A DNA stretch of 39,385 bases from assembly GCA_013336225.1 (NCBI GenBank), contig JAAXUC010000009.1, positions 1 to 39,385 on the forward strand, written 5' to 3'. The translations under genes and the position numbers were made by a program. Numbering within the stretch: the stretch's first letter is position 1; each line of letters begins with the position of its first letter. Below, in pieces: positions 1 to 39,385 of this stretch. The DNA comes from Candidatus Moraniibacteriota bacterium (GTDB lineage: Bacteria; Patescibacteriota; Minisyncoccia; Moranbacterales; GWC2-37-73). The notes beneath the pieces were generated by a model, which worked only from the letters and a program-made list of their open reading frames with translations, had not been told where the DNA came from and searched no databases.

Positions 1-2
1 TT

Positions 3-1370
3 GGAAACATCACAGGCAATGCAGCAACTGTGACTGATGGAGTTTATGCGACAACTGATCAAACAATTTCAGGTATCAAGACATTTACCAATGGTATCGT
101 TTCAAACGTTACTGGAAATGTAACAGGCGATGTAACTGGTGATCTAACCGGAAATGTTGTTGGCGACGTGACTGGAAATTTGACTGGCGATGTTGTTGGA
201 AATGTAACAGGCGATGTGACTGGAGATGTTGTCGGAAATCTTTTTGGAAATGCAACCACCGCCACCACTGCAGACACTGTGCTTAATGGTGCAATCACCA
301 ACGCCAAACTTGCAGCCAATGCTGTGACAACTGACAAAATTGCTGACGGCACAATCGTGGGAGCTGATTTAGCTTCAGACATTGATGTTGCAACAACTGG
401 TGACATTTCTGCTGGAACACTTAGCGATGGAACAGCGACAATTGCTGGCGGAAATCTTTCTTCTTCAGCAAATTCATTGAGCTTGAATGTTGGAAACAAT
501 GCCAGCAGCTCTGATGTATTCATTCGCAATACCGGAGCAGGAGTGGCAAATCTGAATGTTGAAGGGAATGTGACTGGGCAAGGAACCTTGGGCACTTCAG
601 GCTCTCGCTGGTCAACAATCTATGCTGATGCTATCAACTTTTTGACCGGACTTACCAATGAAAGCAATAATGGAACTCCTTCATTTATTAAATTGGGAAC
701 TTCTGGTGGAGATGCATCACAAATCCAAATTGGAAATTCATCCGCTTCAGTTGATGTGCAAAGTGGAAATTGGGGAATTGGAACCAATGGTGTGGCCAGA
801 TTCAGTGGTCTTAATTTGAATGGAAATATAAATTTTGACACTTCCCGTGCCATCAATTTAAGCAGTGCTTCCAATACTGTTTTATCAGTGATAAATTCAG
901 GTGCTGGGGTTGCTGATTTGAATGTTGAGCGTAATGGTATTTTCGGTGGAGCACTCACTTCAGGATCAAGATTCACTGTTACCACTGGAGGATTTGATAT
1001 AACTGGAACCTCAGATATGCGAGGCAATTTGGATATGCATAATAATGTCATTCAAAACATTGGCAATGCTGGGACTGACTTCACCACCAGCGGAGGACTC
1101 ACGCTTGATGGGCAACTCACTGCTAATGGTGGAATTGATATGAGTGACAATGACATTACTGGTGTAAACAACATTGCAATGGATGGCAGCCTCGATCTTT
1201 CCGCTGCAAAAATAAAAATCCCTAATGGAACCGTGCTTCCGTTGGTTTGTGCGAAAGGTGAAATGTTCATCAAGACTGATGGGCAAATCGTAACTGTGGG
1301 TGGAAATATCGCCACTGCCTATCTCTTCGTTTGCATCGGATCAAACAATTGGAAACCAGGAATCAATTAA
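3..1370 (+). CDS. Repeat-rich fibre-like surface protein, C-terminal part (5' truncated)
   Basis: The reading frame is open from the first complete codon of the window (position 3), so the true start lies upstream; the GTG at 30 is internal. The visible part opens with a segment resembling phage tail-fibre and adhesin repeats (QTISGIKTFT), followed by about twelve tetrapeptide repeats of the form G-[ND]-[VL]-[TV] (nt about 114-260). The rest is rich in Gly, Asn, Ser and Thr, with two related copies of an N-[ST]-GAGVA-[ND]-LNVE segment, as expected for a beta-helical or fibre shaft. The C-terminus (about 50 residues, two Cys, ending WKPGIN) is a compact domain I do not recognise; no intramolecular chaperone (peptidase S74) motif is visible. 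A cell-surface or appendage protein is an inference from composition. Confidence 0.7.
   Translation, partial: GNITGNAATVTDGVYATTDQTISGIKTFTNGIVSNVTGNVTGDVTGDLTGNVVGDVTGNLTGDVVGNVTGDVTGDVVGNLFGNATTATTADTVLNGAITNAKLAANAVTTDKIADGTIVGADLASDIDVATTGDISAGTLSDGTATIAGGNLSSSANSLSLNVGNNASSSDVFIRNTGAGVANLNVEGNVTGQGTLGTSGSRWSTIYADAINFLTGLTNESNNGTPSFIKLGTSGGDASQIQIGNSSASVDVQSGNWGIGTNGVARFSGLNLNGNINFDTSRAINLSSASNTVLSVINSGAGVADLNVERNGIFGGALTSGSRFTVTTGGFDITGTSDMRGNLDMHNNVIQNIGNAGTDFTTSGGLTLDGQLTANGGIDMSDNDITGVNNIAMDGSLDLSAAKIKIPNGTVLPLVCAKGEMFIKTDGQIVTVGGNIATAYLFVCIGSNNWKPGIN
114..260 (+). repeat. Degenerate 12-bp tandem repeat encoding GNVT/GDVT units
   Basis: About twelve in-frame 12-bp units encode tetrapeptides such as GNVT, GDVT, GDLT, GNVV and GNLF. 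Codons vary between units (gga/ggc, aat/gat, gtt/gta/gtg), so the repeat is old or held at the protein level rather than freshly expanded. Confidence 0.8.
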
Positions 1371-1404
1371 TTTCCAATTTGTTTTCAACTAAGAAAATAA
1401 TTAT

Positions 1405-2112
1405 ATGACAGAGCAAGAATTTTCTCACATCGAAATTGTCGAGGATGATGAGCAGGAACTTCCAGTTGTTGATCAGAAAAATCTTTTGTTGAAAAAGCTT
1501 GTGGACTTAGAAGGCTGGAAAAAAGATTTGAAAAAAATAGGATATATTTTAGCATTGCTTGTTGTCATAGCTGTGATTATTGTGGGTGTCAGGATGTTGG
1601 TGGCAAATCCTTTTGGAATTCGCATGCATGCTCCACTGGAAGTTGTCACTTATCAAAAATATTCCAATGCTGCCACTGCCTTTGTTTTTTCTTTTCCCGA
1701 GGGATATGTTTTTGATGGCGATGAGCAAAAGAAATATGGCGCTGACTATTTGGCAGGGTTTTATCTTGAGGCTGATCAGCGCACGGGCTGCGACGTGAGA
1801 AGCAGCGGGGTGGGCATAAATTTTGCCAAAAGCGATCAGGAGATTGCTGATGCTATCAAGGAGGATCTTGCTATTCATGTGAAAGGCTTTGCCGATTTTT
1901 CCAGTAAGAGAATCAAGCTGGATGGTCGCGATGCCATGCAAACAAACTTCTCGCTCACTGATCCGCTTGGCAACACTTTGCAAATCACTCAGCTCATGAC
2001 TTCCAATGATGGAAAAGATTATTTGATTGCTTGCGGAAGTGGCAAGGCGCAATACAAATTTTTCCAGCAAGATTTCCAGGATTTCATCAATTCATTTGAG
2101 TGGAGGAAATAG
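1405..2112 (+). CDS. Membrane-anchored hypothetical protein with extracytoplasmic domain
   Basis: 235 residues. An acidic N-terminal tail of about 45 residues is followed by one strongly hydrophobic segment (about residues 46-68, IGYILALLVVIAVIIVGV) and a globular domain of about 165 residues that should lie outside the membrane. That domain begins with a segment reading FVFSFPEGYVF and ends FQDFINSFEWRK, a pattern reminiscent of PsbP/DUF1795-like small alpha-beta domains; this similarity is only by eye. It starts 34 nt after the fibre-like gene and could share its transcript. No catalytic motif is visible. Confidence 0.75.
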   Translation: MTEQEFSHIEIVEDDEQELPVVDQKNLLLKKLVDLEGWKKDLKKIGYILALLVVIAVIIVGVRMLVANPFGIRMHAPLEVVTYQKYSNAATAFVFSFPEGYVFDGDEQKKYGADYLAGFYLEADQRTGCDVRSSGVGINFAKSDQEIADAIKEDLAIHVKGFADFSSKRIKLDGRDAMQTNFSLTDPLGNTLQITQLMTSNDGKDYLIACGSGKAQYKFFQQDFQDFINSFEWRK

Positions 2113-2134
2113 GGCAGTTGCTGTTGTGTTGGAG

Positions 2135-2162
2135 TTGACATTCCCATGAAAAGGTGTATAAT
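2135..2162 (+). promoter_or_regulatory. Consensus sigma70-type promoter upstream of the lipoprotein gene
   Basis: A perfect -35 (TTGACA, 2135-2140) and a perfect -10 (TATAAT, 2157-2162) are separated by 16 nt. A second candidate follows (TTGACA 2179-2184, TAAGAT 2201-2206, spacing 16). Both point to the gene at 2260. Confidence 0.75.
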
Positions 2163-2259
2163 TGTATGTCGTAGTTGCTTGACAATTTATAAGGTTTTTT
2201 TAAGATAGAAGGGGCTTTTTAAAGCCATAAAATCCAACAAGCAGTGAAAGGAGAAGTTC

Positions 2260-3468
2260 ATGAAAACGAATTTCAGATTATTGGTAATGCTGTGCAGTGT
2301 GATGTGCATGATGATGTTTTTAGTTGCCTGTAGTGGTGGTAGGTCTGTTGATGCCGGCATTCCAGTGGCTTGTGTAAACAACTCTTGGACGCCTGATCCA
2401 GCCACGATTCCATGGGGGGATGAGTTCATTCAAACCAGTAATTGCGGGACAGATCATCGCCCTGCAGTTGGCACAAAAGATCTCTGGAAAGAGCGGGATG
2501 GCGTTTCCTTGGCCACTTTGTTGAAAGATTTTAGTGGTTTTGAGCGTGACATGACTGTCGTGCCTGACACAACTGGTGGCAGCATTGCGCTTGGACGCGA
2601 AAGTGTGGTGGCGAGCAATAACAAGGGCATCTTGACTCGTTTGGATGCCAGTGGCAATGAACTCTGGAAAAATCAGATTGATTCTCCAGCGGGGAACACT
2701 TTTATTCCTCACTCTGAAATCACAGACGGCACTCGCATCATAGTTCTATATGAGCGGTTGCCACTGCACGACTGGAATGTCTATGCCTATGATATGGCTG
2801 GTAACGGCGGACTCATTTCAGAAACCAATATTGGCTATGGACTGACATCAGCCAAGGTTGTCATTGACGGCAACAATTTGCTGATTGGAAGAATCCAACC
2901 GCAAGTGCCATTGCCAGCGCCATTTCCATTCAGCAACACTGCGCTCATCTACGCTTCTATGATTTCCAGTGATCCGCCAATAGTGGTGGCACCTGAAATC
3001 GATCCAGAATTTCTGGTGGTGGATGCAGGTGGCATTGTTGTGGTCGGCAACGGGAAATATATGAAATATGCCCGCGACCTCACCACTGTGTTGCAAGCAC
3101 CTGTCCTCTGGTCAACTGGAATAAGTCCAGTGATCCATGATGTCAAAACTGACGGCAATGCAACATATATTGCCGGAGCAGTGAATGGCATTTTGACTCT
3201 GACGCAGATTGGCAATCCAGCTTTCAGAAACACGGCCGGCATTTCAGTTGGCACGGACAGTGTGCAATTGGGCTTTGATGCCAGTGGAAATTTGTTTGTT
3301 TCTGTCGGCAATCGAGTCGGCAGGGTGGACAAAGCAACTGGCGAGATCAGCACGATCAAGCCACCAGCCATTATTGCCAATGTGCCATGGTACATTAGTG
3401 GCAGTAATATGTATTTTGTTTCCGGTGGTAACATGCTCTATATTCTGCCACTATCGCAAATTCCATAA
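2260..3468 (+). CDS. Lipoprotein with beta-propeller-like body
   Basis: 402 residues. The N-terminus is a type II signal peptide with lipobox LVAC, so Cys24 is the predicted lipidated residue. The body has repeated short blade-like motifs (LDASGNELWKNQI, FDASGNLFVSVGNRVGRVDKATGEIS) typical of PQQ/NHL-type beta-propellers, which suggests a surface-bound binding protein; the ligand is unknown. The start is supported by an AAAGGAG Shine-Dalgarno site about 9 nt upstream, which is rare in this window. Two promoter candidates upstream and a strong terminator downstream make it a single-gene unit. Assignment to a propeller class is inference from repeat spacing. Confidence 0.8.
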   Translation: MKTNFRLLVMLCSVMCMMMFLVACSGGRSVDAGIPVACVNNSWTPDPATIPWGDEFIQTSNCGTDHRPAVGTKDLWKERDGVSLATLLKDFSGFERDMTVVPDTTGGSIALGRESVVASNNKGILTRLDASGNELWKNQIDSPAGNTFIPHSEITDGTRIIVLYERLPLHDWNVYAYDMAGNGGLISETNIGYGLTSAKVVIDGNNLLIGRIQPQVPLPAPFPFSNTALIYASMISSDPPIVVAPEIDPEFLVVDAGGIVVVGNGKYMKYARDLTTVLQAPVLWSTGISPVIHDVKTDGNATYIAGAVNGILTLTQIGNPAFRNTAGISVGTDSVQLGFDASGNLFVSVGNRVGRVDKATGEISTIKPPAIIANVPWYISGSNMYFVSGGNMLYILPLSQIP

Positions 3469-3488
3469 ATGCAAATGCACAATTTTCA

Positions 3489-3525
3489 GACCCATCAACA
3501 GAAATGTTGATGGGTCTTTTCTTTT
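3489..3525 (+). terminator. Rho-independent terminator after the lipoprotein gene
   Basis: A perfect 11-bp stem (3489-3499 with 3506-3516) and a 6-nt loop are followed by a T-rich tract (TTTTCTTTTT). Confidence 0.9.
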
Positions 3526-3552
3526 TACATCAAGAAAAAAAAGATGTATAAT
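3524..3552 (+). promoter_or_regulatory. Promoter for the acyl-CoA synthetase gene
   Basis: TTTACA (3524-3529) and TATAAT (3547-3552) are separated by 17 nt. The expected transcript start near 3559 lies downstream of the in-frame ATG at 3544, so translation should begin at the ATG at 3592. Confidence 0.75.
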
Positions 3553-3591
3553 ATGAGATATATAGCTGTGAAAAAAATTAAAACAAAAAAT

Positions 3592-5661
3592 ATGAAAAAA
3601 AATAGTTTGGATAATCTTTTTGCTCCTAAATCAATTGCAATCGTAGGTGCTTCCAGCAAGAAAGGCAAAGTTGGAACCGTGCTGGCGGACAACATTTTGA
3701 AATTGGGATATCGCGGCAAGGTGTATTTGGTCAATCCTTCGTATAGGATTCTCAAAATGAAGCGTTGCTATGCATCGCTGGCTGCGATTGGGAAAGAAGT
3801 GGATGTGGCCATCATTTCGGTGCCGGCTAAATTTGTGCTGGAGGTTGTGCGCGAAAGCATGCATGTCACCAAAAATTTCATTATCATTTCAGCGGGCTTT
3901 TCTGAAATTGGGGCGGAAGGCGTGAAGAGAGAAAAAGATTTGGCAATTTTGGCTGAAAAACATGGTCTGAACATTTTGGGACCAAATTGCCTTGGTTTTA
4001 TCGCGCCAAAAATAAATCTCAATGCTTCTTTTGCTGGCGGCATGCCAAAAGAGGGCAACATTGCTTTTGTTTCTCAGTCTGGCGCGCTGGCTGTGGCTTT
4101 GATGGATAGAGCTTCTCAGGAGCATATTGGTTTCTCGCAAGTCATTTCAGTTGGAAACAAAATGCAAATTGATGAAGCGGAATTGTTGGAATATTTGGCG
4201 CGCGACAATCAAACAAAAGTGATTGGCATGTATTTGGAAGGAATTAAAAATGGTCAGAAATTCATCGAGGTGGCCAAAAAAGTTTCCAAAATAAAACCGA
4301 TTGTGATTTTGAAAGCTGGCAAAACTGAAAAAGCACAAAAGGCGATTTCATCTCACACTGGCGCCCTGGCTGGCAGCGATGACATGATCGAGGTGGCTTT
4401 TGAAAAAGCCGGCGTGATCAGGGCTGATGACTTGGAAGAATTTTTTGATTTGCTAACGTTGATTTCTTTTGTGGACGCGCCAAAAAACGCAAAAGTTGCA
4501 GTGGTAACAAACGCTGGTGGAGCTGGAGTGCTCACCACTGATGCTTTCAAAGATAAGGAAATTGTGCTGGCTGATTTTGCAAAAAAAACCAAAGAAAAAA
4601 TTAAAAATGTTTTGCCTCAGGAGGCTTCTGTGGAAAATCCGATTGATCTCTTGGGAGATGCGCATGAGGACAGATATCTTGAGACATTAAAAATTCTCAG
4701 CACGGAAAATGTTGGTAGCATCATTTGCGTGCTCACTCCGCAGCAACAAACACCAGTTGAAAAAATTTCTCAAGTTATCATCAAAAACAAGAAACATTAT
4801 GCTGCTGCAATGGCCACTATTTTCATTGGAGGGGACCGAGTCAGAAAATCTATCAATGAGTTGAAAATAAATTCCATTCCAAATTTTTCCAATCCGGACA
4901 GTGCAATTGCGGCACTGAATAAATATTACAAGTGGAGCATTTTTAAAAAAGCTAAAGCTGACAATTTTAAAGTAGTGCAAATTGCTGCACGCAAAAAAGA
5001 AGTTGGAAAAATCATTACACTTGCAAAAAAAGAAAAAAGAACTGCACTCTTTTTTCCTGAGGCAGCTGAAGTGATGAAAAAATATGGCATCAACCCAACC
5101 ACTCATGCTGCAATATTGCCAACTGGTCTCATCCCACAAATTTCAGAGTATCCAGTGGTGATTAAAGTTGACAGTGACAAAGTTTTACACAAATCTGACA
5201 GGCAAGCTCTTATTTTGAACGTTAAAAATGCTCAGGAGTTGGAAGTTGCAGTGAAAAAATTGTTGGCTGATTTTGCTGGTGAACGTTTGGTGGTGCAGCC
5301 GATGCAAGACAAGCAAATCGAAATTATTCTAGGCATTAAGAAAGACAGTGTTTTTGGTCCGGTGATTGTCTATGGTTTAGGCGGAATTTATACTGAGATT
5401 TTCAAGATGGTCAATTTCATGATTCCTCCTATGTCGATTCAGGCTATTGAGGAGCAAATCATGCAAAGCAAGATCAGTTTCTTGTTTGCTGGTGCGCGCG
5501 GTCAAAAAGCTTATAATATTGGAGAATTTTCCAAAATTATCAAGGGCTTGATGGAGTTTGCCCTGGAAAATGAGGATGTTTTGGAATTTGATATTAATCC
5601 ACTCTTTATTTATAATGATGGAAGGGCATCATCAGCAGTTGATATTAAGATAATTTTTTAA
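3592..5661 (+). CDS. Acetate/acyl-CoA ligase, ADP-forming (fused alpha-beta subunits)
   Basis: 689 residues from the ATG at 3592 (chosen because the in-frame ATG at 3544 lies inside the promoter). An N-terminal CoA-binding Rossmann domain (LFAPKSIAIVGASSKKGKVG), a succinyl-CoA-ligase-like region (GPNCLGFIAP, VSQSGALAVALMD) and a C-terminal ATP-grasp domain (from about residue 480; VVQPMQDKQIEIILGIKKD) are in the usual order for single-chain enzymes. His255 in SSHTGALAGSD is the likely phosphorylated histidine. The family converts acyl-CoA, ADP and Pi to the acid, CoA and ATP, giving substrate-level ATP in fermenting organisms. Acetyl-CoA is the default substrate but cannot be read from sequence. 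The pseudo-receiver gene follows after 13 nt. Confidence 0.92.
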   Translation: MKKNSLDNLFAPKSIAIVGASSKKGKVGTVLADNILKLGYRGKVYLVNPSYRILKMKRCYASLAAIGKEVDVAIISVPAKFVLEVVRESMHVTKNFIIISAGFSEIGAEGVKREKDLAILAEKHGLNILGPNCLGFIAPKINLNASFAGGMPKEGNIAFVSQSGALAVALMDRASQEHIGFSQVISVGNKMQIDEAELLEYLARDNQTKVIGMYLEGIKNGQKFIEVAKKVSKIKPIVILKAGKTEKAQKAISSHTGALAGSDDMIEVAFEKAGVIRADDLEEFFDLLTLISFVDAPKNAKVAVVTNAGGAGVLTTDAFKDKEIVLADFAKKTKEKIKNVLPQEASVENPIDLLGDAHEDRYLETLKILSTENVGSIICVLTPQQQTPVEKISQVIIKNKKHYAAAMATIFIGGDRVRKSINELKINSIPNFSNPDSAIAALNKYYKWSIFKKAKADNFKVVQIAARKKEVGKIITLAKKEKRTALFFPEAAEVMKKYGINPTTHAAILPTGLIPQISEYPVVIKVDSDKVLHKSDRQALILNVKNAQELEVAVKKLLADFAGERLVVQPMQDKQIEIILGIKKDSVFGPVIVYGLGGIYTEIFKMVNFMIPPMSIQAIEEQIMQSKISFLFAGARGQKAYNIGEFSKIIKGLMEFALENEDVLEFDINPLFIYNDGRASSAVDIKIIF

Positions 5662-5674
5662 GCATTTAAATGCT
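5661..5674. promoter_or_regulatory. Perfect 14-bp palindrome touching the next start codon
   Basis: AGCATTTAAATGCT is its own reverse complement. It starts on the last base of the upstream stop codon and ends directly before the ATG at 5675. It could be an operator or an mRNA hairpin limiting initiation; chance is not excluded. Confidence 0.35.
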
Positions 5675-6253
5675 ATGGAAAACAAAAAATTGAAAATTCT
5701 TATCGTGGATGATGATGTTGAATTGTGTCAGATGTATGTCGAGATATTTCAAAATGCAAATTTTGAAGTCATTTCTGCTCGAGATGGCTTGGAAGGTTTG
5801 GATTTGGCGACCAAGGAGATTCCGGATGTCATTTTCACTGGCATCGTGATGCCGCGCATGGATGGTTTTTCCATGATTGAATCGCTCAAGAAAACCGTGA
5901 TGACATCCAGCATCCCAATTGTCATTTCCTCGCACATGGGCAGGGAAGAGGATAAAATTAGGGCGGAAAGTTTGGGTGTGAAGGATTTCATTGTCAGAGA
6001 CACGACTCGTCCAATTGAAGTGGTTGAGCGTATAAATTCTCTTTTTGCTCAGGCTGGCGGGGAATATGAGCTGGAATTTAATCCCTATGCTTTGGATGCG
6101 CAAAAGTTGGCTAAGGAACTTAATTTTCAAGCTAGCTATCTTTGCTTGGATTGCAGTGAAAAGTTGGCGCTCAAATTGAAATTGACAAATCCCAAAGATC
6201 GAGTTTTTGAAGCAAGTTTTGTGTGTCCAAAATGTGGCTTGGTGGTGAAATAG
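5675..6253 (+). CDS. Degenerate receiver-domain protein with C-terminal zinc ribbon
   Basis: 192 residues. Residues 1-125 match a CheY-like receiver: acidic cluster IVDDD (12-14), the VMPRMDGF loop, and the C-terminal helix. The phosphoacceptor position is Gly56 (FTGIVMP where LLDIxMP is usual) and the conserved Lys is Arg108 (FIVRD); the Thr/Ser position is kept as Ser86. Canonical aspartate phosphorylation is therefore unlikely. The C-terminus carries two CxxC pairs (Cys157/160 and Cys184/187), a probable zinc ribbon, instead of a DNA-binding output domain. It follows the ADP-forming synthetase by 13 nt and is probably co-transcribed. A scaffold or protein-binding role is an inference. Confidence 0.85.
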   Translation: MENKKLKILIVDDDVELCQMYVEIFQNANFEVISARDGLEGLDLATKEIPDVIFTGIVMPRMDGFSMIESLKKTVMTSSIPIVISSHMGREEDKIRAESLGVKDFIVRDTTRPIEVVERINSLFAQAGGEYELEFNPYALDAQKLAKELNFQASYLCLDCSEKLALKLKLTNPKDRVFEASFVCPKCGLVVK

Positions 6254-6313
6254 TCATATTTTCTTGTTTCACATGTTTTCTTTTTTAATAAACACGAATT
6301 GTGTTGTATCTGG

Positions 6314-6428
6314 TATTTTGATTTGCCTATTTCCTTTTTTAGGAACATTTTTGACCGAAAATCATGGTCAAAAAACTTACTCGCTCTCGCTGCGTAGGTC
6401 CTAAAAAGAAAATAGGTAAATAAAAATT
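6314..6428. repeat. Structured intergenic repeat, copy 1 (long inverted repeat)
   Basis: Left arm about 6314-6345 pairs imperfectly with right arm about 6397-6428. Inside is a smaller hairpin (TTTTTGACC near 6349 with GGTCAAAAA near 6366) and a conserved unpaired segment, ACTTACTCGCTCTCGCTGCG. The core is nearly identical to the copy at 8240-8357, but the outer arms differ in sequence and are complementary within each copy. The two copies bracket recJ. Confidence 0.75.
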
Positions 6429-6434
6429 GCAAAG

Positions 6435-6464
6435 TTGTTCATATTCATATAATTGCGCTATACT
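6435..6464 (+). promoter_or_regulatory. Probable recJ promoter
   Basis: TTGTTC (6435-6440) and TATACT (6459-6464) with 18-nt spacing, ending 44 nt before the recJ start. The -35 is a partial match only. Confidence 0.45.
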
Positions 6465-6508
6465 GAAGGACTAGAGAATGTGGGGTTAAATATTAGATTC
6501 TGAAAAAT

Positions 6509-8227
6509 ATGGCAAAATGGACAATTAAAGAACTTCAAGAAATTCCGCCAGCCTTCTCATTAGCGCTAAATGGCTTGGTTGCAAAATTGTTGTTTTCGCG
6601 AGGATTGACCAATGAAAAAGAAATTGAACAATTCATCGCGCCCAACTATGAAAAGGACTCGCACTCCCCATTTCTTTTTCGTGATATGGATAAAGTTGTT
6701 GAGCGCCTCAAAAAAGCTCGCGACCAAAAAGAACAAGTGGCAATCTTTGGTGATTATGATGCGGATGGCATCACTTCTTCGGCCATCATCAAGGAAACCT
6801 TTGATAATCTTGGAATCAACTCTTTCGTGTACATTCCCAATAAACATAAAGAGGGCTATGGCATCAACAGTGATGCCATAGATATGTTTAAAGAAAAAAA
6901 TGTCACTTTGTTTATCACAGTGGACTGCGGAATCACCAGTGTGGCTGAAGTTGAGAAAGCAAATGCTCTTGGGATGGATGTGATCATCACTGATCATCAT
7001 CATGTGCCGGAAAATGTTCCCAAAGCTTTTGCCATCATCAATCCGCACCAAGAAAATTGCGGCTATCCTTTTGCGGACTTGGCTGGAGTGGGTGTGGCTT
7101 TTAAGGTTGTGCAAGCCATTTTTGAAAAATTGATGCCAGAGCAAATTCATCTTTCAAGATGGATGCTTGATTTGGTGGCCATTGGAACCATTGCTGATTG
7201 CGTGCCACTGATTGGTGAAAACAGGCTTTTTGTGAAATATGGTTTGATTGTACTGTCCAAAACACGTCGCGTGGGTCTTTTGGAGTTGTTTACAGTTGGC
7301 AACATTGTTATTGATGAAAATGAAATTCCCGACACTAAAAAAGTTTCTTTTTATATTGCTCCGCGCATCAATGCCGCTGGCAGAATAAATCATGCAAGCT
7401 TGGCCTATAATTTGGTGGTGGAAAAAGATGTCGTGTATGCGCGCGATTTGGCACTTGAACTTGAAGCTAACAACTCCGAAAGGCAGAAAATCACTGAAAA
7501 AATTGTGGATGAGGTTAAGGTTTTGGCTGACAATGCTTTTAAGGATAAGAAGTTTATTTTTGCAATCAGCGAGCATTTTTCAATTGGGGTTGTGGGTTTG
7601 GTGGCTGGAAAAATTGTTCAGAAATATAACAAGCCGACTGCCATTTTTCAAAAAACTGAAGGAGTCAGCAAAGGATCATTTCGCAGCATTCCACAGATCA
7701 ACATCATCGAAACAATTGGAGAGTGCAAAGAATTGTTGGTCAAATTTGGTGGACATTCTCAAGCTGCTGGAGTTTCAGTGGCCAATGAAAATCTGGACAA
7801 ATTCTACGAAAAAATGAATCAGTTAATTAATGATAAACTGGAGGGAATCGACATTTCACCCGAAGTTAGAATTGATGGGCAGCTTAAATCCTCAGAAATT
7901 GATTTTGATTTGGTGGATGATTTGGAAAAACTCAAGCCTTTTGGGCAGGGAAATGACGAACCAATTTTTGTTATTCGCGATTTGATTGTCAGGGAAAAAC
8001 GCACCATTGGCACTGGAAATAAGCATATCAAATTGTTTTTGTCTCCGTCGGATGGCTCACCAAAGGTTTTTGAAGCAATAAGTTTCAATGGCTATGATCG
8101 ATATTCCAAAATTGCGCAAAATGATTGTGTTGACGTCGCTTGCAACATTCAAAAAGATGAATGGAATGGAAACAAGAGGATACAATTGATGGTGGTGGAT
8201 GTAAAAATATCGCAGATGGTGGGTTGA
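6509..8227 (+). CDS. recJ: Single-stranded-DNA-specific exonuclease RecJ
   Basis: 572 residues, full length for the family. The DHH phosphoesterase motifs are in order: FGDYDADGITSS (about 80-91), VDCGITS (about 137-143) and DHHHVPE (about 161-167). They are followed by PRINAAGRINHA (about 283-294), the DHHA1 motif GGHSQAAGVSV (about 413-423) and a C-terminal OB-like domain containing LKPFGQGNDEP. These are the metal-binding and nucleic-acid-binding elements of the 5'-3' ssDNA exonuclease used in recombination and repair. The ATG at 6509 gives the usual N-terminus (MAKWTIKEL). It stands alone between two copies of a structured repeat. The stop is TGA. Confidence 0.95.
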   Translation: MAKWTIKELQEIPPAFSLALNGLVAKLLFSRGLTNEKEIEQFIAPNYEKDSHSPFLFRDMDKVVERLKKARDQKEQVAIFGDYDADGITSSAIIKETFDNLGINSFVYIPNKHKEGYGINSDAIDMFKEKNVTLFITVDCGITSVAEVEKANALGMDVIITDHHHVPENVPKAFAIINPHQENCGYPFADLAGVGVAFKVVQAIFEKLMPEQIHLSRWMLDLVAIGTIADCVPLIGENRLFVKYGLIVLSKTRRVGLLELFTVGNIVIDENEIPDTKKVSFYIAPRINAAGRINHASLAYNLVVEKDVVYARDLALELEANNSERQKITEKIVDEVKVLADNAFKDKKFIFAISEHFSIGVVGLVAGKIVQKYNKPTAIFQKTEGVSKGSFRSIPQINIIETIGECKELLVKFGGHSQAAGVSVANENLDKFYEKMNQLINDKLEGIDISPEVRIDGQLKSSEIDFDLVDDLEKLKPFGQGNDEPIFVIRDLIVREKRTIGTGNKHIKLFLSPSDGSPKVFEAISFNGYDRYSKIAQNDCVDVACNIQKDEWNGNKRIQLMVVDVKISQMVG

Positions 8228-8239
8228 TTTTAGTGTTAG

Positions 8240-8357
8240 GCATTTTGCTTTGCTCATTTCCTTTTTTAGGAACATTTTTGACTGAAAATCAATAGTCAAA
8301 AAACTTACTCGCTCTCGCTGCGTAGGTCCTAAAAAGAAAACAAGCAAAGCAAAATGC
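8240..8357. repeat. Structured intergenic repeat, copy 2 (long inverted repeat)
   Basis: The left outer arm (8240-8254, GCATTTTGCTTTGCT) pairs perfectly with the right arm (8343-8357). The core shares TTTCCTTTTTTAGGAAC, the small TTTTTGAC/GTCAAAAA hairpin and ACTTACTCGCTCTCGCTGCG with the copy at 6314-6428. It starts 13 nt after the recJ stop and may also act as a terminator-like structure. Confidence 0.75.
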
Positions 8358-8418
8358 GCGAGTTGATTTTTGAAATAATATTTTGTACATGATTATTTAT
8401 TATCTAGCGAAACGAGTG

Positions 8419-8447
8419 AAATGATTTGTCAGCAGACAAGCATTTCC
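8419..8447 (+). repeat. 29-nt REP-like hairpin repeat, copy 1
   Basis: The core GTCAGCAGAC is flanked by complementary arms (AAATG and CATTT). It matches the reverse complement of 36435-36463 at 26 of 29 positions. Confidence 0.6.
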
Positions 8448-8465
8448 GAGTGAGCGACGATACCA

Positions 8466-8540
8466 AAAGGTTTAATACCTCGAGGCTTGCCTCGGAAACC
8501 CACTGGGTCCAGGGCTTGCCCTGGGGTATTAATACCCTTT
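8466..8540 (+). repeat. Cloverleaf-like element: closing stem plus three hairpins
   Basis: The closing stem TTAATACC (8472-8479) pairs with GGTATTAA (8525-8532) and may extend through AAAAGG/CCTTTT. Inside are three hairpins: CGAGG-CTTG-CCTCG (8481-8494), ACCC-ACT-GGGT (8498-8508) and CCAGGG-CTTG-CCCTGG (8509-8524). Two of them share a CTTG loop. It is not a tRNA. It may be a structured 5' leader of the following gene or a repeat-derived DNA element. Confidence 0.55.
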
Positions 8541-8553
8541 TATTTTAGATTTT

Positions 8554-9663
8554 ATGAAGATTGCATTTGTACATGATTATTTGGTTCAATATGGTGGCGC
8601 TGAGCGCGTGCTTGAATGTTTGGTGGAATTGTATCCGCAAGCTTCCATCTATACTATTTTGCATAACAAAGATGCGATGCATGGAGTTTTTGAGAATAAA
8701 AGAATCTACACTTCCTATTTGCAGCATTTTCCCTTTGCGCGCAAATGGCATCGAATTTTTCCAATTTTGATGCCGCCAGCCATTGAGCAATTTGATTTTT
8801 CCGCCTATGACGTGGTGGTTTCAGATTCATCCAGCTATGCCAAGGGCATCATCACGCGGCCGGAAACTTTGCATATTTGCTACATGCACACGCCGATGCG
8901 CTATGCTTGGGATGATTGTCAGAAATATACTCGCGATTTCTATTTTCCAACTCTTATCAAGAAATTGATTCCTTTCGCGATGAACTACATTCGTCTTTGG
9001 GACAAGGTGAGCGCCGATCGTGTGGATGTTTTCATTGCCAACTCCAATTTTGTGGCTCGTCGGATCAAAAAATATTATCACAAAGATTCAGTGGTCATTC
9101 ATCCTCCGGTAGACACAAAAAATTTCGCCTTGAGAAGATCGCAAGCAACTGAAAAATATTTCTTGATGGTGGGAAGGCTCATCGCATATAAAAGGCATAG
9201 TGTGGCCATCCGAGCTTTTAATGAAATGAAGCTGCCACTCAAGATTGTCGGACGCGGACCAGAACTAAAGCGCCTGCAAAAAATTGCTGGGCCAACCATT
9301 GAATTTCTCAGTCGCGTGGATGATGAAGAGCTTAAGCAATATTATGCAGATTGTCAGGCGGTCATTTTTCCGCAAGAAGAAGATTTCGGCATTGTGGCCA
9401 TTGAAGCGCTCTCTTGTGGCAAACCACTCATTGCATTTCGCGGCGGAGACATTCCAGAGCACATGGAAGAAGGGAAGATGGGCGTGTTTTTTGAGCAGCA
9501 GACCGCTGAAGATATTAAAAAAGCCATTGCCAAATTTCAAACACTCATCTTTGATAATGAATACATTCGCTCCAAAGTTCTTAAATTTGATCGCGAAGTT
9601 TTTAAAGATAAAATGAAAAAATTCATTGAAGATGAATTTGAAAAGCATTTAGAAAAGAAATAA
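8554..9663 (+). CDS. GT4-family glycosyltransferase
   Basis: 369 residues, GT-B fold. The N-terminus MKIAFVHDYLVQYGGAERV is the usual GT4 opening with a Gly-rich acceptor loop; FLMVGRLIAYKRH begins the nucleotide-sugar-binding domain; the E-x7-E motif lies in EDFGIVAIEALSCG (about 275-288). Members transfer a sugar from a nucleotide donor to a lipid-linked or polysaccharide acceptor at the cytoplasmic side of the membrane. No membrane segment is visible. A strong terminator follows directly, so it is separated from the next two glycosyltransferases. Donor and acceptor cannot be predicted. Confidence 0.9.
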   Translation: MKIAFVHDYLVQYGGAERVLECLVELYPQASIYTILHNKDAMHGVFENKRIYTSYLQHFPFARKWHRIFPILMPPAIEQFDFSAYDVVVSDSSSYAKGIITRPETLHICYMHTPMRYAWDDCQKYTRDFYFPTLIKKLIPFAMNYIRLWDKVSADRVDVFIANSNFVARRIKKYYHKDSVVIHPPVDTKNFALRRSQATEKYFLMVGRLIAYKRHSVAIRAFNEMKLPLKIVGRGPELKRLQKIAGPTIEFLSRVDDEELKQYYADCQAVIFPQEEDFGIVAIEALSCGKPLIAFRGGDIPEHMEEGKMGVFFEQQTAEDIKKAIAKFQTLIFDNEYIRSKVLKFDREVFKDKMKKFIEDEFEKHLEKK

Positions 9664-9690
9664 AAGGCTCGCAAGAGCCTTTTATTTGTA
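9662..9690 (+). terminator. Rho-independent terminator after the first glycosyltransferase
   Basis: Perfect stem AAAAGGCTC (9662-9670) with GAGCCTTTT (9675-9683), loop GCAA, followed by a short T-rich stretch. It overlaps the stop codon. Confidence 0.85.
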
Positions 9691-9740
9691 AGCATCTATC
9701 AGTCACAATTTTTTATTATACTCCTTTTTCACCAAAAAGT

Positions 9741-9813
9741 CAATACTCTCAGAACTAATTTTATATACGTGAAAATATTATTAGAATATAAAGTTAGTTC
9801 TGAGTCAATATTG
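9741..9813. repeat. Long imperfect inverted repeat
   Basis: The left arm 9741-9766 and right arm 9786-9813 share a perfect CAGAACTAA/TTAGTTCTG core, with further matches outward (CAATA/TATTG) and inward (TTATAT/ATATAA). A cruciform, a short mobile-element remnant or a regulatory target are all possible. Confidence 0.5.
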
Positions 9814-9953
9814 GCTGATGCTGCAGAGTGGAGTATGCTTAAGAAACGACTCAAAACAGATAAATTAAACAAAACCTCTTCTCTTTAGGTAAGGAGAAGA
9901 TTATGGTTAGGTTTGAGTTCTGGCACCGCTCTACCTCTCTGTCCTATGGACAT

Positions 9954-9973
9954 CTCTCCTTAACAAAGGAGAG
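9954..9973. repeat. Short perfect hairpin before the second glycosyltransferase
   Basis: CTCTCCTT-AACA-AAGGAGAG forms an 8-bp stem 23 nt before the start at 9997. Its relative at 9878-9899 has the same type of arms. The right arm looks like a Shine-Dalgarno sequence held in a stem, but it is too far from the ATG to act as one. Confidence 0.5.
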
Positions 9974-9996
9974 AATGACATGGAAGAAAACTTTTT

Positions 9997-11154
9997 ATGA
10001 AAATTGGAATTGACATCAGATGCCTGACTGACGGCAAAAGAACCGGAGTTGAGGAATATACCATGAATCTCCTGGAGAATCTTTTTGAATTGGATAAAAA
10101 AAATCAATACATACTTTTTTTGAACTCCTATCGGGATTCGCATTTTGATGCTAGAATCTTTGCACATTTCAAAAATGTCAGGGTGAAAAGATTTAATTAT
10201 CCGAATAAGTTGCTTAATTTTTGTTTCTGGTATTTGCGTTGGCCGCATGTTGATCAGATGTTGGGAGGAGTGGATCTTTTTTTTATGCCCAACATCAATT
10301 TTGTGGCACTCTCCAGGCAGGCAAAGCTCGTGCTCACGGTGCATGATCTGTCGTATGAAATTTTTCCTGAAACATTTTCGCTCAAACGTCGCGCTTGGCA
10401 TCATTTTATCAATCCCCGCAGTCTCTGCAAGCGCGCCGATGAAATTGTTGCAGTTTCAAACTCAACTCGCAATGACATCATCTCGCATTATAGAATACAT
10501 CCAGACAAAGTGCGGCGAATTTATAATGGAGTGGCGCAGGAGATGGAGCAACTTGATCGCAATGATCAAAAATTGATTGAAGTGAAGGAGAAGTATCATT
10601 TGCCATTTAATTTCATTCTATTTCTAGGAACCATTGAGCCAAGAAAGAATATCACTGCCATTGTGAAAGCTTTTGATCATTTGCGCTCTTTGCGCAATCC
10701 GCAATTGGACAAATATAAGCTAGTCATTGCGGGTGGCAAAGGTTGGAAAGTGGACAGCATTTTGGATGCTGCCAGAAAGGCCAACTTCACCAATGACATA
10801 ATTTTCACAAGTTGCATCATCAATGACGACAAAGCGGCGGTATATACCTTGGCTTCGCTTTTCGTGTACCCTTCATTTTTTGAAGGCTTTGGAATTCCAG
10901 TGCTTGAGGCTATGCGCTGCGGCGTGCCAGTGATCACTTCCAATTGCAGTTCTTTGCCAGAAGTTGTTGCTGGCGGCGCAGTGATGATTGATCCTGATAA
11001 GCCAGAAGAATTGTATCTTGCCATGAAAGAAGTGCTCTTGAACCGCGAATTTCACAGTGAGCTCACTGCTCAAGGCCTTCGCCAAGCCATTCGTTTCAAT
11101 TGGCGCACCTGCGCTCGCGAAACTTTGGCCATTTTTGAAAAATTGAAAGGTTAA
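9997..11154 (+). CDS. GT4-family glycosyltransferase
   Basis: 385 residues. The opening MKIGIDIRCLTDGKRTGVEEY is the GT4 subtype that uses a short Gly-containing acceptor loop. The C-terminal donor domain starts at FNFILFLGTIEPRKN and has the E-x7-E motif in FEGFGIPVLEAMRCG (about 293-307). It is most similar within this window to the gene at 11232, so the two are probably an old duplicate pair acting on the same glycan. A terminator follows at 11178. The predicted location is cytoplasmic and membrane-associated. No sugar specificity can be assigned. Confidence 0.9.
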   Translation: MKIGIDIRCLTDGKRTGVEEYTMNLLENLFELDKKNQYILFLNSYRDSHFDARIFAHFKNVRVKRFNYPNKLLNFCFWYLRWPHVDQMLGGVDLFFMPNINFVALSRQAKLVLTVHDLSYEIFPETFSLKRRAWHHFINPRSLCKRADEIVAVSNSTRNDIISHYRIHPDKVRRIYNGVAQEMEQLDRNDQKLIEVKEKYHLPFNFILFLGTIEPRKNITAIVKAFDHLRSLRNPQLDKYKLVIAGGKGWKVDSILDAARKANFTNDIIFTSCIINDDKAAVYTLASLFVYPSFFEGFGIPVLEAMRCGVPVITSNCSSLPEVVAGGAVMIDPDKPEELYLAMKEVLLNREFHSELTAQGLRQAIRFNWRTCARETLAIFEKLKG

Positions 11155-11177
11155 AAATGCGACATGATGGTGTTGCT

Positions 11178-11204
11178 AGCGGTCCAAAAGGATCGCTTTT
11201 TTTA
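11178..11204 (+). terminator. Rho-independent terminator
   Basis: Stem AGCGGTCC (11178-11185) with GGATCGCT (11190-11197), one G-T pair, loop AAAA, followed by a run of T. Confidence 0.8.
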
Positions 11205-11231
11205 TTGTCAAAAAAATGGTAAAATAGATCT

Positions 11232-12359
11232 ATGAAAATTGGAATTGATGCGCGCTTCTTTGGCCTGATGGGCAAGGGGTTGGGGCGCTATACGCAAAAA
11301 CTGATTGAACATCTTGAAACCATTGATCACGAAAATCAGTATGTGGTTTTTTTGCGCAAAGAAAACTTTGCTGAATATGTGCCATATAATAAAAACTTCA
11401 CAAAAGTGTTGGCTGATTATCGCTGGTATTCTTTTTCAGAGCAGTTGTTGTTTCCAAGGCTTCTACAGAAATATAAGTTTGATTTGATGCATTTTCCGCA
11501 TTTTAATGTGCCTCTACTGTATCGACGTCCATTCGTGCTCACAATTCATGATTTAATCTTGATTCATTTTCCGACGCTGCGGGGAACAAGGCTTAATCCG
11601 CTTTGGTATTGGATGAAATATGCGGCGTATAAATGGATCATTGGCAGTGCGATTGCGCGCGCTCGAAGCATTGTTGCTGTGTCTGAATTTACAAAAAATG
11701 ATATTATTGGTCAATATCCGATGTCAAAAGAAAAAATTAATGTGACTCATGAAGCGTGTGACGATCTTTGTCGAATTTCCAATGTTTTGCCGCATCATAT
11801 TTTGGAAAAATATGGTATAATTAAACCGTATCTGCTGTATGTTGGAAATGCTTATCCGCACAAAAATTTGCCAAAGTTGATTGAGTCTTTTGGCCTTGTG
11901 CTGGCAAAATTTCCTGACATGCAATTGGCGCTGGTGGGCAAAGAAGATTTTTTTTATAAACGTCTCAAGGAAGATGTGTTGAGGGAGAATGTTTCCAATG
12001 TGCATTTTCTGGGATTTGTGCCAGACCAAGATTTGGATGTGCTATACCGTTTTACTAAAGGATATGTTTTTCCATCACTGTATGAAGGTTTTGGCTTGCC
12101 ACCACTGGAAGCTATGGCTAAAGGTGCAGTCGTTGTTTGCTCTAATCATGCTTGCATGCGAGAAATTCTGGGGGATGCCGCATATTATGTTGATGCCAGT
12201 GACGCTGATAATCTTGCAGCAGCCATCGTGAAGGTTCTGGATGATAAGATTTTGCAGGCAAGTCTCATTGAAAAAGGATATCAACAAATAAAAAAATATA
12301 GTTGGGACAAGATGGCGAGAGAAACATTAGAAATCTATAAAAAAAGTGGCAGAAAATAA
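11232..12359 (+). CDS. GT4-family glycosyltransferase
   Basis: 375 residues. N-terminus MKIGIDARFFGLMGKGLGRY, donor-domain entry YLLYVGNAYPHKN, and E-x7-E motif in YEGFGLPPLEAMAKG (about 284-298) place it in GT4, like the two preceding genes. Its 3' end overlaps the start of the DUF4012 gene by 14 nt, and that gene overlaps the first array gene, so all three are likely translated from one transcript. This is the physical link between glycan synthesis and the secreted-protein array. Confidence 0.9.
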   Translation: MKIGIDARFFGLMGKGLGRYTQKLIEHLETIDHENQYVVFLRKENFAEYVPYNKNFTKVLADYRWYSFSEQLLFPRLLQKYKFDLMHFPHFNVPLLYRRPFVLTIHDLILIHFPTLRGTRLNPLWYWMKYAAYKWIIGSAIARARSIVAVSEFTKNDIIGQYPMSKEKINVTHEACDDLCRISNVLPHHILEKYGIIKPYLLYVGNAYPHKNLPKLIESFGLVLAKFPDMQLALVGKEDFFYKRLKEDVLRENVSNVHFLGFVPDQDLDVLYRFTKGYVFPSLYEGFGLPPLEAMAKGAVVVCSNHACMREILGDAAYYVDASDADNLAAAIVKVLDDKILQASLIEKGYQQIKKYSWDKMARETLEIYKKSGRK

Positions 12360-15063
12360 AATCATTCCTCAAATGTTTGATGTCAGACCAGTCGATAAGG
12401 CTGGTGATTTGGATTGGAAAAAAATTCAAGCTGTTGGAGGGCAAATGGAATGTGTCGGTGATGAATCTCAAACAAGAGAGGTGAGCCATTTGGCCTCGCA
12501 GCAAGATTTATATGCTCGCATGCTGAAAGAAAGGGCTGAGCACGATTTGGCAATCAGAGCTGAAAGGGAAAAAAGAAACAACGAGCGCATTCAATTGTTT
12601 GAAGCAGAAAAAAAACACTGGGAAAATCAGCAGCGTTGCTTGATGGCAAAAATGGACAATTCTTGCAGAGAAAAAGAGGCTGCTCTTGTGGCGCAAAAAA
12701 ATGATCAGCAACGGAAACGGGCAGAATTCATCCGTTTGCAGGCGTTTGAACATCAAGAGGAATTGAAAAAAATTGCTGAAGTTAACAGACAAAAACAAGA
12801 AGCATATGAATCGCAAGTAATGCTGGAAAGAGCTGCGCGTGATCAGGAAATGGCTGCGTGGTTGGAAAATGAAAAACGTCAGCAGGATCATGCCGAGTGG
12901 TTGGAAAGAGAGAAGGAAGCTAAAATAAAAGCTCAAGAATTGCGGCAGGAAATCGCCAAAAGAATTGAGAAAGTCAAAAAAAAGAAAAAAAATAAAAGCA
13001 GTTGGTTTGCCAAAAAAGATGATGCTGCAGTGTTTTCTTGGCAAGATCTTTTTGCTCCGCCAAAATTTGCATTACAATTCGATTCAAACAGCTCACTGCG
13101 AACTTTTGCTGTGGTGGCTTTGATTTTATCTCTGAGCGTTGGCAGCATTACTTATGCAAGTCGTGGATTTGGAATAAAGGGTAAGGTTTTAGGCTCAAGT
13201 GTGGATGGTATGGCAAATTTGAATTCGGCTGTTGGGGATATTGCGCATCAGAATTTTGAAGGTTCATCACAAAAATTTGATGATGCGTATGCAAATTTCG
13301 CAGAGGGTTCTAAGCAACTTGATAGCATGGGTGGAATGCTTTTGGACACCACTCGTTTCATTCCGTTTGCATCCAAAGTTTCATCCGGAAAAAATGCAAT
13401 TGAAGCTGGCAAGCATTTTGCTGCTGCTGGAAAAGCTTTCAATGAAGTTGCCAAGGTGGCTGCCGGAGTCAAAAATTCTACGAACTCTTCTCAGCAACTG
13501 AATGTTTCATTGTTGGATGTGCTCAGTGCTGCTCAGACAAATATTATTGAAGCAAAAAAAGAATTGGATCTGGCACAGCAGAATATGGACCGCATTGCCA
13601 TTGATGATTTGCCTGAAGATAAGCGTGACAAATTCTTGCTCGTCAAACAGCAGCTGCCTGATTTGCGAAGCGCACTGGAATTCTTTTTGAACAACAGTCA
13701 TATTTTGGCGGATTTGCTGGGTGGAAATGGGCCGCGCAAATACTTGTTCTTGTTTCAAAACAATTCAGAAATGAGAGCCACGGGGGGATTTGTCGGCAGC
13801 TATGGCTTGCTTGATATCGCCAATGGTCACATCAAGAAATTTTTTATTGATGGAATTTTCAATCCAGATGGACAGTTGAAAGACAGAATTGTGCCGCCTT
13901 TGCCGATCCAAAAAATTTCTGCCAATTGGAGCATGCATGACAGCAATTGGTTTGCAGATTTTCCGATGTCGGCCAAAAAGGCCATTTCATTTTATGAAAA
14001 AACTGGCGGACCAACTGCCGATGGAGTCATCACTCTCACGCCGACAGTGATGCAAAAGCTTTTGGAAATCACTGGTCCAATTGAAATGCCTGAATATGAC
14101 GTCACGCTTGATAGTGAGAATTTTGTGGAATTGACGCAAAATGAGGTTGAGGTTGATTATGACAAAGTGGAAAATAAGCCTAAGAAAATTTTGTCAGATT
14201 TGGCACCGCTGATTTTGGAAAAACTTTTGAGCAGTAAGGACGTTGAAACAATTTCAAAAACCATGCAAGCATTTCTTGCTGGGCTCCAGGAAAAACACAT
14301 TCTGTTTTATTCTGAAAATGCTGAGTTGGAGCAAATGATTTCTGAGCAGGGCTGGTCAGGTGAAATCGTTCAAACATCTAAGGATTATCTTAGCGTGATT
14401 AACACTAATGTGAATGGCTACAAAACTGATGCGGTCGTCACCGAAAAAATTGAGCATTCAGCACAAATTCAAATTGATGGCAGTATCATTGACACCGTCT
14501 CAATCACCAGGAAACATAATGGTGGAAATTCGCAATATTCATGGCTCAACAAGGTGAATGCTGACTATATGCGCGTGTATGTTCCAGTAGGCTCAAAACT
14601 TTTGGAAGTGACTGGTCAAACACGCGAGGTGAGCGAGTCGCCAGTGGATTATGACGCTCTTGGATTCAAGAGAGATAGTGATGTGCAAAACGAGGAAAAC
14701 AGCATTGAAATTGATGAAAAATCTGGCACAAGAGTGTATCAAGAAAATGGCAAAACGGTTTTTGCCAATTGGACCTATGTGAGTCCGCAAGAAACCATGA
14801 CCATCACTTATAAATATGTTTTGCCGTTCAAACTTTTTCAAGTGTATGTGGAAAATCAACAGCAAGTTGATTCATATTCTCTGGTGGCACAAAAACAATC
14901 TGGTAGCATCGGCTCTGAATTTTCTTCGCAAATTTCATATCCGGAAAATTATGCAATGAAGTGGAATTTCCCAACAGAGTCCAAGATTGAAAACAATATT
15001 CATAAAACAGAGACAAAACTTGATACAGACAGATTCATTGGAACGCTTTTTGTGAAAAAATGA
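12346..15063 (+). CDS. DUF4012 membrane protein with long N-terminal coiled coil
   Basis: 905 residues from a GTG that overlaps the glycosyltransferase by 14 nt; an in-frame ATG at 12373 is the alternative. Residues about 40-215 are rich in Glu, Lys, Arg and Gln with heptad-like spacing (coiled coil) and end in a Lys-rich stretch. One transmembrane helix follows (about 252-270), then a helical segment, then the DUF4012 region whose hallmark YLFLFQNNSEMRATGGFVGS lies at about 463-482. DUF4012 proteins are common in envelope and polysaccharide loci, and their biochemical role is not established. Topology: coiled coil in the cytoplasm, DUF4012 outside. The TGA stop overlaps the next ATG (ATGA). 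Confidence 0.88.
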   Translation: MAENKIIPQMFDVRPVDKAGDLDWKKIQAVGGQMECVGDESQTREVSHLASQQDLYARMLKERAEHDLAIRAEREKRNNERIQLFEAEKKHWENQQRCLMAKMDNSCREKEAALVAQKNDQQRKRAEFIRLQAFEHQEELKKIAEVNRQKQEAYESQVMLERAARDQEMAAWLENEKRQQDHAEWLEREKEAKIKAQELRQEIAKRIEKVKKKKKNKSSWFAKKDDAAVFSWQDLFAPPKFALQFDSNSSLRTFAVVALILSLSVGSITYASRGFGIKGKVLGSSVDGMANLNSAVGDIAHQNFEGSSQKFDDAYANFAEGSKQLDSMGGMLLDTTRFIPFASKVSSGKNAIEAGKHFAAAGKAFNEVAKVAAGVKNSTNSSQQLNVSLLDVLSAAQTNIIEAKKELDLAQQNMDRIAIDDLPEDKRDKFLLVKQQLPDLRSALEFFLNNSHILADLLGGNGPRKYLFLFQNNSEMRATGGFVGSYGLLDIANGHIKKFFIDGIFNPDGQLKDRIVPPLPIQKISANWSMHDSNWFADFPMSAKKAISFYEKTGGPTADGVITLTPTVMQKLLEITGPIEMPEYDVTLDSENFVELTQNEVEVDYDKVENKPKKILSDLAPLILEKLLSSKDVETISKTMQAFLAGLQEKHILFYSENAELEQMISEQGWSGEIVQTSKDYLSVINTNVNGYKTDAVVTEKIEHSAQIQIDGSIIDTVSITRKHNGGNSQYSWLNKVNADYMRVYVPVGSKLLEVTGQTREVSESPVDYDALGFKRDSDVQNEENSIEIDEKSGTRVYQENGKTVFANWTYVSPQETMTITYKYVLPFKLFQVYVENQQQVDSYSLVAQKQSGSIGSEFSSQISYPENYAMKWNFPTESKIENNIHKTETKLDTDRFIGTLFVKK

Positions 15064-16187
15064 AAATGCAAACTCTAAAATTTCATCCTGTGAAATTGAA
15101 TCAATATTTAATTGGGGCATCTTTATTCTTGATCTCATTCTTCATGCTGCCAAGTTTTGTGAGCGCGGCACCGGAAATACTTGCGCCCACTCCGACAACC
15201 ATTTCAAATGCTGAGAGTGTTGCAATTTCTGGCAGTGGATTTGGAGCAAAAAGTGTTGCCTTGCCAATCAAGTGGGATAATTTTGAATCTGGCGCAGATG
15301 GAGATGATCTTGCTGGTTGGTCGCTTTCCAGTTCAGGTGGACCAAATCCTAAATATTCAACAAGTAGAAAACATGCCGGCTCAAGCGCTGGCATGGCACA
15401 ATTTTTTGGTTCCAATTACAATTGCTCTGCCTACATGGGACTTAATGATCTGAGTGAAGTATATTTTTCTTATTGGGTTTTTATAGAGCATGTCAGTGGT
15501 GATGTTAGTCGCAATATTAAAACAGCCAGAGCTGTCGGGAGTGTCGAATACAAAGATCCGAATGTCACGATGCCTGGCATGGGAGTGACGCATCTCAATG
15601 AAAATCCAGCTTTGTATTACTGGAGTCCAAATGATTTGAACACTACCAGTAGATATCCAATCGATCATGGGATATCTGTACTTACTCTTGGCGGATGGCA
15701 TCATATTGAAATGTATGGCAAAGCATCTGATGTAGACATTGCAAATGGAGCGATTAAATTTTGGGACAATGGCGTGGAAGCTTGGAATAAAACAGATGCA
15801 ATCACTGTTACGAGTCAGCAGGCACCGCCTCAATCGCATACTTATAAAAATTTTGTGCTTCCTTTTTATGTGGCGCATGATCAAGGTGGGGATTATAACA
15901 TCTATTATGATGATGTTTATGTTGACAACACGCAGGCGCGTATCATGCTTTGCGCTGGAAATGCCTGGAGTAATCGCGCTCACTGCGAAATTCAAAATCC
16001 AACTGCTTGGTCGGACACATCCTCTGCTGTCACAATAAATCAAGGAGCATTTTTGGATGGCACAACAGCATATCTGTATGTGGTGGACGAAAACGGTGAT
16101 GTAAATTCAAGTGGCTATAGTGTGACCTTATCAGGTGTCTTGGATGTGACTGCGCCCAGTGCGCCGACTGGTCTTGGGGTGATTTAA
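15060..16187 (+). CDS. Secreted array protein A: TIG-like start, jelly-roll body, conserved tail
   Basis: 375 residues. First of ten array genes, with a 4-nt ATGA overlap to the DUF4012 gene. The N-terminus is a longer variant of the array signal peptide, with a basic extension and c-region LPSFVSAAP. After a short IPT/TIG-like strand (VAISGSGFGAKS) comes a concanavalin-like jelly-roll (about 60-285; LGGWHHIEMYGKAS), then a module VYVDNTQARIMLC..HCEIQ with two Cys and a strand-rich end (GAFLDGTTAYLYVVDENGD). It ends DVTAPSAPTGLGVI-stop. Genes at 16222, 24903, 27695 and 28920 share this plan. Extracellular carbohydrate binding is an inference from the fold. Confidence 0.85.
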   Translation: MKMQTLKFHPVKLNQYLIGASLFLISFFMLPSFVSAAPEILAPTPTTISNAESVAISGSGFGAKSVALPIKWDNFESGADGDDLAGWSLSSSGGPNPKYSTSRKHAGSSAGMAQFFGSNYNCSAYMGLNDLSEVYFSYWVFIEHVSGDVSRNIKTARAVGSVEYKDPNVTMPGMGVTHLNENPALYYWSPNDLNTTSRYPIDHGISVLTLGGWHHIEMYGKASDVDIANGAIKFWDNGVEAWNKTDAITVTSQQAPPQSHTYKNFVLPFYVAHDQGGDYNIYYDDVYVDNTQARIMLCAGNAWSNRAHCEIQNPTAWSDTSSAVTINQGAFLDGTTAYLYVVDENGDVNSSGYSVTLSGVLDVTAPSAPTGLGVI

Positions 16188-16200
16188 AAAGGTAGAAAGG

Positions 16201-16226
16201 TTATAAAGTTTATCAAGAAATATGCA
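16201..16226 (+). promoter_or_regulatory. Conserved leader motif before array gene B
   Basis: TTATAAAGTTTATCAAG followed by AAATATGCA, including the start codon. Close relatives lie at 18111-18138, 26048-26076, 28896-28925 and 30118-30145. No Shine-Dalgarno sequence is present. Confidence 0.5.
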
Positions 16227-18090
16227 AAATAAAATTCCAAAAATATTTTTATTCTCTGCCGCATTTTTAATGCTGCCAAATTTTGTGTGGGCGGCACCTT
16301 CAATCACAAGTGCAACAATCGATGGTGCAACATTGAACATCGCTGGCGCAAATTTTGGAACGAAGATAAGCAATGATTCAGCTCCGATCAGATTTGAAAA
16401 ATTCAATTCAGTCGATGTTGGGAAAGATATTGGAGAAGTTTCAAATAATTGGTGGAATGACGCAGTAAACTCATCTGAGAAAACTGGTGAAGTTTCGATT
16501 GAGAAACAAAGGACTTCTGATTCAGCCTCCTTGGATATGAGCATTTATCCATCAGCCTCAAATACAATTTTTGATCCAGCTGCTGAAGGCAGTATTTCAA
16601 GAACATTTGTCAGGAATAAAATTGGATTTGCTGATACACATAAAATCTTTTTAAATTTTTGGATGTATACCGATTTTTCCAATAATATGTTAAATGAAAA
16701 CATAGATACGCAATTGAAGTTTATTCATATGGCGACAGGAAAAACAAATTTTGGATACAACACGTATGGTCTTTCTCAGCGCGCGTATAGTTTTTGGGAG
16801 CAATCAGAACCAAATAGTGATTATATAGGCTCAAGCACTTATATACCAAAGGGATCAACGGGAGCTACCATCGGCGGTGGCTGGGCTAATTCTTTGGGAA
16901 GTAACTATAATATTTTTAATGCAGAGGGTTGGTATAATATGCAAGTTGAGTTTGACCAGGGAACTGTCGGGGTTGCAAATGCCAGTGAAAAAGTTTCAAT
17001 TGTTGGACCTAATTATGCAAAATACGGAGTTTCTTCTCAATCTGGAAAAGTTGCCATCACAGCCTCTCCTCAGTGGTATTCCGGCATAGACAATGTTGGA
17101 AGTGTTTGGTATAACGGCAAAAAATATTATCATTATTCTGATACTTTTGCGTGCGCCAGAGTTATCCCGGGAGATTTGCAATCTGATTGTTTGACTCCAG
17201 ATTTAGACACCTTGGCATGGAGGGAAACTACGGACACTGATTATATTGACTCTTTGAATTTTTGGTTATGGTCTCAAAAAAGGGATAGCAATAATTGGAA
17301 TCAATCGTACAAAATATTGATTCAATCCGGGACATATATTTATAGTGGCAATTCTTATGAAATAGTTAGTAGTGGAACAATAGACTTCTCAACTATTGGA
17401 GCTGTCAATAATAATCCAGGTACAATTTTTATAAACACTTCAACAAGGGCTCTTGGTGCAGGGGACTCACTAAGAAGAATTGAATTATATGAAGCAGGCG
17501 CAAAAGTTGATTTGATTGATGATGAAATTTTAACAGCTGGTCAATCCTTAACTCCGGGATTCATATATCAAATAATAAGCAACGCATCCTCCTTTAACGT
17601 GACTGGAAAAGGATATCGAGATGGTTGGACTGATCGAGTCATGGCAACTTCTGCTGGCGTTCTTTTGCCGGGGGAAATTGTTGCCAGGGTTTATGGTTAT
17701 CGTTGTACTGGTGATATTAACTCAAACATTTCTCCAAACATTGATTCTGCACACTGGACCAAGGTCTCTGAAAATCCCTGGCCAAGTAGCACGACGAAAG
17801 TTTTTCTGGATGCTTTATATATTGACAATTCTTTTGCTCGAGTTGAGATAGGCGACAATGCAGTTTATGAAAATTGCACGCATCGAGAAATTCAGCCAAC
17901 AACAACTTGGGATGCAAGTGGAAATATAATCTTAGCTAATATTAATAAGGGTTCTTTTGCGGATGGTGCGGGTGCATATCTTTTTGTGATTGACGAAGAT
18001 GGAACTCCAAGTGCTGGTTTCCCAATCACATTTGCCACTAGTGGTGACGTGATTGCGCCCAGTGCGCCTAGCGGACTTGGGGTGAACTAG
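16222..18090 (+). CDS. Secreted array protein B: largest TIG-like/jelly-roll member
   Basis: 622 residues. Signal peptide with c-region LPNFVWAAP, then SITSATIDGATLNIAGANFG, nearly the same opening as gene 24903. The central part is about 250 residues longer than in the other family members and includes a jelly-roll with many Asn, Tyr and Trp residues and an extra strand-rich block (about 370-500). The end module (ALYIDNSFARVEI, GSFADGAGAYLFVIDEDGT) matches gene 27695 closely even at the nucleotide level. It ends DVIAPSAPSGLGVN-stop (TAG). It looks like a mosaic: head like 24903, tail like 27695. Secreted; ligand unknown. Confidence 0.85.
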   Translation: MQNKIPKIFLFSAAFLMLPNFVWAAPSITSATIDGATLNIAGANFGTKISNDSAPIRFEKFNSVDVGKDIGEVSNNWWNDAVNSSEKTGEVSIEKQRTSDSASLDMSIYPSASNTIFDPAAEGSISRTFVRNKIGFADTHKIFLNFWMYTDFSNNMLNENIDTQLKFIHMATGKTNFGYNTYGLSQRAYSFWEQSEPNSDYIGSSTYIPKGSTGATIGGGWANSLGSNYNIFNAEGWYNMQVEFDQGTVGVANASEKVSIVGPNYAKYGVSSQSGKVAITASPQWYSGIDNVGSVWYNGKKYYHYSDTFACARVIPGDLQSDCLTPDLDTLAWRETTDTDYIDSLNFWLWSQKRDSNNWNQSYKILIQSGTYIYSGNSYEIVSSGTIDFSTIGAVNNNPGTIFINTSTRALGAGDSLRRIELYEAGAKVDLIDDEILTAGQSLTPGFIYQIISNASSFNVTGKGYRDGWTDRVMATSAGVLLPGEIVARVYGYRCTGDINSNISPNIDSAHWTKVSENPWPSSTTKVFLDALYIDNSFARVEIGDNAVYENCTHREIQPTTTWDASGNIILANINKGSFADGAGAYLFVIDEDGTPSAGFPITFATSGDVIAPSAPSGLGVN

Positions 18091-18110
18091 AAAAGTAAAA
18101 AGTTTTTAAA

Positions 18111-18138
18111 GTTCATAAAGTTTATCAAGTAAAATGCA
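18111..18138 (+). promoter_or_regulatory. Array leader motif with an orphan start codon
   Basis: The leader motif ends in ATGCA (ATG at 18134), as before genes B, H and J, but no signal peptide follows. Gene C starts 47 nt further on with its own -10 element. This looks like the remnant 5' edge of a lost or replaced unit. Confidence 0.5.
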
Positions 18139-18162
18139 AATGCGGAATATCAAAATAAAATA

Positions 18163-18171
18163 TGATATAAT
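18163..18171 (+). promoter_or_regulatory. Extended -10 promoter, near-leaderless, for array gene C
   Basis: TGATATAAT (extended -10) ends 9 nt before the ATG at 18181, so the transcript would start about 2-3 nt before the start codon. Confidence 0.55.
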
Positions 18172-18180
18172 AATAGTAAT

Positions 18181-21100
18181 ATGCAAAAATACATTTTCAA
18201 AATAATTTTTCTATTTGTAATCTTTTTGACAGTGCCAAACTTCGTGCAGGCGGCACCAGAAGTTGCAAACAATGGAATTGATGAAGATGGCGATGGTTGG
18301 CTGGGGACAACTGGTGGTTATCAAATCCGCGCTTCTCATCCAAGAGTGCTCTTGGATTCAACGATGCTCTCTCAAACGATTGATCGCATGTATGGAGCGA
18401 ATGCTCGCGAACCATATGCAAGTTGGTTTAATTTGATTAAGGCGAAAGAAGATACTTTGCATAATGTGGATTTGGCTAATTTAGCTTTAATTTATAAGGC
18501 CACTGGCTTGCAAGTTTATAAAGACAGATTCATTGCTTCAATTCCAGCAACTGGCGAGCCATGGCTGACTGAATTGTATGCGCTGGATATTATGTTTGAC
18601 GATTTGGACGCCGCGGTCAAAACAAATGTTGTCCAGAGGATGAATGCTGTCGGATCAAATGTTTTTTATTATAATTCAGTTAATGAATCAAACAATGCGG
18701 CCCTTTCATCCTGGGGATATCATAGTCCTATTGGGGTGACTCGAGCTTTGGCGTACGCAGGCTTGTTCGCTTATTCGGGCTTTGAATCGGGTTCAACCTT
18801 TAATGTTAACAATTATTTTGCCAGTGCCAAAAAAGAACTCTATCCTGGCGGAAATTTTTATAACATCGAAAGAAGGGTTGGTGGTGACCCAACACATAAT
18901 GATGCGTTGCCGGGAAGTTTTGGTGGGATGTATGATAATTTTGGCTATGATGGCGGAGAAGATTCTTACGGAATTGATATGTTCTTGCAATATAAAAATT
19001 TGACTGGCGAGAATGTGGCCGAAAGTTTTTTGCGTGACAAATATCGAGGAGATTTTTATCAAAACATGCAATATCCTTATCATTTCAATTATTCTGCCGT
19101 GGATACATATTGTATGCGGGCTGGCACTGAAGCACATTGGCTGGCAAATATTTGGAATACGCAAACGGATTATAGTACTCAGCCTCAAGCGGATACGGTT
19201 TCGCCATTGTCTTCAATCTATCAAGATAAGAGAATGCAATATTTTGCTAATAATGGATACAATCGAGTTCTTTGCGGACATGAATACGAAGGTATGTTTT
19301 GGGATTTGATTTTTTATGATGACAACTTGTCAGAGGAAGCGCCAGCAACCAATCCAACGGCCAAATATTTCAATGGCCCTGGCTTGGTTTCTATGCGCAG
19401 TGACTGGACGAACGATGCTTTGTTCAGCGTTTTGGTTGCTGGGGAGGGAATCAGTCGGCGCTATGAAGATGGCAATTCATTTTTATTGGGCAGAAAAGCG
19501 CACGTGGTGGTGCAAGCAGGCGCACGCATCAGGGGAAATGCTGACAATGAAAAAGAGCATTGGTATGCAATTCGCAGCGCTTCTAAAAATACGATGAAAA
19601 TTTTTGATCCACAAGAAAGTTTTGATATCAATGCAGATGGAACCACAAAAACTTTGCACGCTGGCACCTTGCTTGTTCCTTCTGACAATTTGGGCGGTCA
19701 AATTTTTGAAACAAATCCTTCAAAAACTGACGAATGCTATTATGCTCCAGATGGATCAACTGGGGCTTGTGCTGCTTCGCTTACTCGTGGATCATCGGCA
19801 TTTCCATTGGGCGTCTATGAGACAGCCAATGTGACAAAGTTTGAACACAATCCAACGGCAGGCTACACCTATTCGGTGGGGGACGCTACTGCGGCCTACA
19901 CTAAGAAAATAGATTTTTTTGAAAGAGAATTCTTGTATTTGCGTCCTGACAAGTTGGTCATTTTTGACCGTGTGAAATCAGTTGATCCGAATTACAAAAA
20001 AGTTTGGACGATTCACACTGTGGATGAACCGGTGGCGCAAAGTGTGCCAAATGAAACTGGACTTGGCATGAAAGCCAATACCAATAATGTTTCAGCTATA
20101 ATTTCCAATCCATTAAATACAACCTACATCGATTCGCTTTTGCCAAAACAAAACAAAGTTGTCACCAGGGGCGGCGACACTGCCTTGGTCAAGGAAAAAC
20201 CATTAAGAACTGGTCAGGACATTGCCAGTCAGGACATTGCAATTGCCAATACTGACATTCCGCGTTGGCTGGAATTTTTGGGTGTTGGAGCTGATGGAAT
20301 AGGTTCACTTGTTGTCAGTGGTGCAACTCAAGAAGGAGACACGGCTGAAACAATCAATTTTATTGGAAAAATTCAAACTGATGCTGATGCGCGTCCAGGC
20401 AGCATGACATCAACATTGTTGACTGACACCACCAAAAAATGGATCCCTGATCAATGGAAAAATTATGGCATTCGGACTCAATGTGCTGGCAATGTCTATG
20501 AATCAATCATTACGGCAAATACTGCCACCACCATTACTGCAACATTCCCCAGCACTTCTTGTTGGGAATATCAGGTTTACAAATATGTCGCCAATTCATA
20601 TAAGCATTGGAACAGAATTGACAGCATCACAACTTCCAATCTTGATTTCAATTATTTGACTGTTTCAGTCCCGCATTATTTCGATGCGATGGGGGCCAAT
20701 GGAAAATTGTATAATTTTGCCCCACACACTGATCAAGTCAATGATTATTATGCCAAGAGGAAAGACTTGGGACAATGGACTTTTGAAGTGGAAGCCACGC
20801 AGCCGCAACTCTTGGACAACTTTTTGAATGTGATGTCACTTAAAGATCCTGGAGTTTCAAACAGTGACAATAGATTGATTGAGGGAGCTGGTTTTTCAGG
20901 GGTGGTGGTTGATGATCAATTTGCAATTTTTGCCAATGACAAAGTAAATCTGACTTCCATTGATGTGACAATTCCTAAAAATGGGAATTTGACAGGCTTG
21001 TTTTTGGATTTGACTCCTAATACAAATTATTATTACAAAACAGTTGGCAATGTGGTTTCTTTTTCTTCCACAAACAATGGTGGCAGCCTGGTGACAAGTT

Positions 21101-21189
21101 CAGCCATGGGCACGGCAAATGTCAACGTCGCTATCTTGGGAAATGACATCACTGCTCCCAGCGCACCGAGTGGATTTTTAGTGATGTAA
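18181..21189 (+). CDS. Secreted heparinase II/III-like polysaccharide lyase (array protein C)
   Basis: 1002 residues. Array signal peptide (VPNFVQAAP) is followed by an acidic NGIDEDGDGW loop like a calcium-binding repeat. It then has the opening of heparinase II/III-like proteins (SHPRVLLDSTML), an alpha-toroid-like region (about 50-400, with SSWGYHSPIGVTRALAYAG and GTEAHWLANIW), and a beta-sandwich region (LLGRKAHVVVQAGARIRGN, FEREFLYLRPDKLVIFDRV). These match the usual order for lyases that cleave uronic-acid polysaccharides by beta-elimination. Substrate and active state cannot be read with confidence; Tyr and His candidates lie in the two toroid motifs. It is the only clear enzyme of the array and ends DITAPSAPSGFLVM-stop. 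Confidence 0.8.
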   Translation: MQKYIFKIIFLFVIFLTVPNFVQAAPEVANNGIDEDGDGWLGTTGGYQIRASHPRVLLDSTMLSQTIDRMYGANAREPYASWFNLIKAKEDTLHNVDLANLALIYKATGLQVYKDRFIASIPATGEPWLTELYALDIMFDDLDAAVKTNVVQRMNAVGSNVFYYNSVNESNNAALSSWGYHSPIGVTRALAYAGLFAYSGFESGSTFNVNNYFASAKKELYPGGNFYNIERRVGGDPTHNDALPGSFGGMYDNFGYDGGEDSYGIDMFLQYKNLTGENVAESFLRDKYRGDFYQNMQYPYHFNYSAVDTYCMRAGTEAHWLANIWNTQTDYSTQPQADTVSPLSSIYQDKRMQYFANNGYNRVLCGHEYEGMFWDLIFYDDNLSEEAPATNPTAKYFNGPGLVSMRSDWTNDALFSVLVAGEGISRRYEDGNSFLLGRKAHVVVQAGARIRGNADNEKEHWYAIRSASKNTMKIFDPQESFDINADGTTKTLHAGTLLVPSDNLGGQIFETNPSKTDECYYAPDGSTGACAASLTRGSSAFPLGVYETANVTKFEHNPTAGYTYSVGDATAAYTKKIDFFEREFLYLRPDKLVIFDRVKSVDPNYKKVWTIHTVDEPVAQSVPNETGLGMKANTNNVSAIISNPLNTTYIDSLLPKQNKVVTRGGDTALVKEKPLRTGQDIASQDIAIANTDIPRWLEFLGVGADGIGSLVVSGATQEGDTAETINFIGKIQTDADARPGSMTSTLLTDTTKKWIPDQWKNYGIRTQCAGNVYESIITANTATTITATFPSTSCWEYQVYKYVANSYKHWNRIDSITTSNLDFNYLTVSVPHYFDAMGANGKLYNFAPHTDQVNDYYAKRKDLGQWTFEVEATQPQLLDNFLNVMSLKDPGVSNSDNRLIEGAGFSGVVVDDQFAIFANDKVNLTSIDVTIPKNGNLTGLFLDLTPNTNYYYKTVGNVVSFSSTNNGGSLVTSSAMGTANVNVAILGNDITAPSAPSGFLVM

Positions 21190-21217
21190 AAACGATGTAC
21201 GTACATAGAAAAATAAA
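21190..21217. repeat. GATGTAC-type spacer, short form (after gene C)
   Basis: The 28-nt spacer begins AAAACGATGTACGTACAT and includes the perfect palindrome ATGTACGTACAT. Longer relatives follow genes E (23688), F (24799) and H (27656). Confidence 0.6.
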
Positions 21218-22183
21218 ATGAAAAAACAAATTCTGAAAATATTTTTCCTTCTTGCTATTATTTTAGGCTTGCCGAATTTTGCCAGTGCTGCACCAGGAGA
21301 CATTCTTTGGCAAGCAAATTTTGACCATGGCACACCTTCTGATCCAAAGTCGGTGGTTTTGGCGGATGGAGGAGTTGTTTGGAGTTCATTGAATTTCAAT
21401 GCATTTACTTCAGTTCCAAGTGCTGGAGGCTGGGATGATGGCTCGTATTTGCATAAGGTTCATTCATCAGCAGCCACTGATTACACTGGTTCAGGTTTTT
21501 CTTCATTTCATTTTACTCCAAAAAGTGAAGCAACTTTCGTATATTGGGAGAGATATCAAAGTGGCACAACAACCTTGTGGAATAATAAGGGAAGTCGTGT
21601 GCGTGATACTGGCAATTATTATTATGGCGCAATCATGAGTCAATGGAACCTTAGTTATGATTCTTGTTTACTCCCTGGATGTTCAACCATCGGCCCAGCT
21701 CTATATATGTCAAATGACAGTGCTGGCACAGGAGGTCCAACCTCATGGACTTTGGTGCCAACAAACGCGGTTACCTCAATTGATGCGAATGCTGGATATT
21801 GCACTTTTCTGGGAAATAATCAATATGCTTGTCCGGGCAGGGTGGCCTTGCATTGGACAACAGATGGGGGTGTGACAGAGAATTTTGGAGAAAACAAATG
21901 GCACAAATTCAGAATATATTCCAAGGTGCCATCCTCCAATGTTGCTTCAGACGGATTGATCATGCTTTGGATCGATGATGTCTTGGTTTATACTTTGCAA
22001 GATATTTCAAGTTCTCTAACGGGTGGAAATCTCTTGAGTCATATAGAATTTTATCCATCAGAAACAACTGATGGAAGTTTTGTTCATGATTATGATGACA
22101 TTGTTATATATGAAGGATATGTTCCGCCAAGCGGTACTGACACTGTCCCGCCAAGTGCACCAACCGAGTTGGGTGTGAATTAA
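21218..22183 (+). CDS. Secreted jelly-roll (LamG-like) array protein D
   Basis: 321 residues, the shortest member. Signal peptide with c-region LPNFASAAP. The mature protein starts directly with a jelly-roll (DILWQANFDHGT; NKWHKFRIYSKVPSSN; LIMLWIDDVLVYT; VHDYDDIVIYEGY), the pattern of concanavalin-like lectin or lyase domains, without the TIG-like opening of the A-type proteins. Its tail, DTVPPSAPTELGVN, is the most divergent (Glu in place of the usual Gly), and its downstream spacer belongs to neither repeat class. Probably an exported glycan-binding protein. Confidence 0.82.
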   Translation: MKKQILKIFFLLAIILGLPNFASAAPGDILWQANFDHGTPSDPKSVVLADGGVVWSSLNFNAFTSVPSAGGWDDGSYLHKVHSSAATDYTGSGFSSFHFTPKSEATFVYWERYQSGTTTLWNNKGSRVRDTGNYYYGAIMSQWNLSYDSCLLPGCSTIGPALYMSNDSAGTGGPTSWTLVPTNAVTSIDANAGYCTFLGNNQYACPGRVALHWTTDGGVTENFGENKWHKFRIYSKVPSSNVASDGLIMLWIDDVLVYTLQDISSSLTGGNLLSHIEFYPSETTDGSFVHDYDDIVIYEGYVPPSGTDTVPPSAPTELGVN

Positions 22184-22211
22184 ACATATAAACAAATATT
22201 GATATATAAAA

Positions 22212-23687
22212 ATGCAAATAGACTTTCTTAAAATTTTTTTCTTACTCGCAATCTTTTTCATGCTGCCGAATTTTGCCAGTGCGGCTAATTTTCCCTTGGA
22301 AATTACCAACATCAAACCTGCTGGCACGGGCAGTCCGGCGATTCCTGCAGCCAATCGAATTTTCAGAGCTTATCCAGATATTGAATACAACATTCGCGCC
22401 GCTGTTATCGGCGGAGTTTATCCCTACACTTTTTCTCTCAGCAATGCGCCTTCAGGAATGGATATTTCTGAAAATGGGACGATCACATGGATTCCATCAT
22501 CAGAAATATACAATGCTGATCCAATGACGGTTGAGTCAATAATTCTGACAGTCACTGATTTTGTGGGGGAACAGATTCAAACCACCTGGTCAATTGAAGT
22601 CACTAAGGGCGGATTTCATTTTATAGACGCATCCTATGTGGGATTATCAATTGGTGATTTCGAGCAGCCATATAAGTCTGCTTCGGAAATGCTGCAAGGA
22701 TTGTCAGATTTAAGTCGTAATGATATTGTGTATTTTCGGGGAGGATCGTATATATTGAGCCAATATGGACCTGATGCCGGTTATGTTTTTATGGGAGGCG
22801 TGCAAGCTGGATATTATCGTCCATCGGCGTGGTTGGGATATCCGAATGAAAATGTATCGATTGATAATAATAAGCTCATAATTAGAACGGACACATTGTG
22901 GTTGGATAATATCAATTTCAGCAACATGGATTATTATGGTTTTTGGTTGTATGGAAGCACTGGACATTACAGTGCAATTCGCAGATCATCATTTAGTGGT
23001 TTCACAAATTCAGTAGCTCAAAACAATAATCAAGGAATTATCTACGCTTCCGGTGGAGCAACAAGTAACCGTGGATATGGTCTCACTGTTCAAGACAATG
23101 AGTTTTCGAATTATTCTGATGGTCAGGCCATTGGCAGCTTATACAATGGCATCAACACCCTGATTGAAGACAATTACATTCATGATGGTGGGACATATAG
23201 CGTGCTTGCATTCTGTTCGCCCATAGGAATAAAGGCGCGTAATTCATATTACGCGATTAGGCACAACAGAGTAATTATGCCTGGCAGCGCTTCAAATTAC
23301 GATATATATAATGAATTGGCACAACCAGACAATGCGGAATTTTCCTATAATTACGTCTTAAAGTCCTCAGGTGGCAACGGAAAGGCGCTAGTTGTTTTTT
23401 ATCCGACTAATTTGTATCTATATCGCAATACGATTATTGGAAATGTTGAGTTTTATCCTTTATTGAGTGCTGGACCAATTGCATTTAACAATAACGTGCT
23501 GATAGGGAATTTGATTAATGGTGTTAATGTGACCTCATTAAATAATTTAATTGGCAGCGCTGACATTGTTGATGTGAATGGCTTACTGATTAATCGCTCT
23601 GATGTGGGAATATACGGTTGGGAAACAGCAAATGGTTCTGGCGATGTGATTGCGCCCAGCGCACCGAGTGGATTTTTAGTGATGTAA
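22212..23687 (+). CDS. Secreted Ig-like plus beta-helix array protein E
   Basis: 491 residues. Signal peptide with c-region LPNFASAAN. Residues about 28-135 resemble a cadherin-like/He_PIG Ig domain (NAPSGMDISENGTITWIPSS). Residues about 140-470 resemble a right-handed parallel beta-helix: the entry motif HFIDASYVG..SIGDFEQPYKS, DIVYFRGGSYIL, repeated Asn/Gly turns (IEDNYIHDGG, IRHNRVIMPG) and a closing DVGIYGWE. This architecture occurs in polysaccharide lyases and surface adhesins. It is a paralogue of gene 26072; the first 45 or so codons and the last 30 are much more alike than the middle. It ends DVIAPSAPSGFLVM-stop. Confidence 0.83.
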   Translation: MQIDFLKIFFLLAIFFMLPNFASAANFPLEITNIKPAGTGSPAIPAANRIFRAYPDIEYNIRAAVIGGVYPYTFSLSNAPSGMDISENGTITWIPSSEIYNADPMTVESIILTVTDFVGEQIQTTWSIEVTKGGFHFIDASYVGLSIGDFEQPYKSASEMLQGLSDLSRNDIVYFRGGSYILSQYGPDAGYVFMGGVQAGYYRPSAWLGYPNENVSIDNNKLIIRTDTLWLDNINFSNMDYYGFWLYGSTGHYSAIRRSSFSGFTNSVAQNNNQGIIYASGGATSNRGYGLTVQDNEFSNYSDGQAIGSLYNGINTLIEDNYIHDGGTYSVLAFCSPIGIKARNSYYAIRHNRVIMPGSASNYDIYNELAQPDNAEFSYNYVLKSSGGNGKALVVFYPTNLYLYRNTIIGNVEFYPLLSAGPIAFNNNVLIGNLINGVNVTSLNNLIGSADIVDVNGLLINRSDVGIYGWETANGSGDVIAPSAPSGFLVM

Positions 23688-23742
23688 AAACGATGTACGA
23701 CGGATGTACTTATATAATAAAAATAAATTCAAGATAACGTGA
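23688..23742. repeat. GATGTAC-type spacer after gene E
   Basis: Contains GATGTACGACGGATGTACTT, that is, two GATGTAC units 11 nt apart, followed by an AT-rich run shared with the spacer after gene H. The promoter of gene F is embedded at its end. Confidence 0.6.
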
Positions 23743-23748
23743 TATAAT
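23740..23748 (+). promoter_or_regulatory. Extended -10 promoter, leaderless, for array gene F
   Basis: TGATATAAT is followed by 6 nt and the ATG at 23755. The expected transcript start coincides with the start codon. The same arrangement precedes gene G. Confidence 0.65.
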
Positions 23749-23754
23749 ATAGAA

Positions 23755-24798
23755 ATGCAAAAACAAATTTTCAAATTATTTTTATTTTCAACATTCTTTT
23801 TAGCATTGCCAAATCTTGCAAATGCCGCTGAAGATTTGACAAATATCACAAATAATGACGGCACCATATATTTTGCGCATGATTTTGAAACTGGAAATAT
23901 TGTACCAGATCAAGGCACTGGTTCAATAATCCTCTTGGGAGGCAATGTTAACAAGCCACTGGGTGATTATAGCTCCAGCTGCACTACTGATACTAATAAT
24001 TTTCACTACAGTTATTTTTCAAATGCTGTTGCCGCGCAGGGGTCAAATGGAGGTTCCTTGCAAAGCTTAATTACACCATATCTTGGCAATTGTCCCAATG
24101 AGGCATTTTTGCGCGACACCACAGTTGTCAGCACTCCCTTGCTGTCAGAGTATTACGTCAGATGGTATCAAAAATGGACTGGCAGTTTTGAAGCCAGTGT
24201 GCAACAAAAATTTGCCAAGTTTTATAATTCTGAAAATCTCAATGAAAAAACTTTGACAGGGCATCTCACAATGAGACCAAACAATTCTGCAGGAACAACA
24301 CCTGGTGCGACAATGGGCAGGTTTGAGAATTTTATGCCAAATCTCGAAAATCATTTTGATAAGGATGGATGCACTCCTGCAAGTGGAAATATCTGGATTT
24401 CGCCTGTGCCATTCGCTGGTTGCTATGCTGGTCAAAACAGGGGTTATGATGATTCATTAAGCACCACTAGTGATATAGACTTGGAGCTGAACCGTTGGTA
24501 TGTCATTGAGATACATTCAAAATTAAATACTGATCCAGCTTTGTCTGATGCTGTGTATGAAATCTGGATTGATGGAGTTTTGAGATTTGCTGCATATAAT
24601 TTTAAATTTAAAGATGGTTTATTGTTCAATACGCCTGGAACCAATCAATTTGAATTTCAGCATGTCTATTATAATCGTTCAAATCAAGACCAATCAACTT
24701 ATATGGACAATCTCGTTATTGCTGATAGATATATTGGCCCAGTAAATTCATTCGATGTGATTGCGCCCAGTGCGCCGAGTGGACTTTTGGTGATGTAA
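23755..24798 (+). CDS. Secreted jelly-roll array protein F (polysaccharide-lyase-like fold)
   Basis: 347 residues. Signal peptide with c-region LPNLANAAE. The mature protein starts DGTIYFAHDFETGN and contains SEYYVRWYQKWTGSFEASVQQKFAKFY, then RWYVIEIHSKLNTD and YEIWIDGVLRF, the strand order of a concanavalin-like jelly-roll like that of several polysaccharide lyase families. Six Cys in the mature chain could form disulfides. It is only distantly like the A-type proteins. It ends DVIAPSAPSGLLVM-stop. Binding or lyase activity cannot be decided from sequence alone. Confidence 0.82.
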   Translation: MQKQIFKLFLFSTFFLALPNLANAAEDLTNITNNDGTIYFAHDFETGNIVPDQGTGSIILLGGNVNKPLGDYSSSCTTDTNNFHYSYFSNAVAAQGSNGGSLQSLITPYLGNCPNEAFLRDTTVVSTPLLSEYYVRWYQKWTGSFEASVQQKFAKFYNSENLNEKTLTGHLTMRPNNSAGTTPGATMGRFENFMPNLENHFDKDGCTPASGNIWISPVPFAGCYAGQNRGYDDSLSTTSDIDLELNRWYVIEIHSKLNTDPALSDAVYEIWIDGVLRFAAYNFKFKDGLLFNTPGTNQFEFQHVYYNRSNQDQSTYMDNLVIADRYIGPVNSFDVIAPSAPSGLLVM

Positions 24799-24890
24799 AA
24801 AAGTGATGTACGACTGATGTACGTACATCTCACACTTAGTTTAATGTGTGGATATGTTGAAAAGCAGAAAACAAATTCAATATAAAGTGG
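24799..24890. repeat. GATGTAC-type spacer after gene F, long form
   Basis: Two GATGTAC units plus the ATGTACGTACAT palindrome, then a small inverted repeat (CACACTT near 24829 with AATGTGTG near 24843). It ends in the promoter for gene G. Confidence 0.6.
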
Positions 24891-24896
24891 TATAAT
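24888..24896 (+). promoter_or_regulatory. Extended -10 promoter, leaderless, for array gene G
   Basis: TGGTATAAT is followed by 6 nt and the ATG at 24903. The region from about 24870 is very similar to that before gene F. Confidence 0.65.
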
Positions 24897-24902
24897 ATAG
24901 AA

Positions 24903-25979
24903 ATGCAAAAACAAATTTTCAAATCCTTATTTTTTCTTACGATATTTTTAATATTGCCGAATTTTGTTTGGGCTGCACCTTCGATCACAAGTGCAACAAT
25001 CAATGCTGGAACACTTAGCATTATTGGCACAAATCTTGGGACAAAAACAACTCCAGCTCCTGTTTTATGGGACAATTTCAATGCTGAAACAAGTGGTAAT
25101 ATCATCAATACAAATGGATGGATACCAGATGCAGGCAATAGTCCTGTTTATAGCTCAATCCGTGCGCATTCGGGAAGTGTGTCAGCTCTGACGCAATTTG
25201 TTGGGGTGGATAATTATTCCTCCATCACAAGACACCCTATAGGGAATTTGTCGACAATCTATTATTCTTTCTGGGTTTATGTTGAGAGAGTTGGTGGTGT
25301 GGCAAGTCGTAATATTAAACTCACCCGCGTGAGTTCATCGGGAGGGACTGATCTTATTCATAGCACTCCCAATATTGGTGCTACAGTTTTTTATGATGCA
25401 GTTTCACCTGCTTATTATATTCAATCCGGCACTGGCACTGACGTCACATATTATGACCCTCGTGACATCAATGCTCCTTCTGACGTAGGAAGATGGGCTA
25501 AAATGGAATTCTACATTAAACTTTCCAGCACTCCAGGTGCTGCTGATGGTGAGATTCAAACCTTCATGGATGGATATCAAATTAGAAATTCCGTGGGAGA
25601 TGTGACTTTGGGAATTTCACCAAACGGAACAACATTTCAAAATTTGACGTTAAGTTTTTATGTGGCTCATGATGTTGGCGGAGATTATTACATCTATAAT
25701 GATGATATCTATCTTGATAATACCAGAGCTAGAGTGGAATTGTGCCCCAATGTTGCCTGGGCAACTCGCGGACAATGTGAAACTCAAATTCCAAGCGCTT
25801 GGAACGCTGGTCAAATCACAGCCAACTTTAATGATGGAGCATTGCTGGGTGGTGTAAATGCGTATGTCTATGTGGTTGATGAAAACGGAAATGTAAATGC
25901 TGATGGCTATGCAATAACATTGCCAGGTGTTTTGGACGCGACTCCGCCCAGTGCGCCGACTGGGCTCGGGGTGATTTAA
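24903..25979 (+). CDS. Secreted array protein G: TIG-like/jelly-roll type
   Basis: 358 residues. Signal peptide with c-region LPNFVWAAP. It opens SITSATINAGTLSIIGTNLG, close to gene 16222, followed by VLWDNFNAETSG and a jelly-roll (VGRWAKMEFYIKLSS, IQTFMDGYQ). The end module reads IYLDNTRARVELC..RGQCETQ and ALLGGVNAYVYVVDENGN, closest to gene 15060. Tail DATPPSAPTGLGVI-stop. The mix of closest relatives at the two ends suggests recombination between array members. Extracellular; ligand unknown. Confidence 0.84.
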   Translation: MQKQIFKSLFFLTIFLILPNFVWAAPSITSATINAGTLSIIGTNLGTKTTPAPVLWDNFNAETSGNIINTNGWIPDAGNSPVYSSIRAHSGSVSALTQFVGVDNYSSITRHPIGNLSTIYYSFWVYVERVGGVASRNIKLTRVSSSGGTDLIHSTPNIGATVFYDAVSPAYYIQSGTGTDVTYYDPRDINAPSDVGRWAKMEFYIKLSSTPGAADGEIQTFMDGYQIRNSVGDVTLGISPNGTTFQNLTLSFYVAHDVGGDYYIYNDDIYLDNTRARVELCPNVAWATRGQCETQIPSAWNAGQITANFNDGALLGGVNAYVYVVDENGNVNADGYAITLPGVLDATPPSAPTGLGVI

Positions 25980-26071
25980 AAAAGCAAAAAGTCCACCCCA
26001 TTAAATCCAGTGAATATGATGCGAAGCAATTTAATTTGGGCAGATTAAGTTTTTAAAGCTTGTTAAGTAAA
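25980..26071. repeat. Hairpin-bearing array spacer, copy 1 (G to H)
   Basis: The outer stem CCCC-ATTAAAT (25996-26006) pairs with ATTTAAT-TTGGG (26029-26040). The inner hairpin is degraded relative to the copies at 28829 and 30051. The stem base that is G-C in those copies is A-T here, a compensatory change. The leader motif (26048-26076) follows. Confidence 0.65.
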
Positions 26072-27655
26072 ATGCGAAAACAAATTCTAAAATTATTCTT
26101 ATTCTTGTTAGTGTTTTTCATGCTGCCAAATTTTGCCAGTGCGGCTAATTTTCCCTTGGAAATTACCAATATAAAACCTGCTGGCACGGGCAGTCCGGCG
26201 ATTCCGGCAACCAACCGAATTTTCAGAGCTTATCCGGGGATTGAATATAATATTCGGGCTGCGGTGATTGGCGGAATGTATCCTTTCAAATTTTTACTTA
26301 GCAACGCACCAGTTGGGATGATTATCAATGAGGACACCGGGGAAATTTCTTGGCCTAACCCCCAGGCAAATTCTGGCACCATCACGCTTTCAGTGACAGA
26401 TGCCGAAAATACTGTCGTGACAACTTCTTGGGCAATTGCTGTTTCAACTGTTGGATTTTATTTTGTGGATGCAAACGCGCCAACCAATGGAACAGGAGCC
26501 ATTGCCAGCCCCTTTAATTCTTTGAGTAATATGATTGCTGGAACTGGAGCTGCACATTTGACTGACATTTTGTATTTTAGGGGTGGAAATTATCCTCTCG
26601 TGGCAAGTGGAACTGATTGTGGTGGTGTTTGCAACTCTTTAAAGTTGACTGATAATGCACCATTCACGTGGATAGGTTATCCCAATGAGGCGGTGAATAT
26701 TTCTGGAAATAATGACGTTGAGATAAGAGCTTATCAATTTTGGTATGATAATTTGAATTTCAGTGATTTTAATTATCATGGTATAGAAGGACAGGGTGGG
26801 CGAGATTTTCAAACAATTCGCAGATGCAAATTCATTAATTTGGTTGCTGTTAACACTGGGACAAACTTGAATGAAGGTTTCATCTATATCAACAGGGGAA
26901 CTCCACAGGGCTATGGTTTAATCATCCAAGATAATGAGTTTAGTTATTTTACCGGCGGTTCTGGAATAGGCAGCTTGTATGATACAAACAAGGCGCTTAT
27001 TGAAGATAATTATATTCACGATGCTGGGGGAATTGGCGTTGGGTCTGGGGTGAATTCAGCCATTGGCATTAAGGATAATGATGACAGGATGACGGTACGG
27101 CATAACAAGATAATAATTCCAAATGGAGTATCTATTTTTGGCAATGCCATGAATGCTCAAATGGCCGAAGTTGATGATCTGGAAGTGGCTTTTAATTATT
27201 TCAATATTGGCGCTAATAAGCTCGCGCATGAATTTTTTGAAAGACCAGATCTTCCACAAAAGGTTTTATATTATTATCGCAATACTCTTGTTGGGGCGCT
27301 GGGCTTTGCTTATATAGATGGCTCGAATTGCACCATGAGAAATACTGTTCCATTATCACCGTTGGGCGCGGTGGAAGTGAAAAATAACATTCTTATTAAT
27401 ACGGGTACAGTTTTTGCTGGGACAACTTGGATATTAAATAGTGGCCTAGTGTATCATCCAACAAGTACTGCCAATTCGCCTTGGCTCTGCGTGACCGACG
27501 TTAGCAACCTTAAATCAGCTAGTACAACTGGAATAATCGATTCAGATGGTTTGCTAGTTAATCGTTCTGATGTGGGAATCTATGGCTGGGAAGCAGCAAA
27601 TGGTTCTGGCGATGTGTTTGCGCCCAGCGCACCGAGTGGACTTTCGGTGATGTAA
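26072..27655 (+). CDS. Secreted Ig-like plus beta-helix array protein H
   Basis: 527 residues from the ATG at 26072; an upstream in-frame TTG at 26060 lies in the conserved leader and is unlikely to be the start. Signal peptide with c-region LPNFASAAN. The Ig-like domain (NAPVGMIINEDTGEISW) is followed by a beta-helix (YFVDANAPTNGTGAIASPFNS, DILYFRGGNYPL, IEDNYIHDAGG) closing with DVGIYGWEAAN. It is a paralogue of gene 22212: the first 150 nt and last 100 nt are nearly identical, while the middle has diverged and differs in length. Tail DVFAPSAPSGLSVM-stop. A surface glycan-binding or lyase-like role is inferred from the fold. Confidence 0.84.
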   Translation: MRKQILKLFLFLLVFFMLPNFASAANFPLEITNIKPAGTGSPAIPATNRIFRAYPGIEYNIRAAVIGGMYPFKFLLSNAPVGMIINEDTGEISWPNPQANSGTITLSVTDAENTVVTTSWAIAVSTVGFYFVDANAPTNGTGAIASPFNSLSNMIAGTGAAHLTDILYFRGGNYPLVASGTDCGGVCNSLKLTDNAPFTWIGYPNEAVNISGNNDVEIRAYQFWYDNLNFSDFNYHGIEGQGGRDFQTIRRCKFINLVAVNTGTNLNEGFIYINRGTPQGYGLIIQDNEFSYFTGGSGIGSLYDTNKALIEDNYIHDAGGIGVGSGVNSAIGIKDNDDRMTVRHNKIIIPNGVSIFGNAMNAQMAEVDDLEVAFNYFNIGANKLAHEFFERPDLPQKVLYYYRNTLVGALGFAYIDGSNCTMRNTVPLSPLGAVEVKNNILINTGTVFAGTTWILNSGLVYHPTSTANSPWLCVTDVSNLKSASTTGIIDSDGLLVNRSDVGIYGWEAANGSGDVFAPSAPSGLSVM

Positions 27656-27694
27656 AAAAGTGATGTATGACTGATGTACTTATATGATAAAAAT
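27656..27694. repeat. GATGTAC-type spacer after gene H, with -10-like element
   Basis: Has the GATGTAT-GAC-TGATGTAC arrangement. A TATGAT hexamer (27683-27688) lies 6 nt before the ATG at 27695, again placing the likely transcript start on the start codon. Confidence 0.55.
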
Positions 27695-28828
27695 ATGAAA
27701 ATAAAATTTATTAAATTATTTCTTCTCTTTGCAATCTTTTTTGTGGCGCCAAATTTTGCAAGTGCAGCTCCTGTTATCACTTCTGTTCCGACAGTGATTT
27801 TGGATGAGCAAAGCGTTTCCATTGCTGGCAGTGGCTTTAAAACAAAAACAAATGCAGCCCCAGTTTATTGGGATAATTTTGAAGCGTATACGGCTGGACT
27901 CGCTCCAACTGCTGGTGGTTGGGTTGTTAGGGCTGGAACCCCAGCCATTTCAACTGAGAAATCTTATGCTGGCACGCAAGCAGTCAGATTTTTTAATGAC
28001 AGCACAGCATTTCAGCAGTTGTCGCGAGATATGGGCACAACCTTTTCCGATGAAACTTTCTTTAAAGGTAAGATATATCTGGACAACACTAATAATGCTT
28101 GCGACGAATATCAATGGAAAAATTTGAGATTTTCAAGTTCGCCTGGTGCTTATGCCATCAATGAAGAAGGAAACACAGCTATTGTTTTAATGGATTCATG
28201 GTACAACGCCACAACTACGCGTTGGTTTAACAGTGGAAGTCCACATGTTTATTACAACGGTGGACTAAGCAGTAGCACGCTTGGTGCACCAGATGATTTG
28301 TTTAAATTCAATCAATGGTTTGATTTCGAGTTCAAGCTCAAGAGATCCAGTGCGCCAAGTGCGCCAGATGGCTCAGTGAGGATTGATATCGATGAGGTTC
28401 AAAAGTCCATCAAGACAGATTTCATCACGCATGATGCTGATGATGGAGTTTATAGGTACATGTTGATGGGTGGAAGCATAGTTTCCTGCAGAGATATCAA
28501 TGATGTTCCTATGAATCCTAATTTCAAGATATATTATGATGATCTGTATGTTGACAACACTCAGGCGCGCGTGGAAATTTGCAACAGTGCAACTTGGGCA
28601 TCGCGTACACATTGTGAAATTCAACCCACCACTGCTTGGCCTACAGCTGGAAATCCAACGGCAAATATTGAAGTTACGGTGAATCAAGGTTCTTTTGCGA
28701 ATGGTGCAGGTGCCTATCTTTTTGTGATTGACGAAGATGGAACTGCAAGTGCTGGCTTCCCAATCGCATTTGCCACCAGTGGCGATGTGACTGCTCCTAG
28801 TGCGCCGACTGGTCTTGGAGTAAATTAA
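27695..28828 (+). CDS. Secreted array protein I: TIG-like/jelly-roll type
   Basis: 377 residues from the ATG at 27695; the upstream in-frame ATG at 27674 lies in the spacer repeat, ahead of the -10-like element. Signal peptide with c-region APNFASAAP. TIG-like opening (SVSIAGSGFKTK), then VYWDNFEAYTAG, a jelly-roll (KFNQWFDFEFKLKRSSAPSA, VRIDIDEVQ), LYVDNTQARVEIC..RTHCEIQ and GSFANGAGAYLFVIDEDGT. The last 140 nt are close to gene 16222 at the nucleotide level. Tail DVTAPSAPTGLGVN-stop. Secreted; carbohydrate binding is inferred. Confidence 0.84.
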   Translation: MKIKFIKLFLLFAIFFVAPNFASAAPVITSVPTVILDEQSVSIAGSGFKTKTNAAPVYWDNFEAYTAGLAPTAGGWVVRAGTPAISTEKSYAGTQAVRFFNDSTAFQQLSRDMGTTFSDETFFKGKIYLDNTNNACDEYQWKNLRFSSSPGAYAINEEGNTAIVLMDSWYNATTTRWFNSGSPHVYYNGGLSSSTLGAPDDLFKFNQWFDFEFKLKRSSAPSAPDGSVRIDIDEVQKSIKTDFITHDADDGVYRYMLMGGSIVSCRDINDVPMNPNFKIYYDDLYVDNTQARVEICNSATWASRTHCEIQPTTAWPTAGNPTANIEVTVNQGSFANGAGAYLFVIDEDGTASAGFPIAFATSGDVTAPSAPTGLGVN

Positions 28829-28919
28829 CAAAGTAAAAAGTTTACCCTGTTAAATCCAGCGAAGCTGGTGCGAAGCAATTTAACTGGGCGAATCAATTTT
28901 TTAAAGTTTATCAAGCAAA
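28829..28919. repeat. Hairpin-bearing array spacer, copy 2 (I to J)
   Basis: Outer stem CCCTGTTAAAT (28845-28855) with ATTTAACTGGG (28878-28888) and inner perfect hairpin CCAGC-GAA-GCTGG (28856-28868). It is flanked by AAAGTAAAAAGTT on the left and the array leader motif (28896-28925) on the right. Confidence 0.7.
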
Positions 28920-30050
28920 ATGCAAAAACAAATTTTCAAAATATTATTTCTGCTTACAATCTTTTTTGTGGTGCCGAATTTTGTTTTGGCTGCACCAAGC
29001 GTGAATGCAATTGCCGAAACACTCACGCATGGAAATGTACTGACAGTTGGTGGCTCTGATTTTGGCTCAAAGATAAACATAGCTACTCCGTTGGTGTGGG
29101 ATGATTTTAATGTTGGCAATGATGGAGATTTGCTCAGTGTGCATGGTTGGAATGTTGGCACTGACAATATTCTCTCTGAAAGACCGCAACTCTCCTCCAA
29201 CAAATTGCGTCATGTAAATACGAATAATGTGGCCAAATTTTATTTCACTCGAAATCCTTCCTATTATGCGGAAGATGTTGCATGGCGCGACGAGCTTCCG
29301 GTTGTTGGAAAAAAACGATATGTCGACTATTGGATGTGGTATGAAATGCCGATTCAGCCCATGGGGCAAGAAGCTCATCAATTGAAATTAGTAAGAATGC
29401 AAAGTGGTCCAGGGGAGAGCACTGATAATGTCAATTTTCCAACAATAAACACCTACGCTTGGAGATATAATGGTGGCGTGCGAGAATTGTATTTTCCGAT
29501 TTATTCAAACTTGACTGATTCCGAAAGTATTTATACGACTCCTTTTTTGGATGGTAGTTGGGTTCATGTGAAGATGTGGATAGATGTGGGAACAGAAAAC
29601 AATAATGATGGAATATTGAAAGTCTGGTCTAATGGCAGCGTGCTTTTCGACAGGGCTGATATCAAACATATTGCAACTGGATATGGCTTAAAAAATTGGT
29701 ATGATAATTTTCAGATAGGGAAATATCTTGGCAACACTCCAACGCAAGATGTGGAAACGACAATATATTTTTCTGATGTTTATTATGACACCTCTTGGGC
29801 AAGAGTGGAGATTGGTGACAATCAAATTTATAATAATTGCTCACACACTGAAATACAGATTCCAAGCAGTTGGAGTGACAATGCTATAGATATAAGAATT
29901 AATGCTGGCAGTTTTGCTACTAATGCAAATGCCTATTTGTTCGTCATTGATGCCGATGGTAATGCAAGCGCTGGTCAACTGATTACGATTGATGGTGCAA
30001 CATCTGACGCAACGCCGCCCAGTGCGCCGACGGGTCTTGGCGTAAATTAG
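28920..30050 (+). CDS. Secreted array protein J: TIG-like/jelly-roll type, last of the array
   Basis: 376 residues. Signal peptide with c-region VPNFVLAAP. TIG-like opening (VLTVGGSDFGSK), then LVWDDFNVGNDGD and a jelly-roll (YVDYWMWYEMP, WVHVKMWIDVGTENNND, LKVWSNG). The end module VYYDTSWARVEI..NCSHTEIQ resembles gene 16222 in lacking the first Cys. It ends GSFATNANAYLFVIDADGN and SDATPPSAPTGLGVN-stop (TAG). The downstream spacer is another full copy of the hairpin repeat but leads into no further array gene. Exported; ligand unknown. Confidence 0.84.
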   Translation: MQKQIFKILFLLTIFFVVPNFVLAAPSVNAIAETLTHGNVLTVGGSDFGSKINIATPLVWDDFNVGNDGDLLSVHGWNVGTDNILSERPQLSSNKLRHVNTNNVAKFYFTRNPSYYAEDVAWRDELPVVGKKRYVDYWMWYEMPIQPMGQEAHQLKLVRMQSGPGESTDNVNFPTINTYAWRYNGGVRELYFPIYSNLTDSESIYTTPFLDGSWVHVKMWIDVGTENNNDGILKVWSNGSVLFDRADIKHIATGYGLKNWYDNFQIGKYLGNTPTQDVETTIYFSDVYYDTSWARVEIGDNQIYNNCSHTEIQIPSSWSDNAIDIRINAGSFATNANAYLFVIDADGNASAGQLITIDGATSDATPPSAPTGLGVN

Positions 30051-30145
30051 CAAAGTAAAAAGTTCACCCCGTTAAATCCAGCGAAGCTGGCGCGAAGCAA
30101 TTTAACTGGGTGAATCAAGTTTATAAAGTTTATCAAGCAAAATGC
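30051..30145. repeat. Hairpin-bearing array spacer, copy 3, at the array edge
   Basis: The most perfect copy: outer stem CACCCCGTTAAAT (30065-30077 approx.) with ATTTAACTGGGTG (30100-30112), inner hairpin CCAGC-GAA-GCTGG, then the leader motif ending in ATGCA (30118-30146). Confidence 0.7.
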
Positions 30146-30219
30146 AGGATACGAAATACGAAATACGAAATACGAAATACAAATTCGTCAGCATTGTCAT
30201 GAGTGTGTTTTTGCATTAA
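30142..30219 (+). pseudogene. Orphan start codon and 25-codon remnant ORF at array edge
   Basis: The ATG sits exactly where an array gene would start after the leader motif, but similarity to array genes stops after ATGCA. The frame (beginning MQDTKYEIRNTKY) runs through a 7-bp tandem repeat and stops at 30217-30219. No signal peptide is encoded. It is best read as the scar of a lost array member or the boundary of the duplicated unit. Confidence 0.4.
30150..30183. repeat. Tandem repeat of TACGAAA (four full units plus a partial one)
   Basis: Units at 30150, 30157, 30164 and 30171, then TACAAA. It directly follows the orphan array leader. Confidence 0.85.
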
Positions 30220-30282
30220 GATGAGTTAGGAGTGCCTATGGCTTGGCTCGGCATTAACATTAACTTTAATTGAAAAAAATTT

Positions 30283-31983
30283 GTGATTAAAAAATTTGTA
30301 AATGGTGATTTCTTAAAGGAGAAACCGACTCAGTCAGTGGTTGCTGCCGCTTTTATCATTTCTTTGGCTGGAGTTGCTTCTCGCGTGTTGGGATTGTTCC
30401 GTGATCGCATCTTGGCTGGGCAGTTTGGCGCGGGCGACACTTTGGATGCCTATTATGCCGCCTTTCGCATTCCTGATTTGATTTATAATTTGATGATCGT
30501 GGGCGCGCTCAGTGCAGCTTTTATTCCGGTTTTCACAGAGCTTATCGCCAAGGACAATGAGGAGGAAGCTTGGAAGCTTTCTTCTGGCATCTTGAGTCTG
30601 CAAATTTTGTTTACCGGAATCGTCTCGATCATCTTGGTTATTTTTGCTCCGCAGCTGATGCATTTGGTGACACCAGGATATCATGATGCCAAGATGGACT
30701 TGACGGTGACATTGACACGCATCATGTTTCTGAGTCCATTTTTGCTGGGCATCAGTGGTATTCTTGGTGGAGCGCTGGTTTCATTTAAGAAATTTTTGAT
30801 CTATTCTTTGGCTCCAATTTTTTATAATGCAGGAATTATTGTTGGTGCTCTTTTCTTGGTGAAGCCTTTTGGTCCAGCAGGTTTGGCTTGGGGAGTGGTG
30901 CTGGGGGCATTGTTGCATCTGCTCATTCAATATCCAGCGGTGAAATTTTCCGGTTTTCATTTTAAGCCTATGTTTTTTGATGCTTGGAAAAATCATAGTG
31001 TGCGCAAAGTCATCAAGTTGATGATTCCGCGCACATTGACAATTGCAGTCAGTCAAATCAATTTCACCATCATCACAATTTTCGCTTCAACGCTTTCAGC
31101 TGGCAGTTTGGCAGTTTTCAATTTTGCCAACAACATCCAAAGCGGGCCGCTGGGACTTTTTGGAGTTTCTTTCGCAATTGCGGTTTTTCCAACGCTTAGC
31201 GCACTTAGTGCAAAAAATGAGCAAGACAAATTTGTGAATGCATTTTCTCGCACATTCAGACAGATTTTGTTTTTCGTGATTCCTCTGAGTATGTTTCTAT
31301 TTGTGCTGCGCGCGCAAACAGTGCGTGTGCTGCTGGGAACTGGAAAATTCAATTGGGACAACACAATTTTGACTTTTCAAGTGCTGGGCTTGATGGCAAT
31401 CAGTTTGTTTGCACAATCATTGTTGCCGCTGCTGACACGCGCTTTCTATGCGATTCAAAACACTAAGACTCCACTCTATATCGCAATTGTCAGTGAAGCT
31501 ATAAACATTTCAGCAGTGGTGTTCTTCTTGAGAAAGGGGATGGTGCTTGGTCTGCCTCCTGCGTTGTTTACGGATAGATTTGCGCAGGCTTGGAATCCGG
31601 TGTTTGGTTTGGCGATTGCTTTTTCAATTGCCAGTATGGTGAATATGGTTTTGTTGATGATATTCTTGCGAAAAAACTTGCCCAGCATTGATGGGAAAAA
31701 TATTTTAAATTCAACCATGCGGATCGTGGGAGCAACCATGATTGCTGGAGTTGTGACGCAAATTGCTAAAGTCATCGTTGGTACCCAAGGAGAGCTGGAC
31801 ACTTTTGTGGCAGTATTCACTCAATTAGTCATTGCAGGTGGGGCAGGTTTGGCCGCCTTCTGCTTGGCCAGTTATTATTTCAACGTCAAGGAATATTTCC
31901 AATTTACGCAGTCGATAACGCGCAAAGTCTTCAGAGCCAAGAAGACCATTGGCGAAGACACTACGGAGGTGACTGGAATATAG
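30283..31983 (+). CDS. murJ: Lipid II flippase MurJ (MviN family)
   Basis: 566 residues from a GTG; no Shine-Dalgarno site is visible. The N-terminal signature SRVLGLFRDRILAGQFGAGDTLDAYYAAFRIPDL and about 14 hydrophobic segments along the whole chain are those of the MOP-superfamily MurJ flippases. These move lipid II from the cytoplasmic to the outer face of the membrane for peptidoglycan synthesis. The C-terminus has a short cytoplasmic basic tail. It has a terminator at 32025 and is separated from the array by the orphan leader and tandem repeat. Some paralogues move other lipid-linked glycans; as the only copy here, either role fits. Confidence 0.93.
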   Translation: MIKKFVNGDFLKEKPTQSVVAAAFIISLAGVASRVLGLFRDRILAGQFGAGDTLDAYYAAFRIPDLIYNLMIVGALSAAFIPVFTELIAKDNEEEAWKLSSGILSLQILFTGIVSIILVIFAPQLMHLVTPGYHDAKMDLTVTLTRIMFLSPFLLGISGILGGALVSFKKFLIYSLAPIFYNAGIIVGALFLVKPFGPAGLAWGVVLGALLHLLIQYPAVKFSGFHFKPMFFDAWKNHSVRKVIKLMIPRTLTIAVSQINFTIITIFASTLSAGSLAVFNFANNIQSGPLGLFGVSFAIAVFPTLSALSAKNEQDKFVNAFSRTFRQILFFVIPLSMFLFVLRAQTVRVLLGTGKFNWDNTILTFQVLGLMAISLFAQSLLPLLTRAFYAIQNTKTPLYIAIVSEAINISAVVFFLRKGMVLGLPPALFTDRFAQAWNPVFGLAIAFSIASMVNMVLLMIFLRKNLPSIDGKNILNSTMRIVGATMIAGVVTQIAKVIVGTQGELDTFVAVFTQLVIAGGAGLAAFCLASYYFNVKEYFQFTQSITRKVFRAKKTIGEDTTEVTGI

Positions 31984-32024
31984 CAAATTCATAAAGAAGA
32001 TGGTAAATGAAAAATGATAAGGTA

Positions 32025-32053
32025 TAAATGGCTCTCAACGGAGCCATTTTTTG
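32025..32053 (+). terminator. Rho-independent terminator after murJ
   Basis: Stem ATGGCTC (32028-32034) with GAGCCAT (32041-32047), extended by A-T pairs, followed by a T run. Confidence 0.85.
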
Positions 32054-32061
32054 GCATACCC

Positions 32062-32090
32062 TTTACAGGATGCTCAAAAAGTGCTATACT
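32062..32090 (+). promoter_or_regulatory. Promoter of the small exported protein gene
   Basis: TTTACA (32062-32067) and TATACT (32085-32090) with 17-nt spacing. Confidence 0.7.
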
Positions 32091-32140
32091 TATAAATTGT
32101 CATATTGATGGCAAAATTTAGTAGCCTCGGAGGGCACAAA

Positions 32141-32530
32141 ATGAACAAAATTATCTGGATGGTATTGGCGATGATGATGGTGGCGACAACGGTTTTTGCA
32201 ATGACCGACGAGGAAAGCGCAAAAACCGACAGTCAGATTGTCCGCGCCATTGCGGAGGACAATTGCGTCACCCTTGACCCACTGCTTGCTGGAGAATATT
32301 TCAAACAGGTTTTCGCTTCAGAAGAATCACGGTTAAAATGGCTAAAAAGAATGCTTAATAGAGCCAAGCAAAGAAATAAAAACATTGCGTGCAGGATTTC
32401 GTTCGATGGTATTTCATTGAACAATGTCCCTGAACCATTTATCCAAATTTTGATGGACAATGGCAGCGTGCACACGTTTTTCGAGTCAGGGAGAACCTCT
32501 TTCTCAAGAAGCATCGTGGTGAATTGGTGA
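32141..32530 (+). CDS. Small exported protein, function unknown
   Basis: 129 residues. The start at 32141 is fixed by a GGAGGG Shine-Dalgarno sequence 6 nt upstream; the longer in-frame starts at 32105 and 32108 would lack a ribosome site. A Sec signal peptide (MNKIIWMVLAMMMVATTVFA) precedes a mature domain of about 110 residues with two Cys (in DNCVT and NIACRISF) that could form a disulfide. I recognise no family. Own promoter and terminator make it a single-gene unit, like the lipoprotein gene at 2260, which also has a clear Shine-Dalgarno site. Confidence 0.75.
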   Translation: MNKIIWMVLAMMMVATTVFAMTDEESAKTDSQIVRAIAEDNCVTLDPLLAGEYFKQVFASEESRLKWLKRMLNRAKQRNKNIACRISFDGISLNNVPEPFIQILMDNGSVHTFFESGRTSFSRSIVVNW

Positions 32531-32543
32531 AGTGAAAAATTTT

Positions 32544-32580
32544 AAAGGTCTGTCGGCAATTGCCAGCAGACCTTTTTTCT
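32544..32580 (+). terminator. Rho-independent terminator before lepA
   Basis: Stem AAAGGTCTG with CAGACCTTT enclosing an internal GGCAATTGCC palindrome, followed by a run of T. Confidence 0.8.
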
Positions 32581-32615
32581 TGCCTAAAGCGATTTTTGTG
32601 TGTATTATTGAATTT

Positions 32616-34415
32616 ATGGATAAACAAAAAAATGTCAGAAACTTCTGTATAATCGCGCACATAGACCACGGCAAGTCAACTTTGGCTGACCGTCTTTTGG
32701 AAGTGACCAAAACTGTGGAAATGCGCAGGATGAAAGAGCAATTGCTGGATCAGATGGATATTGAAAGAGAGCGCGGCATCACGATCAAATTGCAGCCGGC
32801 GCGCATGAACTATTCAAATGCTGGTCAAGACTATGTTTTGAATTTGATTGACACGCCGGGCCATGTTGATTTTGGCTACGAAGTGTCACGCTCTTTAGCT
32901 GCGGTGGAAGGCGCCGTGCTGTTGGTGGACGCCACGAAAGGTGTGCAAGCGCAAACACTCTCAAACCTATATCTGGCCATTGAGCAAGATTTGGAAATCA
33001 TTCCGGTGGTGAATAAAATTGATTTGCCAAATTCCAACGTGGAAAAAACCAAAAAAGAAATCATTCACATTCTGGGTTGCAAGGAAGAAGACATCCTGGA
33101 AGCTTCTGGAAAAACCGGAGCAGGCGTGGATCAAATCTTGAAAACTATTGTGGAAAAAATTCCTGCGCCGAGAGGTGACAGTGAAAAACCACTGCGCGCC
33201 CTTATTTTCGATTCCAAATACGACACCTATAAAGGAGTGCTAGCTTATGTGCGTATCGTGGATGGGCACGTGAAGCGCGAAGATGAAATTCGCATGATGG
33301 CAACGCAAAAAGAATCAGGCGTGATTGAAGTGGGACATTTTAAGCCGGAATTTTCTCCGACTGAAATGCTGACTGCTGGCGACATTGGATATATTGCCAC
33401 TGGGCTTAAGAGTGTGGAGTTTTGTCGGGTGGGAGACACGATCACAGTGGAAGGCGATGCCACGCATGTGCAGGCACTCGAGGGATACAAGGAGGTGCGT
33501 CCGATGGTCTATGCTGGAATGTATCCAATTGAAGGCGATGCATACAATGCGATGCGCGATTCTTTGGAAAAATTGAAACTCAATGATGCTTCTTTTGTGT
33601 TTGAGCCGGAAAGTAACTTGGCACTTGGCAAGGGATTCCGTTGCGGCTTTTTGGGTTTGCTGCATCTAGAAATCATTCGCGAACGTTTGGAGCGAGAATT
33701 TGATTTCTCTCCCACCATCACGACGCCTAGCGTGGTCTATGAAATCAAGTTGCGCGGCTCTGATGAGATGAAAAAAATCTATTCTGCCACTCAGATGCCT
33801 GATCCTTCGCAGTTGGAGGAAATTGCTGAGCCCTATGTGAAATTGGACATCATCACCCCAGCGACCTATCTGGGATCAATCATGGAGCTGATGGGAACAC
33901 TTCGCTCAACATATCTGAACACTGAATATATTGATTTAGAACGCATTTTACTGAGTTTTGAAGTTCCTTTGATGGACATTATTGTAAATTTTCATGATGA
34001 TTTGAAAAGTGTTTCTTCCGGTTATGCTTCAATGAGTTATGATGTGATTGGCTATCGCAAATCTGATTTGATCAAATTGGACATTTTGCTGGCTGGCGAA
34101 ATCGTGGAGGCCCTTGGGCGCATTGTTCCGCGCGAGCGGGCGCACAGTGAGGGCAAAAGGATTGTGGAAAAATTAGCCGCGGCCATTCCACGTCAAAATT
34201 TCGTGATTCCGGTGCAAGCTTCCATTGGCGCCAAAATCATTGCGCGCGAAACGATCAGACCTTTTCGCAAAGATGTGATTTCAGGGCTCTATGGTGGAGA
34301 TGTGACACGCAAAAACAAGCTTTTGGACAAGCAGAAAAAAGGCAAGAAGAAGATGCGTAACATTGGAAAAGTTCAAGTTCCATCGGAAGCATATCTGGCT
34401 GTGCTTAAGCGTTAA
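32616..34415 (+). CDS. lepA: Elongation factor 4 (LepA)
   Basis: 599 residues from the ATG at 32616; the longer in-frame start at 32532 would place the N-terminus in the terminator. G1 motif HIDHGKST (15-22), G3 DTPGHVDF (about 79-86) and G4 NKID (about 133-136) are intact. The C-terminal half has the LepA features RERLEREFDFSPTITTPSVVY and the Lys-rich KNKLLDKQKKGKKKMRNIGKVQVPSEAYLAVL end. This GTPase binds the ribosome at the cytoplasmic side and acts in translation under stress and in subunit assembly. It has the family's usual length. Confidence 0.97.
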   Translation: MDKQKNVRNFCIIAHIDHGKSTLADRLLEVTKTVEMRRMKEQLLDQMDIERERGITIKLQPARMNYSNAGQDYVLNLIDTPGHVDFGYEVSRSLAAVEGAVLLVDATKGVQAQTLSNLYLAIEQDLEIIPVVNKIDLPNSNVEKTKKEIIHILGCKEEDILEASGKTGAGVDQILKTIVEKIPAPRGDSEKPLRALIFDSKYDTYKGVLAYVRIVDGHVKREDEIRMMATQKESGVIEVGHFKPEFSPTEMLTAGDIGYIATGLKSVEFCRVGDTITVEGDATHVQALEGYKEVRPMVYAGMYPIEGDAYNAMRDSLEKLKLNDASFVFEPESNLALGKGFRCGFLGLLHLEIIRERLEREFDFSPTITTPSVVYEIKLRGSDEMKKIYSATQMPDPSQLEEIAEPYVKLDIITPATYLGSIMELMGTLRSTYLNTEYIDLERILLSFEVPLMDIIVNFHDDLKSVSSGYASMSYDVIGYRKSDLIKLDILLAGEIVEALGRIVPRERAHSEGKRIVEKLAAAIPRQNFVIPVQASIGAKIIARETIRPFRKDVISGLYGGDVTRKNKLLDKQKKGKKKMRNIGKVQVPSEAYLAVLKR

Positions 34416-34435
34416 CACTTCGTGTTTACTTTTAA
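34412..34435 (+). terminator. Weak terminator-like hairpin after lepA
   Basis: TTAACAC-TTC-GTGTTTA forms a short stem overlapping the lepA stop codon, followed by CTTTT. The stem is AT-rich and weak. Confidence 0.35.
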
Positions 34436-34453
34436 GTCATTTTTTAGTAAAAT
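34425..34453 (+). promoter_or_regulatory. Candidate promoter of the division/foldase operon
   Basis: TTTACT (34425-34430) and TAAAAT (34448-34453) with 17-nt spacing, 24 nt before the ATG at 34478. Confidence 0.5.
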
Positions 34454-34477
34454 AAAAAGGTATTAGATAAAAAATTT

Positions 34478-34591
34478 ATGAGTCATAAAAAAAGAAAAAG
34501 GTTTGCACATATTGCGTGGGTGATAATTTCAGTTTTGGCAATCATTTCCATGATTGGTTTTTCAGCAGCTTCATTATTTATTGGACAATAA
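34478..34591 (+). CDS. 37-residue single-pass membrane peptide
   Basis: The ATG at 34478 opens 37 codons ending TAA at 34589. The peptide has a basic N-terminus (MSHKKRKRF) and one hydrophobic helix (about residues 12-34), so it should insert N-in. It lies 6 nt upstream of the DivIC-like gene and shares its promoter. The plan (KKR-rich head, single helix, under 40 residues) resembles small membrane peptides found near division genes in other bacteria, but no family is assigned. Confidence 0.65.
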   Translation: MSHKKRKRFAHIAWVIISVLAIISMIGFSAASLFIGQ

Positions 34592-34597
34592 TAGCTC

Positions 34598-34984
34598 ATG
34601 ACAAAAAAGAAGTTTTCATTTGTGGTGATTTTTTTTATTGCAGGAATTGTTTTTGCGGTTTTTATTTCTACCAGTGCGGTGCGCGAGGCATATCGAAGCA
34701 AAACTATTGAAAAAGAAATTGAAACCTTGAAGCATGAGGCGCAGCGCATCCAAAATGAAAATGACGCCATGACTGAGCGAATTGCATATTTTCAAACTCC
34801 AGAATTTCAAGAAAAAATCGCCAAGGAAAAATTGAATCTGCAGAAACCTGATGAAAATGTGGTGGTGGTTAAGAAGGGGATTGGTCAATTGCCGCAAGTC
34901 GCAGCAGCCACTGATGAAATTGTTGAGGACACTGACAACCGACCAATATATTTGAAATGGTGGGATCTTTTCTTCAAATATTAA
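34598..34984 (+). CDS. DivIC/FtsB-like septum formation initiator
   Basis: 128 residues. N-terminal transmembrane helix (about 7-25), then an extracytoplasmic coiled coil (about 30-70; KTIEKEIETLKHEAQRIQNEN), then the short motif FQEKIAKEKLNLQKPDENVVVV typical of the DivIC/FtsB family. These proteins bridge early and late divisome components. Upstream is a tiny membrane peptide and downstream, after 20 nt, a SurA-like foldase, suggesting one envelope operon. Confidence 0.87.
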   Translation: MTKKKFSFVVIFFIAGIVFAVFISTSAVREAYRSKTIEKEIETLKHEAQRIQNENDAMTERIAYFQTPEFQEKIAKEKLNLQKPDENVVVVKKGIGQLPQVAAATDEIVEDTDNRPIYLKWWDLFFKY

Positions 34985-35004
34985 TTTGAAATTAATTTAA
35001 TTGC

Positions 35005-36072
35005 ATGGAAAAACAAATTGTGGACAATGAAAAGAAAATCAAAGTTTCAACATTGATATATGGAATTTTAATCTTGGTGATGCTTGTTTTGATTGTGGGT
35101 AGTGTGCTTGCCTATGGAACACGCACTGAAATTGGCGCCAAGATTGCAGCCAAGATTGCAGTGGTGGTGCCTTTTCCAGCGGCTATTGTGGACTGGCGGC
35201 ATGTCGTGTATATCAGCAGTGTTCAAGATAATCTAGCTTCAGTGGAAAGATTTTATCAAGTGCATGATTTTTCTAACGATGGTTTGCGCGTGGATTTCAC
35301 GACTGAAGATGGGAAAAAGAGATTGCGAATCAAACAGCGTGAAATCATGGATAAGATGGTGGAGGATAAGATCATTGAAATTTTGGCCAAGCAACAAGGC
35401 GTGGTTGTTTCGGATACTGAGGCTGACAAGGTTGTTGCGCAAAAACTCAATGAATTTGGAACTGCAAATGATGTGAAAGAGGATCTGCTCAAATCATATG
35501 GTTGGAGCATGGATGATTTCAAACAGCGGGTGATTCTGCCAAGCTTGTATTTGGAGGCGTTGGCTCAAAAAGTTGCAACTGAAAAATCATCAGACAGCGC
35601 CGAGGCTAAAAGTAAAATTGCACAGGCTCAAAAGCAGCTCGAAAGTGGAAAAGATTTTACCGAAGTGGTGCGTAGTTATTCAGAGGGACCTTCTCGCGAA
35701 AAAGGTGGGGAACTTGGTTGGGCGAAAAAAGCGCAAGTGGTGCCAGAACTTCAAACCGTTTTGTTTGAAAAGGATGAGCCTAAGAAAAATGCCATCATAG
35801 AAAGTTCAATCGGCTTTCATATTGTTGAAATTGAAAACAGGAAAAAGGAGAATGGCGAAGACGTCTTGCAGTTGAGACAAATTTTTGTTGCAAAGAACAC
35901 TTTTGCAGATTGGTTGGAGACACAAAAGAAGCAGATGAAGGTTGTCGTGCCGATGGCTGATTTCACTTGGAATTCGCAGACCGGCTCAATTGATTTTCGA
36001 GATGAAAAGATGAATGAATTTGAAAAACAAGAAAGAGCCAAAGTCCAAGGTGATGCGTCGATAATGTTTTAA
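35005..36072 (+). CDS. Membrane-anchored SurA/PpiC-type peptidyl-prolyl isomerase
   Basis: 355 residues. An N-terminal anchor helix (about 17-38), a SurA-like helical chaperone region (about 60-195, with REIMDKMVEDKIIEILAKQQG), and one parvulin-type rotamase domain (about 205-300): KDFTEVVRSYSEGPSREKGGELGW and IIESSIGFHIVEIE. It should act outside the membrane in folding exported proteins. The ten secreted proteins of this window are plausible clients, though the link is only positional. Probably in one operon with the division gene upstream. Confidence 0.9.
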   Translation: MEKQIVDNEKKIKVSTLIYGILILVMLVLIVGSVLAYGTRTEIGAKIAAKIAVVVPFPAAIVDWRHVVYISSVQDNLASVERFYQVHDFSNDGLRVDFTTEDGKKRLRIKQREIMDKMVEDKIIEILAKQQGVVVSDTEADKVVAQKLNEFGTANDVKEDLLKSYGWSMDDFKQRVILPSLYLEALAQKVATEKSSDSAEAKSKIAQAQKQLESGKDFTEVVRSYSEGPSREKGGELGWAKKAQVVPELQTVLFEKDEPKKNAIIESSIGFHIVEIENRKKENGEDVLQLRQIFVAKNTFADWLETQKKQMKVVVPMADFTWNSQTGSIDFRDEKMNEFEKQERAKVQGDASIMF

Positions 36073-36142
36073 TAATAAATAATTTTTAAAAATCCCAGTT
36101 AAATTATGTGGATTACCACGATTTCACAGGGTAAATAATAAT

Positions 36143-36322
36143 ATGACAAAACCAGTAGTAAATGAAGACTTGTGCATCGGATGCGGGACATGCGAATCAC
36201 TATGTCCAAATGTTTTCAAAATTGAAGGTGGAAAATCACATGTTGCCAGCGAAGAATGCGGTGATTGTGATTGTCAAGAAGCAGTTGATAGCTGCCCAGT
36301 AAATGCAATTTCAATAGAATAG
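36143..36322 (+). CDS. Single-cluster 4Fe-4S ferredoxin
   Basis: 59 residues. The first motif CIGCGTCESLCP (Cys11, 14, 17, 21) and the C-terminal SCPVNAI match the small one-cluster ferredoxins of the Desulfovibrio gigas type in length and spacing. Extra Cys residues in ECGDCDC lie where the second cluster would bind, but the spacing is not a standard second motif. It serves as a cytoplasmic electron carrier; partner enzymes are not in this window. A strong terminator follows. Confidence 0.92.
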   Translation: MTKPVVNEDLCIGCGTCESLCPNVFKIEGGKSHVASEECGDCDCQEAVDSCPVNAISIE

Positions 36323-36332
36323 TTTTTTCTGT

Positions 36333-36370
36333 TTCCAGGGTCATTCGTTTGACCCTGGAAAAGTTTTTTT
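36333..36370 (+). terminator. Rho-independent terminator after the ferredoxin gene
   Basis: Perfect 11-bp stem (36333-36343 with 36350-36360), 6-nt loop, then AAAAG and seven T. Confidence 0.85.
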
Positions 36371-36415
36371 GAGGAATTTAAAGGGTACGAAAACTTTGTT
36401 TCCATCACTCACTCA

Positions 36416-36435
36416 CCTGCCTGCCGGTAGGCAGG
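36416..36435. repeat. 20-nt near-perfect palindrome
   Basis: CCTGCCTGCCGGTAGGCAGG has one mismatched pair. It abuts the 29-nt REP-like repeat. Confidence 0.75.
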
Positions 36436-36463
36436 GAAATGCTCGTCTGCTGACGGATCATTT
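36435..36463 (-). repeat. 29-nt REP-like hairpin repeat, copy 2 (inverted)
   Basis: The reverse complement matches 8419-8447 at 26 of 29 positions, including the GTCAGCAGAC core. Both copies lie between genes. Confidence 0.6.
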
Positions 36464-36611
36464 CGCTTGGAAATAATACTTTTTTCCTCTTGTATAATCT
36501 ATATGGTCTCTAATACTCAATGTTACACTTGTGGTTCTTTTTTGGGGTGATAAAATTTTAAAAACACGGAAATTTTTTGAGCAGGGCTTGAATATATTTC
36601 CAAAAATTGAT

Positions 36612-37922
36612 ATGGAATATAACAATCAAGAAGCAGAAATTGTGACTGAAAAAAATGAGGAGAGAAAAACTCATGGTCGCATCACGAAAACAGCACTTAT
36701 TGGGATAATTGTGATGACAATCTTGATTGCATCTCTTTTTGGGGCTGTTTTTGGTGTCATGTCAGCCAGTGTGGTGAACATTTTTTCGCTCAAGATCGGT
36801 CAAAAAATCGGCCAATATTTTCCAGATTTAAATCTGCATAAAATTAGTCCCGAAATTAGTAGACAGCAAGTTATTGTTGAGGATTCTGCTGTGATCGACG
36901 TGGTGGAAAAAGCTTCGCCTGCAGTGGTGAGCATTGTCATTTCCAAAAATGTTCCAAACATGCGAAATAGTTTCGGCAGCTTTTTCGATCCATTTTCAAT
37001 TGATCCTTTTGGTGGCGATGGCAGTGGATCGCAATCTGACCAAGGAACTCAAAAACAGACAGTTGGTGGTGGCAGTGGATTTTTCATTGCCTCTGACGGA
37101 TATATTTTGACCAATCGTCACGTGGTGGAGGATCAACAAGCTGACTATACTGTGGTGACCAGTGATGGCAAAGAACATGCTGCAACAGTGCTGGCGCGCG
37201 ATCCTGTGCGAGACGTGGCTGTCATCAAGATTGAAGGCAATAATTTTCCTGTTACCGCGCTTGGAGATTCTGACAATCTCAAGATTGGCCAAACGGTGGT
37301 AGCCATCGGAAACTCCTTGGGAGAGTTTTCAAATTCAGTCAGTCGCGGAATTGTTTCTGGGCTGAAAAGAAATCTCAGTGCGGGAAGTGGTTTTGGAGAC
37401 ACGGAAAGATTGACCGATATTATTCAAACAGATGCAGCCATTAACCCTGGAAATTCAGGCGGTCCACTGCTTGATATTGATGGCAATGTGATTGGCATCA
37501 ATGTGGCTGTTGCGCAAGGCGCACAAAATGTCGGTTTTGCACTCCCAATCAATCAAGGCAAAAGAATCATTGATCAAGTGAAAAACGGTACCAAAATTTC
37601 CGTGCCATATTTGGGCGTGCGTTACATTTCCATTGATTCATCGGTGCAAAAAGAAGCTCAACTTCCATTTGACTATGGTGTGTTGGTTTTAAGAGGAACT
37701 AAGATGACTGATTTGGCCGTGATTCCTGGGTCTCCAGCTGATAAAGCTGGCATCATGGAGAATGATATCATCTTGGAAGTTGACGGGAAAAAAATTACCC
37801 AAGACAATCAACTGGGGGATATGGTTGCGAAATTCAGCGCCAATGACGTCATAACTTTGAAAGTTTGGCATAAAGGTGCTACAAAGGATATACAGGTTAA
37901 ATTGGAAGAACGTAAGAATTAA
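36612..37922 (+). CDS. HtrA/DegP-type membrane-anchored serine protease
   Basis: 436 residues from the ATG at 36612; the longer in-frame GTG at 36531 adds an unlikely N-terminus. One transmembrane helix (about 25-47) anchors the protein, followed by a trypsin-like domain with triad His170 (TNRHVVED), Asp201 (RDVAVIK) and Ser282 (GNSGGPLL), and one PDZ domain (about 330-430; VIPGSPADKAGIMENDIILEVDG). A Gly/Ser-rich linker separates helix and protease. It should degrade or refold damaged exported proteins outside the membrane. Together with the SurA-like foldase and ClpB it forms a quality-control set around the array. Confidence 0.95.
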   Translation: MEYNNQEAEIVTEKNEERKTHGRITKTALIGIIVMTILIASLFGAVFGVMSASVVNIFSLKIGQKIGQYFPDLNLHKISPEISRQQVIVEDSAVIDVVEKASPAVVSIVISKNVPNMRNSFGSFFDPFSIDPFGGDGSGSQSDQGTQKQTVGGGSGFFIASDGYILTNRHVVEDQQADYTVVTSDGKEHAATVLARDPVRDVAVIKIEGNNFPVTALGDSDNLKIGQTVVAIGNSLGEFSNSVSRGIVSGLKRNLSAGSGFGDTERLTDIIQTDAAINPGNSGGPLLDIDGNVIGINVAVAQGAQNVGFALPINQGKRIIDQVKNGTKISVPYLGVRYISIDSSVQKEAQLPFDYGVLVLRGTKMTDLAVIPGSPADKAGIMENDIILEVDGKKITQDNQLGDMVAKFSANDVITLKVWHKGATKDIQVKLEERKN

Positions 37923-37924
37923 TT

Positions 37925-38045
37925 ACTTAAAATCCAAAATCCAAATGACAAATGTCAAATAAAATCAAAAATCTTAAATCCTAAAGTTTAAGCATTTGGA
38001 TTTGAGTCATTTATTTGAAATTGAGATTTTGAAATTGAGATTTTT
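37925..38045. repeat. AT-rich intergenic region with inverted CAAATG-type repeats
   Basis: AAATCCAAATG (near 37936) recurs inverted as CATTTGGATTT (near 37994), and CAAATGACAAATGTCAAATAAA has a partner in TTTATTTGAAATTGAG. It looks like a collapsed long inverted repeat. Confidence 0.45.
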
Positions 38046-38051
38046 GCTGTT

Positions 38052-39385
38052 ATGGATATAAACAGACTCACTATGAAAAGCCAAGAGTTGCTCAGAAAAT
38101 CGCAAGAATATGCGATCTCTCTTGGGCAGCAACAAATTGATATTTTTCATTTATTACATTCCTTGATTTCTCAAGATGGTTCCATTGTGCCGGTGATTTT
38201 GAAGAAAATAGGAATCGATCTTGAAAAAATAAAATTGGAAACTTCTGAGGAAGTTAAAAAATATCCAAAAGTGCAAGCCAATGTGCTTGGTCAGATTTTC
38301 ATCACGCCAGCTTTGGTTCAAATTCTCGAACAAGGTGAAAAAGAAATGGCACATATTGGCGATGAATTTGTTTCCACAGAACATCTGCTCTTGGCTTTTT
38401 TAGCTGTCAATTCACCAGCCAAAAAACTCTTGGAAGATAATGGTGCAAACTATGATATGGTGCTGCAGATTTTGTCTGAGCTGCGAGGGGCGCAGCGAGT
38501 TGACACGCCTGAACCGGAAGGGAAGTTTCAAGTCATTGAAAAATATACCATCAATCTCACGCAATTAGCGCGCGAAGACAAATTGGATCCTGTGATTGGA
38601 CGCGATGAAGAAATTAGGCGTGTGATGCAAGTGCTCAGTCGTCGCACCAAAAACAATCCAGTGCTGATTGGGGAAGCTGGCACAGGCAAGACTGCAATCG
38701 CGGAGGGATTGGCGCAACGCATCGTGGCTGGCGATGTGCCAGAAACACTCAAGGACAAAGAATTGATTTCACTTGATCTTGGTTCGCTTTTGGCTGGTGC
38801 AAAATTTCGCGGAGAATTTGAAGACAGACTTAAGGCAATCTTAAAAGAAACTGAGCATGCAGCTGGAAAATATATTATTTTCATTGATGAGCTCCACACT
38901 CTGGTTGGTGCTGGCGCAACCGAAGGTTCGCTTGATGCCTCCAACATGCTTAAGCCTGCCTTGGCTCGAGGAAAATTGAAAACCATTGGAGCCACCACTA
39001 CCAAAGAATATCAAAAATACATTGAAAAAGATGCAGCACTCGAAAGAAGATTTCAACCAATCATGATTGCTGAGCCATCCGCTCAGGATGCTTTGGCAAT
39101 TTTGCGCGGAATCAAGGAGAAATATGAATTGCATCACGGGGTGAAAATTACCGATGACGCACTGCAAGCTGCAGTGAAACTTTCCACGCGTTACATTTCT
39201 GACAGGTTTTTGCCTGATAAGGCGGTGGATTTGATTGATGAAGCAGCTTCTGCACTTCGCATGGAAATTGATTCAATGCCAATTGAAATTGACCAGATGC
39301 AAAGAAAAATTCGTCAACTTGAAATTGAAAAAAAAGCCATTCAACGTGACAAGGCAAAAGAATCGCGTAGCAAAATTTTGCAGAT
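38052..39385 (+). CDS. clpB: ClpB-type disaggregase, N-terminal part (3' truncated by window end)
   Basis: 444 complete codons are visible. The Clp N-terminal domain opens [21 protein letters not shown]; the first AAA+ module has Walker A GEAGTGKT and Walker [13 protein letters not shown], with a sensor-like [22 protein letters not shown] segment. The last visible stretch ([31 protein letters not shown]) is the start of a ClpB-like middle coiled coil, which favours ClpB over ClpA or ClpC. The protein uses ATP to pull polypeptides out of aggregates in the cytoplasm. The second AAA+ module must lie beyond the window. Confidence 0.92.

Follow-up and report, generated by a model that had tools for sequence, protein, structure and literature searches.

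At least 33 genes of the Candidatus Moraniibacteriota genome studied here, and more in its relatives, end in a 14-residue motif, D-x-x-[AP]-P-x-x-P-x-G-L-x-V-x-stop, which is very probably a selected C-terminal tag. The motif lies at the exact C-terminus, is conserved at the level of the protein, and co-occurs across genomes with Fn3 domains that lack strand A. From sequence comparison, it is possible, if a little short of an even chance, that the 3' ends of these genes are kept since they encode a functional C-terminal tag that docks as strand A on a strand-A-less Fn3.

Description

The window, which is the entire contig C6 (39,385 bases), comes from a genome of 1.11 Mb in 31 contigs and contains ten genes, A to J, arranged head to tail on one strand (+) at 15060-30050, with what we take by our own reading to be glycosyltransferase-like genes on one side and a MurJ-like gene on the other. 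All ten proteins are secreted, their bodies are partly unrelated, and every one ends in the tail. Five bodies are homologous (local BLOSUM scores 136-556), namely those of gene A (15060-16187; tail DVTAPSAPTGLGVI, 16143-16184) and gene J (28920-30050; tail DATPPSAPTGLGVN, 30006-30047), each with a weak Polysacc_lyase match, gene B (16222-18090; tail DVIAPSAPSGLGVN, 18046-18087), gene G (24903-25979; tail DATPPSAPTGLGVI, 25935-25976), a paralogue of A, and gene I (27695-28828; tail DVTAPSAPTGLGVN, 28784-28825). Genes E (22212-23687; tail DVIAPSAPSGFLVM, 23643-23684) and H (26072-27655; tail DVFAPSAPSGLSVM, 27611-27652) are paralogues of each other with a He_PIG Ig domain match, weak in E and at 7.1e-06 in H. 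The bodies of C, D and F are unrelated to the others in the body comparison. Gene C (18181-21189; tail DITAPSAPSGFLVM, 21145-21186) encodes a heparinase II-like lyase matching NF045571 (1.2e-25, under the family cut-off) and PDB 2fuq (2.6e-14), gene D (21218-22183; tail DTVPPSAPTELGVN, 22139-22180) a secreted protein, and gene F (23755-24798; tail DVIAPSAPSGLLVM, 24754-24795) a secreted protein for which the family search gave no match. Pairwise local BLOSUM scores among the unrelated bodies C, E/H and F are near 40, which is background, and the signal peptides at the 5' ends are also common to genes with unrelated bodies.

Tail genes of this genome lie on contigs C6, C23, C11, C14 and C8. Among 69 distinct tails taken from the loci, D(-14) is present in 67, G(-5) in 61, L(-4) in 65 and V(-2) in 64; P(-10) and P(-7) occur in all 69, as the search pattern demands, and the pattern also demands one of L/F/I and one of V/I/A, the exact residue being left free. 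Codon entropy over 33 tails is 0.71, 0.54 and 1.44 bits at positions 1, 2 and 3, respectively, and the high variability of the third position therefore points to selection on the protein, not the DNA. When the motif was searched without demanding a stop, 66 of 66 closed ORFs in the loci read end one residue later, a count that is not wholly unbiased in that part of the loci had been fetched with a stop-containing pattern. Secreted proteins from other orders of the class carry tails as well (8 in G237 and 4 in G171).

In a moranbacterial genome (G072), in Nitrospirae and in Gammaproteobacteria the same motif runs on into full Fn3-like sequence, and the P-x-x-L-x-V spacing of the tail is that of strand A in the Pfam consensus of the Fn3 domain. 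A search of the tail profile against PDB sequences returned nothing significant, the best Fn3-like match having an E-value of 7.2. That the motif forms the start of Fn3 domains, which come after it in other bacteria, would also fit a relic, in which an ancestral full Fn3 was lost by stop codons and a functionless stump was left behind. This is very improbable, however, as 33 genes of one genome, and tags in several families, all end on one and the same residue and the motif is conserved as protein, and the spacers behind the tail genes, down to 28 nt in length, hold no decayed Fn3.

Several further features were seen around tail genes. A second cluster at C23:66931-92991 (L042-L043) contains 17 tail genes, whose bodies are of other types, an identical spacer pair at 86755 and 88196, and inserted genes such as one for a Fic-like protein. 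On the reverse strand of L091, past position 5372, the stop of a tail gene is directly followed by another tail-like sequence, CCAAGTGGACTGGCTGTTAACTAG, as if the end had been duplicated. In several genomes, AAA-type ATPase genes, by our reading apparently of the DUF4143 type, interrupt the runs of tail genes like insertions (L087, L089, L091 and L263). Directly upstream of tail genes in G237 are large prepilin-like proteins with an N_methyl match (L265, L266), whose long repeat-type middle resembles secreted repeat proteins.

The candidate receptors of this genome are encoded on contig C22 and not on the window contig. They are a short protein of 129 aa that has a membrane helix at its N-terminus besides an Fn3 domain (C22:26612-27082) and a secreted Fn3 and dockerin protein (C22:27674-28309), which is followed by cohesin- and dockerin-bearing proteins. 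PF00041 scores over its cut-off in several candidate receptors, and in every partner examined the match starts at profile position 13-16, never at 1; none of the candidate receptors was found to carry a complete Fn3 with strand A in one chain. An AlphaFold model of one receptor, built with eight homologues (pLDDT 82), has a TM helix and six strands, which we read as an Fn3 that lacks strand A and has strand B as its first strand; the best Foldseek matches of this model are Fn3 structures. A model of the Fn3-dockerin protein made without an alignment reached a pLDDT of 49 and was set aside. PF00963 is over its cut-off, and PF00404 is over its cut-off in L109:8330-10096 and just under it in the Fn3 proteins. 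Candidate receptor genes adjoin tail genes in G003, G053 and G063; in G171 and G237 none was seen near the tails within the tail loci. On cohesin-like and Fn3 proteins beside receptors (L095, L092, L109) another common C-terminal end is present, GKYSWYAVDTKTGKKSK..Y.VK-like, possibly a separate anchoring module.

Tails were found by pattern search in 10 of the 131 genomes of the order, that of Candidatus Moranbacteria, with 27 matches in the window's genome, compared with one match over all 131 genomes for a backward-pattern control. Matches to the Fn3 portion of the partner profile came from 11 of 131, these being all ten tail genomes and G012 (79% complete), so that strand-A-less Fn3 proteins occur in 10/10 tail genomes vs 1/121 others (Fisher 4e-14, kinship ignored). 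Because the Fn3 query derives from G000, G003, G053 and G063, six of the ten co-occurrences are independent, and these six alone give 6/6 vs 1/121 (about 1e-9, hand calculation); the partner gene of G130 is visible in part only. Tail and Fn3 appear and disappear together within genera: genus g1 has three genomes with both and three with neither, g39 has one with both and six with neither, and g66 has one of each.

A strand-A-less Fn3 after a signal peptide is also present in Portnoybacteria, Proteobacteria and Nitrospirae, and a search for tails in Portnoybacteria and 18 other genomes with such an Fn3 (20 genomes) found none. A missing strand alone is therefore no predictor of tags, which argues against a strict pair, and taken together with the tails of G237 and G171, which have no receptor nearby, it indicates a pairing that is strong in the order and not strict generally. 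The co-occurrence could stem from a common polysaccharide lifestyle. The tail would then serve in sorting or anchoring, recognised by a different dedicated factor, with the Fn3-dockerin protein present through polysaccharide degradation, a reading that is credible but on balance doubtful. Consistent with it are the tag's constant place at the very C-terminus of numerous secreted proteins whose bodies are unrelated, the strand-A-less Fn3 domains without detected tails, and the tails without an Fn3 gene seen nearby. LPXTG and PEP-CTERM signals, like the tail, are short motifs that many secreted proteins of one genome share at their extreme C-terminus. Unlike those signals, however, the tail has no hydrophobic segment or helix and no basic residues after its motif, the protein ending one residue past the conserved V, and no processing enzyme has been identified; furthermore, the tail sequence corresponds to the Fn3 strand A that is absent from the co-occurring receptors, and the window tails are outside every curated family in the family searches.

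Strand complementation, with the strand-A-less Fn3 as receptor of the tail, is the reading we tentatively prefer, at a likelihood somewhat below even. The donor does supply a strand that is absent from the acceptor, as judged by sequence pattern only. The tag would correspond to strand A of an Fn3 plus its linker and, once secreted, would complete a separate Fn3 without strand A, carried either by the short membrane-anchored protein or by the secreted Fn3-dockerin protein beside the cohesin and dockerin proteins. With the mature Fn3-dockerin protein predicted to start at strand B and the enzymes stopping at strand A, the A-B loop would have one of these ends on each side. In this way donor-strand complementation may hold diverse polysaccharide-active proteins on the membrane or on a cohesin scaffold, and their bodies may be duplicated or swapped by homologous recombination at the gene ends. 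More tentatively still, this would amount to a split Fn3 in which the secreted enzymes of a genome, as many as dozens of them, bear a C-terminal strand-A plug for a strand-A-less Fn3 on the membrane or on a dockerin adaptor. Binding, surface fixation and scaffold assembly are what we infer from these patterns. When tail and receptor were fused in silico and compared with Pfam, the Fn3 score was not clearly higher than with shuffled tails (three fusions scored, one of them without a shuffled control).

In chaperone-usher pili, a donor peptide strand at the end of one protein completes the incomplete Ig-like fold of another. The proposed system would be alike in that an end strand completes the fold of another protein, and would differ in using strand A of Fn3 instead of strand G of the pilin fold, in the C-terminal position of the strand, and in joining enzymes instead of pilus subunits. 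It resembles the cellulosome in that cohesin and type I dockerin modules are encoded together in one genome with polysaccharide-active secreted proteins elsewhere in it; in contrast to cellulosomal enzymes, which carry dockerins, the proteins of genes A to J have no dockerin match in a profile search, and the link would instead be made by an Fn3-dockerin adaptor that holds the Fn3 tag. No description of a system of tails and strand-A-less Fn3 domains was found in the literature searched, most subscription journals lying outside that search. The proposed combination of tag and receptor would be a variant of donor-strand complementation and of scaffolded enzymes. If this is true, Candidate Phyla Radiation bacteria, in which the surface attachment of proteins is little known, make bulk use of a naturally occurring split domain, one half as tag and the other as catcher, and patescibacteria have an interchangeable, non-covalent enzyme display. 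The tail would then be a sequence-readable marker of surface-fixed proteins in uncultured bacteria and a short C-terminal tag for protein engineering, and enzyme assembly could be tested directly with peptides and one small domain.

The preliminary description of this DNA concerned the spacers, holding that the spacer class goes with the 3' end of the preceding gene. Within the window the two classes are as described. Genes with tails ending GV[IN] precede AAAGT/leader spacers (all +): A (16188-16221, a degenerate AAAGT start and the leader TTATAAAGTTTATCAAG), B (18091-18180), G (25980-26071, with a TTAAATC...GCAATTTAA palindrome and a degenerate leader), I (28829-28919, with a palindrome, a dispersed genomic repeat) and J (95 nt, 30051-30145, with a palindrome). 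Genes ending VM precede GATGTAC spacers (all +): C (21190-21217, containing the palindrome ATGTACGTACAT), E (23688-23754), F (24799-24902, hairpin z -3.7) and H (27656-27694). Gene D, as had been noted, fits neither class, having a GVN tail and a spacer of its own type. A leader had been described after all GV[IN] genes; the class holds, but G is without the exact leader and the start of A is degenerate.

The two classes differ in their spread. Copies resembling spacer J are present at C8:2335, C21:57753 (-) and C23:22302, and the leader AAAGTTTATCAAG is found at five more genomic sites, none of them at tail genes. Leader and palindrome sit between unrelated genes, which we take by our own reading to include rplA, yebC, argS, hrcA and nrdR. 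The AAAGT/leader spacer is a repeat dispersed between housekeeping genes and is not confined to tail genes, and this occurrence in unrelated parts of the genome, which the preliminary description had named as a refuting result, speaks against its belonging to gene 3' ends, whereas the GATGTAC class is nearly confined to tail genes. The palindrome ATGTACGTACAT lies directly 3' of tail genes at nine of its ten sites, the tenth following another gene at C23:47965. Hairpin folding is seen in many ATGTAC and TTACGTAAC spacers. Both classes resemble REP-like and other palindromic intergenic repeats in their short inverted repeats, often forming hairpins and in part dispersed; the near-exclusive position of ATGTACGTACAT behind tail genes sets it apart from them.

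A 45-nt stretch is identical between genes C and E (21157-21201 and 23655-23699, +), running from inside the tail across the stop into the spacer, although the heparinase-like body of C and the body of E score 41, at background. Between F and H, 22 nt are identical across the stop (24789-24810 and 27646-27667). In a control with same-length stretches just upstream of the tails of unrelated pairs, the longest common match was 15. For these genes the identities support units of 3' end and spacer, and at C/E one 3' end has recombined. Body exchange by recombination at the ends would leave such a linkage of tail and spacer, since signal peptide, tail and spacers are common to the genes. The earlier view that the spacer moves with the 3' end whatever the body therefore stands for C/E and F/H, but not for the GV[IN] class, which follows body homology; gene duplication explains that class with no need for a separate unit, leaving the VM class as the informative one. 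Even here, VM plus stop is written GTGATGTAA; since this sequence already includes the spacer's GATGTA unit, the class of the tail and that of the spacer depend on each other to some extent.

Trees of four gene segments were replaced by distance-matrix (Mantel) tests, tails and spacers being too short for supported trees. The agreement of tail with spacer, as against body, that had been predicted was seen in the window (r 0.58, p 0.0002; r 0.49 once body similarity was removed in a partial test). It weakened with a stricter 60-nt downstream window (r 0.46, or 0.33 with body similarity removed), and in this 60-nt window the partial correlation was 0.25 (p 0.11) when C and E were left out; in cluster C23 it was 0.18 (p 0.056). 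Both this correlation and the C/E and F/H identities between unrelated bodies would be expected if 3' end and spacer formed recombination units and the tail were common mainly as part of recombining DNA. That explanation is unlikely, given that the protein is kept while third codon positions vary, that tails are kept across genera and orders beside unrelated spacers, that AAAGT spacers recur as a general repeat between genes, and that the tail-spacer rule breaks in C23. A selected protein tag remains the preferred account.

Among the 33 tail genes of the same genome, spacers of the ATGTAC, TTACGTAAC or other types stand behind VL tails, an FVQ tail at C23:80133 has an AAAGT spacer 3' of it, and in cluster C23 the tail GLSVL precedes at least three spacer types. 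One tail type thus stands before several spacers, the tail-spacer rule fails as a general one, and exclusive spacer classes were rejected on these C23 combinations. Units of 3' end and spacer have moved at least once, at C/E, and do not follow a general rule. The spacer pattern is real in the window but mostly secondary, and the earlier claim is partly supported and of modest interest; it overlooked the selection on the tail as a protein motif, which recurs in different families and orders irrespective of the spacer behind it. Short GATACGAAATACGAAATAC repeats lie at window positions 30146-30180, immediately 3' of spacer J.
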